Below are positions 1-64,000 of a stretch of 64,000 bases of DNA, one piece after another. The notes under the pieces were generated by a model, which was not told the DNA's origin, did no database searches, and saw only the letters and a program-made list of their open reading frames with translations. The stretch lies in assembly GCF_001886715.1 (NCBI RefSeq), contig NZ_CP018082.1, forward strand, positions 3,844,001-3,908,000, given 5' to 3'. The position numbers and the translations under genes were made by a program. Numbering within the stretch: position 1 is the stretch's first letter; every line of letters begins with the position of its first letter. This DNA comes from Nocardia mangyaensis (GTDB taxonomy: Bacteria; Actinomycetota; Actinomycetes; Mycobacteriales; Mycobacteriaceae).

Positions 1-485
1 ATGACGCCTTTCGGCTCGCCGGTGGTGCCTGAGGTGAAAATGACATAGACCGAGTCCGCCGAGGCCACTGTGGCGGGCCGGAATCCTGACGTGTCCGCAT
101 CGGCTATTACTGCGTCGACGTCCAGTACCCCTGCACCGGCGACTTCGTCGGGGTCCGAGGCGGTCGCGAGCACGAGGGGTGCACGGCACTGGTCGATGAT
201 GCGTCGGCGGCGTGCTGCCGGATACCGCCGGTCGATCGGCACGTAGGCTGCGCCGATCTTGATGACAGCCAGCGCCGCGATCACCAGCTCGAAAGACCGG
301 TGCGCCACGATCGGCACCAAACTACCTCGGGGAATGTGCCTTTGCCGCAACCGGGCGGCCAGCCGGTCGCTGAGCTCGTCGAGATCCTGATACGTCAAAT
401 GCTGTCGAGGCCCCACGACTGCACGCGCGTTCGGCTGCTCGGCGACCTGCTGACGGAAATGATCGAGAATGGAGTTCTGCGTCAT
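1..485 (-). CDS. NRPS-type adenylation (AMP-binding) protein, N-terminal part; continues beyond the left edge
   Basis: The 161 residues visible are the start of an ANL-superfamily adenylation domain of the amino-acid-activating (NRPS) type, which makes an acyl-AMP and loads it on a carrier protein. The ATG at 485 is preceded by AAGGA about nine bases upstream. Visible are the A2-like stretch KIGAAYVPIDRRYP near residue 78 and, at the very edge, the A3 phosphate-binding loop TSGTTGEPKG. There is no condensation domain ahead of it, so this is either a free-standing A protein or a loading module. The catalytic lysine region and any carrier domain lie outside the window. It is the last gene on the minus strand after the XRE regulator, 300 bases downstream of that gene's stop, with two palindromes in the gap. 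Substrate cannot be predicted because the specificity pocket is missing. Confidence 0.85.
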   Translation of the reverse strand, partial: MTQNSILDHFRQQVAEQPNARAVVGPRQHLTYQDLDELSDRLAARLRQRHIPRGSLVPIVAHRSFELVIAALAVIKIGAAYVPIDRRYPAARRRRIIDQCRAPLVLATASDPDEVAGAGVLDVDAVIADADTSGFRPATVASADSVYVIFTSGTTGEPKGV

Positions 486-613
486 TGCGAAACATCCTTG
501 CCCGGCAGGTCACGAACCGAGCTGGGTGGCAGAATCATTCGCAACGGTCAACTCGGCCTGGCCCGACCTGTGGAGTGAACTCAACTGTCGCAGTACAGTC
601 CGGCGATGCGACA

Positions 614-634
614 GTCGCTAGAAATTCTAGCGAC
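614..634. promoter_or_regulatory. Perfect 10-bp inverted repeat with one central base, candidate operator
   Basis: Arms GTCGCTAGAA and TTCTAGCGAC are exact reverse complements around a single A. It lies about 130 bp upstream of the adenylation gene start and just past the XRE regulator stop. There is no T-tract and the arms are short and AT-containing, so an operator is more likely than a terminator; which protein binds is unknown. Confidence 0.5.
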
Positions 635-640
635 AAGGCT

Positions 641-654
641 TTGGTGTGCACCAA
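641..654. promoter_or_regulatory. Perfect 6-bp inverted repeat TTGGTG-TG-CACCAA, candidate operator
   Basis: TTGGTG and CACCAA flank a two-base centre, only six bases after the 614-634 palindrome. The pairing of two dyads in one promoter region upstream of the adenylation gene suggests a regulated promoter. Function inferred. Confidence 0.4.
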
Positions 655-785
655 GCGAATTTGGTGTCTTTCTCTAGTTGGATTTGTGGTGGATTCCCGG
701 CGAATGTCATGGACAGTCGCACAATGACTCCGATACCGATATAGATTTGGACGACCATGCGGCGCGCCAGCCACCGATTCCGCAG

Positions 786-2039
786 TCAGCCGAGGCCGGC
801 GAGGTTCGCCAGCCGGGTGACATCTCTGCTGATCAACCGATTGTCGCGGCGGATCAGGTGCAGCACGGTGTGGTGGGCGTCCGGGTCGAATCGAAGGTCT
901 TCCGGGCAGGCCTCGGCGGCTTTAGCGAGCGCGAATGCGGCTGCCACGTCTTCGTCGCGGCGGGCGAAGGCGATGGCCAGTGCGATGTGGTAGCGAGCCC
1001 GGCCACCGACCGGATATCCTTCCACGACCTCGGCATCTGAACCGATTCGGACCACGTCGTCGAAGCTGGCATGCCCCAGGGCGATTTCCATTCGCGCCAG
1101 CGCTATCTGGAACGGCCCGAAGTCGATCCCGAACACCTGATGCTCTGACGCCAGCTCTGCGGCCTCCCGCTGCGCCTGGCCTATGAGCCGGTCGGCTTCG
1201 AGCAGATCGAGAGTCGCGGCCGCCCCTTTGGCAGCCAATAGAGCCAAGGTCCCCGACAGCACGGCCCGGTCCCCGGGGTCGACTACCTCGTCGAGTAGAT
1301 GGGTTGCCGCGGACCGGGCGTAGCTTCGGCACTGATCGATCTGCTCCAGATGCAGCAGTGCGTTTGTGACGTGGCAGGCGCTGGCGGCGACCAAGCCCGG
1401 CGAGTGCGTGGATGCTGCGATCTCCATTGCCCGATCGGCTACGGTCCACGCCAGGCCGTGTTCGCCGAATCGGGTGAGAAGCTGGCGCGCCAAGTGATAG
1501 GCGCGCACCAGAAGCTGGTCCGTCTCGAGTCCGGCGAGCCGAAGCTTCCTTGCCCGGGCCTCGGCGAGAATACTCGGTATCCGCTCCACCAAAGTGGAAT
1601 ATCGTCGAGGTGAGGTCGTCCAAGCGTGCTGACATTGCGAGAGTTCATCCCGTATAGCCGTCAGCGATTCGCCCTTCTCTGTCAACGCCCCCGCGGCATG
1701 GAATTTCGGATGGTCGACGATCGCCTGTTCCAGGAGCTCTGTCATAGGCCGGGCAGCCGCGGTACTTCCGCGAACCTCGCGGACCGGTCGTTCGATCAAT
1801 TGGTTGAAGTCGTCGATCCGCAAAACCTCGGCGAGTCGGCTCATGACCTGCACGCTATCGAGGCGTTGCCGCCCCGATTCAACGAGGCGCAACCATTCGT
1901 CGCTGCGACCGACCAGGTTCGCCACCACCGAGCGTGAAAGTCGGCGTTGCACACGGTACATTTCGATCCGCTCTCCGACGGTCAGTCCGCTGCGCTGAGG
2001 TCCTTCGAGGGCATCCATCGCGCTCCCTGCATCGTCCAC
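786..2039 (-). CDS. XRE-family transcriptional regulator with long C-terminal helical domain
   Basis: A 417-residue protein with an N-terminal Cro/C1-type helix-turn-helix (residues about 20-75; GERIEMYRVQRRLSRSVVA then GRSDEWLRLVESG) and a long, alanine/leucine-rich C-terminal part of paired helices resembling TPR-like sensor regions. Actinomycete regulators of this build often sit beside secondary-metabolite genes. The GTG start at 2039 is supported by GGAGGT six bases upstream; an ATG at 2018 preceded by AGGGAG is a weaker alternative. It lies on the same strand as the adenylation gene at the left edge and could act on the palindromes at 614-654, but that link is only positional. Confidence 0.75.
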   Translation of the reverse strand: MDDAGSAMDALEGPQRSGLTVGERIEMYRVQRRLSRSVVANLVGRSDEWLRLVESGRQRLDSVQVMSRLAEVLRIDDFNQLIERPVREVRGSTAAARPMTELLEQAIVDHPKFHAAGALTEKGESLTAIRDELSQCQHAWTTSPRRYSTLVERIPSILAEARARKLRLAGLETDQLLVRAYHLARQLLTRFGEHGLAWTVADRAMEIAASTHSPGLVAASACHVTNALLHLEQIDQCRSYARSAATHLLDEVVDPGDRAVLSGTLALLAAKGAAATLDLLEADRLIGQAQREAAELASEHQVFGIDFGPFQIALARMEIALGHASFDDVVRIGSDAEVVEGYPVGGRARYHIALAIAFARRDEDVAAAFALAKAAEACPEDLRFDPDAHHTVLHLIRRDNRLISRDVTRLANLAGLG

Positions 2040-2182
2040 GACCGGACCTCCGGGCAGATGACCAGTCTCGGTGGCATGCCGAACGCCGTTGGCCGACGAT
2101 TGCCCTCAAGTGTGATGGTGAAACATCAATCTCGGACTGTAATCCGTTGTGTTGATGCAGAATCCATCTCTCCAAGTGGCCG

Positions 2183-2456
2183 TCACACATCTCGGGGATC
2201 TGCTCCGACGGCGACTGGGGCCGCGCCCCATGGGCCTCGGTCTGTCTCGATGCCGATGACTACGGCATCTTCTGCGGCGTCGGCGTCGAGGTGTTCGCCG
2301 ATCAGTGCGTGCAATCGCGTGGTTCCATCGACGCCTTCGGGTAGCCGGGCTCGGGCCAGGCCTCTTGCCTGCCTGGTTCATTAGTTCCACGTGGTGATGG
2401 TCTTGGGCCCAGTCGTCTCCGACGAAAGCACCAGCAGTCCTCCTGTGTATCACCAT
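2183..2456 (-). pseudogene. IS110-family transposase remnant (N-terminal part, frameshifted)
   Basis: The minus strand reads FVGDDWAQDHHHVELMNQAG, the typical opening of IS110-type DEDD transposases (first acidic residues of the RuvC-like fold). One extra base after AGKR then shifts the frame; past it the sequence continues LARARLPEGVDG and later VVIGIETDRGPWGAA, again IS110 signatures. It ends at a stop at 2183. Only the first fifth or so of a normal transposase (about 400 residues) is left, so this is a dead fragment. Confidence 0.7.
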
Positions 2457-2505
2457 CTTTCGATATCGGTAGCGTTCAGGAGAACACTCCGCGACCTAAT
2501 GAAAA

Positions 2506-2954
2506 GTGCTCACGCCTTGGGCGGGCACGACATCCCACGCGAAGCACCACATCCTGACCTGCGGCAACGGGCTCTCGCTCGCGGTCATGCAATCAGCGGC
2601 CAACGTCAACGACCACCTTGTGCTACCCGAACTGCTCGACCGAGTACGGCCGCTTCGAGGACGCCCAGGCCGACCACGTGAGAAGATCACGACCCTGATC
2701 GCGGACAAAGCTACGACTATCCGCGCGTCAACGACCAGCTCGAGCGTCGACCGATCACCGGCTACATCCCACGCCGCGGCACTCGCGACAAGGTCACCGC
2801 CGGCCGCTGGATCGTCGAGCAAACCCTGGCCTTGCTGCACCAATACCGACGGTTGGCCATCCGCTGGGAACGGCGCACCGACATCCACCAAGGATTCCTC
2901 GACCTCGCTTCTGCGTTGATTTGCTGGCGACGACTCAGCAATCGAACCCGATAG
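2506..2954 (+). pseudogene. IS5-family transposase remnant (C-terminal part, frameshifted)
   Basis: The plus strand gives SAKHHILTCGNGL-type sequence (here HAKHHILTCGNGL), then NVNDHLVLPELLDRVRP and RGRPGRPREK, typical of the central part of IS5-group DDE transposases. At about 2708 one base is missing relative to the expected DKGYDYPRV. After that shift the frame continues with RWIVEQTLALLHQYRRLAIR and ALICWRRL, the normal C-terminal block with the catalytic Glu, ending at TAG 2952. The N-terminal half is absent, so the element cannot be active. Confidence 0.75.
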
Positions 2955-3152
2955 AGCTCGTAGCGACGACGAATTCGCAGCCCTCGATCACTGGCTGCGA
3001 GCAATCTGAGAAGCACGAGATCTACAAGAATCGACAATTACTCGTCCATAAGTCCTATGCTCGCATCCTCACTGCGAGTGTGCGACTGGTGAGGTGAGTG
3101 TTCGTTCTCCTCGGTATCGAGGCGACCGGTCAGCTGTGAGCTCGGCATGCAT

Positions 3153-3998
3153 TCAAGTTCGCGTGTTCGTCCTGCCGTGCAGCTCTCTTGCCAGGTCATG
3201 GGCCGCTTCCAGACCTTGACTCGTGGCGCGTACCGCATTCAGTCCGGCAGTGTCGGCTGCGCCACCGATGACGCGGTGTGGGATGTCGAGACTGGTGAGG
3301 GCCCTGAGTAACCCGTCGTTGCGTTCTTGTCCCGCTGCGAGGATCACGGTGTCGGCTTCGATGAACTCGTGCCCGCGCTCGGTCGCTACCAGCACGCCCG
3401 TGTCGGTGATCGCGCGATAGTTCACGCCGGTGATCATGCGTGCTCCTCTATGGCGTAGGGCACCAACAGCGACCCAGCGTGTGGTGAGACCGATTCCCGC
3501 GCCGATCTTCCCGGTTCGCCGCATCAACGTCACCGATCGCCAGGGCTGCGCCTGCACCGGTTGACGATCGAGACCCCATTCGGCGCGGAACGAGGCCCCG
3601 CGTGCCCCGACCCCCTTAGTGGCGTTGTCCAGCAGCAGATGTGCGAGGTCGACAGCGATACCTCCTGCACCGATGATCACCACGCGCCGCCCTATAGCCG
3701 CGGGATCGCTGAATGCCCGACGATAGTCGAGCACTCCTGGGCTCTCGATGCCGGGCAGATCCGGTGTGCGGGGCAGCACGCCGGTAGCGAGCACCACGGC
3801 GTCGTTGTCGGTCAGTTGCCCGGCATCAACGATCGGGGCGCCGAGGCGGACATCGACTTCGGCCTCGTGCAGCATGGTGGCGAAGTAGCGGATCGTCTCA
3901 CCGAAATCCTCTTTGCCCGGCACCGTCCTGGCCATCCGGAACTGGCCGCCGAGCTCGTTTCCGGCTTCGTGCAACGTGATTCGATGGCCCATGTTTGC
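3153..3998 (-). pseudogene. FadH/2,4-dienoyl-CoA-reductase-like flavoprotein, C-terminal fragment cut off by IS630
   Basis: This is the C-terminal 281 residues of the flavoprotein whose N-terminal part lies at 5191-6448. It starts at the codon split by the insertion and reads LANMGHRITLHEAGNELGGQ, the second strand of the FAD-binding Rossmann fold, then RRVVIIGAGGIAVDLA (the NADPH-binding fold) and ends in TVILAAGQERND, as in FadH and trimethylamine dehydrogenase. In the present DNA the fragment has no start codon or ribosome site of its own and is preceded by the antisense strand of the transposase. With the element removed, the two parts join in frame to a 701-residue protein, close to the roughly 670 residues of E. 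coli FadH. Confidence 0.85.
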
Positions 3999-4000
3999 TA

Positions 4001-5188
4001 GTGCCTCGTCCAGGAAGGTTGCCCTGGTAACCGGGTGTCGAGTTGATCGCGCGCCCGCGACCGGAGATGCTCCCCGGTGGAGGTGGTGCCGGTGGCCAGG
4101 AAACCGGAAGTGTTTGTGCGAGAAGTGACCCCGGACGAGGGCCGCCGACTGCAGAAGATCACGAAGACGAGCAAACAACCGATCAGGATGCGGCGTGCGA
4201 TCGTGGTGATGGCCTCGGCGCACCGCCAGCCGGTCCCCGCGATCGCGAGGTTGATGCAGGTCAGCGAAGCCTATGTGCGGCAAGTGATCCACGACTTCAA
4301 CGAGCGGGGGTTCGACGCGTTGGACCCAAAATGGAGCGCGGGCAGACCGAGCAAGGTGGACCGGGCAACGCGTGAACGCATTGCCTGTATCGCCCGGTGC
4401 TGCCCGCGAGACCTCGGCTGGCCGTTCTCGGCCTGGAGCTTGTCGAAACTCCGAGAAGTGTTGGCCACCAACAACATCGCTGAGATCAGTCGTGAGACTC
4501 TGCGCAAGCTCTTGAAGGCCGAGGGTGTGTCGTGGCAGGCGGTCAAGACCTGGAAAGCCGGCACCGATCCCGAGTTCGCCACCAAGATGGACCGCATCCT
4601 CGACCTCTACGACCACCGGCCTGCTGACGGGCGGGTGGTCTGTGTCGATGAGTTCGGGCCGTTGAACCTGCAACCTCGTGCTGGTCGAGGCTGGTTTCCG
4701 CGGCGTAAGCCGAGACGGTTGCGGGCGACATATCACCGCACTCAGGGTGTTCGGCACCTGCTCGGTGCCCTGGATCTGGCGACGGGGAAGATCCATTACC
4801 GGATCCGGGACCGGAAGCGGTGGCAGGAGTTTCTCGGGTTGCTGAAGTCGCTGCGAGCCCGGTGGCCAGGTGAGAGGCTCTACGTCATCGCCGACAACTT
4901 CTCCCCGCACAAGCGGGCCGAGGTCCGGGACTGGGCCGCCGATCATGATGTGGAGTTGGTGTTCTTGCCGACGTATTCATCGTGGTTGAACTGGATCGAG
5001 TCCGAGTTCGCGGCGCTGCGCTACTTCGCGCTCAACGGCACCGATCACCGCAGCCATGGTGAACAGGACGCCGCGATCGGTGCCTACATCCGCTGGTACA
5101 ACCAGCACGCCCGACCCAAGCGGGACTTCGCCGTCAACTCCAAGATCCGGCGACCGGATTACCTACCGAAGGTTGCTTGACGAGGCAC
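4001..5188 (+). mobile_element. IS630-family insertion sequence, 1188 bp, inserted in the FadH-like gene
   Basis: The element is flanked by TA duplications at 3999-4000 and 5189-5190, each inside CTAG, the classic IS630/Tc1 target. Its ends are inverted repeats: the first ten bases GTGCCTCGTC are perfect at both ends, followed by ten bases with six matches. It contains one transposase gene on the plus strand, opposite to the host gene. Excising the element plus one TA rejoins the host frame exactly (GLVAALS joined to LANMGHR), showing a recent clean insertion. Confidence 0.92.
4077..5180 (+). CDS. IS630-family transposase
   Basis: A 367-residue DDE transposase. The N-terminal helix-turn-helix region (about residues 45-90, PVPAIARLMQVSEAYVRQV) is followed by a linker with RGFDALDPKWSAGRP and the DDE domain. 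The catalytic acids are visible: Asp in VVCVDEFGP (near residue 192), Asp in YVIADNFSPHKR (near 285) and Glu in SSWLNWIESEFAAL (near 315). Length and motifs are intact, so the enzyme may still work. The GTG at 4077 is the first possible start; later GTG codons a few residues in are alternatives. The stop at 5178 lies just inside the right inverted repeat. It is only distantly similar to the second IS630-type transposase at 28507-29610. Confidence 0.92.
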   Translation: MEVVPVARKPEVFVREVTPDEGRRLQKITKTSKQPIRMRRAIVVMASAHRQPVPAIARLMQVSEAYVRQVIHDFNERGFDALDPKWSAGRPSKVDRATRERIACIARCCPRDLGWPFSAWSLSKLREVLATNNIAEISRETLRKLLKAEGVSWQAVKTWKAGTDPEFATKMDRILDLYDHRPADGRVVCVDEFGPLNLQPRAGRGWFPRRKPRRLRATYHRTQGVRHLLGALDLATGKIHYRIRDRKRWQEFLGLLKSLRARWPGERLYVIADNFSPHKRAEVRDWAADHDVELVFLPTYSSWLNWIESEFAALRYFALNGTDHRSHGEQDAAIGAYIRWYNQHARPKRDFAVNSKIRRPDYLPKVA

Positions 5189-5190
5189 TA

Positions 5191-6448
5191 GCGACAGCGC
5201 TGCGACCAGCCCCGCGGGTCCGCCGCCGACCACGGCGATGCGCCTTTTGTGGGTGCCCCCTCGGGCTGCCGAAAGACTACGCTCGCTCGGCTCAGCGGGC
5301 TGCCCGGTCTGCGCCGTGGCGGGATGGGGGAAATCGAGTTCACGCCCGGCACGGGGATTGACCAGGCACGAGACTGCAGTGTCCCCGATTGAGCGGTCGA
5401 TGCATTCGTTGCAGGCGATGCAGATGTTGACCGCATCGGCTTGGCCGGAACGTGATTTGCGCACGATCTGCGGATCAGCCAGGAACGGCCGAGCCATCGA
5501 GACGAAGGCGATCCGCCCGTCGGTCAGGATTTGCTCGGCGTGCTCCACGCGGTTTATCCGATTGGACGCGATCACCGGCACGTCGACGCCGGCAGTTCGG
5601 ACGGCGTTGTTAATCATCCTGGCATAAGGTACCCATACCCCGGGCGGTACCAGTGCCTGCACTGTCGGCACTTTGGCTTCGTGCCAACCCACGCCGACAT
5701 TGATCGCGTCAACGCCCGCGCGCGCCAATGCGACAGCGAAATCGGCGATCTCGTTGCTGGTGCTCGAGCCCGGCATCAAATCATTCCCGGAGATTCGAAA
5801 GATCACCGGTAAGCCCGTCGTCTCCTTGATCCTGCGCAACAGTTCTAGCGGGAAGCGTAGTCTGCGTTGTGCGTCGCCGCCCCATCCGTCGTCTCGCTGG
5901 TTGGTGATCGGGGACAGGAACTGATTGATCAGATATCCTTCCGATCCCATGACCTCGATCGCGTCGAATCCCAAGGTTGACACGATGTCGGCGGCGTGTG
6001 CGAAATCGGTCAATGTCTGCTGAATCTGTTTCTCGGACATCGCCTCCGGCATGCACCGCGAGAACCCGCTGTATTGTGCCGAAGGCGCCACCGGTGTCAG
6101 ACCGAAGGCGGATTCGAACCCGTAGCGGCCGGCGTGGAAGAGTTGGGCGGCGATCCGCGCGCCGCCCTGGTGCACGGCCGTGACTGCTCGTGACAGCGCC
6201 TGTTGGTGTGGGTGCTCGGTGATCACGGCGTACATTCGTCCGCCCGCACCGACTGTGTTCACTGCGATCCCGCCAGTGATGATCAAAGACGCGCCCGCGT
6301 GGGCGCGTTCGGCGTAGAAGGCCGCGAGGGAGGCGCCCTGGTCGTCTCGCGCCTCGAGATTGAGGTGCATCGATCCCATGATCAGCCGGTGGTCGAGTTC
6401 AAGCGACCCGATCCGGCCTGGTTGCCAAACATGATATATAGGCGTCAT
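5191..6448 (-). pseudogene. FadH/2,4-dienoyl-CoA-reductase-like flavoprotein, N-terminal fragment cut off by IS630
   Basis: The first 420 residues of an NADH:flavin oxidoreductase of the FadH/trimethylamine-dehydrogenase type: an OYE-like FMN barrel (residues 1 to about 330, with HAGRYG and GFDAIEVMGSEGYLINQF), a 4Fe-4S ligand set in CIACNEC followed 11 residues later by CLVNP, and the start of the FAD fold (VVGGGPAGLVAALS). The CxxCxxC spacing is like trimethylamine dehydrogenase rather than E. coli FadH (CxxCxxxC). The IS630 at 4001-5188 stops it; the frame runs about ten foreign residues into the element. Start ATG 6448 has GGGGGA upstream. It follows the SDR by 32 bp, so it was the last gene of the pathway operon; by analogy it would reduce a conjugated diene of a cyclohexadiene-carboxyl-CoA intermediate. 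Confidence 0.85.
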
Positions 6449-6480
6449 TCACGTCCCCCGAGCGATCCCTCGAGCACCGG

Positions 6481-7293
6481 TCAGGGAGTGGGACGATCGG
6501 GAAGGTTGAGAGGGGGCTCGACGTCGTCGAAGAACGGCGGAGCGGCGATGCTCAGGCCGCCATCGACGACAATCGTCTGGCCGGTGATGTATTCCGAGCC
6601 GGAGGACAGCAGGAACGCACAGGCGTCGGCGACCTCCTGAACCGTGCCCGCTCTACGTTTCGGAATCCGATCCAGCACCGTCTGCATGGGTGCCATTCCT
6701 GGCACGTCGTAGAAGAACTTCAGGGAGTCCGACTCGATGAGCCCGCCGCTGATCGCGTTCACGTTGATGCCGTATGGCGCGAACTCGACGGCCATGTAGC
6801 GCACCCACGCCTCGACTGCGGCTTTCATCGCACCCAGTGTCGAGTATGTCGGGTAGGCGCGGGTGCTGCCGTAGGAGGTCAGTGTGAGGATTCTTCCCCC
6901 GCGGTCCATGAGCTTGACCGCTTGCTGGGCGCCGAGCACGAAGGACCGCATGTTCATGGCGTATGAGCGGTCCAGGTGATGTGGTTTCAAGTCCACGATG
7001 TTCTTGAAGGCGCTCGCGGCAGCATTGGCTACGAAGTAGTCCAAGCGTCCGTATTCCGCTGTGACAGTGCCGAATAGGTCGGTGATTCCCTGCTCGGTTT
7101 CGATGTCGGCCTGGACCGCGAATCCCTGTCCGCCGAGCTCGGCAATATCGGTGACGACGTTCTCGGCGAGGCCGGTGTTCTTCTTGTAGTTGACTACGAC
7201 GGTGCCGCCTTGTGCGGCCAATGTCAGGGCAAGGGTTCTGCCGATGCCTCGCGAGGAACCGGTGATCAGGGCGATCTTGTTTTCGTGGGACAT
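6481..7293 (-). CDS. SDR-family enoyl reductase, FabL/ChcA-like
   Basis: A 270-residue short-chain dehydrogenase. The cofactor motif TGSSRGIG is at residues 11-18, NAAA near 90, and the catalytic Tyr-x6-Lys is YSTLGAMK near 150. The segment NAISGGLIESDSLKFF is characteristic of FabL-type enoyl-ACP reductases; ChcA (1-cyclohexenylcarbonyl-CoA reductase of cyclohexanecarboxyl-CoA biosynthesis) is also an SDR enoyl reductase. AAGGAG sits eight bases before the ATG. The gene starts 13 bases after the acyl-CoA dehydrogenase stop and precedes the flavoprotein by 32 bases, so it belongs to the same operon. Context favours reduction of a cyclohexenyl-carboxyl-CoA; an ordinary fatty-acid enoyl reductase or unrelated SDR cannot be excluded. 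This gene itself is intact. Confidence 0.8.
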   Translation of the reverse strand: MSHENKIALITGSSRGIGRTLALTLAAQGGTVVVNYKKNTGLAENVVTDIAELGGQGFAVQADIETEQGITDLFGTVTAEYGRLDYFVANAAASAFKNIVDLKPHHLDRSYAMNMRSFVLGAQQAVKLMDRGGRILTLTSYGSTRAYPTYSTLGAMKAAVEAWVRYMAVEFAPYGINVNAISGGLIESDSLKFFYDVPGMAPMQTVLDRIPKRRAGTVQEVADACAFLLSSGSEYITGQTIVVDGGLSIAAPPFFDDVEPPLNLPDRPTP

Positions 7294-7306
7294 GTGTCGA
7301 ACTCCT

Positions 7307-8482
7307 TCAGGGCGGATGTGCCTGCGCGAATTTCTGCAGTTCTCGAAAGACGATCATCTTCTGAATCTCGTTGGTTCCCTCCTCGAACCGTTGCGCGCGG
7401 GCGTCGCGGTACACACGCTCGATCGCGCTGGTTTTCCAGTAGCCGATACCGCCGTGTACCTGAAGTGCTCGGTCGGTGACACGGGTGAGCATTTCGACCG
7501 CGTTGAGCTTGGCCATGGAGGAAAGCTGGGCCGCTCGCGTGCTTCCGGCGTCCCATTCGCGGGCGGCATGCAAAGTCAACTGTCTGGCCGCCTCGATATC
7601 GGTTTCGTTTTCCGCGAGCATGAACTGAATCGCCTGCCGGGTAGTGAGCGTCTTGCCGAAGGTGACGCGGTGGCTGGCGTACTCATGGGCCAACTCTTGC
7701 GCGCGGCACGCCAATCCGACGCAACTCATGGCCACCGAGATCCGCGACGGTGTCAGGAATCCGCCCAGAGCCACGGCCAACCCATCGCCTTCGGCGCCGA
7801 GGCGATTGGCCATGGGCACCGGTGCCGCGGTGAAGAGCATGCGGGCGTGATCGGTCCCTGTCACACCCATCGTTTGCGAGGTGTCCAGGACATTGACCCC
7901 GGGTACGTCGCGAGGGACCATCAGCGCGATGGTGCCCTCGTGACCGGAGGAGCCGGCGAGTCGGGCGGTCAGTAGCCAGTAGTCGCACCGCACACCGAAG
8001 GTGATCAGGTGTTTCTCCCCGGAAAGGTAGTAGGTGTCACCGTCTCTGGTCGCGCAGCAGGTGATGTCGGCACCGGTGCCGTTGCCCGGTTCGGTCAACG
8101 CGAACGCGACTCTGCTCGTGCCCGCGACCGTCGGCCGGACGAACAGATCGCGCTGGTGTTCGGTGGCGAACGGGTCCATCGCCCGCCAGGTGCCGTTGAC
8201 CACGTGCACGATCATTCGGACCGAGGCGTGCGAGCGGGAGAAGACCTCCATCAGGCAAACCCATTGCTCGAAGCTCAATCCTTTGCCGCCCAGGCGTTTG
8301 GGTGCGGCCAAGGACAGGTACCCGCGTTCGCGCAGTTCAGTCCACAGTCCGTCATCGACCGTCCCGGTCGCCTCGATGCGCTCGGCCCATTCCTCACCGG
8401 GGCCCCGCACCCATTCGGTGATCTCGGTGAAGAGTGTGTTGTATTCACCAGCGGGGTTCGCCGAATCTGACGTTGCTGACAT
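7307..8482 (-). CDS. Acyl-CoA dehydrogenase domain (C-terminal part of a three-domain fused frame)
   Basis: About 391 residues with the full acyl-CoA dehydrogenase fold: N-terminal helices, the flavin loop FALTEPGNGTGADI, the middle beta domain and a C-terminal helical domain ending with FEEGTNEIQ, whose first Glu-Gly-Thr region carries the usual catalytic base. It would introduce or remove a double bond alpha-beta to a CoA thioester, using FAD. The segment has no stop before it: the frame is continuous with the CoA ligase upstream and with the EPSP-synthase-like domain before that. ATG 8482 (MSATSDS) is a possible internal start but has only a weak AGGTG ahead, so independent translation is uncertain. 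Natural substrate inferred from context to be a cyclohexyl/cyclohexenyl-CoA ester. Confidence 0.82.
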   Translation of the reverse strand: MSATSDSANPAGEYNTLFTEITEWVRGPGEEWAERIEATGTVDDGLWTELRERGYLSLAAPKRLGGKGLSFEQWVCLMEVFSRSHASVRMIVHVVNGTWRAMDPFATEHQRDLFVRPTVAGTSRVAFALTEPGNGTGADITCCATRDGDTYYLSGEKHLITFGVRCDYWLLTARLAGSSGHEGTIALMVPRDVPGVNVLDTSQTMGVTGTDHARMLFTAAPVPMANRLGAEGDGLAVALGGFLTPSRISVAMSCVGLACRAQELAHEYASHRVTFGKTLTTRQAIQFMLAENETDIEAARQLTLHAAREWDAGSTRAAQLSSMAKLNAVEMLTRVTDRALQVHGGIGYWKTSAIERVYRDARAQRFEEGTNEIQKMIVFRELQKFAQAHPP

Positions 8483-10198
8483 CGTGGACACCTGTTCGTC
8501 GTTCGCGTCGGTTCGGGCACAGTGCTTGGCCATTTCTCGGAGCACATGCTTCTGGGTTTTCCCTGCGGCATTGCGTGGCAGGAGGTCGATCAACTCGAGG
8601 TGCTCGGGCCAGTAGTGTTGCGCGACCTGGTGTTCGCGGAGGTAGCTGACCATGTCGTGGAAGGTGAGGTCGGTGCCGGGGTTAAGGACGGCGAAGGCGC
8701 AGGCCCGTTCGCCCAGTCGCTGATCGGGCATCGCGACGATCGCGACGTCGTCGATGCTGGGGTGCTCATGGAGGAGGTTCTCGATCTCTACGACCGGGAC
8801 CTTCTCCCCGCCTCGGTTGATGACGTCTTTGACCCGGCCGGTGAGGTGGACGAAGCCTGCCTCGTCGATGACCGCCAGGTCCTCGGTCCGATACCAGCCG
8901 TCGGTCGTGAATGCTTGCCGTGTCAGGTCCGCCCGCCCGAGATAGCCCTGGAAGCAGGTGGGGGAATCGATTTCGAGGTTTCCCTCGGTGCCGGGTTCCA
9001 GCATGGTCCCTTCGTCGTCGGTGATCCGTAGCTGGACCCCGTTGAGGGCTCGCCCATCGGTTCCCCAGGCGTGGCTCGGTGGATCGCCGGGTGCGCTCAA
9101 CGCAGCCAGACAGGTTTCGGTGGTACCGAACGCACCGCATACCGCGGCGCCGAGCACTTGGCTAGCGCGCTGGGTGAGCCCTCGGGGGACGGCGGCCCCG
9201 GTGACGACGAAGATCCGCAGCGAGGCGGGTGCGGGTGCACCGGCCTCTACCGCCTTGACAAGGTCAGACAAGAACGGTGTCGCTGCTTGGACGAAACTGC
9301 CCCTGTACGCGGACAACGCCTCGAGTGCGCGGTGCGGATCCCATCGGGCCTGAAGGATCTGCGGCACCCCGAGTTCCACAGCAACGCACATTCCGTAGAG
9401 GAACCCGGTCTGGTGCGCCAATGGGCTGGGGATGTGGATGACGTCGGTGCTGTTGAGTCCGAGGTGTTCGATCTCCATCGATGCCGCACGCGCCAGTGTA
9501 CGGCCGGTCATCAGTGAGCCTTTCGGCTCGCCGGTGGTCCCGGAGGTGAACAGCAGCTGGGCGATGCTGTCCGGGTCGCAGGTGCGGTGTGGGAGCGGCG
9601 CATGATCGATTCGGCCCCGCAGAAGTTCGTTCCAGTCGTGCCAGGCGACGGTGTTCGGCATCGGGGCTCGGCTATCAAGGGGTATCGCGGGGAGCACGAT
9701 CACATGCCGCAGATCCTGTGGTGTGCCACGCCGCGGGTTGGTGAGCATGTGGGCGATCGCGGTGGTGTAGTCGCGGCTACGGAAGCGGTGGGGGACGAAC
9801 AGTACCCGCGCCTGGGTGCGCCGGAGCATGAATCCGATTTCGCGTTCGCCAAGAATCGGCATCAGCGGAGTGCAGATCGCCCCGATGCGCATGGTGGCCG
9901 CGGCGATGATCACGAATTCGGTCCGGTTCGGCAGTTGCAGCGCCACCGGCTCACCGGGCTGCACACCGAGCTTGATCAACGCGCTGGCTAGCGCGTTGAT
10001 CAGGGAGTCGAGTTCAGCCCAGGTCGTGACCCTTCCTGCTGGGCCAGTATCGACCACCGCGACATCGTTCGGTCGCTGCTTAGCCCATTGACTCACCCGA
10101 TCCGGCAGCGTGCACTGCGCGCCGATCCTCGCGCGGGCGTCCTGGCGGGGTTGCGTGTGCGGTTCGGCTTGGAGTGGTTGTTCTCGCTCGACGCTCAT
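8483..10198 (-). CDS. Acid-CoA ligase domain, cyclohexanecarboxylate-CoA-ligase-like (middle part of fused frame)
   Basis: About 572 residues of an ANL ligase. Core motifs are all present: phosphate loop FTSGTTGEPKGS, GAFGTTET, the adenine/ribose region YRTEDLAVID with the hinge GRVKDVINRGGEKV, and the C-terminal catalytic lysine in RNAAGKTQKHVLRE. It makes an acyl-AMP and then the acyl-CoA of a carboxylic acid. Overall look is that of medium-chain or alicyclic acid ligases such as cyclohexanecarboxylate-CoA ligase, which fits neighbours that reduce alicyclic CoA esters. ATG 10198 (MSVEREQ) is a possible start but lies inside the EPSP-synthase frame with only a weak GGA ahead, and no stop separates the two domains. 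Confidence 0.85.
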
Positions 10199-10893
10199 TG
10201 CGATTCCGAAGCCGTTCATTGTCTCCAAGTACGTCGGGTAGGAAATTCTGTACGCGTTCGGATAGGTCAGCCTCGACTCGCCTCGACTCGCCGAGGCGGC
10301 GATCGCCAGTGACATGAGAACCCGATGATCGTTGAACGAGGACAGTCTGGCCCCCACCAACCCACCCACTCCGCGCACGCGCAGCACGTTTCGGTCCAGG
10401 GTGAGGTCGGCGCCCATCTTGTTGAGCTGGAGCATGGCCGAGACCCGATCCGACTCCTTGAGCCGGACGTGCCCGATATTGGAGAAGGTGCTTTCACCGT
10501 CGGCGAAGGTGCTCATCACCGACAGAATCGGGAGCATGTCCGGGATTGTGCGACAGTCGACATCGGTGGGCCTGAGCCGGATTCCGCTATGAGCGATCCG
10601 CACGCCCCCGACGGTGGGTTCCATGGGCACACCCATTTCTCGGGCGATCTCGAGGAACCTCATCTCCGGGTGGTCCACCGCAGAACCAGCGAGCTGGGTC
10701 AATCCACGCAGCACGACATCGCCTGGGTGCAGGGCAGCAGCCGCAACGCCGAAGGCGGCCGATCCGATGTCGGGGGGCATCACCAGATCACACGGGATCG
10801 GTAACTGATCGGGTTCGATCTCGAACCGACCCCAGTTCGGGGTGGCATGCACCGTAAGCCCGAAATTCTGCATCATCGCGATGGTCAGTTCGA
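10199..10893 (-). pseudogene. EPSP-synthase-like domain, C-terminal half (separated from its N-terminal half by IS481)
   Basis: This half starts IELTIAMMQNFGL directly after the duplicated target and shows the C-terminal EPSP synthase signatures TIPDMLPI (catalytic Asp, D313 in E. coli), HVRLKESDRV (E341 and R344) and FNDHRVLM (R386). The lysine that binds PEP (K411, in AKTFP of E. coli) aligns by eye to Ile in RISYP. In the present sequence the half is in frame with the IS481 transposase, so any translation yields a transposase-led hybrid rather than a working enzyme. Downstream it runs without a stop into the CoA ligase. Confidence 0.85.
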
Positions 10894-10899
10894 TATAGG

Positions 10900-11896
10900 T
10901 GTATGAGGCCATGACGTTGGTGACGCCTCTGCGGAGGCGGCTGGCTGGTGGCCGGTTCCCGGCAGCCGAATGTGGTCGATGGTAGTTGTAGTGGATGTTC
11001 CAGATGCCGAGGGCGTGGGCTCGTTGGTGTTCGGATGTCCATTCGCGGGCGTAGAGGAACTCCTCGGCCAGGATCCGGTTGTAGCGCTCGACCTTGCCGT
11101 TGTGACGCGGCGTGTATGGCCTGATGCGTTGGTGGCGAGCGCCACGCAACGCCTTGGCGAAGTCTGCGGCGCGGTAGCAAGAGCCGTTGTCGGTCACGAT
11201 CCGCTCGAGGAAGACGATGCCGTGTGCACAGAAGAACGCTCGCGCCCGGTCCATGAATCCCTGTGCGGTCGCGGATTTTTCGTCGTCGAGGGCTTCGGTG
11301 TAGGCCAGCCGCGAGAACCCGTCGACCGCGGAGTGCAGATAGACGTATCCGGCTTTGGCTCCTCGCTTCTTGGCAGCTGCGGCGGCCTTGGCCTGGGCGG
11401 AGTCGCGGCCGTGAGCCCGCCAGCCGCCACCGTCGGGAATGCGCCCGACCTTCTTCACGTCGACATGGACCATGTGCCCTGGCCGCTTGGCCACGATCCG
11501 GCGTGGTGAGCGATTGTTCTCACCGGTCGGGTCGATGAACCGGCGTCGGTTCAAGCCCAGGTTGAGCAACTGCCTGGTCACGGTCCTGACCGCGATATCG
11601 ACACTGTCACTACGTAGTTCGTGCGCGATTCGTCTGGCCGGCCACTTCTTGTCGCGGCGCATCTTCTCGATCCGGCGGGTCACCTCGACTGATGTGGCCC
11701 TCGGTTGATGATGCGGCGTGCTGGAACGCTCGGCCAGGCCCAACGCACCGAACCGGCGGTGCCGGTTGACCCATTTCGAGGCGGTTTGACGTGAAATGCC
11801 CATCTCGGCAGCGACGTGAGCGATCGGGCGGGTCTGGCAGCGCTGCACCAGGCGGCGACGACCTTCGATGGACAGTGGGGCGTTACGGTGGGTCAC
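10900..11896 (-). CDS. IS481-family transposase, no own stop codon, reads through into host gene
   Basis: About 330 residues: N-terminal helix-turn-helix (AHVAAEMGISRQTASKWV, residues 25-43), then the rve/DDE core with Asp in HVDVKKVGRIPDG, Asp in IVTDNGSCYRA and Glu in HNGKVERYNRILAEE. GTG 11896 is the start used. The frame ends the element as NVMASYT and, because of the six-base duplication, continues in frame into the EPSP-synthase half, the ligase and the dehydrogenase, giving an open frame of 1529 codons down to 7307. The protein is otherwise full length and probably still folds as a transposase with a very long tail. Confidence 0.88.
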
Positions 11897-12013
11897 GGAC
11901 GGGTCTTCCCGGTCGAGCGGACGGAGGATGTGGTGTTTTCCATCCTGCCGCCGGGAGATCCGTCCCCTCAGCTCACCCCTGTCCGGGCGTCAACAACCTC
12001 ATGACCCACAACA
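10900..12013 (-). mobile_element. IS481-family insertion sequence, 1114 bp, inserted in the EPSP-synthase-like domain
   Basis: Six-base target duplications TATAGG lie at 10894-10899 and 12014-12019. The ends form an imperfect inverted repeat of about 28 bases (21 matches), each beginning TGT. One transposase gene runs on the minus strand, the same direction as the host gene. Removing the element plus one TATAGG gives a continuous host reading frame (GELNEQPY joined to IELTIAMM), matching normal EPSP synthase order. Confidence 0.93.
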
Positions 12014-12593
12014 TATAGGGCTGCTCGTTCAGCTCACCCTGTACCTCGATCACAGTGGGGCCAGTGGCGAACGGCGCCAGCAGGATCAGACCCGAGATCC
12101 ATTGCGAGAGGGTTCCCGCGATCTGCACCCGTCCCCCCGTAGGGCGCTGGGCGGCCACCCGGATCGGCGGGCACCCATCACTGGACTCGACCAGCACACC
12201 CATCTGCCCCAACGCGCGCAACAGCGGCTCGACCGGCCGCCGCCGGAAAGCCTTGTGCGCGTCGACTACCACCGGGCCCTGGGCCAACGAGGCCAGGCCG
12301 ATCATGAAGTAGAGAGTCGTTCCGGAGCTGCCTGCAGAGACGGTCTCACGCAGGGGCCGGTAGGGGCCCCCATGAACGAGGTAGGTATCGCCGTCGATCT
12401 CGATTTCGGTGCCCAGGTTGCGGAGCAGGGCGAGGGTGTACTGCACGTGGCGCGCTTTCGACAGCCCGGTGATTCTGCTGATGCCCGGCGCCAAGGAGGC
12501 AAGGATCAATGCGCGGTGGACATGATATTTCGATCGGGGAACGAGGGCCTCGCCCGTCAGGCGATGAGGCTTGCCTTCGACACGTAGATACAT
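12014..12593 (-). pseudogene. EPSP-synthase-like domain, N-terminal half (cut by IS481)
   Basis: ATG 12593 has GGAG eight bases upstream and is preferred over an upstream TTG at 12632. The half shows EPSP synthase features SKYHVHRALILASL (K22 and R27 kept, S23 changed to Tyr), SSGTTLYF (where E. coli has NAGTAMR, so Asn94 and Arg100 are changed), RRRPVEPL (R124 kept) and LSQWISGL (S170, Q171 kept). It then reads GELNEQPY and is broken. The joined domain would have about 425 residues, as in E. coli AroA (427). It begins 49 bases after the DAHP synthase stop. Altered substrate residues suggest a specialised, non-canonical AroA homologue rather than the housekeeping enzyme. Confidence 0.85.
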
Positions 12594-12642
12594 AGACCCG
12601 ACTCCAACAACTCGTGTGAGACCACTTGTCAACAGCGCTCGG

Positions 12643-13734
12643 TCAACGCTGACGTTTGGACCGGCGCGGGATTGTTCGGGTTCTCGATCGTGCCGCGGCG
12701 GCGAGTTCGGTCAGTACTTCGGCGGTCGTCGACCAGCTCATGCACTGATCGGTGATGCTCTGACCACGTATCAGCGGTTGTGTAGCCACCGCGTTCTGGG
12801 TGCCGGGCGACAGAAAACTCTCCAACATGATCCCGCAGACCGCGGTATCACCAGTGGCGATTCGGTCGGCGATGTCATGGGCGACCACACGCTGGCGTTC
12901 ATGGCTTTTGTCGCTGTTGGCATGGCTCGCATCGATAATCAGCCGCTCAGGCAGACCGGACGCTGCAAGAATCCGATACGCCTCTCGTTCGGCTTCGAGG
13001 TGATAATTCGTGCCGCTCCTGCCGCCGCGCAGTACCAGATGGCAATCAGGATTTCCCGCAGTATGCCTGAACGCCACAGTACCCTCGGGGGCCATGCCGA
13101 TCCATGGTTGTGGGTGCGAAGCCGTGAGGATCGCGTTGACGGCGGCGGCTATCGAGCCATCAGTTGCGTTCTTCATTCCGACAGGCATCGGCAAACCGCT
13201 GGCGAGTTGCCGATGAATCTGCGATTCCACAGTTCGGGCACCAATGCATCCCCATGAGACCAAGTCGTCCAGATACGCCGGCCCGACCGCGCTCACCCAT
13301 TCCATAGCGATCGGCAAACCCAGGTCCGTAATCTTCATGGAAATAGATCGTGCCAATGCGAACCCACGCGCCGGATCGGCGTGACCGAAAACATCCGGAA
13401 CTATCGCCATCCCCGGCCATCCCGATGCGGTCCGCGATTTCTCGAAATAGGTTCGCATCACTACGGCCAGGTCGTCGGAGAGTTCCCGAGAAACCAAGGC
13501 GAGCCGTTCAGCGAACTCGATAATGGCTTCACTGTCATGCACCGAGCAAGGTCCGACTATAACGAGCAACCTCTTGTCATTGCCGCACAAAATTTGCCGT
13601 ATCGCAGTGCGTCCATAGTTGACGGTGACTGCCGAAGTTTCTGTAATTTGTCGCGCCGCACGCAGATTGTTAGGGCTAGGCAATCTTTCCCACACCGTTG
13701 GTTGCCGGGAGAGTCCTTCTTCTGTCACACACAT
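12643..13734 (-). CDS. 3-deoxy-7-phosphoheptulonate (DAHP) synthase, class I (AroF/G/H type)
   Basis: A 363-residue enzyme condensing PEP and erythrose-4-phosphate, the first step of the shikimate pathway, in the cytoplasm with a divalent metal. Signatures of the class I alpha family are clear: VIVGPCSVHD (residue about 57), RTYFEKSRTASGWPG, SWGCIGARTVESQIHREL-like sequence, GNPDCHLVLRGG and IIDASHANSDK, ending with SITDQCMSW. Actinomycetes normally use a class II enzyme for primary metabolism, and class I copies are often placed in secondary-metabolite clusters to raise shikimate supply. It sits between the methyltransferase and the EPSP-synthase-like gene on the same strand. The ATG at 13734 lacks a clear ribosome site; the GTG two codons on is an alternative. 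Confidence 0.92.
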   Translation of the reverse strand: MCVTEEGLSRQPTVWERLPSPNNLRAARQITETSAVTVNYGRTAIRQILCGNDKRLLVIVGPCSVHDSEAIIEFAERLALVSRELSDDLAVVMRTYFEKSRTASGWPGMAIVPDVFGHADPARGFALARSISMKITDLGLPIAMEWVSAVGPAYLDDLVSWGCIGARTVESQIHRQLASGLPMPVGMKNATDGSIAAAVNAILTASHPQPWIGMAPEGTVAFRHTAGNPDCHLVLRGGRSGTNYHLEAEREAYRILAASGLPERLIIDASHANSDKSHERQRVVAHDIADRIATGDTAVCGIMLESFLSPGTQNAVATQPLIRGQSITDQCMSWSTTAEVLTELAAAARSRTRTIPRRSKRQR

Positions 13735-13901
13735 AGGGCAATCTCGCCTTCGGGAGACATCGTCGCTTCGCTACGAAATCAGGATGGTGACGAGCCTGTT
13801 CGATCGGACCGAATCCATCACTGCGGAATCGAGCTTCCGTCACAATGGCTGTCTGCGAAGTTCTCGCTTCGACAACCGCTGCCGCCGATCACTCGAAGCC
13901 G

Positions 13902-14798
13902 TCAGCGTAGGTGAACTTCCATGAAGGTCATGACATCGTCTGGGTCCCGATGGAGGGTGATCGTGTCGATACGGTCGGTCGCAACCTCGCTCAACAGTGC
14001 GCGCATGTCCTGCTCGTCCCTGTGCACGAGCGGCCAATCCATCACCGCCTCGAGTAGGGCGGCATCGCCGAACCCCCGCACGATGTTGGCGATGTGCAGA
14101 ACCCCGCCAGGTGCGAGAGAGTCGATCAGGCATCGCGTCAACGGGATCGCGGTGCGCTCGGTCAGATAGTCGTACAGACCGCCGGCAAGTATCAGATCTA
14201 CCTGCTCAGCGATGGATCCCTGCTCGCAGATCCCTCGCACCGAACTATGGACAGGGATCACCCCGTAGTCCTTCTCGGCCACGTGGAGTGAATCCAAGTC
14301 CTGGTCCACCGCGAAGTAACTTTTCAAGGTGCCGCTCCGGACCGCGGTACTACCGTGGGCCTCCCGCGCGTGCCCCGCGCCTACCGATGCCACCCGAGCA
14401 TCAGTTCTCCGTGCCGACACCGCATCTACCGCCGAACTGAAAAGTTGTCTCCGATATCGAACTGCCCGAAATGGTGGGATATCGCAGCCGTAGGTGAAGA
14501 GCTCAGCACTAAATCCTTCGAGGCTCGGCAGGTCGCTCCCGATGCCGTAAATCATGTCCATTGTCACCGCATCGCCTGGATAGCCGCGAGGCTTGCGGAA
14601 ACTCCGTCCGATGAGCGGGTCCTGGCGTAATAGTTCCGACAATGCATGGGATGAGGTCAGCACCCGTACCCTATACCAGTCGGCAGGCGTGAGGAAACGC
14701 CGCTGATCCCTGAGCCAATCACGAACCCGATCGAGCGGGTCGACCACCTGACCTGCGATCAGTTCGGTAAATGCCTTATCGAGAATGGATATATCCAA
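13902..14798 (-). CDS. SAM-dependent methyltransferase, PhcB/EF-type
   Basis: A 298-residue class I methyltransferase. The N-terminal part contains FRKPRGYPGDAVTMDMIY, typical of the family that includes PhcB (3-hydroxypalmitate methyl-ester signal synthesis), followed by the SAM-binding glycine loop ASVGAGHAREA near residue 135, and an acidic strand FAVDQDLDSL. I chose TTG 14798 as start because GGAGG sits seven bases upstream; the frame stays open to a GTG at 14870 with no ribosome site. It is the most upstream gene of the DAHP synthase/EPSP-like operon, with a 167-base gap to the DAHP synthase gene. Substrate unknown: a carboxyl or hydroxyl group of the pathway product, or a signal, are possible. 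Confidence 0.75.
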   Translation of the reverse strand: MDISILDKAFTELIAGQVVDPLDRVRDWLRDQRRFLTPADWYRVRVLTSSHALSELLRQDPLIGRSFRKPRGYPGDAVTMDMIYGIGSDLPSLEGFSAELFTYGCDIPPFRAVRYRRQLFSSAVDAVSARRTDARVASVGAGHAREAHGSTAVRSGTLKSYFAVDQDLDSLHVAEKDYGVIPVHSSVRGICEQGSIAEQVDLILAGGLYDYLTERTAIPLTRCLIDSLAPGGVLHIANIVRGFGDAALLEAVMDWPLVHRDEQDMRALLSEVATDRIDTITLHRDPDDVMTFMEVHLR

Positions 14799-15235
14799 AG
14801 CCCAGCCTCCAGCTCCTATTACGATTGCAGCTGTTTCGCAGCGTAAATATTCGGTGACGCAGATTTGCACACGGAAAGCGAAGAATTGCCGACGAGCCGA
14901 TAGGCGCAGAAGGGTCAGCAGGTGATGATCTCAACATTTGCATGAACACCGATTTGACCGCCATTGGTCCTGCATCCACTATATCCGCTGACAGGCCGAA
15001 ACGGAAGGGGTTATCGCCGGTCAGGAACACAACCTTCGCCTGATTCGGACCCGATAAAACAGACTAGTCTGGTCGACAATTCCGACCATGGAACTCGGTG
15101 ACGGGTGGTCGGCTCCCCCGGTCCGCCGTACGCGTCGACAGCCTGAATCACATCAGCAGGCCGATACTGAGTAGACGACTACCTGCGCCTCCCCTTCCGT
15201 CCACCAGCGGCGCGCCACTGCTCACAAGTGACCTT
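14799..15235. other. Non-coding stretch upstream of the methyltransferase
   Basis: About 440 bases with lower GC than the flanks. It should contain the promoter of the minus-strand methyltransferase operon. The only dyad seen is a five-base repeat GGTCG/CGACC around 15070-15087. No gene or RNA recognised. Confidence 0.5.
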
Positions 15236-15612
15236 TTAGTTCGCCCCACCTGTCCCGTCCACGATCAGCACCGCACCACGCGGGAACCGGGTGCGGGGCC
15301 GTAGCGCCAACGCTGGTCCGAGGTCCTCGATCACCGGGGCGGCGGCTGATTTCGAGACGCCGAACACGGCCGCGATTTGCCGCATTGTGAGTTTGTTCGC
15401 CAGTAGGCGGCCACCAGCAGCACCCGGTCTCCGAAGCACAAGCCCCCGGTCGGCCGCGCGGGCGGTCAGCGCCCTCGCGGCCGCAACTGTGTGATCAGGC
15501 GAGCGAACGTGGCTGGCCGCAGCCCGGAGAACAACTCCACCATCACCGGGTCAGCTGCTGAGATCACCACCGGTGAGCGGTACCTGTTTCTGCTCAACGA
15601 CTTACGAGACAT
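15236..15612 (-). pseudogene. IS5-family transposase remnant (N-terminal part, frameshifted)
   Basis: Reads MVELFSGLRPATFARLITQL in one frame, then after a shift near 15460 LLVAAYWRTNLTMRQIAAVF and FGVSKSAAAPVIEDL, ending GAVLIVDGTG: the N-terminal helix-turn-helix and the first catalytic Asp of IS5-type transposases. It stops at 15236, so the catalytic core is missing. Its 5' end overlaps the last bases of the cupin gene. Confidence 0.65.
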
Positions 15613-16003
15613 CCCTTGGTGCAGGTCGGCTCGGTGGCAACACTTGCACGGCGGGCGGGGCACCGGCGGGCAAAAGATACGTCGCGATCATGCGGACAGG
15701 CCGGTCGCCCAGGTTGCGGCCGTCATGGATCCATTCCGGATCCCCAGGTTCGACCAAGGCCTCACCGGCACGATACTTGCGCGACCCACCATCCGGTCGA
15801 CATTGCGTCACCTCGCCTTCGAGGACGATCACGATGACCGGTCCGGGGTGGTAGTGCCATCCGGTGCCCTCGCCCGGCATGATGGTGACGTCACGCACCA
15901 GCACCTCCATCTCACCGAACGCGGCTATGGCAAGTCCTTCCGCGCTGTATCCGAAGGCAAGTTCGGTTGCATGGAAGCCTGATTCGGGACTCTTCTCGAT
16001 CAC
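15602..16003 (-). CDS. Cupin-domain protein
   Basis: A 133-residue single-domain cupin. The metal-binding motif 1 is GEGTGWHYHPGPVIVIVLEGE (first half GEGTGWHYHPG) and motif 2 is PGDPEWIHDGRNLGD. GTG 16003 overlaps the stop of the TPP enzyme as GTGA, with GGAG nine bases upstream, so the two are translationally coupled. Such small cupins act as isomerases, oxygenases or binding proteins; no substrate can be named. The 3' end abuts an IS5 remnant, so the last few residues may have been altered by that insertion. Confidence 0.8.
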   Translation of the reverse strand: MIEKSPESGFHATELAFGYSAEGLAIAAFGEMEVLVRDVTIMPGEGTGWHYHPGPVIVIVLEGEVTQCRPDGGSRKYRAGEALVEPGDPEWIHDGRNLGDRPVRMIATYLLPAGAPPAVQVLPPSRPAPRDVS

Positions 16004-17754
16004 GGCGCAGTCTCCGGCGCATCGGAGGATCCGGCCAGGACGCGGACGCGGCCATGCACCGCCCATGGCACCTCGTCCGCATCGACGCGGGCGTCTATGA
16101 CGTAAGGCACCGACAGTGCGAACGCCTCATCGAGAGCTCGACCAAGTTGATCGAGGCTGGTGACGACCCTCGCTGTGGCGCCTAGCGCAGTAGCGACAGC
16201 CGCCACATCCAGCGGGCAGCGGTACATCGACCCGGTGATCGACAATCCTATGAGCTGTTGAACGTTGGCGACCATGGCGTTGCCGCCATTGTTGAGTACC
16301 ACCCATATGACGGCGGCCCCGATTTCAACGGCAGTGTGGATCTCCATGGCGGTCATAGCGAATGCCGCATCGCCGACGAGCGCCAAGACCGACCGCGTCG
16401 GGGTGGCCAGCTTGCCACCGATCGCGGCCGGGACGCTGTATCCCATCGATGCCAGGTTGAGAGAGCAATGCACCCGCCGATCGGGTCCGGACCGGTAGCC
16501 CGGTCCGGCGAATCCGAAGCAGTTACCGTTGTCTACGAACAGATCGGTGACGTCTGGGCAGCGTTCGCTCAGTTGCGCGACCACTGCAGAAGCCTTCAGC
16601 AGCCCAGAGGTCCCCTGCCATTGCCTCGCAGTCGATGGCACGTGCCCCTGCGGCCACAGTGAATCCCGAACATGGTTCTTGGGCAGCTGCGACAGTAGCT
16701 CTTGCAGCGTGGTTCGCGCGTCGGACCAGATCGGGAATTGGATCGGGAAGTTTCTGCCCAATTGCACAGGGTCGGAGTCGATTTGGATCACGACGCGATC
16801 GCGTACGAGGCGCGGATCCCATCCGTAGGTCGAGAATTCGCCCATGCTGCTGCCGACCACGAGCAAGAGGTCGATGCCGTCACCCAGCAGGAGTTCGTGA
16901 GCGCGAACGCATCCTCCGGCCGTACCGAACACGCCCAACGCCGCCGGATGATCTTCCGGAAAGACACTCTTGCCTTTGAATGTCGTCGCCACTGGCGCCG
17001 AGAGCTGGTCGGCCAGGGCAACCAACTCGGGGCCGCAGCCGCTGAGCTTCGCGCCCTGACCCGCCAGCACGGCAGGGTGGCGAGCGTCGCCCAGGGCAGC
17101 AACGGCTCGGGCGAGGGCGATACTCGCGGGCCGCGGGGGCAGGACCGGCTGGACCGGAGGGGCGGTCGGTGCGGCCGTCCGTTCCCGCAGGACATCGGCG
17201 GTCACGCTGAGGTGAACGGCGCCGGGCACCGGCGCGGTAGCCGATCGAATGGCCAATTGCAGCAGATGCGGCAACTGGTCGATGGTGGTGACCGCCGTCG
17301 ACAGCTTTGTCGCGGAGCGGAATACCGCGACCGTGTCGATGCATGCGCCAGCGCCGCTCGAATCCTGGACAGGGCCGCGACCGAATGAGTTCGTGGCCAC
17401 CTGTCCGGACAACACCAGCACTGGCACATGGTCGCTATCGGCGCTGCCGGTAGCGGTCACAGCGTGGGTGGCACCGGGGCCGGAGGTCACCACCGCCACG
17501 CCCAACCGCCCGCCGGCCTGGGCATAGCCCTCAGCCATGAAGACCGCGCCCTCCTCATGCTTGGCCAGCACCAGACGAATTCGTGGGCTGGAGTCCAATG
17601 CCTCGAACAACGGCAGGATCGGCCCTCCGGGCAATCCGAACACCACCTCGACCCCGGCCTGTTCCAACATCTCGACGATCAGAGCACTCCCTGTGCGGGG
17701 AGCGGATCCCGGTCGGCATCCACTCGTCGAATAGGGTGTCGTGACAAAGTCCAT
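16000..17754 (-). CDS. Thiamine-diphosphate enzyme, acetolactate-synthase-like
   Basis: A 584-residue member of the acetolactate synthase/pyruvate oxidase family. The N-terminal PYR domain has the activating Glu in LAKHEEGAVFMAEGYA (near residue 65), the middle domain binds nucleotide or is structural, and the C-terminal domain has the ThDP/Mg motif from GDAAFAMTAMEIHTA to LNNGG. ATG 17754 is preceded by GGAGC, better placed than the upstream GTG at 17775. It would decarboxylate a 2-oxo acid and transfer the carbanion to an acceptor or release an aldehyde. It differs from housekeeping IlvB in being alone, without a small subunit, and coupled to a cupin, so it is probably a pathway-specific enzyme. 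Relation to the shikimate-derived block is positional only. Confidence 0.82.
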   Translation of the reverse strand: MDFVTTPYSTSGCRPGSAPRTGSALIVEMLEQAGVEVVFGLPGGPILPLFEALDSSPRIRLVLAKHEEGAVFMAEGYAQAGGRLGVAVVTSGPGATHAVTATGSADSDHVPVLVLSGQVATNSFGRGPVQDSSGAGACIDTVAVFRSATKLSTAVTTIDQLPHLLQLAIRSATAPVPGAVHLSVTADVLRERTAAPTAPPVQPVLPPRPASIALARAVAALGDARHPAVLAGQGAKLSGCGPELVALADQLSAPVATTFKGKSVFPEDHPAALGVFGTAGGCVRAHELLLGDGIDLLLVVGSSMGEFSTYGWDPRLVRDRVVIQIDSDPVQLGRNFPIQFPIWSDARTTLQELLSQLPKNHVRDSLWPQGHVPSTARQWQGTSGLLKASAVVAQLSERCPDVTDLFVDNGNCFGFAGPGYRSGPDRRVHCSLNLASMGYSVPAAIGGKLATPTRSVLALVGDAAFAMTAMEIHTAVEIGAAVIWVVLNNGGNAMVANVQQLIGLSITGSMYRCPLDVAAVATALGATARVVTSLDQLGRALDEAFALSVPYVIDARVDADEVPWAVHGRVRVLAGSSDAPETAP

Positions 17755-18236
17755 CGTATTGCTCCGATCCCGCACCCGCGGACGTCAATGTCGGCGCTTT
17801 TCAAGCGTTGAGTTCTCGGAAGGGCACTGCGGCGACTTCCCTCGAGCCCGAGGACTGGACGAGAGCATCAACACAGCCCAGATAGGCGAGTGACGGAAGC
17901 CATGTTGTCCCGCCCAGAAGTAGCTCGGGGGTTCACGCCGCGGCCGGTTGTGCGACAGAGGCATCGTCGTGGACCTCAGTCAAACTTTCCGGTGCCGTTG
18001 TGCGTTCCGACGGTAAACCCCGCAGCTCTCATCAAGACCAAACCTTCAGCATCAGCGCTGACGCCGGTCCGGGACCAATGAACAGCCGGCATGGGTGCCC
18101 AACGCCCGACCCGTTTCGCGCGCCAAACCGCTCTGTGATCCCGCGCCAAACCGCCTGAGACCCTATCCTGGATGGGACAGGGTGAACCACCCCGAGCTTG
18201 GTGCCCACCTTCTTTCTTCGGAAGGATGGGCAGATC
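17755..18236. other. Non-coding stretch at the island edge
   Basis: No coding frame is convincing. A 13-base direct repeat CGCGCCAAACCGC occurs at 18119-18131 and 18142-18154. The last 60 bases lead into an IS3-type OrfA remnant and probably belong to its left end. The first bases should hold the promoter of the TPP enzyme gene. Confidence 0.45.
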
Positions 18237-18388
18237 ATGCCCGCGAAGTACGACGAAGCGACCTAGGCCAAGGCTGTCCGGCTGGTCGTCGATCACCGTG
18301 ACGACTACGACAGCGAGTGGGCCGCGATGAAAGCGGTCTCCGCGAGGTTAGGGATGACCGCGGAGACCCTGCGCAAGTGGGTCCGCCC
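18237..18388 (+). pseudogene. IS3-family OrfA transposase remnant
   Basis: Reads MPAKYDEAT, a TAG stop, then AKAVRLVVDHRDDYDSEWAA and MTAETLRKWVRP: the N-terminal helix-turn-helix of IS3-type OrfA, broken by the in-frame stop at codon 10 and losing similarity after about 50 codons. OrfB is absent. Dead fragment at the border of the accessory island. Confidence 0.6.
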
Positions 18389-18693
18389 CGTTCATAAGCC
18401 AGCGAGGATACGGACGCAGCTACAAGCGGTTGCTGGACATTAGCTGCGGTTCGAAATTCCCCACAAGGCCACGTCGCTTCGCCGCAAGGTCCGCCCGAAG
18501 GAGAGACGCGAATCCGCTGGTAGACCACTTCCTGTAGACGGTGTCAGCCCGTTCCGCTTGTGACCGTTTGAGGGTGACGAGCCGGTATCCGGGGTGATCT
18601 CCGGTGACGGCAGAGGCCCCGCGTCGGATGTCTCCGATGCGGGGCCTCGAACGAAAGAGCTGCTAACAGCTACTTTTCAAGGACTCGACAGCA
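18389..18693. other. Intergenic region downstream of glcB
   Basis: No gene seen. It carries the glcB transcription terminator (18613-18648) and unassigned sequence between that and the IS3 remnant. Confidence 0.5.
18613..18648 (-). terminator. Strong hairpin, terminator of glcB
   Basis: Perfect 10-bp arms GAGGCCCCGC and GCGGGGCCTC, extended by GTCGGA/TCCGAT, with a four-base loop. It begins about 45 bases after the glcB stop on the minus strand. There is no T-tract, as is common in actinomycete terminators. Confidence 0.75.
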
Positions 18694-20871
18694 CTACTTC
18701 TGCGCGGCCTTGAACTCGCGGCGGCGCCGGTGCAGGATCGGCTCGGTGTAGCCGTTGGGCTGCTTGGTGCCTTCCAGAACCAGTTCCTTGGCGGCCTGGA
18801 ACGCGATGCTGGCATCGAAGTTCGGGGCCATCGGGGTGTAGGTCTTGTCGCCGGCGTTCTGGCGGTCGACGACCGGGGCCATCCGCTCGAGGCTGGCGAT
18901 CACGTCGGCCTCGGAGACGATGCCGTGGCGCAGCCAGTTGGCGACCAGTTGGCTCGAGATGCGCAGGGTGGCACGGTCTTCCATCAGGCCGATGTCGTTG
19001 ATGTCGGGCACCTTCGAGCAGCCGACACCGTGATCGATCCAGCGGACCACGTAGCCCAGGATGCCCTGGGAGTTGTTGTCCAGTTCCTGACGCTTCTCCT
19101 CGTCGGTCCAGTCGGTGGACTGGGCCAGGGGGATCTCCAGGATCTGGTCGACGGTGGCGCGCGGACCACCCTTGGCGATCTCGGACTGCCGCTTGAACAC
19201 GTCCACCTGGTGGTAGTGGGTGGCGTGCAGGGTGGCGGCGGTCGGCGAGGGCACCCATGCGGTGTTGGCGCCGGCCTTGGGGTGGCCGATCTTCTGCTCG
19301 AGCATGCCTGCCATCAGGTCGGGCATGGCCCACATGCCCTTGCCGATCTGGGCCTTGCCGGGCAGACCCTTGGCCAGGCCGGTGTCGACGTTCCAGTCCT
19401 CGTAGGAGGTGATCCAGGTCTGGGTCTTCATCTCGGCCTTGCGGACCATCGGCCCGGCCTCCATGGAGGTGTGGATCTCGTCGCCGGTGCGGTCGAGGAA
19501 GCCGGTGTTGATGAACACCACGCGGTCCTTGGCGGCCTCGATGGAGGCGGCGAGGTTGACCGTGGTGCGACGCTCCTCGTCCATGATGCCGACCTTGAGC
19601 GTGTTGCGGGTCAGGCCGAGGACGTCCTCGATCCGGCCGAACAGCTCGTTGGTGAACGCCGCCTCGTCGGGGCCGTGCATCTTCGGCTTCACGATGTAGA
19701 CCGAGCCGGTGCGGGTGTTGGCCAGCTTCGCGGTGCCGTTGAGCGAGTGCACGGCGATCAGCGAGGTGATCAGGCCGTCGAGGATGCCCTCGGGGACCTC
19801 GTTGCCCTCGGCGTCGATGATCGCGTCGGAGGTCATCAGGTGGCCCACGTTGCGCACGAACAGCAGCGAGCGGCCGTGCAGCACCAGCTCGGAACCGTCG
19901 AGCGCGGTGTAGACGCGGTCGGGGTTCATGGTGCGGGTGAAGGTCTTGCCGCCCTTGGTGACCTCTTCGGCCAGGTCGCCCTTGTTCAGGCCGAGCCAGT
20001 TGCGGTAACAGACGACCTTGTCCTCGGCGTCGACCGCGGCGACCGAGTCCTCGAAGTCCATGATCGTGGTGAGCGCGGACTCGAGCACGATGTCCTTGAC
20101 GCCCGCGGTGTCGGTGGAACCGATCGGCGAGGAGGGATCGATCTGGATCTCGATGTGCAGGCCGTTGTGCTTCAGCAGCACCGAGGTCGGGTTCGCCGGG
20201 TCGCCCAGGTAGCCGACGAGCTGCGACGGGTCGGCCAGGCCGATGTCGGTGCCGTCTTCCAGGCCGACCTCGAGCTCGCCGTCGACGATCTTGTAGTACG
20301 ACGAACCGATGTGGCTGCCGGTGATCAGGGTGACGGCATCGTCGAGGAAGTTGCGGCCCCACTCGATGACCTTGTCGCCGCGCACGCGGTTGTAGCCGCT
20401 ACCCTTCTCGGCGCCGTTGGCCTCGGAGATGGCGTCGGTGCCGTAGAGCGCGTCGTAGAGCGACCCCCAGCGCGCGTTGGCGGCGTTGATCGCGAAGCGC
20501 GCGTTCATCACCGGCACCACGAGCTGCGGCCCCGCGGTGGTGGCGATCTCGGCGTCGACGTTGCCGGTGCCGATCTGGAACGGCGCGGGCTCGGGACGCA
20601 GGTAACCGATCTCGGCCAGGAACTGCTTGTAGGTGGCCTTGTCGTAACCGGCGCCCGGGCTCTCCTGGTGCCAGGCGTCGAGCTTGCCCTGGATCTCGTC
20701 GCGTTCGGCCAGCAGGGCGCGGTTGCGCGGGGCGAGGTCGTTGACGACCTGCTCGGCGCCGGCCCAGAACGCGGCGGAATCCACGCCGGTACCGGGGAGC
20801 GCCTCGTTCTCGATGAAATCGTGGAGAACGCTCGCCACCTGGAGCCCGCCGACCTGAATCCGCTCTGTCAT
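18694..20871 (-). CDS. glcB: Malate synthase G
   Basis: A 725-residue protein that condenses glyoxylate with acetyl-CoA to malate in the glyoxylate shunt. Length and sequence match the G isoform of mycobacteria: it opens [20 protein letters not shown], contains [14 protein letters not shown] and the catalytic TIM-barrel segments ([10 protein letters not shown] near the C-terminal domain, with the acetyl-CoA-binding region [15 protein letters not shown]). ATG 20871 follows GAGG about seven bases upstream. It is monocistronic, ends in a strong hairpin, and diverges from the TetR gene at 21117. A nested inverted repeat 40-72 bases upstream of its start may be an operator. It is the first clearly core-metabolism gene after the IS-rich island. 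Confidence 0.97.
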
Positions 20872-20910
20872 CTACTGCCTCACTTTGGTGGAAACCGGGT
20901 GGGATAAGTC

Positions 20911-20943
20911 GATGTCATGTTACCCGTGGGTAGATGCGACATC
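20911..20943. promoter_or_regulatory. Nested inverted repeat upstream of glcB, candidate operator
   Basis: Inner dyad TACCC-GT-GGGTA (20921-20932) is flanked by a second dyad GATGTC (20911-20916) and GACATC (20938-20943), with four- and five-base gaps. The composite spans 33 bp and lies 40-72 bp upstream of the glcB start, where a regulator could control the promoter. The binding protein is unknown. Confidence 0.5.
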
Positions 20944-21052
20944 TCGTGTGGGTTGGAACGCCAACGGCGGCCGGTCCATTCCGCCACGCCGAGACGCCGG
21001 GTCGACGAGGTGGGCGCGGCGGATCACCCCTTGATTGTAGGCCCGCGGGCAA

Positions 21053-21076
21053 TTAATGTACTGACCGGAACATTAA
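21053..21076. promoter_or_regulatory. Inverted repeat TTAATGT-N10-ACATTAA, candidate TetR operator
   Basis: Perfect seven-base arms at 21053-21059 and 21070-21076, 41 bp upstream of the TetR start. Size and position fit TetR-family autoregulation and control of the downstream acyl-CoA dehydrogenase. Confidence 0.6.
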
Positions 21077-21116
21077 GTGGCGGCGAGCCGGACTCGCCCG
21101 GTCGAGCGGAGGCACG

Positions 21117-21776
21117 GTGAGCGTCACCCAACCCACCGATCCGGTCGCTCCGGTGCGTCGCCGCGGCCGCCCGCCCGGCACCGATCGCGGCGCGGCGCAG
21201 ACCAGTGCGCGCATCCGCGCCGCCGCGATCGCACTGTTCGCCGACCAGGGTTTCCACGCCACCGGTGTCGCCGAGATCGGCGCGAAGGCCGACGTGCAGC
21301 GCGGCGCGCTCTACTACCACATCGGTTCCAAGCAGGAGCTGCTGTGGGAGATCCTGCGCGACTACACCCGCCTGCTGCTCGACGACGCCGAACGCATCGT
21401 CGCGGCCGACGCCGACCCGATTCGGACCTTGCGCGAGCTGATCCGCAGTCACGTGGAGTTGATCGTCGCGCACCGGCGCACGGTGGCGGTACACCTGCGC
21501 GACGCCGACGCGCTCACCGCCGAGCGGGCCACCGACCTGCAGCGGTTGCGCGACCGCATCCAGCGGCTCTGGCAGGACGCCATCGACGCCGGGTACACCG
21601 CCGGGCTGTTGCGCAGCGCCGATCACGTCGTCACCAACGGGCTGCTCGGCATGCTCAATTCCCTCAGCTTCTGGTATCGCGAACGCGGCGCGCACTCGCC
21701 GGCCGAGATCGCCGAGATCCTCACCGAAACCGTCCTGTCCGGGCTCATCGCGCCGGGCGACAACACGAAAGGCTGA
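21117..21776 (+). CDS. TetR-family transcriptional regulator
   Basis: A 219-residue regulator. The N-terminal helix-turn-helix spans about residues 30-75 (IALFADQGFHATGVAEIGAK then GALYYHIGSKQELLWEI), and the rest is the helical ligand domain. GTG 21117 follows GGAGG. It precedes an acyl-CoA dehydrogenase by two bases, so the ligand is probably an acyl-CoA and the pair is likely co-transcribed and autoregulated through the repeat at 21053-21076. It resembles actinobacterial lipid/fatty-acid repressors. It diverges from glcB across a 245-base promoter region. Confidence 0.88.
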   Translation: MSVTQPTDPVAPVRRRGRPPGTDRGAAQTSARIRAAAIALFADQGFHATGVAEIGAKADVQRGALYYHIGSKQELLWEILRDYTRLLLDDAERIVAADADPIRTLRELIRSHVELIVAHRRTVAVHLRDADALTAERATDLQRLRDRIQRLWQDAIDAGYTAGLLRSADHVVTNGLLGMLNSLSFWYRERGAHSPAEIAEILTETVLSGLIAPGDNTKG

Positions 21777-21778
21777 CC

Positions 21779-23068
21779 ATGGCGTGGGATTTCGAGACCG
21801 ATCCGGAGTACCAGCTCGAGCTCGACTGGGTCGCGGAGTTCGTCCGCACCGAAGTCGAGCCCCTGGATCTGCTCTACCCCAACCCCTACGACCGGGCCGA
21901 TCCCGAGATCCGCACACTGATGCGACCGCTGCAGCAGCAGGTCAAGGACAGGGGCCTGTGGGCCTGCCACCTCGGCCCGGAACTGGGTGGTCCCGGCTAC
22001 GGCCAGCTGAAACTCGCACTGCTCAACGAGGTGCTCGGGACCTCGATGTGGGCGCCGCTGGTGTTCGGTTGCCAGGCACCGGACTCCGGCAACGCCGAGA
22101 TCCTGGCCCACTTCGGCACCGAGGAGCAGAAGGCGAAATATCTACGCCCACTGCTCGACGGCGAGATCGGCTCCTGTTACGCGATGACCGAGCCCACCGG
22201 TGGCTCCGATCCGACCGCCTTCCAGACGACCGCGGTGCGTGACGGCGACGAGTGGGTCATCAACGGCGAGAAGTGGTTCAACTCCGCCGCCGAGTTCGCC
22301 ACCTTCCACATCGTGATGGTGGTGACCGATCCGGAGGCCGCACCGCATCAGCGGCTGTCGATGTTCATCGTGCCCGCCGACGCGCCCGGCCTCGAGCTGG
22401 TCCGCAACTTCACCGTGCCAGGATTCAGCGAGCACGAGGGTCATCTGCGGTTCACCGATGTCCGCGTGCCCGCCGATCACCTGCTCGGCGCGCAGGGCGC
22501 CGGTTTCATCGTCGCCCAGACCCGGCTCGGCGGTGGCCGCGTGCACCACGCGATGCGCACGGTGGCCCTGGTCGGCAAGGCGTTCGACATGATGTGCGAG
22601 CGCGCGGTGTCGCGTCCGGCCCGCAAGGGGGTGCTCGGCGGTTTCCAGATGACCCAGGAACGCATCGCCGACAGCTGGATCCAGATGGAGCAGTTCCGGC
22701 TACTGGTGTTGCGCACCGCGTGGCGCATCGATCGGGCACAGGACTACCGCGCGGTGCGCAAGGACATCGCCGCGATCAAGGTCGCGATGCCGACGGTGAT
22801 GAACGACATCGCCCGGCGCGCGTTGCATCTGCACGGCGCGATGGGCGTCAGCGACGACCTGCCGTTCCTCGACATGACCACCTACGCCGAGGTGATGGCC
22901 ATCGCCGACGGCCCGACCGAAGTGCACAAGATCACCCTCGCCAAAGAAGTGCTCGCGCAGTACACCCCTGGTGATCCGGTGTACCCCAGTGGTTTCCGGC
23001 CCGCCCTGCGTGAGCAAGCGCGTGATCTGGTCGCCCGTCGACTCGAACGCGAGGTCGGCAATCTCTGA
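21779..23068 (+). CDS. Acyl-CoA dehydrogenase
   Basis: A 429-residue flavoprotein, slightly longer than the usual 380-400 residues. Flavin-binding segment YAMTEPTGGSDPTAFQ lies near residue 140, the beta domain includes WVINGEKWFNSAAEFA, and the C-terminal helical domain has LHLHGAMGVSDDLP and IADGPTEVHK. The last aligns with the region holding the catalytic Glu or Arg; the usual EGT is replaced by DGPTEV, as in the group related to mammalian ACAD10/11 and plant long-chain enzymes. ATG 21779 is two bases after the TetR stop. It probably acts in beta-oxidation of a fatty or sterol side-chain acyl-CoA, under control of the TetR protein. Confidence 0.9.
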   Translation: MAWDFETDPEYQLELDWVAEFVRTEVEPLDLLYPNPYDRADPEIRTLMRPLQQQVKDRGLWACHLGPELGGPGYGQLKLALLNEVLGTSMWAPLVFGCQAPDSGNAEILAHFGTEEQKAKYLRPLLDGEIGSCYAMTEPTGGSDPTAFQTTAVRDGDEWVINGEKWFNSAAEFATFHIVMVVTDPEAAPHQRLSMFIVPADAPGLELVRNFTVPGFSEHEGHLRFTDVRVPADHLLGAQGAGFIVAQTRLGGGRVHHAMRTVALVGKAFDMMCERAVSRPARKGVLGGFQMTQERIADSWIQMEQFRLLVLRTAWRIDRAQDYRAVRKDIAAIKVAMPTVMNDIARRALHLHGAMGVSDDLPFLDMTTYAEVMAIADGPTEVHKITLAKEVLAQYTPGDPVYPSGFRPALREQARDLVARRLEREVGNL

Positions 23069-23156
23069 GCCACGGGCGAGTTCACCGGTCCGGTGCGGCG
23101 GGCCGGTGAGCCGGAGATCCCGGACCTGGGACTGACCAGGAACTACCCTTCGTCGC

Positions 23157-25310
23157 ATGGGTGGTGTCAACAGTTCCGGCCGGGGCGACACCGAGGATGG
23201 TGCGGCGGATTCGGTGCAGCCGTCGCATCCCGAGGCGAGCCGCGGCTCGGTCAACCGGCCGGTGTTCCTGATCGCGGCGACGATCGTGCTCGCCTTCGCG
23301 ATCTGGGCGCTGGCCGCACCGGGTAGCGCCGAGACCGTCGTGGTCGAGGTGAAGACCTTCATCGTCACCTGGTTCGGTTGGTGGTATTTCCTCCTCGCCA
23401 CCGCCATCGTCGGGCTGGTGGTGTTTCTGGGCGCGAGCAAATACGGGCGCTATCGGCTCGGCCCGGAACAGTCCCGCCCCGAGTACAGCCTGTTCTCCTG
23501 GACGGCCATGCTGTTCGCGGCGGGCATCGGCATCGACCTGATGTTCTTCTCGGTCGCCGAGCCCGTCTACAACTACCTCAACCCGCCCGTCGGCCCGGCC
23601 GAGACCAATGCCGCCGCCCGCGAGGCGGTCACCTGGACGATCTTCCACTACGGCATCACCGGCTGGGCGATGTATGCCCTGATGGGCGGGGCGCTGGCCT
23701 ACTTCGCCTTCCGGCACAATCTGCCGCTCACCATCCGGGCCGCGCTCTACCCGATCTTCGGCAAACGCGTGCACGGACGGTGGGGCGACGCCATCGATGT
23801 GGCCGCGGTGCTGGGCACCATCTTCGGTATCGCGACCTCGCTCGGCATCGGCATCGTGCAGCTCAACTACGGCCTGCACGAGATGTTCGGCGTCTCGCAG
23901 GGCAAGGCCGCCCAGATCGGGCTGATCGTGCTGTCGGTGATCATCGCGACCATCTCGGCGACCACGGGTGTCGATCGCGGCATCCGCCGGCTGTCCGAAC
24001 TCAATGTCATTCTCTCGATCGCGCTGCTGGTCTACATCCTGGTGACCGGCAAGGCCGACTTCCTGCTCAACGGGCTCACCCAGAACGTCGGCGACTACAT
24101 CTCCACCTTCTTCGACCGCACCCTCGACACCTTCGCCTGGGACCGCAATCCGGAGACAGCCAACGAGCCCAGCGCGTGGCTCGACGGCTGGACCCTGTTC
24201 TTCTGGGCGTGGTGGGTGGCGTGGGCGCCGTTCGTCGGGCTGTTCCTGGCGCGCATCTCCCGTGGGCGCACTTTGCGCCAGTTCATCTTCGGGGTGCTCG
24301 TCGTGCCGTTCAGCTTCATTCTGCTGTGGATCTCGATCTTCGGTAACAGCGCACTCGACCTGGCCCGCACCGATGCCGGGTTCGCCGAGACGACGGCCGC
24401 GCAAGCCGAGGTCGGCTTCTACTCCTTGCTCGAGCGTTACCCGGGCGCACCGATGCTGTTGGGTATCGCGACCATCACCGGTCTGCTGTTCTATGTGACC
24501 AGCGCCGACTCCGGGGCACTGGTCATGGGCAACTTCACCTCGAAGTTGCCCGACCCGATGGCCGACTGCGCGCGCAGCACCCGCATCTTCTGGTCCATGG
24601 CGATCGGCCTGCTCACCCTGTCGATGCTGTTCGCCGGTGCCGGCGGGTCCATCACCACGCTGCAGAACGCGACCATCATCATGGGCCTGCCGTTCTCGTT
24701 CATCCTGGCGCTCATCGGGATCTCGCTGCTGCGCTCGGTGCGCAACGAGTCGTTCAAACTCGACAGCTACCGCACCTCGCTGCCCAAGGCCTTCGCCGCC
24801 GGCCGTGGACCGGCCGAATCCGGCAGCTGGCGGCGCCGACTGCTGGCGACCATCCTCTATCCGGGGCCGACGGCAAGCCGCAAGTTCATCACCAACACCG
24901 TCGTCCCGGCGATGCGCGAGGTGGCGGTCGAGTTCGAAAGCATGGGCGTGGCGGCCACCATCGACGAGTCGGGGCGCAACGAGGGCCTGCCATCGCCGCG
25001 ACTGCTCGTGGACCAGGCCAACGAGCCCCGCTTCGAGTACGGCGTGTGGCCGGTGTCGGCCCCGGCGCCCACCTACGCGGTGCTCGCGCAGCGGGCCGAC
25101 GACCGGTACTTCCGCTGCGAGGTCTACCTGTCCGAGGGCACCCAGGGCTATTCGCTCAACGGATACAGCCGCGAACAGGTCATCGGCGACATTCTCGACC
25201 AGTACGAACGTCATCTCGGCTATCTGCACCTGCGCCGCTCGGCGGGCGATCACCACGAGCCCGAACCCGACGGCACCGACACCGATCAGGAAGGGACTTC
25301 GACGTCATGA
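23157..25310 (+). CDS. BCCT-family betaine/choline transporter
   Basis: A 717-residue membrane protein of the betaine/choline/carnitine transporter family, importing a quaternary ammonium compound with Na+ or H+. After a hydrophilic N-terminus of about 35 residues there are twelve hydrophobic segments; the family core is visible in GITGWAMYALMGGALAYFAF and FFWAWWVAWAPFVGLFLARI. A hydrophilic C-terminal tail of about 180 residues is typical of BetT-type members, where it senses osmotic state. ATG 23157 is used. The last base pairs overlap the aldehyde dehydrogenase start as ATGA, so transport and oxidation of choline to glycine betaine are encoded as one operon for osmoprotection or choline use. 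Confidence 0.92.
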   Translation: MGGVNSSGRGDTEDGAADSVQPSHPEASRGSVNRPVFLIAATIVLAFAIWALAAPGSAETVVVEVKTFIVTWFGWWYFLLATAIVGLVVFLGASKYGRYRLGPEQSRPEYSLFSWTAMLFAAGIGIDLMFFSVAEPVYNYLNPPVGPAETNAAAREAVTWTIFHYGITGWAMYALMGGALAYFAFRHNLPLTIRAALYPIFGKRVHGRWGDAIDVAAVLGTIFGIATSLGIGIVQLNYGLHEMFGVSQGKAAQIGLIVLSVIIATISATTGVDRGIRRLSELNVILSIALLVYILVTGKADFLLNGLTQNVGDYISTFFDRTLDTFAWDRNPETANEPSAWLDGWTLFFWAWWVAWAPFVGLFLARISRGRTLRQFIFGVLVVPFSFILLWISIFGNSALDLARTDAGFAETTAAQAEVGFYSLLERYPGAPMLLGIATITGLLFYVTSADSGALVMGNFTSKLPDPMADCARSTRIFWSMAIGLLTLSMLFAGAGGSITTLQNATIIMGLPFSFILALIGISLLRSVRNESFKLDSYRTSLPKAFAAGRGPAESGSWRRRLLATILYPGPTASRKFITNTVVPAMREVAVEFESMGVAATIDESGRNEGLPSPRLLVDQANEPRFEYGVWPVSAPAPTYAVLAQRADDRYFRCEVYLSEGTQGYSLNGYSREQVIGDILDQYERHLGYLHLRRSAGDHHEPEPDGTDTDQEGTSTS

Positions 25311-26821
25311 GCGAGACCCTCTACATCGACGGCGCGTGGCGTCCGGCGATCTCCGGCGAGACCCGCGAGATCCGCTGCCCGGCCGATGATTCCGTGGTCG
25401 GTGTGGTGGCCGAGGCCGGCCCGGCCGATACCGATGCCGCCATCGCCGCGGCCCGGCGGGCCTTCGATGGCGGCCCGTGGCGCGCGACCTCGGCCGTCGA
25501 ACGCGGTGATCTGCTGCTGCGCGTGGCCGATGCCATCGATGCTCGGCGGGCGGAGTTCGTGCGCGCCGAGACCCTCGACACCGGCAAGCGGCCCTACGAA
25601 TCCGAGATCGACATGTCCGATATCGCGAACTGCTTCCGGTACTTCGGCAAGCTCGCCGCCGAGGACGCGGGCCGCGTGGTCGACGCGGGCTCCCCCGATG
25701 TCGACTCGCGGATCGTCTACGAGCCGGTCGGCGTGTGCGGATTGATCACACCGTGGAACTACCCGTTGCTGCAGGCGGCCTGGAAGATCGCCCCCGCCTT
25801 GGCGGCGGGCAACACGTTCGTGCTCAAGCCCGCTGAGCTCACCCCGCACACCGCGATCCTGCTGATGTCGGTCCTCGACGACATCGGCGTGCCGCCGGGC
25901 GTGGCGAACCTGGTGCTGGGCGCGGGCGCGACCGCGGGCGCGCCGCTGTCGTCGCATCCCGATGTGGACCTGGTCTCGTTCACCGGCGGGCTGGCCACCG
26001 GCAAGGTCATCGCGCGCGAGGCCGCCGCGACGGTCAAGAAGGTGGCGCTGGAGCTGGGCGGCAAGAACCCCAATGTCATCTTCGCCGACGCGTGCGACAC
26101 CGACGAGCGGCTCGCCGCGGCCGTCGACAATGCGCTCAACGCGGCGTTCCTGCATTCCGGCCAGGTGTGTTCGGCGGGTGCGCGGCTGGTGATCGAGGAG
26201 TCGGCGCACGATCGGTTCGTCGATGAGCTGGTGCGGCGGGCCGAACAGATCCGGCTCGGTCTGCCGTTCGCCGAGGGCACCGAGACCGGCCCGCTGATCT
26301 CGGCCGCGCACCGCGACAAGGTGCACGCCTATGTCGAGCGGGCTCGCGCCGAGGGCGCCGTCATTCGCACCGGGGGCGAATTCGCCCATGGCGACCAGGG
26401 TTCGGGCGATCTCGACCAGGGCTGGTTCTATCTGCCCACGGTCATCGACGGTGCCACCAGGGACATGGCGTGCGTGCACGATGAGGCGTTCGGGCCGACC
26501 GTCACCGTGGAGACGTTCCGCACCGAGGACGAGGCCGTCACCATCGGCAACGACACCGAGTACGGCCTGGCCGGTGCCGTGTGGTCCGGTGACGCCGCCC
26601 GAGCCCGGCGCATCGCTGCGCGGCTGCGCCACGGCACGGTGTGGGTCAACGACTTCGGACCGTATCTGCCGCAGGCCGAGTGGGGTGGCTTCGGACACTC
26701 CGGTGTCGGCCGCGAACTCGGACCATCCGGGTTGCACGAGTACCGCGAGGCCAAGCACGTCTACGAGAACCTCCGGCCGGGCGTCACCGGCTGGTTCGCC
26801 GACCGAGGGGAGCAGCTGTGA
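25307..26821 (+). CDS. betB: Betaine-aldehyde dehydrogenase-like NAD(P)+ aldehyde dehydrogenase
   Basis: A 504-residue aldehyde dehydrogenase oxidising betaine aldehyde to glycine betaine. Motifs: cofactor strand ITPWNYPL (near 150), KPAELTP, the general base Glu in LELGGKNPN (near 250), and the catalytic Cys in HSGQVCSAG (near 290). ATG 25307 overlaps the transporter stop (ATGA) and the gene ends in a GTGA overlap with the choline dehydrogenase. Placement between transporter and GMC oxidase fixes the assignment as BetB rather than another aldehyde dehydrogenase, although sequence alone would not. Confidence 0.88.
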   Translation: MSETLYIDGAWRPAISGETREIRCPADDSVVGVVAEAGPADTDAAIAAARRAFDGGPWRATSAVERGDLLLRVADAIDARRAEFVRAETLDTGKRPYESEIDMSDIANCFRYFGKLAAEDAGRVVDAGSPDVDSRIVYEPVGVCGLITPWNYPLLQAAWKIAPALAAGNTFVLKPAELTPHTAILLMSVLDDIGVPPGVANLVLGAGATAGAPLSSHPDVDLVSFTGGLATGKVIAREAAATVKKVALELGGKNPNVIFADACDTDERLAAAVDNALNAAFLHSGQVCSAGARLVIEESAHDRFVDELVRRAEQIRLGLPFAEGTETGPLISAAHRDKVHAYVERARAEGAVIRTGGEFAHGDQGSGDLDQGWFYLPTVIDGATRDMACVHDEAFGPTVTVETFRTEDEAVTIGNDTEYGLAGAVWSGDAARARRIAARLRHGTVWVNDFGPYLPQAEWGGFGHSGVGRELGPSGLHEYREAKHVYENLRPGVTGWFADRGEQL

Positions 26822-28368
26822 GCGACTACGACTACCTGATCGTCGGCGGTGGATCCGCGGGCGCGGCCGTCGCCGCCCGGCTCTCGGAGGACCCGTCGGT
26901 GCGGGTCTGTCTGCTCGAAGCGGGGCCCTCGGATGTCGACGATCCGGCCATCTTGCGGCTGGATCGCTGGATGGAGTTGCTCGAGTCGGGCTACGACTGG
27001 GACTATCCCATCGAGCCGCAGGAGAACGGCAATTCGTTCATGCGCCACGCCCGCGCCAAGGTGCTCGGCGGATGCTCCTCGCACAACAGCTGTATCGCGT
27101 TCTGGGCGCCGCGCGAGGATCTCGACGCCTGGGAACACGAGCACGGTGCCACCGGGTGGGACGCGGATTCGGTCTACCGGCTCTATCCGGCCATCGAGAC
27201 CAACGACGCTCCCGGTGCGCATCACGGTCGCACCGGGCCGGTACACATCATGACCGTGCCGCCGAACGATCCGTGTGGCGTCGCGGTGCTCGATGCCTGC
27301 GAGACCGTCGGCATCCCGCGTGCGGAGTTCAACTCCGGCGAGACTGTCGTCAACGGCGCCAACTTCTTTCAGATCAACCGCCTTCCCGACGGCACCCGTT
27401 CGTCGTCGTCGGTGAGCTACCTGCATCCGAATCTGGACCGGCCGAACCTCACCGTGCGCACGGGGGCGTGGGTGAAGAAGATCGTGATCGAGAACGGGCG
27501 CGCGGTCGGTGTCGACATCACCGACAATGCTTTCGGTCGCACCACCCGCATCACGGCCGCGCGCGAGGTGATCGTGTCCGCGGGCGCCATCGATTCGCCG
27601 AAACTGCTCATGCTCTCGGGGATCGGCCCCGCGGATCACCTGCGCGAGAACGGCATCGAGGTGCTCGTCGACTCCCCCGGGGTCGGGGCGCACCTGCAGG
27701 ATCACCCGGAGGGCGTCATCGGTTTCGAGACGACGCGACCGATGGTGGACACCTCCACGCAGTGGTGGGAGGCCGGGATCTTCACCCCGACCGTCGACGG
27801 CCTCGACCGGCCGGACCTGATGATGCACTACGGCAGTGTCCCGTTCGACATGCACACCCTGCGCCAGGGCTACCCCACCGCCGAGAACACCTTCTGCCTC
27901 ACTCCGAATGTGACACAGGCCCGTTCACGCGGCACCGTCCGCCTGCGCTCCCGCGATTTCCGCGACAAGCCCCGGGTGGACCCCCGCTACTTCACCGATC
28001 CCGAGGGCCACGACCTGCGGGTGATGATCGCCGGGATCCGCAAGGCCCGCGAGATCGCCGCCGCCGCACCCCTTTCCGACTGGGTGAAACGCGAGCTGTA
28101 CCCGGGACCCGAGGTGCAGACCGATGCCGAACTGGCCGACTACATCCGGCGCACCCACAACACGGTCTATCACCCGGTCGGGACCGTCCGGATGGGCCCG
28201 GTCGACGACCCGATGAGCCCTCTCGATCCCCAACTGCGGGTCAAGGGTGTCGACGGACTTCGGGTCGCGGATGCCTCGGTGTTTCCCGCACACACCACGG
28301 TGAACCCGAACATCACGGTCATGCTGGTCGGCGAACGCTGCGCCGAACTCGTGGCGGCGAGCCGATAA
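26818..28368 (+). CDS. betA: Choline dehydrogenase, GMC oxidoreductase
   Basis: A 516-residue FAD enzyme of the glucose-methanol-choline family oxidising choline to betaine aldehyde. It opens with the dinucleotide fold DYLIVGGGSAGAAVAARLSE, has the GMC signature ARAKVLGGCSSHNSC near residue 80, SAGAIDSPKLLMLSGIGP near 265, and the C-terminal active-site His in RRTHNTVYHPVGTVRM and the Asn/His of THTTVNPN-like sequence (here AHTTVNPN). GTG 26818 overlaps the aldehyde dehydrogenase stop (GTGA) with a GGGGAG ribosome site. The IS630-type element begins 98 bases after the stop, so the operon itself is intact. Confidence 0.9.
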   Translation: MSDYDYLIVGGGSAGAAVAARLSEDPSVRVCLLEAGPSDVDDPAILRLDRWMELLESGYDWDYPIEPQENGNSFMRHARAKVLGGCSSHNSCIAFWAPREDLDAWEHEHGATGWDADSVYRLYPAIETNDAPGAHHGRTGPVHIMTVPPNDPCGVAVLDACETVGIPRAEFNSGETVVNGANFFQINRLPDGTRSSSSVSYLHPNLDRPNLTVRTGAWVKKIVIENGRAVGVDITDNAFGRTTRITAAREVIVSAGAIDSPKLLMLSGIGPADHLRENGIEVLVDSPGVGAHLQDHPEGVIGFETTRPMVDTSTQWWEAGIFTPTVDGLDRPDLMMHYGSVPFDMHTLRQGYPTAENTFCLTPNVTQARSRGTVRLRSRDFRDKPRVDPRYFTDPEGHDLRVMIAGIRKAREIAAAAPLSDWVKRELYPGPEVQTDAELADYIRRTHNTVYHPVGTVRMGPVDDPMSPLDPQLRVKGVDGLRVADASVFPAHTTVNPNITVMLVGERCAELVAASR

Positions 28369-28465
28369 CTGCCCATGCGCCGACATGTTCCGTTCCGCGG
28401 GATCACAGCGGATCCATGACCTGCGCCACGTTGTGTCACACGAGGGCGACCGACGGTGTCACCTA

Positions 28466-29607
28466 GTGTTCCGCGCCTGAAATCCGTTGTCTAATTGTAG
28501 GATTCGGTGGTGGCTAGGACGGGGCGGCCGAGATCGGGTCCGGATTTGGTAGTGACCGACGCTCAGCGTCGGGAGTTGGTGCGTGGTGCGCGAGCGGCGA
28601 CGTCGACGCAGGCGTATGCGTTGCGGTGCCGGATCGTGCTGGCCTGCGCCGAGCCGGGCGCGTTCAACACCCACGTTGCCGCTGAGGTGGGTGTGTCGGC
28701 GATGACGGTGCGCAAGTGGCGGAACCGGTTCATCGAGTACGGATTGGCCGGTCTGGCCGATGAACCGCGGCCGGGCCGGCCGCCGTCCATCCTGCTCGAT
28801 CAGGTTCAGCAGGTGGTCGAGATGACCCTCGAGCAGGTCCCGGCCGATGCCACGCACTGGTCGCGGTCGGCGATGGCCGGGCGGTCCGGGCTGTCGAAAT
28901 CGACGGTCGGGCGGATCTGGCGGCGGTTCGACTTGAAACCCCACCTGGCCGATGGATTCAAGATCTCCACCGACCCGTTGTTCGTGGAGAAGGTCGTCGA
29001 TGTCGTTGGCTTGTACCACAATCCGCCCGAACGAGCCGTGGTTCTCTGTGTCGACGAGAAGTCTCAGATGCAGGCTCTGGACCGGTCCCAGCCGGTCTTG
29101 CCGATGATGCCCGGCATGCCCGAGCGCCGCACCCACGACTACGCCCGTCACGGCACCACCAGCCTGTTCGCCGCGTTCAACATCGCCGACGGCACAGTGA
29201 TCGGCGAACTGCACCGCCGCCACCGCGCCACCGAGTTCCGCACGTTCCTGACCAGCATCGACAAGACCGTGCCCGCCGAGTTGGACGTGCACGTGGTCTG
29301 CGACAACTACGCCACCCACAAGACCCCGATGGTCCAGCAATGGCTCGCCGCCCACCCACGATTCCACGTGCACTTCACCCCGACCGGCTCCTCCTGGCTC
29401 AACCAGGTCGAACGCTGGTTCGGGCTCCTCACCCAGCAACTACTACGCCGCAGCGTCCACAAAAGCGTCGCTGCACTCGAGAAAGACGTCCGAGACTGGG
29501 TCGACCAGTGGAACACCAACCCACGCCCATTCGTCTGGCGCAAGACCGCCGACGAGATACTCGACTCCCTCGCACGATATCTGCAACGGATTTCAGGCGC
29601 GGAACAC
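28466..29607 (+). mobile_element. IS630-family insertion sequence, 1142 bp, with perfect 24-bp ends
   Basis: TA duplications at 28464-28465 and 29608-29609 again sit in CTAG. The terminal inverted repeats are perfect over 24 bases (28466-28489 and 29584-29607), starting GTGTTCCGCGCCTGAAATC. One intact transposase gene fills it. The perfect ends and intact gene suggest recent activity. It is a different IS from the one at 4001-5188: ends and protein are dissimilar. Confidence 0.95.
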
Positions 29608-29610
29608 TAG
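28507..29610 (+). CDS. IS630-family transposase
   Basis: A 367-residue transposase: helix-turn-helix near residues 50-85 ([20 protein letters not shown]), linker with [15 protein letters not shown], then the DDE core with Asp in [18 protein letters not shown] (near 180), Asp in [12 protein letters not shown] (near 263) and Glu in [14 protein letters not shown] (near 302). The stop codon TAG is formed partly by the duplicated target TA and the flanking G, so the coding frame has no stop within the element itself. GTG 28507 or the next GTG is the start. Confidence 0.93.
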
Positions 29611-29613
29611 AAC

Positions 29614-29982
29614 ATGACCGAAATTGCCAACACCAAAGTTGTCGTCATCGGCGGTGGATACGCGGGCACCGTGGCCGCCAATCGTCTCCTGCAGCGCGAC
29701 GACGTCGGCATCACCCTCGTCAACCCCCGCCCGCCCCGATCGGGCAGATCACGCAGTTCGCCCGCCGCGACGACACGGCGGTGCGCTTGGCCGTCGGCGG
29801 TCGCCTGGCGGCAGTTCGTCCACCAGTTCCTCGAAGGTTCGCTCCACCATTCCATCGTGCACAGCACGGCCACGATGGCCAACCGATTTTCACTGGCGAA
29901 AGACCGGCATCCCACGAATTCGGTGATTGACCGGGCGTTTGTGGGGTATAGCGCCAGACGAGGAGATGCGCCTGATGGATGA
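29614..29982 (+). pseudogene. Remnant of an FAD/NAD(P) oxidoreductase (Ndh-like), internally deleted
   Basis: Starts MTEIANTKVVVIGGGYAGTV, a standard FAD-binding fold of type II NADH-dehydrogenase-like proteins, but similarity stops after about 40 residues. In the neighbouring frame, QFARRDDTAVRLAVGGRLAA resembles the C-terminal region of the same family, so a large internal deletion with a frameshift is likely. Full-length relatives have around 400 residues. The ATG lies five bases after the IS630-type element's target duplication. Confidence 0.5.
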
Positions 29983-30463
29983 TGCCGACTGGAACGAGCA
30001 GGCCCGCGGTGAGACCGAGACACAACGGCTCGATCGGAACTGGGGGTCGCTGCTGCAGGAATTACGGGTCGTCCAGACCGGCGTCCAGTTGCTGACCGGT
30101 TTTCTGATCGTGCTGCCGTTCCAGCCCCGGTTCGAGTCGATGGGCACCCCGGCTCGAGTGCTCTACCTGGTGGTGGTGACCGCCTCGATCAGCGCGACAG
30201 TGCTGCTCGTCGCCCCGGTCGCCGCGCATCGCGTGGTGTTCCGGCGACACGAACTCGCCTGGCTGGTCTCCTCGTCGTCCCGCATCGCGGTCGCCGGGAT
30301 CCTCCTGCTCGGGGTGGCGTTGACCGGGGTGGCGATCCTGATCTTCGACGTCGTCGCTGGCCCGTGGGCGGCCGTGGCGGCGGGCGTGCTGTTCGGGACG
30401 CTGTTCCTGGGCGTGTGGGTGGTGTGGCCCTGGTACCAGCGCCTCCACTCCGCCCACCGCTAG
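29975..30463 (+). CDS. DUF6328-family membrane protein
   Basis: A 162-residue protein with a charged N-terminal segment (LDRNWGSLLQELRVVQTGVQ) and four hydrophobic helices, as in the actinobacterial DUF6328 family of unknown function. ATG 29975 has GAGGAG nine bases upstream; an in-frame start at 29927 has no such site. It converges with the mechanosensitive channel gene. A role at the membrane is all that can be said. Confidence 0.75.
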   Translation: MDDADWNEQARGETETQRLDRNWGSLLQELRVVQTGVQLLTGFLIVLPFQPRFESMGTPARVLYLVVVTASISATVLLVAPVAAHRVVFRRHELAWLVSSSSRIAVAGILLLGVALTGVAILIFDVVAGPWAAVAAGVLFGTLFLGVWVVWPWYQRLHSAHR

Positions 30464-30468
30464 CACCG

Positions 30469-31539
30469 TCACAGACGAGCCGGCTCCATCGCACGACTCT
30501 CGGCGTCGACAGTCGTGATCGTGGTGGGAATCTTGGGCAGGGCGCCAGGATGGTGCCTGCCCACCCAGCCCAGAAGTTCTTCGCGGACCGCACAGCGCAG
30601 ATCCCACACGTCGTCGGCGTCAGCCGCCGACATCGTCGCACGGATCACGATGTTCGTCGGCGTGCTGTCGGTGACGAGCAGATTCCAGTTCCGGCCGTCC
30701 CATTCCGGACGGTCGCGCAGGAAGTCGTGCAGATGGTCGCGCAGCGCGGAGACCGGCGTGCTGTGGTCGAGGTGCAGCAGGACCGTGCCGGTCACCTGTG
30801 AACCGCCCCGCGACCAGTTCTCGTAGGGCTTGCTGTTGAAGTAGGAGACCGGCATGGTCAGCCGGCGGTCGTCCCAGATCCGGACCGTGAGAAAGGCCAG
30901 GGTGATCTCCTCGACCGTCCCCCACTCCCCTTCCACGACCACGGTGTCACCGATTTTCACCGAATCGCCGAAGGCGATCTGCAGCCCCGCCACCAGATTG
31001 CTCAAGGTCGACTGGGCGGCGACACCGGCGATGATGCCGATCACCCCCGCGGACGCCAGCATCGAGGTCCCCAGAGTGCGCAGCGTCGGGAACAGCAGCA
31101 GGATGGCCACCGCCGCGGTCGTGAACACCAGCACCGAGGTGACGATGCGCCGCACCAGCCCCAGCTGCGTGCGCAGCTGCCGCACCCGCGCGACCTCGCT
31201 GGTGCGGTCGGCATAACGGCGCAGCAGGTTCTCCGCCACCGCGTCGGCCGCCCGAATGGCCAGCCACGCCGCGGCCATCACCGCGGCCGTGGCCAGAACA
31301 TTGCGGATGACCGCGTCGTGGCGCAGCTCCAGCTGCGCCAGCGGATAGGTGGCGTGCAGGGCTACCGCACCGAGCATCACCTGCAGCGGCAACTGCACCC
31401 GGCGCAGCAGCGTCGGCAGGTGGGACCCCGGCCGCCGTCGCGCGCTGTAGCGCAGCAGCCGATCGACCACCAGTCCCACCGACACCGTGACCGCCACCGT
31501 GCCGAGCACGACGATCAACGGCCGCACCAGTTCCTCCAC
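30469..31539 (-). CDS. Mechanosensitive ion channel, MscS family
   Basis: A 356-residue protein with four predicted membrane helices. The pore helix and following beta domain are clear: GTSMLASAGVIGIIAGVAAQ, then STLSNLVAGLQIAFGDSVKI and GDTVVVEGEWGTVEEITL, ending in YENWSRGG. It releases solutes during osmotic downshock. GTG 31539 is preferred because GAGGAG lies nine bases upstream; the frame stays open to another GTG at 31581 with only a weak site. It sits near the choline/betaine operon, both being osmotic functions, though separated by the IS element. Confidence 0.88.
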   Translation of the reverse strand: MEELVRPLIVVLGTVAVTVSVGLVVDRLLRYSARRRPGSHLPTLLRRVQLPLQVMLGAVALHATYPLAQLELRHDAVIRNVLATAAVMAAAWLAIRAADAVAENLLRRYADRTSEVARVRQLRTQLGLVRRIVTSVLVFTTAAVAILLLFPTLRTLGTSMLASAGVIGIIAGVAAQSTLSNLVAGLQIAFGDSVKIGDTVVVEGEWGTVEEITLAFLTVRIWDDRRLTMPVSYFNSKPYENWSRGGSQVTGTVLLHLDHSTPVSALRDHLHDFLRDRPEWDGRNWNLLVTDSTPTNIVIRATMSAADADDVWDLRCAVREELLGWVGRHHPGALPKIPTTITTVDAESRAMEPARL

Positions 31540-31692
31540 GAGATCGAGCTCCTCTCGCCATCTCCGATTTCTGTGGGCCACCTACCGTTTCGACGAGCGA
31601 CCACCTCAGCGAGCTACATACCCCCTTTCCGCGACAACCGACATGACAGTCCTGTGGCGACGGCGCAGGAGGCTTGGTCGTTCTAGGATGCG

Positions 31693-32406
31693 GTGGTGGG
31701 ACTGCACTTCGACACGCGGGAGTCGGATTCGCCATGGGTCGAGTCCGTGTGGACGTGTCGCAGCGACGAGGTCTCGACGATGACCTCGGTCGCGACCGAG
31801 ACGTGGGGCCTGGTGTTCTGGGAACAGCAGGGTCGGACACTCGCGGCGATCACCGGGCCGGAGACGCGCACCGGGACCGCACCGGTGCCCGAGGATGCGG
31901 ACTTCGTCGGAATCCAGTTCGCCGTCGGCACTTCGCTGCGGGCGATGGCGACGCCGTCATTGGTCGACGGTGGGGTCGTGCTGCCGGATGTGACCGACCG
32001 GACGTTCTGGCTCGACGGCGCTCACCGGGAGATCCCGCGCCCCGACGATGCCGAGTCGCTGGTCCACCGACTGGTCAGGGAGGGGGTTGTGGTCGGTGAT
32101 CCGCTGGTCGCGGCCACGCTGCGCGGTTCGCCGCCGACGGTGGCGGAGCGGACGCTCGAGCGGCGGTTCCGCGCGGCCACGGGACTCACCCACGGCGCGG
32201 TGCGCCAGATCGGGCGCGCTCGCACCGCCGCGCTCCTGCTGACAGCGGGCGCGATGCCGGGCGAGGTGGTCGACAAGCTCGGATACTACGACGAGCCTCA
32301 CCTCGCCCGCGCGCTGCGCCGTTACGTGGGGCGGACCGCCGGACAGCTGCGGGCCGGGGACGGCGGGGCGATCGCGCTCGATCCCGCTCAGTCGACGACG
32401 TCGTAG
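31693..32406 (+). CDS. AraC-family transcriptional regulator
   Basis: A 237-residue regulator. The N-terminal half is a DUF6597-like cupin-type sensor region (SVWTCRSDEVSTMTSVATET), and the C-terminal half (residues about 145-225) is an AraC-type double helix-turn-helix with ERTLERRFRAATGLTHGAVRQ and LGYYDEPHLARALRRYVGRT. GTG 31693 follows AGGA. Its 3' end overlaps the DHFR-family gene by 19 bases tail to tail. It may control that neighbour; target unknown. Confidence 0.82.
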   Translation: MVGLHFDTRESDSPWVESVWTCRSDEVSTMTSVATETWGLVFWEQQGRTLAAITGPETRTGTAPVPEDADFVGIQFAVGTSLRAMATPSLVDGGVVLPDVTDRTFWLDGAHREIPRPDDAESLVHRLVREGVVVGDPLVAATLRGSPPTVAERTLERRFRAATGLTHGAVRQIGRARTAALLLTAGAMPGEVVDKLGYYDEPHLARALRRYVGRTAGQLRAGDGGAIALDPAQSTTS

Positions 32407-32963
32407 ACGAGCTTGGCCACGCCGTTGGAATAGGTCGCCGACTCGCGCAGCCGCAGCGACCGCTTGTCACGGTCGGACCGGTCGAACAAGCCCTTGCCCG
32501 CCCCGAGCAGGACCGGGAACACCAGCAGGTTGTACCGGTCGATCAGGTCCGCCGCTGCCAGGTTCCTGGCCAGTTCGGCGCTGCCGTGCACGAAGATGGC
32601 GCCGCCCTCGGTCTGCTTCAGCTTCGCGACGTCGTCGGCCGAGCGCAGAATCGTGGTCTCGCCCCAGCCGTCGAGGAGCGCGTCGGCGGCCAGGGTGGTG
32701 GACACGACGTACTTCGGCAGGTCCTTGTAGGCGGCGTGATCCTCGGAATCCCGCCAGATCGGCGCGAACGCCTCGTAGCTGCGGCGCCCGAACAGCAGGG
32801 CCGTGGTGTCGGCGAGTTCCTCACCTTTGAGCGCGAAGGCCTCGGGCACGAACTCGGTGTCCATCACCCAACCGCCGCTGCGGTGTCCCTCCACGGTGCC
32901 GCCGGGTGAGTCGACGACGCCGTCCAGCGACATGAATCCGGTGTAGACGAGTTCGCGGGCCAT
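32388..32963 (-). CDS. Dihydrofolate-reductase-family protein (RibD C-terminal-domain type)
   Basis: A 191-residue protein of the DHFR/RibD-C reductase fold: MARELVYTGFMSLDGVVDSP at the start, LLFGRRSYEAFAPIWRDSED in the middle and IFVHGSAELARNLAAADLID then RYNLLVFPVLLGAGKGLF towards the end. ATG 32963 has AGGAGG five bases upstream. These proteins bind NADPH but their substrates are mostly unknown; they are not the essential folate enzyme. Converges with and overlaps the AraC regulator gene. Confidence 0.85.
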   Translation of the reverse strand: MARELVYTGFMSLDGVVDSPGGTVEGHRSGGWVMDTEFVPEAFALKGEELADTTALLFGRRSYEAFAPIWRDSEDHAAYKDLPKYVVSTTLAADALLDGWGETTILRSADDVAKLKQTEGGAIFVHGSAELARNLAAADLIDRYNLLVFPVLLGAGKGLFDRSDRDKRSLRLRESATYSNGVAKLVYDVVD

Positions 32964-33163
32964 CAGTTCCTCCTGAGTACGAGCATCCACTGTTGCTCGT
33001 CAGCTTAGAAACCTGCGCCGACACTGTCTTGGACGAAACCGACACGCCCCGCCGCAACCCCTTCCCCTTTCACTGTATACACGATTCCGGGCGCTCATGA
33101 GGCGCCGATCCGTGGTCCATAATCGCTGGCGATATACCCAAAACACCAGGTGAGGAGTATCGG

Positions 33164-35791
33164 ATGGCGTATGTGCTCAACTTCGGGGATGTTGATCGGA
33201 CACAGGTCGCGATCGTGGGCGGCAAGGGCGCGAACCTCGGTGAGCTGTCGCGCGTCGACGGTCTCGAGGTGCCGGACGGCTTCTGCGTGACGACCGACGC
33301 CTACGCGCGGACGCTGGCCGGCGCCCCGTCGATCGACGACCGGCTCGACGAACTCGCTCGCCTCGAGCCGGACGATCGATCAGCGATCGCCGAGCTGAGC
33401 GCGCAGATCCGGCGCACGGTCGAAGAACTCGCCATGCCCGACGACGTGGTGGCCGAGATCATCGACGCGCACACCCGACTCGGTGTCGACGGCGCCTACG
33501 CCGTGCGATCCAGCGCCACGGCCGAGGATCTACCCACCGCGTCCTTCGCGGGTCAGCAGGACACCTTTCTCAACGTCGCCGGCTCCGCGGCGATCCTCGA
33601 GCACGTCCGTCGATGTTGGGGCTCGCTGTTCACCGAGCGCGCGGTCACCTACCGTCTGCGACATGGGTTCGGCCACCGGGCGATTCGGATGGCGGTGGTC
33701 GTGCAGCGGATGGTGTTCCCGCGCGCCGCGGGCATCCTGGTCACCGCCGACCCCGTCACCTCCGACCGAACGGTGGTGTCCATCGACGCGGGCTTCGGCC
33801 TCGGCGAGGCCCTCGTTTCCGGCCTCGTGAACGCCGATGTGTACCAGGTGCGCGACGGCGTGATCACCAGTTCGTCGATCGCCACCAAGAAGCTCGCCAT
33901 CGAGCCGGCGCCGACCGGCGGAACGCGGGTGTGCGAGATCGCCGGGGACCGCCGCGAGCAGCCGGTACTGACCGCGGCCGAGGTGCTCCGGCTGGCCCGA
34001 GCGGGCCGCCGCATCGAGGCACATTTCCGCAGCCCGCAGGACATCGAATGGTGCCTCGACGGCGACGACATCCACATCGTGCAGAGCAGGCCGATCACCA
34101 CGCTGTTCCCGATTCCGGTCGCCGCCGACGAGCAGAACCGCGTGTACGTGTCGGTCGGCCATCAGCAGATGATGACCGACGCGATGAAACCGCTGGGTAT
34201 CTCGCTGTGGCAGTTGACGAGTAGCGCGCCCATGCGGGACGCGGGCGGGCGCCTGTTCGTCGACGTCACCCCGGCGCTGTCCTCGCCGACGACCAGCGCC
34301 GGGCTCATCGATGCGCTGGGCAGATCCGATCCGCTCATCGGGGACGCGCTGCAGACCGTCATCGACCGCGGCGACTTCGTTCGCCCAGTGCCGCAGGCGG
34401 AGTCCGCTGACACACCGACCGCGCGGCAGGGGGGCGCACCCGCGCCGATCGAGACCGATCCCGGCATCGTCACCGAGCTCATCGCCGACAGCGAGGCCTC
34501 CCTCGCGGCCTTGAAACGAGACATCCGCGCCCAATCCGGACCGGCCCTGATCGATTTCCTGCGCGCCGACATCCAGGAGCTGCGCCGGGTCCTGTTCGCG
34601 CCACGGAGTCTGCGGGTGATCACGGCCGGAATGGATGCCGCGCAGTGGCTCAACACGCAGCTGTGGGAATGGTTGGGTGAGCGCAACGCCGCCGACGCGC
34701 TCACCCAGTCGGTGCCGGGAAACGTGACCTCGGAGATGGGTCTGGCACTGCTGGACGTCGCCGACGCCCTCCGCCCGCACCCAGCGGTGGTGGCCGCTCT
34801 GCGGCAGGTCGAGCAGTCGGGGACGACAGGGTCCGATTTCCTGGGCGAGCTGACCGCATACCCAGGAGGCGACGAGGCACGGGCCGCGATCGAGGACTTT
34901 CTCGACACCTACGGCATGCGCTGTGTCGGCGAAATCGACATCACCCGGCCACGCTGGAGCGAAAGCCCCGCCACCCTCGTGCCGATGATCCTGGGCAATA
35001 TCGAGAACTTCGAGCCCGGCGCCGGGAGGCAGCGATTCGCGGACGGCCTCCGCGGTGCCGAGGAAGCCGGACGTCAACTCCTGCAACGGCTACGCGCCCT
35101 GCCGGACGGGGAACGCAAGGCCGAGGAGACCGCCGCGATGATCGACCGGGTCCGGACGTTCTCGGGGTATCGGGAGTATCCGAAGTACGCCATGGTGAGC
35201 CGCTATTTCGTCTACAAGCAGGCCCTGTCTGCCGAGGCCGCGCGGCTGGTCGAGGCCGGGGTCCTGCGCGATCCCGAGGACATCTTCTACCTCCGGTTCG
35301 ACGAACTCGACGAGGTCGTCCGCACACAACGGGCGGACGCGCAGCTCATCGACGAGCGCGAGGAAGCGTTCCGCACGTACCGAACGATGTCCGCGCCGCG
35401 GGTGCTCACCTCCGACGGGGAGGCCGTCACCGGCGCGTATCGACGCGAGGACCTGCCCGCGGGTGCGTTGCCCGGGATGGCCGTGTCGGCCGGGATCATC
35501 GAGGGGCGCGCTCGCGTGGTCGCCGATATCGCGAAAGCCGATCTCGCGGCGGGCGACATCCTGGTCACCGCCTACACCGATCCGAGCTGGACCCCGCTCT
35601 TCGTCGCGATCGCGGGATTGGTGACCGAGGTCGGCGGTCTGATGACACACGGCGCGGTCATCGCTCGCGAATACGGTCTGCCCGCCGTCGTGGGTGTCGA
35701 GCACGCCACCGACCTGATCCGCGACGGGCAGCGTATCCGGGTCAACGGCACGGACGGATACGTTGAAATCCTCGCGCAGCCCGACGACTAG
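33164..35791 (+). CDS. rph: Rifampin phosphotransferase
   Basis: An 875-residue three-domain dikinase that inactivates rifamycins by moving the beta-phosphate of ATP to the C21 hydroxyl. Residues 1 to about 315 are the PEP-synthase-type ATP-binding domain (VGGKGANLGELSRV; YAVRSSATAEDLPTASFAGQ; DIEWCLDG). Residues about 325-755 form the rifamycin-binding region. Residues from about 770 form the swivelling phosphohistidine domain with GGLMTHGAVIAREYG, its catalytic His near residue 829. Length and order match known Rph (about 870 residues) rather than PEP synthase. ATG 33164 follows GAGGAG. The gene is alone, with no neighbour of related function. I did not find an obvious rifamycin-associated promoter element in the 200 bases upstream. 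Confidence 0.88.
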   Translation: MAYVLNFGDVDRTQVAIVGGKGANLGELSRVDGLEVPDGFCVTTDAYARTLAGAPSIDDRLDELARLEPDDRSAIAELSAQIRRTVEELAMPDDVVAEIIDAHTRLGVDGAYAVRSSATAEDLPTASFAGQQDTFLNVAGSAAILEHVRRCWGSLFTERAVTYRLRHGFGHRAIRMAVVVQRMVFPRAAGILVTADPVTSDRTVVSIDAGFGLGEALVSGLVNADVYQVRDGVITSSSIATKKLAIEPAPTGGTRVCEIAGDRREQPVLTAAEVLRLARAGRRIEAHFRSPQDIEWCLDGDDIHIVQSRPITTLFPIPVAADEQNRVYVSVGHQQMMTDAMKPLGISLWQLTSSAPMRDAGGRLFVDVTPALSSPTTSAGLIDALGRSDPLIGDALQTVIDRGDFVRPVPQAESADTPTARQGGAPAPIETDPGIVTELIADSEASLAALKRDIRAQSGPALIDFLRADIQELRRVLFAPRSLRVITAGMDAAQWLNTQLWEWLGERNAADALTQSVPGNVTSEMGLALLDVADALRPHPAVVAALRQVEQSGTTGSDFLGELTAYPGGDEARAAIEDFLDTYGMRCVGEIDITRPRWSESPATLVPMILGNIENFEPGAGRQRFADGLRGAEEAGRQLLQRLRALPDGERKAEETAAMIDRVRTFSGYREYPKYAMVSRYFVYKQALSAEAARLVEAGVLRDPEDIFYLRFDELDEVVRTQRADAQLIDEREEAFRTYRTMSAPRVLTSDGEAVTGAYRREDLPAGALPGMAVSAGIIEGRARVVADIAKADLAAGDILVTAYTDPSWTPLFVAIAGLVTEVGGLMTHGAVIAREYGLPAVVGVEHATDLIRDGQRIRVNGTDGYVEILAQPDD

Positions 35792-35799
35792 GGCATTGC

Positions 35800-36085
35800 T
35801 CAGGACAGCAGCGGCAGGACGATGATCGTCGCGTCGGGGACGGGCGCGCCTTCGGTCAGGAACCGGAACACCACAAGTTCCGGGCCGAGGGTGGCACCGG
35901 GGAGTCGGCGACGTCGGCGCGGATCTCCCCCGCGGCGGCCGCCGCGCTCAGCATCGTCCGCAGTTCGGCGGCCCGCGGGTCGAAAATCGACTCGTGTAAA
36001 GCCACCATCAGCGCGGGACGACGATGGGTCTCGCTGAGAACGGCGCGCAGAATGCTGCCGAACGAACCGGCGAGGCCGGCCCGTC
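35800..36085 (-). pseudogene. TetR-family regulator remnant, C-terminal part with frameshift
   Basis: Reads SFGSILRAVLSETHRRPALM, then VALHESIFDPRAAELRTMLS and GEIRADV in one frame, and after a shift LVVFRFLTEGAPVPDATIIV ending LPLLS and a stop at 35800: the C-terminal ligand/dimerisation half of a TetR protein. The DNA-binding half is missing; upstream it is fused to an unrelated membrane-protein fragment. Confidence 0.55.
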
Positions 36086-36358
36086 GGAGCCCTGTTCGGC
36101 GGCCACCACGGTCTCGCGCATCGCCGCGGAGAGAACGAAGATGCCCAGATACAGCTGGCCGAGCGTGAGGACGAACCTCAGGCCCACCCACCAGTAGTGC
36201 AGGTAGCCCCATGCGGTGACCGCCGCCAGGATCAGTCCGGTGAAGGCGGAGGTGTTGGCCGAGTACACCAGCACGGTCTGGTCGAGCAGTTCGGCGGTGG
36301 CCGCGGCTGCTGTTTTGCGATCCCCCGCCGGGGAGAACGCGCTGACCAGCAGCAACAC
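36086..36358 (-). pseudogene. Membrane-protein remnant (multi-helix, DUF2269-like)
   Basis: About 90 residues from ATG 36358 (MLLLVSAFSPAGDRK) with three hydrophobic stretches (TGLILAAVTAWGYLHYWWVG; TLGQLYLGIFVLSAAM) before the sequence passes abruptly into TetR-like DNA. The beginning and end of a normal four-helix protein of this type are missing. Family assignment is tentative. Confidence 0.4.
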
Positions 36359-36364
36359 CGTCTC

Positions 36365-36469
36365 TCAATGGTGGAATACTCGAGGCCGCACGCACATCAG
36401 GGCAATCCCTGATTCCGGCCACCGGCTCGTCTCGTGGGCGTGCGGGACAACGCCGACTCCGATGGTCAT
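36365..36469 (-). pseudogene. Short coupled ORF, possible truncated F420-type monooxygenase
   Basis: A 34-codon frame whose ATG overlaps the stop of the flavoprotein gene (ATGA). It begins MTIGVGVVPHAHETSRW, similar in style to the first strand of luciferase-like F420 oxidoreductases, and stops after CVRPRVFHH. Start coupling suggests a once longer second gene of an operon, now truncated. Low certainty. Confidence 0.3.
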
Positions 36470-38058
36470 GGTTTGGCACCGTAGGTGCCCGCGCGGCGCC
36501 CGGAGAACACGCAATCGGCCAGCGACAGTCCACTGACATAGGAGTTCGAGCAGACACCGACCGCCGCGCGGCCCGCCGCGAAGAGACCGGGGACCACCCC
36601 ACCGGCCTCGGCGCGGACAGCGCCGGTGTCCTCGTCCACCAGCAGGCCGCCGAGGGTGAGCATCGGCATCGGGTAGGTGAGCCTGGCCGAGAACGAGATG
36701 TCGAGCAGGGCGAAAGGCCCCGTGCGAAGCGGGCGACGGATGTCGTCGGGCTTGCCCTGCGGATCCGGGGTGCCGTGCTCGATGGCCTGGTTGTGCGCGT
36801 CGAGGGTGGCGCGCAGAGCGACCGGGTCGATACCGGCACGGGTGGCGACCTCCTCGACAGTCCGGCCGGCGACGCGACCGAACCGCAGCAGTCGCTCGGT
36901 CTGCATGCGCTGGAACCACACCGACTGCGTGCCGATCTGCCGGCGGGCCTCGGCTTCCACTGTCGCGTCCACGAGCAGCCAGGCCCGGTGGCCGGGGCTG
37001 GCGGCGATCGCCGCGCCCAGCGCCGCGCCGTAGCGGGATTCGTCGATCAGGCGCTCACCGCGCACATTCACGGCGATCGACCCGAACAGCGCACTGGGCG
37101 GTGCGATGAAACGCCAGGTCGACATCGCGTCCATCTTGCCGCTGGCCGCGCCGATGTCGCGCGCCATGGTGATGCCGCTGCCGTCGTCGCCCGCGGTGCC
37201 CAGCGGCAGCCCCTGCGACCACGGGTACGCGGGGGCGTGCCGGGCGACCATCTGCTGATTGGCGATGAACCCGCCCGTGGTGAGCACCACCCCGGACTTC
37301 GCTCGAATCCGCACCGTCACACCGTGTGTGCGTTCGATGCGGTCGAGCAGCAGCTGCATCGCCCGCCGTAGGCCCGGGTGGTAAACACCCGGTTTCGCGG
37401 AGATGCGGGCGAGCGCGGCGAACCGGCGGCGAACCGCGGCGGACGCGTGCGCGATCGAGACGGCCTCGATGCCGGTCACCCACCCGTCCTCGACCACGAG
37501 ACGCTCTGCCCTGGTGCCGGTTCGGACACGGACACCGTGTTCGGCCGCGGACGCGGCCAGCGGCCCGAACAGCGCCTTGCCGGACACGCCAGGACCGTGT
37601 GTGCGATGACCGCGCTGGCGCGGCCGCGCGAGATCCCGGTACCCGCCGGAGTTCTCACTGCCGGAGTGATAGAGGTAGTAGTCGTCGGTCGGATAGGACG
37701 TCTTGTAGGGGCACACCGACGGCTCGAACGGCACACCGTGCGCGCACAGCCAGTCGATCATCGCCGGGGATTCCTCGCAGAATCGGCGCAGCGTCTGCTC
37801 GCTCACCGCGTCGCCGACCTCCGCGCGCAGGTAGGCGAGCATGTTCTCGGCGTCGTCGTCGATGCCCGCCGCGCGCTGCACCGCGGTCCCACCGCCCGCG
37901 TACACGATGCCGCCGGACAGTGCCGTCGCGCCGCCGCCGAGATAGCGGTCGATGGCGAGGACGTCGGCACCGGTTTCGCGCGCCGCCAGCGCCGCGGCCA
38001 CCCCCGCGCCGCCGTACCCGACCACCACGACATCGGCTGAACTGTCCCAGGCCCGCAC
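36466..38058 (-). CDS. FAD-binding dehydrogenase, KstD/fumarate-reductase type
   Basis: A 530-residue flavoprotein. The N-terminal FAD fold is DVVVVGYGGAGVAAALAARE with LGGGATALSGGIVYAGGG, typical of ketosteroid delta-1-dehydrogenase and flavocytochrome-c relatives. Further signatures are GVVLTTGGFIAN (near residue 270) and, at the end, LTLGGLLVDEDTGAV and GLFAAGRAAVGVCSNSYVSG. It oxidises or reduces a C-C bond of a cyclic or steroid-like substrate. GTG 38058 is preceded by GGAAGG; a GTG three codons earlier is possible. The substrate is not fixed by sequence. Its downstream neighbours are gene fragments, so an operon partner may have been lost. Confidence 0.82.
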   Translation of the reverse strand: MRAWDSSADVVVVGYGGAGVAAALAARETGADVLAIDRYLGGGATALSGGIVYAGGGTAVQRAAGIDDDAENMLAYLRAEVGDAVSEQTLRRFCEESPAMIDWLCAHGVPFEPSVCPYKTSYPTDDYYLYHSGSENSGGYRDLARPRQRGHRTHGPGVSGKALFGPLAASAAEHGVRVRTGTRAERLVVEDGWVTGIEAVSIAHASAAVRRRFAALARISAKPGVYHPGLRRAMQLLLDRIERTHGVTVRIRAKSGVVLTTGGFIANQQMVARHAPAYPWSQGLPLGTAGDDGSGITMARDIGAASGKMDAMSTWRFIAPPSALFGSIAVNVRGERLIDESRYGAALGAAIAASPGHRAWLLVDATVEAEARRQIGTQSVWFQRMQTERLLRFGRVAGRTVEEVATRAGIDPVALRATLDAHNQAIEHGTPDPQGKPDDIRRPLRTGPFALLDISFSARLTYPMPMLTLGGLLVDEDTGAVRAEAGGVVPGLFAAGRAAVGVCSNSYVSGLSLADCVFSGRRAGTYGAKP

Positions 38059-38189
38059 TCTGACCACCTTCCGGGCGGATGTACCACCGGCATCGTCGCC
38101 GATCGCCCGACTATAACGTGTTCTAGAAATAGCCGCGATCGGCGTGCTGGTGGGCCCCGAGGAGGTTCGGCCGGGTCATCGTCATCCGG

Positions 38190-38531
38190 TCAACCGAGCA
38201 GTTGCGCCTTGGCGGCGGCGAACTCGGCGTCCGAGAGCGCGCCCGAGCTGTGCAGCTGACTCAGCGTCGCCAGTTTGGACACCATGTCCTCCGGTTCGGG
38301 CGAGGCCGGTGGCGCCGACGGCATCGGCGCCTGCGCGGCATAAGTGGGTGCGGCGGGCTGTTGCGCGTAGGCCTGCTCCTGCTCGGCGTAGGCCTGCTGC
38401 TCGGCGCCCCGGCGACGAGCGCGATTGTTGACCGCATTGGAAGTCGCGGTCGCGGTTCCCGCAACGACCGCGGTCCGCGCGACGGTACCCAGCAGGCCCG
38501 GCCGCCCGATGCGGCCTCTGCGCAGTGGCAT
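38190..38531 (-). CDS. SHOCT-domain protein
   Basis: A 113-residue protein: an N-terminal basic segment and a hydrophobic stretch (LLGTVARTAVVAGTATATSN), a low-complexity linker rich in Ala, Gln, Tyr and Pro, and a C-terminal SHOCT motif (KLATLSQLHSSGALSDAEFA ending KAQLLG). SHOCT motifs are thought to aid oligomerisation. GGAGCAG lies six bases before ATG 38531. Function unknown. It lies 15 bases upstream of, or downstream from, the DUF6325 gene on the same strand and may be co-transcribed with it. Confidence 0.85.
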   Translation of the reverse strand: MPLRRGRIGRPGLLGTVARTAVVAGTATATSNAVNNRARRRGAEQQAYAEQEQAYAQQPAAPTYAAQAPMPSAPPASPEPEDMVSKLATLSQLHSSGALSDAEFAAAKAQLLG

Positions 38532-38546
38532 GATCTGCTCCTTTGC

Positions 38547-38978
38547 CTAGGTGGTCGACGCGGCGGCCACCGCGGCGTCTACTGCGTCGCGCGGCACCTG
38601 GACGTGCAGTGCTACTTCCCCGTCGGCGACTCGGACGGCGTCGGCGAGTTGCTTGGCCCAGGTCTCCTCGAAGGCCAGGACCACCGCAGTGGAGTTCGGC
38701 TCCATCGACGCCCGCACGATGTCGAGGTCGGCGTCGGCGACCAGATCGAGGTCCGCGGCGGTCAGCCCGGACACGCCCAGCTCCTCGATGTCGTCGTCGA
38801 CTTCGAATTCGGCGATGGTGCCGGATTCGTCCATGGACAGCACGATCAGATCCAGCACGGTCACCGTGCCGCGCTCGACGATCTCCGCCAGTGCCCGGGT
38901 GACCGCGGTGTCGACGCGCGTGCCGGGAAAGGTCAGCACGATCAGCTCGACGGGTCCCAGTGCCGATGATGTCCGCAT
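38547..38978 (-). CDS. DUF6325-family protein
   Basis: A 143-residue acidic protein beginning MRTSSALGPVELIVLTFPGT, with DLIVLSMDESGTIAEFE and VVLAFEETWAKQLADAVR. Actinobacterial DUF6325 proteins are commonly found next to SHOCT proteins, as here (15-bp gap), which implies a shared but unknown role, perhaps stress-related at the membrane. ATG 38978 is chosen because family members start there; the frame stays open upstream to 39083. Confidence 0.75.
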   Translation of the reverse strand: MRTSSALGPVELIVLTFPGTRVDTAVTRALAEIVERGTVTVLDLIVLSMDESGTIAEFEVDDDIEELGVSGLTAADLDLVADADLDIVRASMEPNSTAVVLAFEETWAKQLADAVRVADGEVALHVQVPRDAVDAAVAAASTT

Positions 38979-39039
38979 GCCCCGAGTGTCCACGCCGGAC
39001 GCCGGGCCCGCGTCACCCGAATCGGGTGAGATCCGTGGA

Positions 39040-39333
39040 TCACCGCCCCGTCGCGGCCTCGTACCGGGCGGTCCCCGGTGCACACGGATTCGACAGCGAC
39101 GACATCGTCGCCAGATCGCAGATGCCGCTGGTCAGGATCTGGAACGGGGCAACGCCGAGTAGCACGGCGAGGCCGATGATGTCGGCGTGCCCGGCGAACA
39201 CCCCGCCCGAGTGGGTCGCCGCCGATCCGGCGCCGAGGGCTGACGAGCCGGTGTCGGCCGTGGCGGTCGACGCGGTGCCGACGAAACATGCCACCGCCAC
39301 CGAGGCGGCGAGGAGATGGCCGGTGATACGCAC
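39040..39333 (-). CDS. Small secreted protein of unknown function
   Basis: A 97-residue protein with a signal peptide (VRITGHLLAASVAVACFVG, cleavage probably after TASTATA), then a Gly/Ala-rich segment (GSSALGAGSAATHSGGVFAG), a hydrophobic stretch IIGLAVLLGVAPFQILTSG and two Cys (GICDL and SNPCAP) that may form a disulphide. GTG 39333 follows GAGGA. Small secreted proteins with this layout are common in Nocardia; no function known. An inverted repeat touches the ribosome site. Confidence 0.65.
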   Translation of the reverse strand: MRITGHLLAASVAVACFVGTASTATADTGSSALGAGSAATHSGGVFAGHADIIGLAVLLGVAPFQILTSGICDLATMSSLSNPCAPGTARYEAATGR

Positions 39334-39632
39334 TGTCACATCCTCATTCTCTAGAATGAATAGCAACTTAGCAGAGCGCTGACGGCATGCACGTGCTTTC
39401 CGGACATGCATGGCCTTGCGGCCCGGCCCCCGCTGGGCAGGATACTTTCGCTCTTTTAGAGCTGAAGAATGGCGAGAATTTGGGACTTTCGCCGTCCGCA
39501 TCCGTCATGCGAGATTGACGCAGCCGGCGGATCGAAGCAGCCTACGTAGGCCGAAATAACAAGTCACATCTTCTAGATCGGCACGTGCTCCGCACGGTCG
39601 CCTCGGCTGCGCGGCGGCGCTACCGTGCCGGT
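39334..39632. other. Promoter region between divergent small secreted protein and GNAT genes
   Basis: About 300 relatively AT-rich bases with no gene. It holds the dyad TCATTCT-CT-AGAATGA at 39344-39359 and presumably promoters for both divergent genes. Confidence 0.5.
39344..39359. promoter_or_regulatory. Inverted repeat overlapping the ribosome site of the secreted-protein gene
   Basis: Seven-base arms TCATTCT and AGAATGA with a two-base centre. The arm nearest the gene overlaps the GAGGA ribosome site, 11 bases from the GTG start. A protein bound here, or a hairpin in the mRNA, would block translation or transcription. Confidence 0.35.
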
Positions 39633-40109
39633 ATGGACATCGAACCGCTGTCGATCGGCAGGATCGGTGAGGTCATCGATCTGGTGAGTACCGGGGCGCC
39701 GTACCTGACTGCGCGGACCTGGTCGGACTACTGGGCGTATGCGACGTTGTTCTCCTCGACCTGCCCGCTGGCCGTCGACGGTGCTCGGGTGGTGGGTTCG
39801 GTGGTCGCGTTTCGCAGTCAGGACCAACCCGGTGACATCTATGTGCAGGATGTCGTCACCGATCCCGGGCACCGACGTCAGGGCATCACCCGGGCACTGC
39901 TCGATACCGTGGCCGGGCGGGGGCGCGAGTGGGGGTGCCGGCGGCTGTATCTGACGTCGGAACCGGGTAATCGGACCGCGCACGCGGCCTGGACGGCGCT
40001 CGGGTTCACCAATGTGGTCGGCGATCGATCCTTCGGGGACATCTCGGCGGTCACCGATTACAAGGGACCCGGTCGCACACGAGCCGTCTACGAGCTCTCG
40101 CTGTCCTGA
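39633..40109 (+). CDS. GNAT-family N-acetyltransferase
   Basis: A 158-residue GCN5-type acetyltransferase. The acetyl-CoA loop is VVTDPGHRRQGITRALLD (residues about 75-92, motif A RRQGIT), and motif B follows as LYLTSEPGNRTAHAAWTALG. Start ATG 39633 (MDIEPLSIG) is the family-like start; no strong ribosome site. Substrate unknown. Confidence 0.82.
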   Translation: MDIEPLSIGRIGEVIDLVSTGAPYLTARTWSDYWAYATLFSSTCPLAVDGARVVGSVVAFRSQDQPGDIYVQDVVTDPGHRRQGITRALLDTVAGRGREWGCRRLYLTSEPGNRTAHAAWTALGFTNVVGDRSFGDISAVTDYKGPGRTRAVYELSLS

Positions 40110-40197
40110 ACACCCCACCATCGCCGTCCGAACCCGGCGCCGGGACTTTTCCGACGCGTTGGCACGTCTCGGCCGACCAGGCTCGTAGGCTTGCCCC

Positions 40198-41889
40198 ATG
40201 GCACCCGACAGCGATCAGCCGTTCGACATCAAGCCGCGCTCCCGCGACGTCACCGACGGGCTGGAGAAAACCGCCGCTCGCGGCATGCTGCGCGCGGTCG
40301 GCATGGGCGACGAGGACTGGGTCAAGCCGCAGATCGGTGTCGCGTCGAGCTGGAACGAGATCACCCCCTGCAATCTCTCGCTCGACCGCCTCGCCAAGGC
40401 GGTCAAGGAGGGCGTGCACGCGGGAGGTGGCTATCCGCTCGAATTCGGCACGATCTCGGTGTCCGACGGGATCTCGATGGGCCACGAGGGAATGCATTTC
40501 TCGCTGGTCAGCCGGGAGATCATCGCCGATTCCGTGGAAACCGTGATGATGGCCGAACGCCTCGACGGATCGGTGCTGCTCGCGGGGTGCGACAAGAGCC
40601 TGCCGGGCATGCTGATGGCCGCGGCACGCCTGGACCTGGCAAGTGTGTTCCTCTACGCGGGTTCGACACTGCCGGGCAATGTCGACGGCAAGGACGTCAC
40701 GATCATCGACGCGTTCGAGGCCGTCGGCGCCTGCATCAAGGGACTGATCACCCGCGAGGAGGTCGACCGCATCGAGCGGGCGATCTGTCCGGGCGAGGGC
40801 GCGTGTGGCGGGATGTACACGGCCAACACCATGGCCTCGGCCGCCGAGGCGCTCGGGATGAGCCTGCCCGGCTCGGCCGCCCCGCCCGCACCCGACCGCC
40901 GCCGGGACGAGTACGCCCGCAGGTCCGGGGAAGCCGTCGTCGAATTGCTGCGCCGGGGAATCACCGCGCGCGACATCATGACCCTGGAGGCGTTCGAAAA
41001 CGCCATCACGGTGGTCATGGCGTTGGGCGGGTCGACCAATGCCGTGCTCCACCTGCTCGCCATCGCCAGGGAGGCCGGAGTCGCGCTCACCCTCGCCGAC
41101 TTCAACCGGGTCGGTGACAAGGTGCCGCACCTGGCCGACCTCAAGCCGTTCGGCCGCTACGTCATGAACGACGTCGACCGGGTAGGCGGCATCCCCGTCG
41201 TGATGAAGGCCCTGCTCGACGCGGGTCTGCTGCACGGCGACGTCATGACCGTCACCGGCGCGACCATGGCCGAGAACCTGGCCGAGATCGAACTCGGCCT
41301 CGACGGCGATGTCATCCGGACACTTGATCGGCCGATCCACAAGTCGGGCGGGCTCACCATCCTGCACGGCACGCTCGCCCCCGAAGGCGCCGTGGTGAAG
41401 AGCGCCGGGTTCGACTCCGATGTCTTCCGTGGGACGGCACGGGTCTTCGACGGCGAGCGTGGGGCGATGGACGCCCTCGAGAACGGCACGATCGTGGCCG
41501 GTGACGTCGTCGTCATCCGCAACGAGGGCCCCAAGGGCGGCCCCGGCATGCGCGAGATGCTCGCCATCACCGGCGCGATCAAAGGTGCGGGACTCGGCAA
41601 GGACGTCCTGCTCCTCACCGACGGCCGATTCTCTGGCGGCACCACCGGTTTGTGCGTGGGCCATGTCGCGCCCGAGGCCGTGGACGGCGGTCCCATCGCC
41701 TTCGTCGCCGACGGGGATCCGATCACCCTCGACGTCGCCAACCGCCGCCTCGACGTCGAGATCGATGCCGACGAGCTCGCCGCGCGCAAGGTCGGCTGGG
41801 AGCCGCTGCCACCCAAGTACACCTCGGGCGTGCTGGCCAAGTACCGCAAGCTCGTCAGCTCGGCCGCGCACGGCGCCGTCACCAGCTGA
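40198..41889 (+). CDS. ilvD: Dihydroxy-acid dehydratase
   Basis: A 563-residue iron-sulfur enzyme that dehydrates 2,3-dihydroxyisovalerate and 2,3-dihydroxy-3-methylvalerate in valine, leucine and isoleucine synthesis. Cluster-ligand and active-site segments are intact: [67 protein letters not shown] and [11 protein letters not shown]. Length is normal. ATG 40198. It is separate from other ilv genes here and convergent with the flavin monooxygenase. Confidence 0.96.
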
Positions 41890-41916
41890 CCGGCCCGGTA
41901 CCGGTTGACCGACCCG

Positions 41917-43743
41917 TCAGCTCAGGTGGTGGACCTCCTGCCTCCCATAGACCGGGGTCGGGATCCCCTCGTAGCGGGCTTTCAGCTGCAATGCCAGATA
42001 CAGCGAATAGTGCCGGGATTGGTGCAGGTTGCCGCCGTGGAACCACAGGCCCGGCTGCTGGGTCGGCTTCCACATATTGCGCAGCTCGCCCTCCCACGGG
42101 CCGGGGTCCTTGGTGGTGCCGGAGCCGAAACCCCAGCACTTGCCCACGGTGTCGGCGACCTCCTGCCCGATGAGGTCGGCGGCCCAGCCGTTCATCGAGC
42201 CGTATCCGGTCGCGTAGACGACGAGGTCGGCGGGCAGCTCGGTGCCGTCGGCGAGAATCACGCTGTTCTCGGTGAGTTCGCGCACCTGCCCGTGTGCCAG
42301 GGCGATGTCGCCGTTGGCGACGAGTTCGGCAGCGCCCACATCGATGTAGTAGCCCGAGCCACGGCGCAGGTACTTCATGAACAGGCCGGATCCGTTGTCA
42401 CCCCAGTCGAGATCGAAACCGGCCCGTTCGAGCCGGGCGTAGAAGTCGGCGTCGCGTTCCCGGATGGCGTCGTAGACCGGGATCTGGAACTGGTGCATGA
42501 TCCGGTACGGCAGCGAGGCGAAGGTGAGATCAGCCTTGTGCGTGGTGATTCCGGCAGCGACGGCGCGCTCGGAATACAGGTCGCCGAGCCCGATCTCCAT
42601 CAGCGAATCCGATTTCACGATATGCGTCGATGACCGCTGCACCATGGTGACCCGGGCGCCCACCTCCCACAGAGCCGCACAGATGTCGTGCGCGGAGTTG
42701 TTCGCCCCGATCACCACCGCCCGCTGCCCCGCGTACCGGTCCGGCCCCGGGTGCAGGCTCGAGTGGTGCTGATCGCCCCGAAAACGTTCCATGCCAGGAA
42801 AAGCCGGGACATTCGGCTTGCCCGACATCCCGGTCGCGAGCACCAGGTGCGTGGGGCGTAACTCCACCGGCGCACCGTCGCGTTCGACCTCGACCGTCCA
42901 GGCCTGGGCCGTCTCGTCGTAGCGCGCCGAGGTACACGTGGTCGAGGACCAGTACGGCACCTCCATGACCTTGGTGTACATCTCGAGCCAGTCGCCGATC
43001 TTGTCCTTGGGTGCGAACACCGGCCAGTTGTCCGGAAACGGCAGATACGGCAGGTGGTCGTACCAGACCGGGTCGTGCAGGCACAGCGACTTGTACCGCT
43101 TGCGCCACTGGTCACCGGGCCGGTCGTGCTTGTCGACGACCAGTGCGGGCACCCCGAGCTGGCGCATCCGCGCACCGAGGGCGATTCCGCCCTGTCCCCC
43201 GCCGACGACGAGCACATACGGCTGGCGGGTGTAGCCGAGCTCGTTCTGCTCGAGCCGGCGCCGTTCGGACCAGGTCACCCGGGCACGATCGGCGCCGTGG
43301 CGCACGCCCTTCGGCCGCCGCGTGCCCAGGCTCTCCTCGTGGCCTGTGAGCTCCTGCATGCTCGTCAGCAATGTCCAGGCACCTTCGTCGGTGAGCCGCA
43401 GGTGGCCGACGCCGCGGCCCGCACCGGTCTCGAAGCCGATCCACGCGCTGATCACGCCGTCGTCCTCGGTCGGTGGTTCGGTGGTGTGGAAGCCGGACGG
43501 GTCGGTGTCGGCGAGCTGGGCCCGCAGCATGTCGGCGACACCGCTACGACCTTCGACGGTCTTGATGTTCCAGGTGAACGCGATCAGGTCGCGCCAGAAG
43601 CTGTCGGTGGCGAACAGCCCGGCCGCGGCCTCGACATCACGCGCGACCAGCGCCGCCTCGAAGGCCGTCAGCCAGGTGTCCACGCGCTGTTGCGGTCCGA
43701 CCGCATCCGATCCGTCGACGACGGGATCCAGTGTCTGGGTCAT
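41917..43743 (-). CDS. Flavin-containing monooxygenase with N-terminal NTF2-like domain
   Basis: A 608-residue protein. Residues about 20-140 form an NTF2/SnoaL-like domain (DTWLTAFEAALVARDVEAAA), followed by a class B flavoprotein monooxygenase: FAD fold VLVVGGGQGGIALGARMRQL near 180, HDRPGDQWRKRYKSLCLHDP, the NADPH fold VVIGANNSAHDICAALWEVG near 365 and a C-terminal YATGYGSMNGWAA. ATG 43743 has GGAGGA close upstream. Such proteins oxidise ketones, amines or indole-type compounds; substrate unknown. It diverges from a GAF-domain regulator across a 117-base region with a 16-bp palindrome, suggesting that regulator controls it. Confidence 0.88.
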   Translation of the reverse strand: MTQTLDPVVDGSDAVGPQQRVDTWLTAFEAALVARDVEAAAGLFATDSFWRDLIAFTWNIKTVEGRSGVADMLRAQLADTDPSGFHTTEPPTEDDGVISAWIGFETGAGRGVGHLRLTDEGAWTLLTSMQELTGHEESLGTRRPKGVRHGADRARVTWSERRRLEQNELGYTRQPYVLVVGGGQGGIALGARMRQLGVPALVVDKHDRPGDQWRKRYKSLCLHDPVWYDHLPYLPFPDNWPVFAPKDKIGDWLEMYTKVMEVPYWSSTTCTSARYDETAQAWTVEVERDGAPVELRPTHLVLATGMSGKPNVPAFPGMERFRGDQHHSSLHPGPDRYAGQRAVVIGANNSAHDICAALWEVGARVTMVQRSSTHIVKSDSLMEIGLGDLYSERAVAAGITTHKADLTFASLPYRIMHQFQIPVYDAIRERDADFYARLERAGFDLDWGDNGSGLFMKYLRRGSGYYIDVGAAELVANGDIALAHGQVRELTENSVILADGTELPADLVVYATGYGSMNGWAADLIGQEVADTVGKCWGFGSGTTKDPGPWEGELRNMWKPTQQPGLWFHGGNLHQSRHYSLYLALQLKARYEGIPTPVYGRQEVHHLS

Positions 43744-43809
43744 CGAATCCTCCTCCACAATCTGTGACCAAGAGCACACGTCATGGTGGCCGGTGGCACA
43801 ATCGTTGCA

Positions 43810-43825
43810 GCGCGTTGCAACGCGC
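43810..43825. promoter_or_regulatory. Perfect 16-bp palindrome between monooxygenase and GAF regulator
   Basis: GCGCGTTG and CAACGCGC are exact complements with no spacer, preceded by a further copy of GTTGCA at 43804-43809. It lies midway in the divergent promoter region, a natural place for the regulator at 43861 to act on both genes. Confidence 0.6.
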
Positions 43826-43860
43826 CGAGCACTGTGGACGAAACGGATGAAGGGCGTACC

Positions 43861-45132
43861 GTGGCCGACTTCAACGCGGTCGAACCCGGCACCGACCTCT
43901 CGGGTTACGCACGCGAGTTGATTCGGATGCACGGCGCCGTGATCGCCGGTGGGCACTCGCCGCTGCGACCACGCCCGCTGGTCGCCCGATCGTGGTCACG
44001 GGTGCTGGCGGCCGGCCTGGTACCCGACCAGCCGAGAGCCCGCTCGATGCTCGCCGTCGACGTAGTCGAACGCCGCCGCCGCGAATCGATGCTCGCCGCG
44101 GTGATCGAGGACCTGACCCAGGCGGTCGTCTCCCTGGCCGACACCTCCTCCCAGCTCATGCTGGTGGTCGCCGACGCCGAGGGTGTGGTGCTCTGGCGGT
44201 ACGGTTCGGCGAAGGTCCGCCACAAGGCGGATTCGCTCGGCTTCCGCGAGGGCGCGCACTGGACCGAGGACGCGGTCGGCACGAACGCCATCGGCACCGC
44301 ACTGACCGAGGCCGCACCGGTGCAGTTGTTCTCCGGCGAGCACTTCGAGCAGTTCCAGCATCCGTGGTACTGCACCGCGGCACCGATCCACGACCCGCGC
44401 ACCGGTGACCTGCTGGGGATCGTCGACCTCAGCGGTCCCGCCCTGACCCTGCACCCCGCGGTCACCGCGCTGGTGGCCACCGGCGTCCGGCTCGCCGAAG
44501 CACAACTGTGGCGCCATCACGAGCAGCGCCTCGAACGCCTACGCTCGGCGGCCGGACCCGCGCTCGCGACGCAGACCGGCCCGGCCGTCGTGGTCGACGA
44601 GAACGGCTGGGTCGCGCACACGGTGGGCGTCACCGCCACCCGCCGGGTCGCGGTTCCGCACGCCGGTCGCGCGGTCACCCTCCCCGGCCTCGGCGTCTGT
44701 GTCGCGGAGCGACTCGGCGAAGGGTGGCTCCTGCGGCCCGACACCCGCACGCACGTCACACGGTGGGAACTCGACCTTGCCGGTCCGCCGATCCTGCGGG
44801 CACTCGGTGGCGAATCCGAGTGGCGCACCGCACTATCGGCGCGCCATGCCGAGATCCTGGTGCTGCTGCACCTGTCCGGCCGACGCGGCATGACGGTGCT
44901 GCAGCTGAGCAATGCGCTCTACGGCGATCCCGACCACGCGGTCGCGGTCCGGGCGGAGGTTTCGCGCCTGCGACGCGTCCTCGGATCCGTGCTGGCCAGC
45001 CGCCCGTACCGGATCACCGAATCCGTCGACCTCACGCTCGCCCTCGGCGCCGCCGAACGACTGGCCGACTGCGACTTCCTCCGGCACACCGCTGGGCCCG
45101 GCCTCCGAACGCTGTTAGGTTCAACCCTATGA
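43861..45132 (+). CDS. GAF-domain transcriptional regulator (SigL/AcoR-like sensor without AAA domain)
   Basis: A 423-residue protein with an N-terminal helical region (RPLVARSWSRVLAAGLVPD), a GAF sensor domain of the type found in AcoR/MimR activators (LVVADAEGVVLWRYGS, EGAHWTEDAVGTNAIGTAL, HPWYCTAAPIHDPRTGDLLG, residues about 100-220) and a C-terminal winged-helix-like part (HAEILVLLHLSGRRGMTVLQ; LSNALYGDPDHAVAVRAEVS). No AAA+ ATPase block is present, so it is not a classical sigma-54 activator. GTG 43861 follows GAAGGG. It diverges from the flavin monooxygenase and its stop overlaps the SRPBCC gene start (ATGA), so it probably senses the monooxygenase substrate. Confidence 0.85.
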   Translation: MADFNAVEPGTDLSGYARELIRMHGAVIAGGHSPLRPRPLVARSWSRVLAAGLVPDQPRARSMLAVDVVERRRRESMLAAVIEDLTQAVVSLADTSSQLMLVVADAEGVVLWRYGSAKVRHKADSLGFREGAHWTEDAVGTNAIGTALTEAAPVQLFSGEHFEQFQHPWYCTAAPIHDPRTGDLLGIVDLSGPALTLHPAVTALVATGVRLAEAQLWRHHEQRLERLRSAAGPALATQTGPAVVVDENGWVAHTVGVTATRRVAVPHAGRAVTLPGLGVCVAERLGEGWLLRPDTRTHVTRWELDLAGPPILRALGGESEWRTALSARHAEILVLLHLSGRRGMTVLQLSNALYGDPDHAVAVRAEVSRLRRVLGSVLASRPYRITESVDLTLALGAAERLADCDFLRHTAGPGLRTLLGSTL

Positions 45133-45632
45133 GTCGCACCATGACAGTCACCGACAGCATCGTTGTCGCTGCCGACCCACTGTCGGTCTATCAGCAGGTC
45201 AGCGATCCCACCCTGATGGGCCGGTGGAGTCCGGAGAACCGCGGCGCCGAGGTCGCCCGGCCGCGCGAGTCCACCTACGTGGGCATGGAATTCGACGGAT
45301 TCAACAAGCGCGGCGCCGCGCGCTGGGTGACCCGCTGCGTGGTGATCGCCGCGGATCCGGGACAGCGATTCGCCTTCCGGGTCGAGGCGATCGGCGTCCG
45401 GCGGCCGTGGCTGCGCGGCGGGATCGCCACCTGGGAGTACCGCTTCGAGCCCGTCGACGGCGGGACCAGGGTCACCGAGACCTGGCACGACGATCGCGCA
45501 CGGTGGCCGAACGCGGCGGTGCAGGTCTTCGACCGGATCGCCACCGGTGGCGACACGTTCGTGGAGTTCCAGCGCAAGAACATCCACCGAACCCTGCGCA
45601 ATCTCGCACAGGAACTCGGGCCGGCGGACTGA
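45129..45632 (+). CDS. SRPBCC-family (polyketide cyclase-like) protein
   Basis: A 167-residue START-like/SRPBCC fold protein: TVTDSIVVAADPLSVYQQVS at the start, LMGRWSPENRG, WVTRCVVIAADPGQRFAF and WEYRFEPVDGGTRVTETW. The fold binds hydrophobic ligands in a deep pocket. ATG 45129 overlaps the GAF regulator stop (ATGA), meaning the two are coupled; it may carry or modify the ligand sensed by the regulator. No catalytic role can be assigned. Confidence 0.85.
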   Translation: MSRTMTVTDSIVVAADPLSVYQQVSDPTLMGRWSPENRGAEVARPRESTYVGMEFDGFNKRGAARWVTRCVVIAADPGQRFAFRVEAIGVRRPWLRGGIATWEYRFEPVDGGTRVTETWHDDRARWPNAAVQVFDRIATGGDTFVEFQRKNIHRTLRNLAQELGPAD

Positions 45633-45828
45633 CCCGACGCTCTGGAGTCGGCGCCGCGCCGCATCGACGCTACCTGAATGCAGCAACCGATCGAGGTGAT
45701 CACCTGGCCGACTCTCGGCCGGCTGCTCGCAACCGTCCCCGATCGGGCTGCCATCGGCCCCGAGTCGCCGCCGATCGCGGCGAATTCCGGCCACTTGTGC
45801 GGCCACCTGCCCACGCAGATCGTCTATT

Positions 45829-45846
45829 CTGCCCGAATTCGGGCAG
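45829..45846. promoter_or_regulatory. Perfect 18-bp palindrome upstream of a small unknown gene
   Basis: CTGCCCGAA and TTCGGGCAG are exact complements with no spacer, centred on an EcoRI-like GAATTC, 42-59 bases upstream of the GTG at 45888. Without a loop it is a poor terminator, so an operator is likely. It also argues that the gene starts at 45888, not at the upstream ATG 45678. Confidence 0.55.
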
Positions 45847-45887
45847 GGAACTTGGTGAAATCGGATTCGCCAGGCAGGATCATCCGG

Positions 45888-46157
45888 GTGAAAGACGGGG
45901 CATCGGCTGATCTGGTCCGCTACGTGGCGGTGTCCACGGGCCTTCCGGAGCGGCTGGCCGCGCGGGTGATCGCCGATATCGCCGGCTACTTCGACGAGAC
46001 GGCCGAGCAGTTCGTGCGGCGTCGCCACACCGAGCTGCAGGCCCGGCAGGTGCGCAATGCCGAGATCTGGCGGGTACTGGCCGAAGAACTCGCCCAGCGG
46101 CCGGTCGCGGCTCCCCGGTTCACCGAACGGCAACTGCGTCGCATCGTCTACGGGTAA
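45888..46157 (+). CDS. Small protein of unknown function upstream of glmS
   Basis: An 89-residue protein: DLVRYVAVSTGLPERLAARV, IADIAGYFDETAEQFVRRRH and ERQLRRIVYG. It is basic, wholly helical by eye, and the first segment could form a helix-turn-helix-like hairpin, so a small DNA- or RNA-binding protein is possible. GTG 45888 has AGGA eight bases upstream; the frame is open back to ATG 45678 but that part crosses the palindrome and looks non-coding. It ends 14 bases before glmS with the next ribosome site in between, so the two are likely co-transcribed. Not recognised as a known family. Confidence 0.6.
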   Translation: MKDGASADLVRYVAVSTGLPERLAARVIADIAGYFDETAEQFVRRRHTELQARQVRNAEIWRVLAEELAQRPVAAPRFTERQLRRIVYG

Positions 46158-46171
46158 GGAGTCCTCGCGCC

Positions 46172-48004
46172 ATGTGTGGAATCGTCGGATACATCGGTCA
46201 CCGGCAGGCGGTCCCGGTCCTGCTCGAAGGACTACACCGGCTCGAATACCGCGGCTACGACTCGGCCGGTCTCGCGCTGCCCCATCGCGGCAAGCTCCGG
46301 GTCACGAAGACCCAGGGGCGGGTGCAGGACTTGCGGGACAAGGCCGACACCGCCACGCTGCGCGGGACGGTCGGCATCGCGCACACCCGCTGGGCCACCC
46401 ATGGCGAACCCAGCGACGCCAACGCGCACCCCCACGTCGACGCGACCGGCCGGATCGCCGTGGTGCACAACGGGATCGTCGAGAACGCCGAACAGTTGCG
46501 CGCCGAGCTGACCGCAGGCGGTGTCGAGCTGGTCTCCGACACCGACACCGAGGCCATCGCCCACCTGATCGCCCGCGAGCTCGACGAGGCCGAGTCGCTG
46601 GAAACCGCTGTGCGCACCGCGCTGCACCGGATCCAGGGCACCTACGGCCTGCTGGTGCTCGACGCGCGTCGTCCCACCGAGCTGGTCGTGGCGCGCAACG
46701 GCAGCCCCATCGTGCTCGGCGTGGGTGACGGCGAGATGTTCGTGGCCTCCGATGTCGCAGCCCTGGTCCACCACACCCAGCGCGTGGTGTTCCTCGACGA
46801 CGGCGAGATCGCCACCCTGCGGGCGAACGAGTTCCGCACCAGCACACTGGGCACCGACTCCGAGCAGACCGACAAGGTCCCGACCACCATCGACATGGCG
46901 GCCGAGGACTACGCCCTCGGCGGCCACCCCGACTTCATGCGCAAGGAGATCGCCGAACAGGGCGAGGCGGTGCGCCGAGCACTGCGTGGGCGCCTGGACG
47001 ATCGCTTCGCGACCGCCCATCTCGGCGGATTGAACATGGACGCCCGGGAGCTGCGCGGGATCAGCAAGGTCGTGTTCCTCGGTTGCGGCTCGGCCTACTA
47101 CGCGGGCCAGCTGGGTGCGCAGGTGGTCGAGGAACTCGCGCGCATCCCCGCCACGGCCGAGCCCGCGTCGGAGTTCCGCTACCGCAATCCGGTGGTGGAC
47201 CCGGACGCGCTCTATGTGGCCATCAGCCAGTCCGGCGAGACGCTGGACACCCTGGCCGCGGTGCAGGAACTGCAGCGCAAGGGCGGACGCGTCATCGGCG
47301 CCGTCAATGTGGTGGGCAGCGCCATCGCCCGCCAGTGCGGCGCCGGGGTGTTCCTGCACGCCGGGCCGGAGATCTCGGTCGCCTCGACCAAGGCGCTGAC
47401 CAACATGTCGGTCTCGTTCACCATGCTCGCCCTGCTGCTCGGCCGAGTCCGTGACCTCTCCGCGGCCGACGGCCAGCGCGTCGTCGAGGGCCTGCGCGCC
47501 CTGCCCGATGCCATCGACAAGGTTCTCACCGACGAACCGGCCATCGCCGAGATCGCCCAGCGCTACGCCGAGGCGCGCAGCATGTTCTTCATCGGCCGGG
47601 TCCGGGCCTGGCCGGTCGCGCGCGAAGGGGCCCAGAAGCTCAAGGAGGTCAGCTACATCCACGCCGAGGCCTACCAGGCCTCCGAGCTCAAACACGGCCC
47701 CCTCGCCCTGATCGACCCGGAGATGCCGAGCGTGGTGATCGTCCCCGACGACGAACTCCTGGCCAAGAACATCAACACCATCGAACAGATCAAGGCCCGC
47801 GGCGGCCCGGTCATCGCCGTCACCAACGCCGACCTCCCGGCGAACGTGGCCGACGACGTGATCCGAATCCCCAGGGTTGCCACGGAACTCGACGCCATGC
47901 TGCTGACGATCCCGCTCCAGTTGCTCGCCTATCACACCGCTCTCGCCCTCGGCCGCGACATCGACAAGCCACGCAACCTCGCCAAGAGCGTCACGGTCGA
48001 ATAG
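46172..48004 (+). CDS. glmS: Glutamine-fructose-6-phosphate aminotransferase (isomerising), probable paralogue
   Basis: A 610-residue enzyme making glucosamine-6-phosphate from fructose-6-phosphate and glutamine. Cys2 (MCGIVGY) is the glutaminase nucleophile; HTRWATHGEP and NGIVEN complete that domain. Two SIS domains follow (FLGCGSAYYAGQLGAQVVEE; ISQSGETLDTLAAVQ), and the C-terminal block YIHAEAYQASELKHGPLALI with its catalytic Glu, His and Lys is kept, ending in the usual AKSVTVE. One normally invariant stretch differs: GRVRAWPVAREGAQ replaces the common GRGxxYPIALEGAL. ATG 46172 follows AAGGAG. The altered stretch suggests a second, specialised copy; whether another glmS exists cannot be seen here. 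Confidence 0.93.
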   Translation: MCGIVGYIGHRQAVPVLLEGLHRLEYRGYDSAGLALPHRGKLRVTKTQGRVQDLRDKADTATLRGTVGIAHTRWATHGEPSDANAHPHVDATGRIAVVHNGIVENAEQLRAELTAGGVELVSDTDTEAIAHLIARELDEAESLETAVRTALHRIQGTYGLLVLDARRPTELVVARNGSPIVLGVGDGEMFVASDVAALVHHTQRVVFLDDGEIATLRANEFRTSTLGTDSEQTDKVPTTIDMAAEDYALGGHPDFMRKEIAEQGEAVRRALRGRLDDRFATAHLGGLNMDARELRGISKVVFLGCGSAYYAGQLGAQVVEELARIPATAEPASEFRYRNPVVDPDALYVAISQSGETLDTLAAVQELQRKGGRVIGAVNVVGSAIARQCGAGVFLHAGPEISVASTKALTNMSVSFTMLALLLGRVRDLSAADGQRVVEGLRALPDAIDKVLTDEPAIAEIAQRYAEARSMFFIGRVRAWPVAREGAQKLKEVSYIHAEAYQASELKHGPLALIDPEMPSVVIVPDDELLAKNINTIEQIKARGGPVIAVTNADLPANVADDVIRIPRVATELDAMLLTIPLQLLAYHTALALGRDIDKPRNLAKSVTVE

Positions 48005-48007
48005 GCG

Positions 48008-48394
48008 TCAACCCTGTAGCGCTGCGGTCACCGTGGCCATGTCGAAGTAGTCACGCCAGGCGTGGATCCGGCCGTCCACGATCTCGAAGACGCCCGTCAC
48101 CGGAAGGTCGATCCGCTGCTCATTGATGGTGAAGCTGTCGACGCGTTCGTTCATCACCAGATTCCCGGCGCTCACCTGGTGCCGGACCTGGAAGTCGATG
48201 CCGCCGAAGGTGCCGAGGAAACCGCGCAGGAAGTCCCGGATCGCTTCCCGTCCGGTGACCGCCTGCATCGGGATGTTGTGATAGGTCGCGTCGTCGGTGA
48301 AGTACTCGGTCAGTTCGTCGGCAGTACCTTGGCGCCACCGCGCACAGAACTCGGTGACCAGCGAATCGGGGGTGTGTACGGTCGGTGTCGTCAT
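48008..48394 (-). CDS. Limonene-1,2-epoxide-hydrolase-like protein (SnoaL/NTF2 fold)
   Basis: A 128-residue protein. The pairs of charged residues used for epoxide hydrolysis are visible in NERVDSFTINEQRIDLPVTG (Arg and Asp of the Asp-Arg-Asp triad) and WRDYFDM near the C-terminus, with the N-terminal TDDATYHNIPM. Similar to mycobacterial EphG. It would open an epoxide with water. ATG 48394. It converges with glmS, four bases apart, and is read towards it; no partner gene beside it. Confidence 0.8.
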   Translation of the reverse strand: MTTPTVHTPDSLVTEFCARWRQGTADELTEYFTDDATYHNIPMQAVTGREAIRDFLRGFLGTFGGIDFQVRHQVSAGNLVMNERVDSFTINEQRIDLPVTGVFEIVDGRIHAWRDYFDMATVTAALQG

Positions 48395-48605
48395 CAGGCC
48401 CTCCAGTGCAGATATTCGGTTTCCATGATCCGAATATCAGTGCCGAAACTGTAGAGCGCGAAAGGGAGTCTGACAAGAACGGGCTCTTCACGTCGATGAC
48501 AACAACGACCGCCGGATCTGGTCGACCTACCACTTCGGTCGGAACCGCGGGGTCGGGCGGTGACCGTGGCTGTCACTTCACGGGTGAGCCACACTGCCGG
48601 TTCCA

Positions 48606-48624
48606 ACTAGAGTCTTACTCTAGT
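48606..48624. promoter_or_regulatory. Inverted repeat ACTAGAGT-CTT-ACTCTAGT, candidate TetR operator
   Basis: Perfect eight-base arms with a three-base centre, 17 bases upstream of the TetR start codon and just ahead of its AGGA ribosome site. Size and location fit autorepression by the TetR protein. Confidence 0.65.
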
Positions 48625-48641
48625 CAAGTAGGATCAACGGC

Positions 48642-49307
48642 ATGACAGCCAAGAACACCGGCGTGCGGGCGGCCCGGACGACGGCCAACCGCGCGAAAAT
48701 GCTGGCCGCGGCACGGAAACTGTTCACCACCCGCGGTTACACACCGACCACGATGCGAGCCATCGCCGACGAGGCGGGCATGGCGGTGCAGACGCTGTAC
48801 TTCACCTTCGCCACCAAACGCGCGATCCTGTCCGAACTCCTGGATGTCGAGATCGCCGGTGACACCGAGCCGATCGCCACCATGGACCGCCCCTGGTTCA
48901 CCGCGGCCGCCACCGCCCCTGATCCCGTCGAACAGATCCGACGGCAAGTCGCCGCGGCCGCGACGATATACGCCCGCGTCGGCCCGCTTCTCGAGGTGAT
49001 CCGATCGGCCGCGGCGACCGACCCCGAACTCGCCGAGCTCTGGCAGACCAACATCACCCAGCGCCACATCGTCCAGCTCCGCCTGGCCGAGGCCCTCACC
49101 ACCAAAACTCCACTGCGAGCAGGCATCACCGCAGCCCGCGCCGCGGACATCGCCCTCGCCACCCTCGCTCCCGAGACATTCCATCTCCTGGTCCACGAAC
49201 GCGGCTGGACCGGCGCCGAGTGGGAATCCTGGGCCACCGACGCTCTCACCCTGCACTTGCTCGCGCCGCGACCGCTCGAAACATCGACACCGGAGGAAAC
49301 CCGATGA
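48642..49307 (+). CDS. TetR-family transcriptional regulator
   Basis: A 221-residue regulator. Helix-turn-helix: MLAAARKLFTTRGYTPTTMR then AIADEAGMAVQTLYFTFATK (residues about 20-62). The C-terminal helical domain ends with FHLLVHERGWTGAEWESWAT. ATG 48642 follows AGGA, and a perfect dyad lies immediately upstream. Its stop overlaps the start of the saccharopine-dehydrogenase-like gene (ATGA), so it controls an operon containing that gene, ligand unknown. Confidence 0.9.
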   Translation: MTAKNTGVRAARTTANRAKMLAAARKLFTTRGYTPTTMRAIADEAGMAVQTLYFTFATKRAILSELLDVEIAGDTEPIATMDRPWFTAAATAPDPVEQIRRQVAAAATIYARVGPLLEVIRSAAATDPELAELWQTNITQRHIVQLRLAEALTTKTPLRAGITAARAADIALATLAPETFHLLVHERGWTGAEWESWATDALTLHLLAPRPLETSTPEETR

Positions 49308-50248
49308 ATGTCCTGATACTGGGCGGCTACGGGGCTGTCGGCGTGCACCTCGTCCAACTACTGCGGGCGCAAGGCATCTCGGCGCTCGCCGCCGGACGCG
49401 ACCCGGCTCGCGCGGACCGAGTTGTCGATGTCACCACGACGGACGGCTTCGCAGCCGCGTTGTCCGGGGTGACGACGGTGGTGAATTGCGCCGGCGTCGA
49501 AGACCTCCGGGTCGCCGAGGAATGCGCCCGGCGCGGCATCGCCTTCGTCGAGATCTCGGCGACTTCCGACTACGTGCGGGCCTTGGCGCGCGTCCGAGGC
49601 CCGGTCCTGCTGGGAGTCGGCTTGGCGCCCGGCCTGACCACCCTGCTCGCCGTCGACGCGTTCGCGAGCGACCCGGGCCCGATCGACATCATGATCGGTC
49701 TCGGTTCCGGCGAACACCACGGCCCTGCCGCCACAGCCTGGACCTATCAGCTGCTGGGACAGCGCTTCCCCGACCCCGATGGCACCGACATCCGCAACTT
49801 CACCGGACCCGCACGCTTCACAATTCCCGAAAAGGCCAGGTACAAGCCATTTCCCGCGGTACGCGCCGACTTCGCCGACCAACACCGCCTGACCGACGAA
49901 CTCGGCGTTCCGGTCCGGTCCTACCTGCGACTGGACTCCCGCTTGGCCACCGCCGGACTGGCCGCCCTCACTTGGATACCCGCGCTGCGTGCGGTGGCGC
50001 CACGGCACATGCCCGGCAGCGACCGCTGGGTGGTCCTCGCCAGATCCGCCAACGGTTCGGACCACTGGGCAACCGGCCGCGGCCAGTCCCTGGCCACGGC
50101 CACGGTCGCCGCCGCCACGGTCCGAGAACTCGCCCGCCGACAGATCACCACCCCGACCTGGATCCACGAACTACTCGACCTCGCCACCCTGCGCGACGAT
50201 CTGTCGACGACGGGTATCGAATTCGGACAGTCGACCGCGGTGATCTGA
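49304..50248 (+). CDS. Saccharopine-dehydrogenase-like NAD(P)-binding protein
   Basis: A 314-residue protein with an N-terminal Rossmann fold (MNVLILGGYGAVGVHLVQLL) and VVNCAGVEDLRVAEECARRG, similar to the saccharopine dehydrogenase NAD(P)-binding family. A central segment GVGLAPGLTTLLAVDAFA follows. ATG 49304 overlaps the TetR stop with GGAGGAAA upstream. The true lysine-pathway activity is unlikely; members in actinomycetes include lipid-reducing and uncharacterised enzymes. Regulated with the TetR gene. Confidence 0.75.
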   Translation: MNVLILGGYGAVGVHLVQLLRAQGISALAAGRDPARADRVVDVTTTDGFAAALSGVTTVVNCAGVEDLRVAEECARRGIAFVEISATSDYVRALARVRGPVLLGVGLAPGLTTLLAVDAFASDPGPIDIMIGLGSGEHHGPAATAWTYQLLGQRFPDPDGTDIRNFTGPARFTIPEKARYKPFPAVRADFADQHRLTDELGVPVRSYLRLDSRLATAGLAALTWIPALRAVAPRHMPGSDRWVVLARSANGSDHWATGRGQSLATATVAAATVRELARRQITTPTWIHELLDLATLRDDLSTTGIEFGQSTAVI

Positions 50249-50376
50249 CCGGCAGGATGGCGAGCGCAGTCAGCGAAATCACCGCCGGCAGACCAGTGAT
50301 CGTGGTGATCCGCTCGCCGCATCTGCCGCGGCGGATCCTCGTCATGGGGCCATACCGGACCCTGCGGCGCGGCGCC

Positions 50377-51342
50377 TCAGGGGGCGGTGACGATCACCTT
50401 GCCTCGGGCGTGGTGAGTTCCCACTCTCGCAAGCGCTTCCGGCGCTTCGCCCAGGGTGAACACCGTGTCCACGAGGGGCCGGACACGTTCGGTGGCGAGC
50501 AGTTTCCCCAACTCCGTGAGCCGCTCCGTGGTGAAGGTCGTGTACAGGATGCGCACGCGCTGCGGCGCGACGAGCCCATGCCACTGGGCCTTGACGACAC
50601 GCATGAGGGCACCGCCGTCGGGCCCCCGCACCCCGCTGTTCGGCAGAATGGCGCCGCCGCGCGCCACTACCCGGCGCCAGTCTCGGATGCGCACGGCGCC
50701 GACGTTGTCGATGACAGCGTCGTAGGGCGTGGCGGTGTCCAGGGGGTCCTGGGTTTCGTAGTCGAGGACGTTCTCGATTCCCAGCGCCCGCACGCGTTCC
50801 ACGTTGCGACCCGAACACACGCCGATGACTTCGGCGCCGCGCAGTGCCGCCAGTTGTGCCGCGAACTGGCCGACGCCGCCGGCGACGCCGGTGACGACAA
50901 TCCGTTGGCCTGGCCTCACCTTCGCCACCTCGACCGCGCGCATGGCGGTGGTTCCGGCGATCGGAAGGGTGGCGGCATGCTCGGGGCCGACGCCCTGGGG
51001 AAGCGCCGCGAGGTGGCCCTCCTGGGCAAGGGCGAACTCGGCGAACGTGGCGATGCCTTGTCCGAAGACCGCGTCACCCACCTGCCAGCGGGCCACTCCA
51101 GGACCGACGTCGGCAACAACGCCCGCCAGGTCCAAGCCGAGCCGCCGCCGGGCCGGGCGCCGTAGTCCGTTTCCCGGCCGCACGGAGCGGGGCACGCCGC
51201 GCATCAAGAACACGTCGGCCGCATTGACCGACGCTGCGGCAACCTGGACCAGTACCTGACCCTTTCCCGGAGTGGGGATGGGCACGTCGCCCACCGTGAG
51301 AGTGTCGGCCTCGCCGTAGACGGGCTGGAGAAGTGCGCGCAT
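50377..51342 (-). CDS. NADPH:quinone oxidoreductase-like, zinc-free medium-chain dehydrogenase
   Basis: A 321-residue MDR-family protein: MRALLQPVYGEADTLTVGDV, VAAASVNAADVFLMRG, GLDLAGVVADVGPGVARWQV, nucleotide fold VTGVAGGVGQFAAQLA near residue 145, ending GTHHARGKVIVTAP. The structural and catalytic zinc ligands of alcohol dehydrogenases are absent, so it reduces quinones or enones with NADPH. ATG 51342 has AGGAGA five bases upstream. The frame is open further upstream but that is the antisense of other genes. Stand-alone gene. Confidence 0.87.
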   Translation of the reverse strand: MRALLQPVYGEADTLTVGDVPIPTPGKGQVLVQVAAASVNAADVFLMRGVPRSVRPGNGLRRPARRRLGLDLAGVVADVGPGVARWQVGDAVFGQGIATFAEFALAQEGHLAALPQGVGPEHAATLPIAGTTAMRAVEVAKVRPGQRIVVTGVAGGVGQFAAQLAALRGAEVIGVCSGRNVERVRALGIENVLDYETQDPLDTATPYDAVIDNVGAVRIRDWRRVVARGGAILPNSGVRGPDGGALMRVVKAQWHGLVAPQRVRILYTTFTTERLTELGKLLATERVRPLVDTVFTLGEAPEALARVGTHHARGKVIVTAP

Positions 51343-51440
51343 GAAATCTCCTGGAGAGCGTGGAAACCGGAGGTCCGGTGCTGTGGGCACGGGCCTTGGG
51401 TGTGGTGGGTGTCGAGGTGTGGTGCCAGGCCCGCGTGATG

Positions 51441-51671
51441 TCAGCTCGTCTCGTCCGCCTTGTAGGTGAAGACCTCCTCGAGCGGGGCGCGGAGCACCTG
51501 CGCGATCTGGAAGGCCATCTCGAGCGAGGGCGAGTAGCGGCCGTGTTCGATGGCGATGATGGTCTGGCGGGTGACGTCGAGGGTGGCCGCGAGCTCGGCC
51601 TGCGTGAGTTTGCGCTCCGTGCGCAGGTCCCGGATGCGGTTGGAGACCCGGGTGGGTTTGGGGCCGCCCAT
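51441..51671 (-). CDS. Small XRE-family helix-turn-helix regulator
   Basis: A 76-residue protein that is essentially one Cro/C1-type domain: RIRDLRTERKLTQAELAATL followed by DVTRQTIIAIEHGRYSPSLE and LEEVFTYKADE. It closely resembles the YozG/immR-like group of short regulators. Its ATG shares one base with the stop of the membrane-protein gene ahead (TGATG), so the pair is coupled. Such regulator/membrane-protein pairs usually autoregulate. Confidence 0.87.
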   Translation of the reverse strand: MGGPKPTRVSNRIRDLRTERKLTQAELAATLDVTRQTIIAIEHGRYSPSLEMAFQIAQVLRAPLEEVFTYKADETS

Positions 51672-52093
51672 CACAGCCCCTCGCGGTAGGCGGCGAGGGC
51701 GACGCCCATGCTCGCGAGCGAGCCGAGGAACGCGCCAACGAAGAGCACCGTCGCCGTCCAGAACACCGGCGCGTCGAGCGCCAACATGACGAGCGTCGCC
51801 AGCACGGCAAGCCCGAGGATCCCGGCGCCCGTGGTCTCGGCGTAGCGCTCGATCTCGCGGTCCCGCGCATCGGTGTGCGCCTCGCCGCGAACACGCAGCC
51901 ACAGCACCAGCATCACCACCGCGTACAGGCCACCGCCGAGGATCAGAGACCACAGCATCGGGCCTTGCCAGCCGACGTCAACGAGCGGAAGACCGTCCGT
52001 GACGGCGCGCACGATGACGACGGTCCAGTACGCGACGAAGACCACGATGCTGATGGCGAGGCCCGCCCACGTGTACCGCTCGGTGAAAGTCAT
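51671..52093 (-). CDS. Four-helix membrane protein paired with XRE regulator
   Basis: A 140-residue protein with four hydrophobic segments: AGLAISIVVFVAYWTVVIVR, WSLILGGGLYAVVMLVLWLR, GAGILGLAVLATLVMLALD and FWTATVLFVGAFLGSLASMG, with a cytoplasmic loop DARDREIERYAETTG. ATG 52093 has GGAG six bases upstream; an ATG six codons earlier is less well placed. Its upstream region is strikingly AT-rich (repeats of TCTTTACAT-type sequence at about 52110-52170), likely the promoter and operator of the pair. Confidence 0.8.
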   Translation of the reverse strand: MTFTERYTWAGLAISIVVFVAYWTVVIVRAVTDGLPLVDVGWQGPMLWSLILGGGLYAVVMLVLWLRVRGEAHTDARDREIERYAETTGAGILGLAVLATLVMLALDAPVFWTATVLFVGAFLGSLASMGVALAAYREGL

Positions 52094-52271
52094 GACGTCT
52101 CCAAATGTCAATAATTCTTTACATCATCACCATAGGGCGAGCGGGCGGGATATGTCAAGAATCTTTTACATTGGGCGAAGCGGCGCACGACACGCTCCCG
52201 CACCAGCGGTATTCGTGTCGCAACCGTGACGGTCGACGGTTCAGCTCAGCGGGATTCAGCCCGGCAGTTCG

Positions 52272-52994
52272 CTAGAGGCTGTCGATTCGGCCGATGTCGG
52301 CGAAGCGGCGGGCGAGGAGGGCACAAGCGTCCGCGAGCTCGCGGGGCCGCACATCGGTGATGGTCGCGTCGAAGCGGCCGATCGATGCTGCCAAGGCCAC
52401 CCATGACCAGGAACCGACGACGATCCGGCACCGGATATCCTCGAGTTCCTCGACGATTCCCTCAGGCACGAACGGGATCACTTCTCGCGCAGGCAGTACC
52501 ACCACGACCTCGCCCGTGCAGGGCCACGTGCTCCCCCGATCCGAGCCCTTGAAACGCGCGGCGAGGAAATCGCTCACGTCCCCACCGGGCACCGTGCGCG
52601 GGGTGAAGCGGGGTCCGGTCGGGGTGCGTGGTGTCAGCCTGTCGAGGCGGTATATCCGCCAATCGTCGACGTCGAGGTCCCAGGCAGCGAGGTACCAGCG
52701 TCCGTTGCCGAACACGACATGATGGGGTTCGACCCGGCGCTGCGACGGAGTCTCGTCTGGATCACGTCCGACCGAGACGTAGTCGAATCGCAGGACCTCA
52801 CGCGCCCTGACCGCGGCATTGACATCCATCAGGACGCCGGAGTCGGCCGCCACTGCGGCATCGGCAGGCAGCGTCGTGAACGTCGCACCGTCGATTCGGT
52901 GACGCAATCGCGACGGCAACACCTGCCGAACCGTCGCCAGCGCCCGCAGGGACGCTTCGGCGTCGGCCGCACCCGAGACCGCCGCGACCCGCAA
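52272..52994 (-). pseudogene. WYL-domain regulator lacking its DNA-binding domain
   Basis: The 240 residues visible correspond to the WYL sensor part of YafY-type regulators (RFDYVSVGRDPDETPSQRRV, GNGRWYLAAWDLDVDDWRIY with the W-Y-L signature, then DVRPRELADACALLARRF). Normal proteins of this family have about 320 residues with an N-terminal winged helix. Here the homologous frame reaches back only to about 53050 (RPLLGADQAVALALAL) and hits a stop at 53085; beyond is the oppositely oriented VOC gene. No ATG/GTG start with a ribosome site was found, only a TTG at 52994. Probably a truncated gene. Confidence 0.65.
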
Positions 52995-53118
52995 GGCGAG
53001 CGCCAGGGCAACGGCCTGGTCTGCGCCGAGAAGCGGACGCCAGGTGACCGGTACTGCGGTGAAGCTGAACGCGCGGCTCGGACGTCACCGGGTCGACAGA
53101 GAACAAGGAGTCATGGAC

Positions 53119-53541
53119 ATGACCGTCAGCGTCACACCGCACCTGAACCTCCGCGGCGATGCCCGCCGGGCACTGGAGTTCTACCGAACCGTGTTCGGCG
53201 GCGAACTGACCATCGCCAGCTACGCCGACATGGGCAACACCGACCCCGCCACCGCCGACCATGTCGCCTACGGCCAGGTCGTCGCCGAGAGCGGCTTCCG
53301 CATCATGGCCTACGACACCTACCCCCATCTGCCGTGGGATCGGGGGCGTGACCCGTTCTTCGTCTCGGTCCGCGGCACCGACCCCGCCGAACTCCAGAGC
53401 TACTGGGACACGCTGGTCGTTGGCGCCGAGGTGAACCAGCCCCTCGGGCCCGCGCAATGGGCACCGCTCTACGGCCAGCTCACCGACCGCTTCGCCATCA
53501 CCTGGGTCCTCGACATCGCCGTGGCATATCCCGCGGCCTGA
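53119..53541 (+). CDS. VOC-family protein (PhnB/glyoxalase-like)
   Basis: A 140-residue glyoxalase/bleomycin-resistance fold protein: VTPHLNLRGDARRALEFYRT, VFGGELTIASYADMG and VSVRGTDPAELQSYWDTL, ending FAITWVLDIAV, as in PhnB-like 3-demethylubiquinone-type VOC proteins. The second ATG (53119) is preferred because AAGGAG is then eight bases away; the ATG at 53113 would be too close. Function unknown; some relatives bind antibiotics or act as epimerases. Confidence 0.85.
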   Translation: MTVSVTPHLNLRGDARRALEFYRTVFGGELTIASYADMGNTDPATADHVAYGQVVAESGFRIMAYDTYPHLPWDRGRDPFFVSVRGTDPAELQSYWDTLVVGAEVNQPLGPAQWAPLYGQLTDRFAITWVLDIAVAYPAA

Positions 53542-53589
53542 CCCAGCACCGCAGCAGCGAGCTCCCGCCGACCGTGCCAGACTGGCAGC

Positions 53590-54780
53590 GTGAGCGGGTC
53601 GACGAAGAAACCCAGTGGGGCGCAACCGAACGAGAAGCCGAGGCGTGATCGCGGGGAGGTGATCGGCCACGGGCTGATGTGGCTGGCCAAATGGTCACTG
53701 TGCCTCGTGGCGATCGCGGCGGGAGCGTGGGTACTCGGCTATGTCGCGGCGGCACTGTGGGTGGTGCTGCTGCCCGTCGCCCTGGCGATAGTGGTGGCCA
53801 CCATCCTGTGGCCACCGGCCCGCTGGCTGACCGAGCGCGGGTTCCCGCCCGCACTGGCCGCGTCGGTCACGCTGCTCGGGTTTCTCGCGCTGCTGACCGG
53901 GGTCGTCGCGTTGATCGTGCCCTCGGTGGCCGATCAGGCACCGCAACTCGCCGACAAGGCCACCGCCGGGATCAACCAGGTCCGCGACTGGGTCCAGGGA
54001 CCGCCGTTGCGCATCCGCGACGAGCAACTCGATTCCGCGGTCGAGGCGATCGTAGGGCGCCTGCAGTCCAGCAGCGCCCAGATCGCCGATGGTGTTTTCA
54101 CCGGTGTCAGTGCGGCGACCTCGGTCCTGGTCACCATCTTCATGGTCTTGGTCCTGGTCTTCTTCTACCTCAAGGACGGCCGCCGGCTGCTGCCCTGGAT
54201 GCACTCCGTGTTCGGTAGCCGCAGCGGCCGCCACGTGGAAGCCGTCCTGGAACGGGTCTGGGCCACCCTGGGCGGCTTCATCCGCACGCAGGCGATCGTC
54301 AGCATGTTCAACGCCGTCTTGATCGGCGCGTCGCTGTTCATCCTCGATGTCCCGCTGGCGCTGGTGCTGGCGGTGATCACCTTCATCGGCGGATTCGTCC
54401 CGATCGTCGGAGCTTTTGTCGCCGGTGCGCTCGCCGTCCTCGTCGCGCTGGTCGGCAACGGGTTCACCACGGCGCTGATCGTGCTCGGCGTCGTCATCGC
54501 GGTGCAGCAGCTGGAAGGCAATGTGCTGCAACCGGTCCTGCAGAGCCGCAGCATGGAACTCCATGCCGTCGTCGTCCTGCTCGCGGTCACCGGTGGTGCG
54601 TCGCTCTACGGCATCACCGGCGCGTTCCTTGCGGTGCCGGTGGTCGCGATGGTCGCGGTGGTCATCCGCTACATCGGCGAACAGATCGACGCGGCCACCG
54701 AACCACCACCGGAGGAAGGCGATCCAGCGGACGCCGACGAGGTCGAGGCAGCCCCGCCTGCACCTGTCACCGGCACCTGA
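53590..54780 (+). CDS. AI-2E-family (UPF0118) membrane transporter
   Basis: A 396-residue permease with about eight membrane segments. Landmarks: LGYVAAALWVVLLPVALAIV, LVTIFMVLVLVFFYLKDGRR, then FIRTQAIVSMFNAVLIGASL and PLALVLAVITFIGGFVPIVG, and QQLEGNVLQPVLQSRSMELH with VLLAVTGGASLYGITGAFLA. Members include the TqsA exporter and Na+/H+ antiporters; substrate cannot be told. GTG 53590. The acidic, proline-rich C-terminal tail is unremarkable. Confidence 0.9.
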   Translation: MSGSTKKPSGAQPNEKPRRDRGEVIGHGLMWLAKWSLCLVAIAAGAWVLGYVAAALWVVLLPVALAIVVATILWPPARWLTERGFPPALAASVTLLGFLALLTGVVALIVPSVADQAPQLADKATAGINQVRDWVQGPPLRIRDEQLDSAVEAIVGRLQSSSAQIADGVFTGVSAATSVLVTIFMVLVLVFFYLKDGRRLLPWMHSVFGSRSGRHVEAVLERVWATLGGFIRTQAIVSMFNAVLIGASLFILDVPLALVLAVITFIGGFVPIVGAFVAGALAVLVALVGNGFTTALIVLGVVIAVQQLEGNVLQPVLQSRSMELHAVVVLLAVTGGASLYGITGAFLAVPVVAMVAVVIRYIGEQIDAATEPPPEEGDPADADEVEAAPPAPVTGT

Positions 54781-54992
54781 ACAACGAGTGACCACACCGC
54801 CTTCTCCCGTGAGGCGGCATCACAGGACAAATCGCGCAGCATCAGTCGCGGCGGAAATCGGCTCTCGCAGCGGTGACTTCGCCGCGTCTACTGACCTCCC
54901 CGAACGGCGCCGGAGCCCGGTGTAGTCTGCGTCGGGGTTTCTGAAGCGTGTTTGTCCTGCCGATGCTGTGCTCACCGGAAGGGGATCCCTGG

Positions 54993-56156
54993 ATGCCGAG
55001 TGACCGATTGTGTCGCTTCGCCCGGGTAGAACGTGAAACACCTTATGCGGCTTTCGATGTCGATGTGGCCGTGCGTGCCTACGACCGGTACCTGGCCGCA
55101 CTGGCAGGCCGGGGTCGGGTGCAGTTCGCCGTCAAGGCACGACCGGAACCACAGCTGCTCGAGGCGCTCGTGCGGCGGGGAGCGGGTCTGGATGTCGCGT
55201 CCACCAGCGAAATACGGACGGCGCTGGCGGCGGGGTGTCCCCCGGAGCTCCTCTCGCACAGCAACGTGTTCCGGACCGAACGTGAGATCGGCGAGGCATT
55301 CGAGCTCGGCGTGCGGGTGTTCTGCGCCGACTCGGCGGCCGAGCTCGCCCGGTTGAGTCACTCGGCATCCGGTGCGTCGGTGATCCTGCGACTGACCAGC
55401 GCACGGGCCGGGTCGGAGCTGCCGACGAGCGCTCGCTTCGGCTGCCCCGCCACCGAAGCCGTGGCACTGGCACAGATGGCGGAGGCGATCGGGCTGGATG
55501 TGGCGGGGCTGACCTGGCATGTGGGTACCCAGCAGACCGATCCGACGCGGTGGCGAACGGCGATCGAACAGGCCGCATCGGTGTGGTCGGCGATCCACCG
55601 GACCGGGGTGACCACTGTGCGCGTGCTGAATGTCGGCGGCGGAGTGCCTGCGCGCTATCGTCGCGCTGTCCCGACGATGGAAACGTGTACCGCGACGATT
55701 CTCACCGCGATCGATGACAACTTCGGCCCGGGCGAGCTGGATGTGGTGGTCGAGCCGGGACGCAGTCTGGTCGCCGAGGCCGGAATCACGGTGGCGCGAG
55801 TGAAGTCGGTGCTCGACCGTGGTGGCGAGGTCGCTGTCGTGCTCGATGCCGGGATCTGGAATGCGGGGTTGGTCGAGTGCCTGCTCAGCGACGTGGAGTA
55901 TCCCGTCCACGCCCTCGATCATGCTGTGGACGCGCCGAGGCGTCCGGTGCGATTGTGCGGGCCGACCTGTGATCCGCTCGACGAACTCCGGGTGCTGACC
56001 CCCTATCGCCTGCCGGTGGCTCTTGCACCGGGTGACCGGGTGCTGATCGGCTCGACGGGCGCGTACTGCGCGAGCACGACCGCCAGTGACTTCTGTGGCT
56101 ATCCGCCACTGCCGAACCATGTGCTGTCCGCCCGAGCGATGGAGGTCAGCTGGTGA
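54993..56156 (+). CDS. PLP-dependent decarboxylase, fold type III (Orn/DAP decarboxylase family)
   Basis: A 387-residue alanine-racemase-fold decarboxylase. The Schiff-base lysine is in FAVKARPEP (near residue 48). Other family signatures: GLDVASTSEI, LTWHVGTQQTDPTRW (HVGS-like), NVGGGVPARY (phosphate-binding glycines), VVEPGRSLVAEAG and CGPTCDPLDEL with the catalytic Cys. It removes the alpha-carboxyl of an amino acid to give an amine. ATG 54993 follows AAGGGG. It is the first gene of a chain in which each stop overlaps the next start, with an acetyltransferase, acyl ligase, monooxygenase and chorismate-lyase-like protein, so its amine product is probably used by them. Substrate (ornithine, lysine, DAP or other) is not predictable by eye. 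Confidence 0.85.
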   Translation: MPSDRLCRFARVERETPYAAFDVDVAVRAYDRYLAALAGRGRVQFAVKARPEPQLLEALVRRGAGLDVASTSEIRTALAAGCPPELLSHSNVFRTEREIGEAFELGVRVFCADSAAELARLSHSASGASVILRLTSARAGSELPTSARFGCPATEAVALAQMAEAIGLDVAGLTWHVGTQQTDPTRWRTAIEQAASVWSAIHRTGVTTVRVLNVGGGVPARYRRAVPTMETCTATILTAIDDNFGPGELDVVVEPGRSLVAEAGITVARVKSVLDRGGEVAVVLDAGIWNAGLVECLLSDVEYPVHALDHAVDAPRRPVRLCGPTCDPLDELRVLTPYRLPVALAPGDRVLIGSTGAYCASTTASDFCGYPPLPNHVLSARAMEVSW

Positions 56157-57418
56157 CGCACGCGCTGCCGACAGGATTCGAGCAGCTCGAGCCGATCCCC
56201 GAAGACCGTTACGCCGAGTGGCTGAATTGCTGGCTGACCGCGCTCGCCGAACCGCTCGGCACGGACCCGGCGGTGCTCGAGTTCTACCGCCGGACCTACC
56301 CGGCGGAGCGCGGGCTGGCCATCGCGGATGCCGACGGCATTGTGGCGACCAATATTTCACTCGACACCCAGCTCGTGCTGCCCGGCGGCGCCCGGGTTCC
56401 GGCTGTCATCGGAACGGGCGGGTTCTGTCATCCGACGCAGACCCGACGCGGTCTGATGAGCCGGCTGCTGGACCGGATCTACGAGCGAGCCGTCGACGAG
56501 GGCAAGGTGGCCTGCGCCGACTGGCCGTCGGAATGGCCGATCTATCGCCGGTTCGGGCACGGGCCGGCCGCCTGGTATGACGCGGTCCGCATCGATGTCC
56601 GCCGAGCCGGGCTTCGAGATGAGGTACCGGGAGCGGGAATCCGGCTTCGCCGGGTCGGCGGCATCGATGCCCGCGATGCCGCCCGTGATGTCTTCACCCG
56701 CCGGTCGCACACGGCGCCGGGCGAACTGATCCCGCCGGACGGGTTCTGGGACCGGTTCGTCACCGATCCCGCCTCGTCGGCGCTGGACGCGCTGTGCACG
56801 CTTGACGACCCCGGAGGTGGGGTGCGGCAGTGTGCCGTACTCGACGGACGCGGGTTCGTCTCGTATCGCATCGCGCCGGGCTGGTCCACCGAGAAGGCCC
56901 CGGACGGCGTCGTGCACGTGGTGGACTTCCTCGCGGTGGACCCGGAGGCGGCGGGTGCGCTGTGGCGTTTCCTGTTCTCGATCGACATGGTGGCCGAGAT
57001 CCGGGTACCACGGCTGCCCGTGGACGATCCGCTGCGCTGGTGGGTCACCGATGCCCGCTGGTTGCACAGCCGCCGTCGCGATGGAATGTGGTTGCGGCTG
57101 TTGGACATTCCGGCGATGCTGACGGCCCGATCCTGGGCTGGTGACGGCACCGTGACCGTGGGCGTGCACGATGCGCGAGGCTGGGCCGCGGGCACCTATC
57201 ACCTCGAGGTCGACAAGGGCGTCGGCGTGTGCCACCGCACGACGACCGAGCCGGACCTGGAACTCGAGGTGTCGGCCATGGGCGCGATCGTGCTGGGTGG
57301 GACGTCGGCGGCCGGTCTTTTCCGGGCCGGGGAGATTCGCGGCGACTCCGGCACGGTGCGGTTGTGGGATGCCATGGCCACCCCGGAACGCGCCCCCTTC
57401 CTGGCCTACGTGCTGTGA
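56153..57418 (+). CDS. Eis-like GNAT N-acetyltransferase
   Basis: A 421-residue protein of the Eis (enhanced intracellular survival) type: two tandem GNAT folds and a C-terminal sterol-carrier-like domain. Visible are TNISLDTQLVLPGGARVPA, the acetyl-CoA loop THPTQTRRGLMSRLLDRI-like sequence (CHPTQTRRGLMSRLL, residues about 93-107), WPIYRRFGHGPAA and the C-terminal DLELEVSAMGAIVLGG. Eis enzymes transfer acetyl or acyl groups to multiple amines. GTG 56153 overlaps the decarboxylase stop (GTGA). In this operon it is a good candidate to acylate the amine made by the decarboxylase. Confidence 0.88.
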   Translation: MTHALPTGFEQLEPIPEDRYAEWLNCWLTALAEPLGTDPAVLEFYRRTYPAERGLAIADADGIVATNISLDTQLVLPGGARVPAVIGTGGFCHPTQTRRGLMSRLLDRIYERAVDEGKVACADWPSEWPIYRRFGHGPAAWYDAVRIDVRRAGLRDEVPGAGIRLRRVGGIDARDAARDVFTRRSHTAPGELIPPDGFWDRFVTDPASSALDALCTLDDPGGGVRQCAVLDGRGFVSYRIAPGWSTEKAPDGVVHVVDFLAVDPEAAGALWRFLFSIDMVAEIRVPRLPVDDPLRWWVTDARWLHSRRRDGMWLRLLDIPAMLTARSWAGDGTVTVGVHDARGWAAGTYHLEVDKGVGVCHRTTTEPDLELEVSAMGAIVLGGTSAAGLFRAGEIRGDSGTVRLWDAMATPERAPFLAYVL

Positions 57419-58851
57419 TGACCCCGACTGTCGAGGAACGGGGCACCAGGGGGTTGTTCGCGTTGGTGACGGACTCGGGCCACCGTGACAGCACGATCGT
57501 CGAGCAGCTGACGGACAACACGGTCGCAGAACTCACCGCCGCGGGGGTCGTCGGCACCACACCGGTGGTGCTGTGCCTGCCCAATGAGGTGCGATGGGTG
57601 GCGGCCTACCTCGCACTCGCCCGGATCGGGGCGGTGAGCGTGCCGTTGAACGCGGGATCGGCGATCAACGAGATCGCGCAGGTGCTCGAGGACTCCGGTG
57701 CTCGCCTGGCCCTGGTCCCCGCGGCCATGGCCGCCGGACTGGCCGATCGGTTTCCGGATCGGCTGTTCTGGCCGGACGGTGTGGCGACGGGCGCCCGGAT
57801 GTCGCCCGGACCGAATCTCCCGGACGAGGTGATGACGATCGCCTACACCTCCGGCACCACCGGACGGCCGAAAGGCGTCCTCCAGACCCGGCGGGCAGTC
57901 ACCCTGGGTGGGCGAAACATCGCGGATCGGTTGTCCTTGAACTCCGGGGATGTCGTGCTCACGGCGCTGCCGCTCGCCCACTCCTACGCGACGAACGTGC
58001 TCAATGCCACCGTGTGGTCCGGCGCGACAGCAGTGGTGCTGCCCCGGTTCGACGAAACACACCTCGTCGCGACCGCTCGACGATGCGGTGCGACGGTGCT
58101 GGCCGGGGTGCCGACGATGTACCGGCGGCTGCTCGACCAGCCGAACGTGTCGTTGCCCCGGCTGCGGTGTGTGGTGTCGGCAGGGCAGAGCGCCGGGGCG
58201 GATCTGGCCACCCAGTGGGAGCGTTCGACGGGCACCGCGTTCGTCGAGGGCTGGGGAATGACCGAACTGGCCGGGTTCGCGGCCTTGGCGGCACCGGATC
58301 TGCCGGGCCGACACGGGACGGTGGGCACCGCCGTGTCCGGTGTACGAGTGCAGGTGGATACCGGTGCGCCGTTCGGCGACGCGCGCACAGGCGAGTTGTG
58401 CGTGGCCGGACCGCTGGTGACGCCGGGGCATCTCAACGCCGCGCGCCCGATCGCGGACGGTGCATGGCTGCGGACCGGTGACCTGGGCAGCATCGGCGCC
58501 GACGGGCTCGTGCGCATCCTGGGCCGCGCCAAGGATGTCGTGCTCAGTGGCGGGTTCAGTATCTACCCGGCCGAGGTCGAGCGCGTGCTCGCGCGGCACC
58601 CGGATGTCGAGGATGTCGCTGTCGCGGGGCTGCCCGACCCCGTGCGTGGAGAGATCACCTGCGCCTGGATCGTGCCGCGTGCCGGGGCGCGACTCACTGT
58701 CGCGCGGATCGTCGAATTCTGCCGACCGCACCTGGCCACCTACAAGATGCCGCGCCAGATCGTCGTGCTACCCGAATTGCCGCTCAGCGCCACCGGGAAG
58801 CTGTTGCGGCGGGACCTGCCGACGCCGCCAGCAGCCGGAGCGCCGGCGTGA
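57418..58851 (+). CDS. ANL-superfamily acyl-activating enzyme (acyl/aryl-CoA ligase-like)
   Basis: A 477-residue ligase, slightly compact for the family. Motifs are complete: TIAYTSGTTGRPKGVLQTRR (phosphate loop), GWGMTELAGF, AWLRTGDLGSIGADGLVRIL and RAKDVVLSGGFSIYPAEVE, and the terminal catalytic lysine in LSATGKLLRRDL. It forms an acyl-adenylate and probably a CoA thioester. ATG 57418 shares one base with the previous stop (TGATG). With a chorismate-lyase-like gene in the operon, 4-hydroxybenzoate or a hydroxylated derivative is the natural guess for substrate; that is inference. Confidence 0.88.
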   Translation: MTPTVEERGTRGLFALVTDSGHRDSTIVEQLTDNTVAELTAAGVVGTTPVVLCLPNEVRWVAAYLALARIGAVSVPLNAGSAINEIAQVLEDSGARLALVPAAMAAGLADRFPDRLFWPDGVATGARMSPGPNLPDEVMTIAYTSGTTGRPKGVLQTRRAVTLGGRNIADRLSLNSGDVVLTALPLAHSYATNVLNATVWSGATAVVLPRFDETHLVATARRCGATVLAGVPTMYRRLLDQPNVSLPRLRCVVSAGQSAGADLATQWERSTGTAFVEGWGMTELAGFAALAAPDLPGRHGTVGTAVSGVRVQVDTGAPFGDARTGELCVAGPLVTPGHLNAARPIADGAWLRTGDLGSIGADGLVRILGRAKDVVLSGGFSIYPAEVERVLARHPDVEDVAVAGLPDPVRGEITCAWIVPRAGARLTVARIVEFCRPHLATYKMPRQIVVLPELPLSATGKLLRRDLPTPPAAGAPA

Positions 58852-60029
58852 AACACAGTGATGTGCTCGTCGCGGGCGGTGGTCCGGTGGGGTTGGCGGC
58901 GGCTCTGCTCTGTGCCGCGAGGGGTTTGGTGGTGACGGTGCTCGAGTCCGAATCCGAGACCGCGGTGCGGGCCGGGAGCCGGGCGATCTTCGTGCACGGC
59001 GTCACCCTGCGCACACTGGGCGGGGCCGACCCCGAGCTGGCACAACGTCTTGCGAACCGCGGTCTCACCTGGGGCGGAAAGCACACTCTCTGGGCGGGTC
59101 GGACGGTGTATCGCCGAAGCTATCCGCGCCCGCGCAGCGGGATGACGCCGCCATTCAGCAGCCTCTCGCAGCGCGACATCGAGGCGGAGCTGCGGCGCTC
59201 CTGTCTGGCCGCCGGGGTCCGGCTGGCCTGGCGTACCCCGGTCGAGACCGTCTCGGTACGCCCGGGGCATGTCGAAGTCGGCAGTGGGCATCGGGCGAGC
59301 TTCCTGATCGGCGCCGATGGTGCCCGGTCCACGGTGCGCACTGCCATCGGCGCCCGCCTGGCCGGAACACGCAGCGACGCTTCGTTCATCGTTGTCGACC
59401 TCGCCGACGATCCCCTCGGCCCGCCGGGCGAACGCGTGTTCCACTACCGGCATCCCGCGGCCGGGAACCGCCACGTGCTGACCGCGCCTTTCCGGGGCGG
59501 ACTACGCGTGGACCTGCAATGCCGCGGTACCGATGACATCGCGGGACTGACCGCCGACCCCGCGTCCTGGGTTGCCCCGCTCGTGCCGGGCGGCGCAGCG
59601 GTCGAGGTCACCTGGGTGTCGCACTACCGATTCCATCAGTCGGTCGCCGACACGTTCATCGACGCCGGTCGACGGGTGCTGCTCGCCGGGGAGGCCGCGC
59701 ATCTGTTCGCGCCCTTCGGCGCTCGCGGGCTCAACTCCGGCATCGCCGACGCGGCCGCCGCCGCCGAAGCCGTGGCCGGTGTCATCACCGGCACCGCCCC
59801 TCGGGACGACGCGGTCGGCCGGTACGACGCCGTCCGGCGCGCGGCGGCACTACGAAATCGGGAGGCCACGGCTCAGGCGCTGGACCAGCTGCTCGCCACG
59901 GACATGTCCACCCGCGCGCGGCAGCGGATCGCGGCGGCCGCGGCCCGCCATTCGGTGAGAGCCGGTGCGTGGCTGGACCGAATTCCCTACGGCCCCAGGG
60001 ATGCCGGAATCCCCGGCAGCCCCTACTGA
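58848..60029 (+). CDS. FAD-dependent aromatic monooxygenase (PHBH-like fold)
   Basis: A 393-residue group A flavoprotein monooxygenase. N-terminal FAD fold DVLVAGGGPVGLAAALLCAA; FLIGADGARSTVR (DG motif, near residue 145) for FAD/NADPH; and VLLAGEAAHLFAPFGARGLN (GD-type motif, with Glu in place of the usual Asp, near 280). These enzymes hydroxylate phenols ortho to the OH using NADPH and O2, as 4-hydroxybenzoate hydroxylase does. GTG 58848 overlaps the ligase stop (GTGA). In context it would hydroxylate the benzoate-type unit before or after activation. Confidence 0.87.
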   Translation: MKHSDVLVAGGGPVGLAAALLCAARGLVVTVLESESETAVRAGSRAIFVHGVTLRTLGGADPELAQRLANRGLTWGGKHTLWAGRTVYRRSYPRPRSGMTPPFSSLSQRDIEAELRRSCLAAGVRLAWRTPVETVSVRPGHVEVGSGHRASFLIGADGARSTVRTAIGARLAGTRSDASFIVVDLADDPLGPPGERVFHYRHPAAGNRHVLTAPFRGGLRVDLQCRGTDDIAGLTADPASWVAPLVPGGAAVEVTWVSHYRFHQSVADTFIDAGRRVLLAGEAAHLFAPFGARGLNSGIADAAAAAEAVAGVITGTAPRDDAVGRYDAVRRAAALRNREATAQALDQLLATDMSTRARQRIAAAAARHSVRAGAWLDRIPYGPRDAGIPGSPY

Positions 60030-60040
60030 CCAGGAGACGC

Positions 60041-60595
60041 ATGGTGTCGCCGCTCAGCTCGGTGCCGATCCCGGTGTCGAATTTCGCCGACCCCACCACC
60101 CGGGCGCTACTGGCGTGTGACGGCTCGACCACGGTCCTGCTGGAAGCAGTGCTGCGGACGCCGGTGACCATCGATGTGCGCCAACAGTTCGAGCAGCGAG
60201 CCACCGCGCTCTCTCCTGAATTGTGTGGCGTGCTCGGGCTTTCGGACGGCCACCGGGTGCTGGTGCGCAGATCGGTCCTGCTCGCGCCCGGTGGGCGGCC
60301 GGTGTCGTGGAACCATGCGGTGGTCGTCGCCGCGGGCGGCAATCCGCTGTACCCGCTGTGCTTCGATCGGACCCGGCCACTCGGGACGGCGATGGCCGAG
60401 GCGGATATCTCGCATCGGCGGCGGGTGCTGTCCACCGGACATCACCGATGGCCCGATGGCGGGTCCGGTCCCGCTGCCGGCAAGTGCTATCTGATCTGTA
60501 CAGACGGCACACCCCAGCTGCACCTGACCGAGGTGTACAGCCCGGAATCGTTCTCGGCCCACCTGAGTGTTCAACGTTCGGTTCCATCCCAGTAG
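60041..60595 (+). CDS. Chorismate-pyruvate-lyase-like protein (UbiC/Rv2949c fold)
   Basis: A 184-residue protein with the chorismate lyase/UTRA fold: FADPTTRALLACDGSTTVLL, EAVLRTPVTIDV, LVRRSVLLAPGGRPVSWNHA and LTEVYSPESF (the terminal Glu typical of UbiC-type active sites). M. tuberculosis Rv2949c, of the same kind, makes 4-hydroxybenzoate from chorismate. ATG 60041 has AGGAG four bases upstream and lies 11 bases after the monooxygenase stop. Presence in this operon suggests it supplies 4-hydroxybenzoate to the ligase and monooxygenase. A ligand-binding UTRA role is the alternative. Confidence 0.78.
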   Translation: MVSPLSSVPIPVSNFADPTTRALLACDGSTTVLLEAVLRTPVTIDVRQQFEQRATALSPELCGVLGLSDGHRVLVRRSVLLAPGGRPVSWNHAVVVAAGGNPLYPLCFDRTRPLGTAMAEADISHRRRVLSTGHHRWPDGGSGPAAGKCYLICTDGTPQLHLTEVYSPESFSAHLSVQRSVPSQ

Positions 60596-60612
60596 ACGAC
60601 GAGAGGAACGAT

Positions 60613-61131
60613 GTGATCATCACCCCCGTTACCGCCAATTACCGCCGTGGTGCGGCACGACTCGCTGCCGCCGCGGCGATCGCGCTCGCGGTCAGCGCCG
60701 GCTGGGCGCCGACGGCCTGGGCACAACCGATTCCCGACGACTCCGTCGAGGCCATCTGCGTCGCCCAGACCACCGAGGTGCCGAACCTCATCGGTGGTGG
60801 CGCCACCGCACAGGACACGATCACCTGCACCGACGCCGCAGGAATCCCCCTGATCTCTGGTCGTTCGGACTTGACGATCGACGGTTCCAGCTGTGGCGAC
60901 AGCACGACGACGATCACCACGCGGTGGGACGACGGCACCCGGACTGTCACCGAGACCACCGGCCACATCTCCCCCGACGACCGGAAGCATGTCGCCACCG
61001 GCACTGTGACCTCCGACAGCACTCGCTTCGCCGACGCCACCGTCTCTGTGGCGGGCACCGGCGTCGAGCCGAGTTGTGACAACCCCTTCCAGCCTGCCGC
61101 CGCTGTCTACATCGTCACTTTCCACCACTGA
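60613..61131 (+). CDS. Secreted protein of unknown function
   Basis: A 172-residue protein with a signal peptide (basic MIITPVTANYRRGAARLA, hydrophobic AAAAAIALAVSAGWAP, cleavage likely after TAWA). The mature part is small and rich in Thr, Asp and Gly with four or more Cys (ICVAQ, ITCTDAAG, SSCGDST, PSCDNPF), probably two disulphides, and no known domain. GTG 60613 has AGAGGA six bases upstream, 17 bases after the lyase-like gene, and the operon's terminator follows eight bases after its stop, so it is the last gene of the operon. Confidence 0.7.
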   Translation: MIITPVTANYRRGAARLAAAAAIALAVSAGWAPTAWAQPIPDDSVEAICVAQTTEVPNLIGGGATAQDTITCTDAAGIPLISGRSDLTIDGSSCGDSTTTITTRWDDGTRTVTETTGHISPDDRKHVATGTVTSDSTRFADATVSVAGTGVEPSCDNPFQPAAAVYIVTFHH

Positions 61132-61138
61132 TCGAGTC

Positions 61139-61174
61139 CTTCCGGCATGCTCCCCTCAGGGTGTGCCGGAAGGC
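61139..61174 (+). terminator. Strong hairpin ending the decarboxylase-to-secreted-protein operon
   Basis: Perfect 10-bp arms CCTTCCGGCA and TGCCGGAAGG with a 16-base loop that itself contains CCC/GGG pairing. It begins eight bases after the secreted-protein stop. Confidence 0.8.
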
Positions 61175-61222
61175 AGATCGAGCGACCGGGGCCACCGCGC
61201 CGGACCGTCGGTACGGCGTGGG

Positions 61223-62074
61223 TCAACGCAGCTGACCCATCCCCCCGAGCATCGAGACCGCTTCGCGGCGGGGATGGGGACGCCACTCTGTTGCACGCCA
61301 GTCGATCACCGAGGTGACACCGGGGGGCACCAGGTCGAATCCGTCGAAGAATCGGCGGAACTCGGCAGTCGAGCGCAGTTGGAACGGCACTCCGCTGCGC
61401 TGGTTGGCTTCGACGGCGGCGTCGAGGTCCTCGATGGACAGGTGGTCGCTGGTGGCGTGGGTCAGGGTGATGTAGCTTCCTGACGGCAGGGCGTCGCGCA
61501 GGGTGTGGATGACGTCGTAGGGGTACATCTCGTCGGTGAGAAAGTGCACCACCGCGCACAGCATCAGGGCGACCGGCTGGTCGAGGTCGAGGGTGCCGGT
61601 CAGGGCGGGGTGGTTCAGGATCGCGGCAGGCTCGCGCAGGTCGCCGTCGATGTAGGCGGTCGCGCCGCCCGGGGTGCTGTCGAGCAGCTCGCGGGCGTGG
61701 TAGAGCACGATCGGGTCGTTGTCGACGTAGACCACGCGCGATTCGGGGGCGATACGCTGCGCGAGTTCGTGCACATTGCCCGCGGTCGGCAGTCCGGTGC
61801 CGATGTCGAGGAACTGGCGGATGCCCGCCGTCGCGGTCAGGTACTCGACCGCGCGGCGCAGGAACCGGCGGTTCTCCAGCACCGCGAAGTGGATCGAGGG
61901 GAACGCCGCGGCGACCGCATCGGCCGAGCGGCGGTCCGCCTCGAAATTGGCGCTGCCGCCCAGCCAGTAGTCATAGCGGCGCGCCGGATGCGGCCGCGTG
62001 ACATCCACCCGGTCGGCCGCGGATTCGAAATCCAAGGCGCCATGCCCTCCTGTCTCGACTACCGTCGATTCCAT
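61223..62074 (-). CDS. SAM-dependent methyltransferase, DUF574 family
   Basis: A 283-residue methyltransferase of the actinobacterial DUF574 (S-adenosyl methyltransferase) family: VDVTRPHPARRYDYWLGGS at the N-terminus, SAM loop FLDIGTGLPTAGNVHELAQ near residue 95, YVDNDPIVLYHARELL and AVVHFLTDEM. Members are numerous in Streptomyces and Nocardia and often lie beside regulators or P450s; substrates unknown. ATG 62074. It diverges from the cytochrome P450 gene across 62 bases and converges with the operon terminator. Confidence 0.85.
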   Translation of the reverse strand: MESTVVETGGHGALDFESAADRVDVTRPHPARRYDYWLGGSANFEADRRSADAVAAAFPSIHFAVLENRRFLRRAVEYLTATAGIRQFLDIGTGLPTAGNVHELAQRIAPESRVVYVDNDPIVLYHARELLDSTPGGATAYIDGDLREPAAILNHPALTGTLDLDQPVALMLCAVVHFLTDEMYPYDVIHTLRDALPSGSYITLTHATSDHLSIEDLDAAVEANQRSGVPFQLRSTAEFRRFFDGFDLVPPGVTSVIDWRATEWRPHPRREAVSMLGGMGQLR

Positions 62075-62136
62075 CAGCCCGAATACGAGACCCGGTGGCG
62101 GCGTTCGCGTTTCGCGCCGCCGCGAAAGGCACGGCC

Positions 62137-63315
62137 ATGCTCCTGCAATACAGCCCCTATGACTTCGACGTCCACGCCGATCCCTACCCGTACTATGCCA
62201 GGTTGCGGACCGAATCCCCTGTCTACCGCAATGACACCGACGACTTCTGGGCGCTGTCGCGGTACGCCGACGTGCGCGCGGCACTGCGCGACTCGGACCG
62301 TTACTCCAGCGCCAACGGGCTGCGCATGGAACCGGCGTTCTGGGGACCGCAGGCCGAGAAGTTCTTCTCCTTCGTCGCCATGGACCCACCCAAGCACACC
62401 CGGATGCGGGAACTGGTCGTCCGCGCGTTCACCCAGCGCCGGGTGCAGACCCTCGAACCGCGACTACGCGAGATCGCCCGGGCGACGCTGAAGCCGCTGC
62501 TCGAACAGGGCAGTTTCGACCTGATCGCCGACTTCGCGGGTCCGTATCCGACCGATGTGATCTCCGAACTGGTCGGCGTGCCGGAGTCCGATCGGGGGCT
62601 GCTGCGCAAGCTGGGCATGGAGATCATGTACACCGACGCGGAATCGACCGATCTGCGGCCCGAGGCGATGCAGGCGATCGGCGCGCTGGTCGGCTATTAC
62701 ACCGAGCTGACCGTCGCCCGAGCCCAGCACCGGACCGGCGATCTGCTCTCGGCCCTGCTCGATGCCGCCGACGGCGACGACCGGCTCACCCCGGAGGAGA
62801 TCGTCGGGGTGCTGATCCTGCTGGTCGGCGCCGGCATCGAGACGGTCATGCTGACGCTGGGCAATGCCTGGCACAGCGCCGCCCTGCACCCGGACCAGCG
62901 CCGCGTGGCCTTCGGCGGCCGGATCGACGACTGGATCGCCGAGTCCATGCGCTACGACCCGGCCACCCAGTCGCAACTGCGCACCACGACCGCGCCGATC
63001 GAGCTCCACGATGTGCGGATCCCTGCGGGTGCGCGGATCCTGCTGCTCACCGGCTCGGCCCACCGCGACGAATCGGTCTTCGCCGATCCCGACGTCTTCG
63101 ACCTGGACCGTGACACCTCCGCCGCGTTGTCCTTCGGCACCGGCCGCCACCACTGCCTGGGCGCGAACCTGGCCCAGCTGGAGCTGCGCGTGGCGTTGCA
63201 GGAGATCGTCGCGGCGGTGGCCGACTACGACATCGAACCGGCGGGGCTGGTGCGGATCCATTCGTCCAACAACCGGGGGTTCGCCGCGCTGCCGACGACG
63301 GTCACCCTGCGCTGA
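62137..63315 (+). CDS. Cytochrome P450
   Basis: A 392-residue soluble class I bacterial P450. The I-helix oxygen motif is LLVGAGIETVMLTLGN (AGxxT pattern, near residue 230), the ExxR motif is ESMRYDP (near 270), and the heme loop is FGTGRHHCLGANLA with its Cys ligand near residue 340. Start ATG 62137 (MLLQYSPYDF) follows AAAGG; an earlier GTG-type start would add 14 residues. It needs a ferredoxin from elsewhere. Slightly short N-terminus but otherwise complete. Divergent from the methyltransferase, so the two could tailor the same product. Confidence 0.92.
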   Translation: MLLQYSPYDFDVHADPYPYYARLRTESPVYRNDTDDFWALSRYADVRAALRDSDRYSSANGLRMEPAFWGPQAEKFFSFVAMDPPKHTRMRELVVRAFTQRRVQTLEPRLREIARATLKPLLEQGSFDLIADFAGPYPTDVISELVGVPESDRGLLRKLGMEIMYTDAESTDLRPEAMQAIGALVGYYTELTVARAQHRTGDLLSALLDAADGDDRLTPEEIVGVLILLVGAGIETVMLTLGNAWHSAALHPDQRRVAFGGRIDDWIAESMRYDPATQSQLRTTTAPIELHDVRIPAGARILLLTGSAHRDESVFADPDVFDLDRDTSAALSFGTGRHHCLGANLAQLELRVALQEIVAAVADYDIEPAGLVRIHSSNNRGFAALPTTVTLR

Positions 63316-63369
63316 CTCGACACCAGGTGTAGCCGAGGGGACGAGATCGTCGCCGGGTACCGTTGGGCG

Positions 63370-64000
63370 GTGAATCCAGCTGACGCGCGAGCGCTCAAAG
63401 ACGGCGATCTCGAAACCCGCGAGGACGCTCTGCGGCTTCTGCTCGAGCGCGCGGGCGACGGCGACACCTCGGCTGCGGAAGCACTGCGCGCGCTCGTGCG
63501 CGACTATCCCGACCACCACCGCTCGCTGTACAGCCGGGCGTTGAACCGGGCGGCCGTCTTCGGCGACGACACGCTGAAGGCTCCGCTGCTCGCGGCGCTG
63601 GCCGATACTCGATACAACTGCCAGGCCTGGGCCGCGATGGGGTGCGCGGCGCTCGGTTTCGGCGAGGCGGTTCCGGGGTTGGTCGCGATGCTGGATCACT
63701 CGCAGGAGATCGCGCGCGAGCAAGCGGTGATCGCGCTGGGCACACTCGGCGACGAGTCCGTCGTCGCGGCGCTCGCACCGCTGCTGCGGGACACGAACAC
63801 CGGGATACGCGAGCGGACCGCCGAAGCCCTGGGCGAGATCGGTGGCGACCGGGCTCTCGCCGCCCTGTGGGACGAATTCGAGAACCGCCGCTACTACCGC
63901 ATCGGCTATATCGCCAGCGCACTGTCCACCTTCACCCCGACCATCATCACGCGACTGTGCGAGGCCGCCGACAGCGACGACCCGGACCAGCGATACTGGG
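63370..64000 (+). CDS. HEAT-repeat protein, N-terminal part; runs off the right edge
   Basis: About 210 residues visible from GTG 63370 (VNPADARALKDGDLETREDA). The sequence consists of alternating helices with HEAT/PBS-lyase-like repeats: AWAAMGCAALGFGEAVPGLV, EQAVIALGTLGDESVVAALA and ERTAEALGEIGGDRALAAL. Such proteins are scaffolds for protein interactions or bilin-lyase relatives. Ribosome site is weak. The C-terminus is outside the window. Confidence 0.75.
   Translation, partial: MNPADARALKDGDLETREDALRLLLERAGDGDTSAAEALRALVRDYPDHHRSLYSRALNRAAVFGDDTLKAPLLAALADTRYNCQAWAAMGCAALGFGEAVPGLVAMLDHSQEIAREQAVIALGTLGDESVVAALAPLLRDTNTGIRERTAEALGEIGGDRALAALWDEFENRRYYRIGYIASALSTFTPTIITRLCEAADSDDPDQRYW

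Follow-up and report, generated by a model that had tools for sequence, protein, structure and literature searches.

Gene content of the locus

The window analysed here is a 64,000-nucleotide stretch of the Nocardia mangyaensis genome. Its minus strand carries an EPSP-synthase/CoA-ligase fusion (JK), followed by an acyl-CoA dehydrogenase (L), an SDR of the ChcA type and a FadH-like flavoprotein (M). Families were assigned by Pfam at scores above the gathering cut-offs, and all those named in the initial annotation (DAHP synthase, EPSP-synthase homologue, ligase, dehydrogenase, SDR and flavoprotein) were recovered on this strand. The features, with the supporting evidence in brackets, are:

1..485, minus strand: start of an adenylation-carrier-reductase protein of 990 aa that continues left of the window (domain matches)
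786..2039, minus strand: HTH regulator, 417 aa (PF13560)
2506..2919, plus strand: DDE_Tnp_1 transposase fragment (PF01609, E 1.8e-4, slightly short of the gathering score)
3153..3997, minus strand: flavoprotein, C-terminal part, Pyr_redox (PF07992; tblastn to relatives, beside the N part)
3998..5191, plus strand: IS630-like element, transposase at 4077-5180 (PF13358, DDE_3)
5192..6448, minus strand: 2,4-dienoyl-CoA reductase-like flavoprotein, N-terminal part, with Oxidored_FMN and the start of the next domain (PF00724)
6481..7293, minus strand: SDR enoyl-CoA reductase of the ChcA type, uninterrupted (Pfam SDR, E 4.5e-62; named relatives)
7307..8482, minus strand: acyl-CoA dehydrogenase, PlmL type (PF00441/PF02770/PF02771)
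8540..10899, minus strand: C-terminal half of the EPSP synthase, then a cyclohexanecarboxylate-type CoA ligase (PF00275 positions 185-417, PF00501, PF13193)
10900..12013, minus strand: IS481-family element, transposase frame from 11896 (PF13011 LZ_Tnp_IS481, rve)
12014..12593, minus strand: JK-type fusion, N-terminal half of its EPSP-synthase domain (PF00275 positions 3-194; tblastn to relatives)
12643..13734, minus strand: class I DAHP synthase, AroFGH type (PF00793, E 1e-65; TIGR00034 above cut-off)
13902..14870, minus strand: methyltransferase-like protein of 322 aa, at the head of the block (named relatives)

PDB comparisons of the ligase, DAHP synthase and dehydrogenase (Pfam E 1.1e-37) agree with their families, and the best PDB match of the flavoprotein N part is a 2,4-dienoyl-CoA reductase (1ps9). 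A tRNA scan of 44 kb around the block found none.

Two cassette genes are interrupted by insertion elements

The EPSP_synthase domain matches in two pieces (E 1e-31 and 2.5e-40) that lie in cassette order with the ligase domain (AMP-binding, E 1.8e-70), and it is cut in its middle by the IS481-type element. An in-frame Met at 12593 provides a start that fits relatives of the JK fusion. The element is flanked on both sides by a 6-bp target duplication, CCTATA; its end repeats, judged by eye and not reported by an automated repeat search, are imperfect. Two other IS481-type copies in the genome, 78% identical, each have their own 6-bp duplication. At all six related loci searched by tblastn, the matches to the N- and C-terminal EPSP pieces abut, with an overlap of 6-30 bp.

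The flavoprotein (Oxidored_FMN, E 4e-63) is cut in its Pyr_redox part by the IS630-like element on the opposite strand, which leaves a separate Pyr_redox_2 piece (E 1.3e-15). CTAG stands at both ends of this element, as in two near-identical copies elsewhere in the genome (99.7 and 99.9% identity), and the element has inverted ends. The corresponding pieces abut with a 3-6 bp overlap in four of five related loci, and the fifth (L060) has a 99-bp gap. JK and M are the two cassette genes that are not intact.

The ligase, dehydrogenase and SDR frames are still open, with few private changes at conserved sites. At sites invariant among about 119 relatives, private changes number 6 of 192 in the EPSP C-terminal half plus ligase, 2 of 62 in the EPSP N-terminal half and 2 of 94 in the SDR; one of the six is a residue from the insertion element, and other sequences reach five.

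The EPSP homologue, ligase and dehydrogenase had been listed one by one in the initial annotation. They are not separate open reading frames: ligase and dehydrogenase, with no stop between them, share one open frame with the C-terminal EPSP half, and a frame of 1529 aa runs from the transposase start through all three. Together with the mostly retained conserved sites and a FadH-like paralogue (45%, at C1:1395557) that might replace the cut flavoprotein, this frame speaks for a pathway that still works, in which the ligase-dehydrogenase would be translated from an internal start or as part of the transposase frame, and another enzyme, or the two halves jointly, would perform the EPSP-like step. 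We regard such a rescue as unlikely, given that the EPSP domain is cut mid-way and that the flavoprotein is severed from most of its Pyr_redox part. Besides the two halves, PF00275 matches just two genes without interruption in the genome, which by eye resemble AroA and MurA respectively. Most likely, the two insertion elements inside two enzyme genes have switched the pathway off here.

Relationship to cyclohexanecarboxyl-CoA cassettes

Among the best 120 of 808 matches to the fusion, which include the window's own record, all 119 relatives carry EPSP_synthase, AMP-binding and AMP-binding_C. In printed alignments of a JK relative (locus L059) with AroA from the PDB, the Arg of GTAMRP is replaced by Tyr and the Lys of TSKTFP by Ile. 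We take this Arg and Lys to be active-site residues for enolpyruvyl transfer in AroA. The EPSP pieces of the window carry the same Tyr and Ile, and Arg and Lys are retained in the AroA-like protein encoded elsewhere in the genome. The window EPSP synthase can be ruled out as the housekeeping aroA, as an intact gene, AroA-like by eye, sits elsewhere in the genome at C1:5466673.

The SDR is 71-73% identical, over nearly its full length, to MycA2, AsuB3 and AnsA2, proteins that, going by compound names taken from their protein names, presumably come from the mycotrienin, asukamycin and ansatrienin antibiotic clusters. Unlike those clusters, the N. mangyaensis cassette has no ketosynthase match in 104 kb. 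The 120 SDR matches listed also include 1-cyclohexenylcarbonyl-CoA reductase, and these names and identities place the protein with ChcA rather than with FabG or FabL. Some evidence pulls the other way: among the matches are proteins called enoyl-ACP reductase III, the top PDB chain (3oic) is an enoyl-ACP reductase of the FabL type, and FabL scores highest among the NCBIfam models without reaching its cut-off.

Among the matches listed, Microlunatus soli and soil-metagenome sequences provide the closest named SDR (81% identity, M. soli) and the closest JK clade (66-69%), with tree clade supports of 0.99 and 1.0 for the Microlunatus-type relatives. Their JK is a stand-alone protein of 995-1004 aa (P0002-P0007), unlike that of N. 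mangyaensis. Cassette order is kept in all six fusion-bearing genomes examined outside the genus, and the flavoprotein is adjacent in five of the six. Identities to these six loci are 60-76% for the EPSP pieces, dehydrogenase (67-76%) and SDR, 54-57% for the ligase and 46-58% for the flavoprotein pieces.

We take PlmJK of the phoslactomycin/lactomycin cassette to be an EPSP-synthase/ligase fusion. The window shares with that cassette four genes in identical order on one strand (plmJK, plmL, chcA, plmM), as given in PMC5852498, where the table lists PlmJK as a ligase only. Unlike in that cassette, insertion elements split JK and M in N. mangyaensis, ligase and dehydrogenase share a frame, a DAHP synthase and a methyltransferase-like gene are added, and no ketosynthase is found in 104 kb.

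The ligase alone resembles cyclohexanecarboxylate-CoA ligase: TIGR03208, the aliA-type family, scores highest among the NCBIfam models, at 446 bits against a cut-off of 792. Plasmid-borne proteins named AliA match it at 38-40%, and ligase-only relatives at 35-49% occur in the genus and phylum. These likenesses would suit genes for degradation of alicyclic or aromatic acids, comprising an aliA-type ligase and a dehydrogenase, a role that we consider very improbable. The aliA-type matches from plasmids and the genus extend over no more than the ligase part; in the window the ligase is joined to an EPSP-synthase domain, as it is in all the relatives listed; the SDR relatives listed include biosynthetic ChcA-type proteins, and a DAHP synthase adjoins the cassette. 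Fatty-acid or steroid degradation is likewise ruled out by the relatives and the gene order: best matches do not fall in degradation families, and homologues of the whole set co-occur in the same order elsewhere and in print.

The assignment of the locus to a shikimate-to-cyclohexanecarboxyl-CoA pathway in the initial annotation therefore holds for pathway identity, through the SDR names, the fusion relatives and the shared gene order, but not for a working pathway, since two genes are interrupted. The locus is very probably a copy of the actinobacterial cyclohexanecarboxyl-CoA cassette, with genes in the order JK, L, chcA, M, that has been inactivated.

Flanking genes and the use of the product

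PF00793 matches twice in the genome (the other at C1:641878) and in 146 of 148 genus genomes: 124 have a single match, 22 (N. mangyaensis among them) have two and 2 have none. A DAHP synthase therefore does not single out a special type of pathway. The methyltransferase proposed in front of the block stands on some relatives named SAM-dependent methyltransferase or 3-hydroxypalmitic acid methyl ester biosynthesis protein; the assignment is weak, with no Pfam, NCBIfam or PDB match at E 1e-3. This gene, the second class I DAHP synthase and the single open frame of ligase and dehydrogenase are local additions to the cassette.

Compared with genome contigs, a 1200-aa piece matched 28 loci. For 27 of them the match lies in the dehydrogenase region, beginning at residue 818 or later, and for L027 it spans ligase to dehydrogenase at 26%; the EPSP part is included in none of the 28. 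It is improbable that, in strains of the species lacking the insertions, the locus is a new form of the pathway, in which one JKL fusion polypeptide has EPSP-synthase-like, ligase and dehydrogenase activities and, aided by a dedicated DAHP synthase and a partner resembling a carboxyl-methyltransferase, yields a cyclohexane-derived lipid or ester and not a polyketide.

The NRPS-type adenylation protein and regulator noted at one end are both present, but the former, a 990-aa A-T-reductase protein adjoining a siderophore-type region, is not an obvious user of the cassette product. PKS genes had been suggested as a search target to the left; four KS/KSIII queries (tblastn, E 1e-2) matched nothing in the window plus 40 kb to its left (104 kb), and gave no match to a decayed ketosynthase beside the cassette. 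The lack of a ketosynthase match in this range, and the Microlunatus proteins among the nearest relatives, favour a cassette that before the insertions served omega-cyclohexyl fatty acid synthesis and not a polyketide, as does L085 (a 2.1 Mb genome, 87% complete), where cassette and ketosynthase gene lie together among proteasome genes. However, in two genomes of the Streptomyces-like genus (L059 and L062) the block is likewise followed by a ketosynthase gene, and one of these genomes has two more nearby, so a ketosynthase does not tell lipid from polyketide. We hold the fatty acid role as a tentative possibility, somewhat less probable than its opposite and compatible with an inactivated cassette.

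N. mangyaensis alone among 150 genus genomes matches at 1e-80 including the EPSP part, and four genus relatives have no cassette beside malate synthase. A relative's region downstream of malate synthase mapped onto the genome as 19 scattered matches (65-94% identity), with no single site that would mark the left edge of the block. The restriction to one genome, the absence from the four relatives and the low GC point to gain by transfer followed by decay; the cassette was probably acquired horizontally, either without its chain-building partner or having lost it.

Predicted pathway and its probable loss

Streptomycetes employ this set of genes to make a cyclohexane building block for antibiotics from shikimate. 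In ansatrienin-type chemistry, the EPSP-synthase-like domain dehydrates its substrate with no transfer of an enolpyruvyl group, the ligase forms the CoA ester, and desaturation and enoyl reductions fall to the dehydrogenase, the FadH-like reductase and ChcA. An intact set would convert shikimate to cyclohexanecarboxyl-CoA; the additional DAHP synthase would provide more shikimate. The IS481-type split of the EPSP-synthase domain is predicted to abolish an early committed step and the IS630-type split of the flavoprotein one reduction; with both insertions, the pathway is predicted to be dead at two steps. Judging from the open frames and few private changes, the loss may be recent.

Discussion

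This kind of cassette is already known, and the N. mangyaensis locus is a degraded new example. Among the matches listed from the open-licence literature searched, none showed this cassette in Nocardia, which is weak evidence for its absence from print. The locus extends the range of the cyclohexanecarboxyl-CoA cassette to a Nocardia-like host with no ketosynthase nearby. Genome miners would be misled if it were claimed as a working pathway, and the insertions deserve annotation. The in-frame ligase-dehydrogenase junction offers a cheap test case for enzyme fusion. The cassette appears to have been caught in mid-decay through insertion elements, a case relevant to the spread and loss of starter-unit cassettes.

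Gene content and layout of the cassette

The study genome is a single contig of 7.31 Mb in which the window occupies C1:3844001-3908000. The cassette families all lie on the minus strand within 3153-14870, and their identities, their order and the two insertions among them are established. Read from right to left, the block comprises:

First, minus strand, methyltransferase-like protein
Second, minus strand, class I DAHP synthase
Third, minus strand, EPSP-synthase N half
Fourth, 10900-12013 (also given as 10894-12019), IS481-type insertion element with IS481-family transposase domains
Fifth, minus strand, EPSP-synthase C half, CoA ligase and acyl-CoA dehydrogenase in a single frame
Sixth, minus strand, SDR
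Seventh, minus strand, flavoprotein N part
Eighth, 3998-5191, IS630-type insertion element encoding a plus-strand DDE_3 transposase
Ninth, minus strand, flavoprotein C part

When residues 330-1529 of the 1529-aa ORF that contains the fifth member were used as a protein query (8000 candidates scored, E 1e-3), 808 proteins matched. One of the best 120 is the window's own 970-aa record (ligase and dehydrogenase); the other 119, each 977-1048 aa long, combine EPSP_synthase, AMP-binding and AMP-binding_C domains. The top relative among the matches listed is a Microlunatus MAG protein, with 69% identity across 66% of the query. For the SDR, 5296 of 8000 scored candidates matched; names among the best 120, as in the source databases, include 1-cyclohexenylcarbonyl-CoA reductase, AsuB3 (71% identity), MycA2 (71%) and AnsA2 (73%), the last three presumably referring to asukamycin, mycotrienin and ansatrienin, respectively. 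Identity of the SDR to a Microlunatus soli protein is 81%, and in trees the window proteins group with a clade containing Microlunatus proteins (support 1.0 for EPSP C half plus ligase, 0.99 for SDR).

In the EPSP-like domain of a relative, as in the window pieces, Tyr and Ile stand in place of an Arg and a Lys of AroA proteins, residue changes consistent with loss of enolpyruvyl transfer, short of proof. Elsewhere in the genome, only two uninterrupted PF00275 genes are present. With the DAHP synthase of the cassette, the genome has two class I enzymes of this kind; PF00793 was matched in 146 of 148 genus genomes, once in 124 and twice in 22, the study genome being among the latter. For the methyltransferase-like gene, the relative listed second (P0242) has the same sources as a ChcA-type SDR (P0168) and the same longest contig of 74,005 bases, which suggests that the two may share one locus.

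Two insertions interrupt the cassette

The IS481-type element is bordered on each side by a 6-bp direct duplication, CCTATA. Two further genome copies (78% identity) likewise lie between 6-bp duplications, CCTAGC and CCTAGG, and in both the transposase frame reaches the element end, where the target duplication (CCTAG-) supplies the stop TAG. The element thus carries no stop codon for its transposase; in two of the three copies, TAG comes from the duplication. Because CCTATA provides no stop, the window frame continues through the EPSP C half, ligase and dehydrogenase as the 1529-aa ORF, a transposase frame fused to its target gene. Between ligase and dehydrogenase the window likewise has no stop, with about 20 residues from the conserved ligase end to the dehydrogenase Met; in all six relatives the fusion frame stops on its own codon and the dehydrogenase lies in a different frame.

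The IS630-type element has genome copies at 99.7% and 99.9% identity, plus one at 78%; CTAG stands at each end of the window copy and of its two near-identical copies, whose near-identity fits a recent event. Both insertions appear clean, since matches to the N and C pieces abut in the relatives: at the EPSP junction with a 6-30 bp overlap in six of six, and at the flavoprotein junction with a 3-6 bp overlap in four of five, the fifth (L060) having a 99-bp gap. Further transposase-like pieces lie within the low-GC block, at 2506-2919 and, in its part adjoining the window on the left, at L009:15996-16673; with the two elements above, four traces of insertion elements fall within about 24 kb.

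Sequence decay is mild at most

Distances from the clade ancestor are 0.274 for the window EPSP N half vs. 0.087-0.150 in six clade mates, 0.330 vs. 0.099-0.262 for the C half and 0.497 vs. 0.219-0.304 for the ligase; that of the SDR is unremarkable (0.256 vs. 0.094-0.304). Root-to-tip distances in midpoint-rooted trees are not unusual for the EPSP N half (0.382, median 0.467), C half (0.595, median 0.588), ligase (0.681, median 0.669) or SDR (0.398, median 0.333), and the window proteins show few private changes at sites invariant elsewhere. On these two grounds, any acceleration is mild at most, and general ruin of the genes is not apparent.

Co-occurrence in other genomes

Of 246 genomes in a large-genome actinobacterial genus (probably Streptomyces), 4 matched the EPSP-ligase fusion, as did 2 of the 393 others in a class-wide draw; at 1e-120 none was found in the phylum-wide (395 other genomes) or family (300 other genomes) draws, all of these draws overlapping. 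Four other genomes of the phylum-wide draw match through the ligase part alone.

Fusion, dehydrogenase and SDR are consecutive at all six fusion loci, with the flavoprotein next at five. A ketosynthase gene follows the block at three (L059, L062, L085). L061 has a KSIII and an N-acetyltransferase-family gene ahead of the block, and L084 a long frame of 2584 aa. No DAHP synthase or methyltransferase-like match was detected at the six loci (10-20 kb each, E 1e-15). At L085:4587-16714 (genome of 2.1 Mb, 87% complete), the uninterrupted cassette and ketosynthase gene adjoin a proteasome subunit gene, an odd site for a starter-unit cassette; a pafA-like gene precedes and WYL-like regulators follow (both read by eye).

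Neighbourhood, origin and state of the cassette

Left of the cassette lie:

L009:2393-14404 (C1:3826393-3838404), NRPS with a GNAT domain, two ABC transporter proteins (one with a siderophore-interacting (SIP) domain), chorismate-binding enzyme and AMP-ligase
L009:17513-20000 plus window 1-485, adenylation-carrier-thioester reductase protein of 990 aa, in the low-GC block

We take this to be a mycobactin/nocobactin-type siderophore region; no link between it and the cassette was found. At 15602-17775, also in the low-GC block, a cupin protein overlaps an acetolactate-synthase-like TPP enzyme on the same strand, a pair with no tblastn match (E 1e-15) at the six relative loci.

A stretch of 59-65% GC begins about 6 kb before the left edge of the window and ends about 18 kb past that edge, with surroundings mostly at 65-71%. 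At third codon positions, GC is 0.62-0.79 within the block vs. 0.95 in malate synthase. The block is absent from 17 kb on the corresponding side of malate synthase in four genus relatives, and of 150 genus genomes the study genome alone has a match at 1e-80 in which the EPSP part is included, ten others matching through the ligase part (35-43%). Together, these observations suggest that the block was gained horizontally. Judging from family identity and the chemistry of such pathways, an intact set would make cyclohexanecarboxyl-CoA from shikimate; we infer that in this genome the pathway is switched off.
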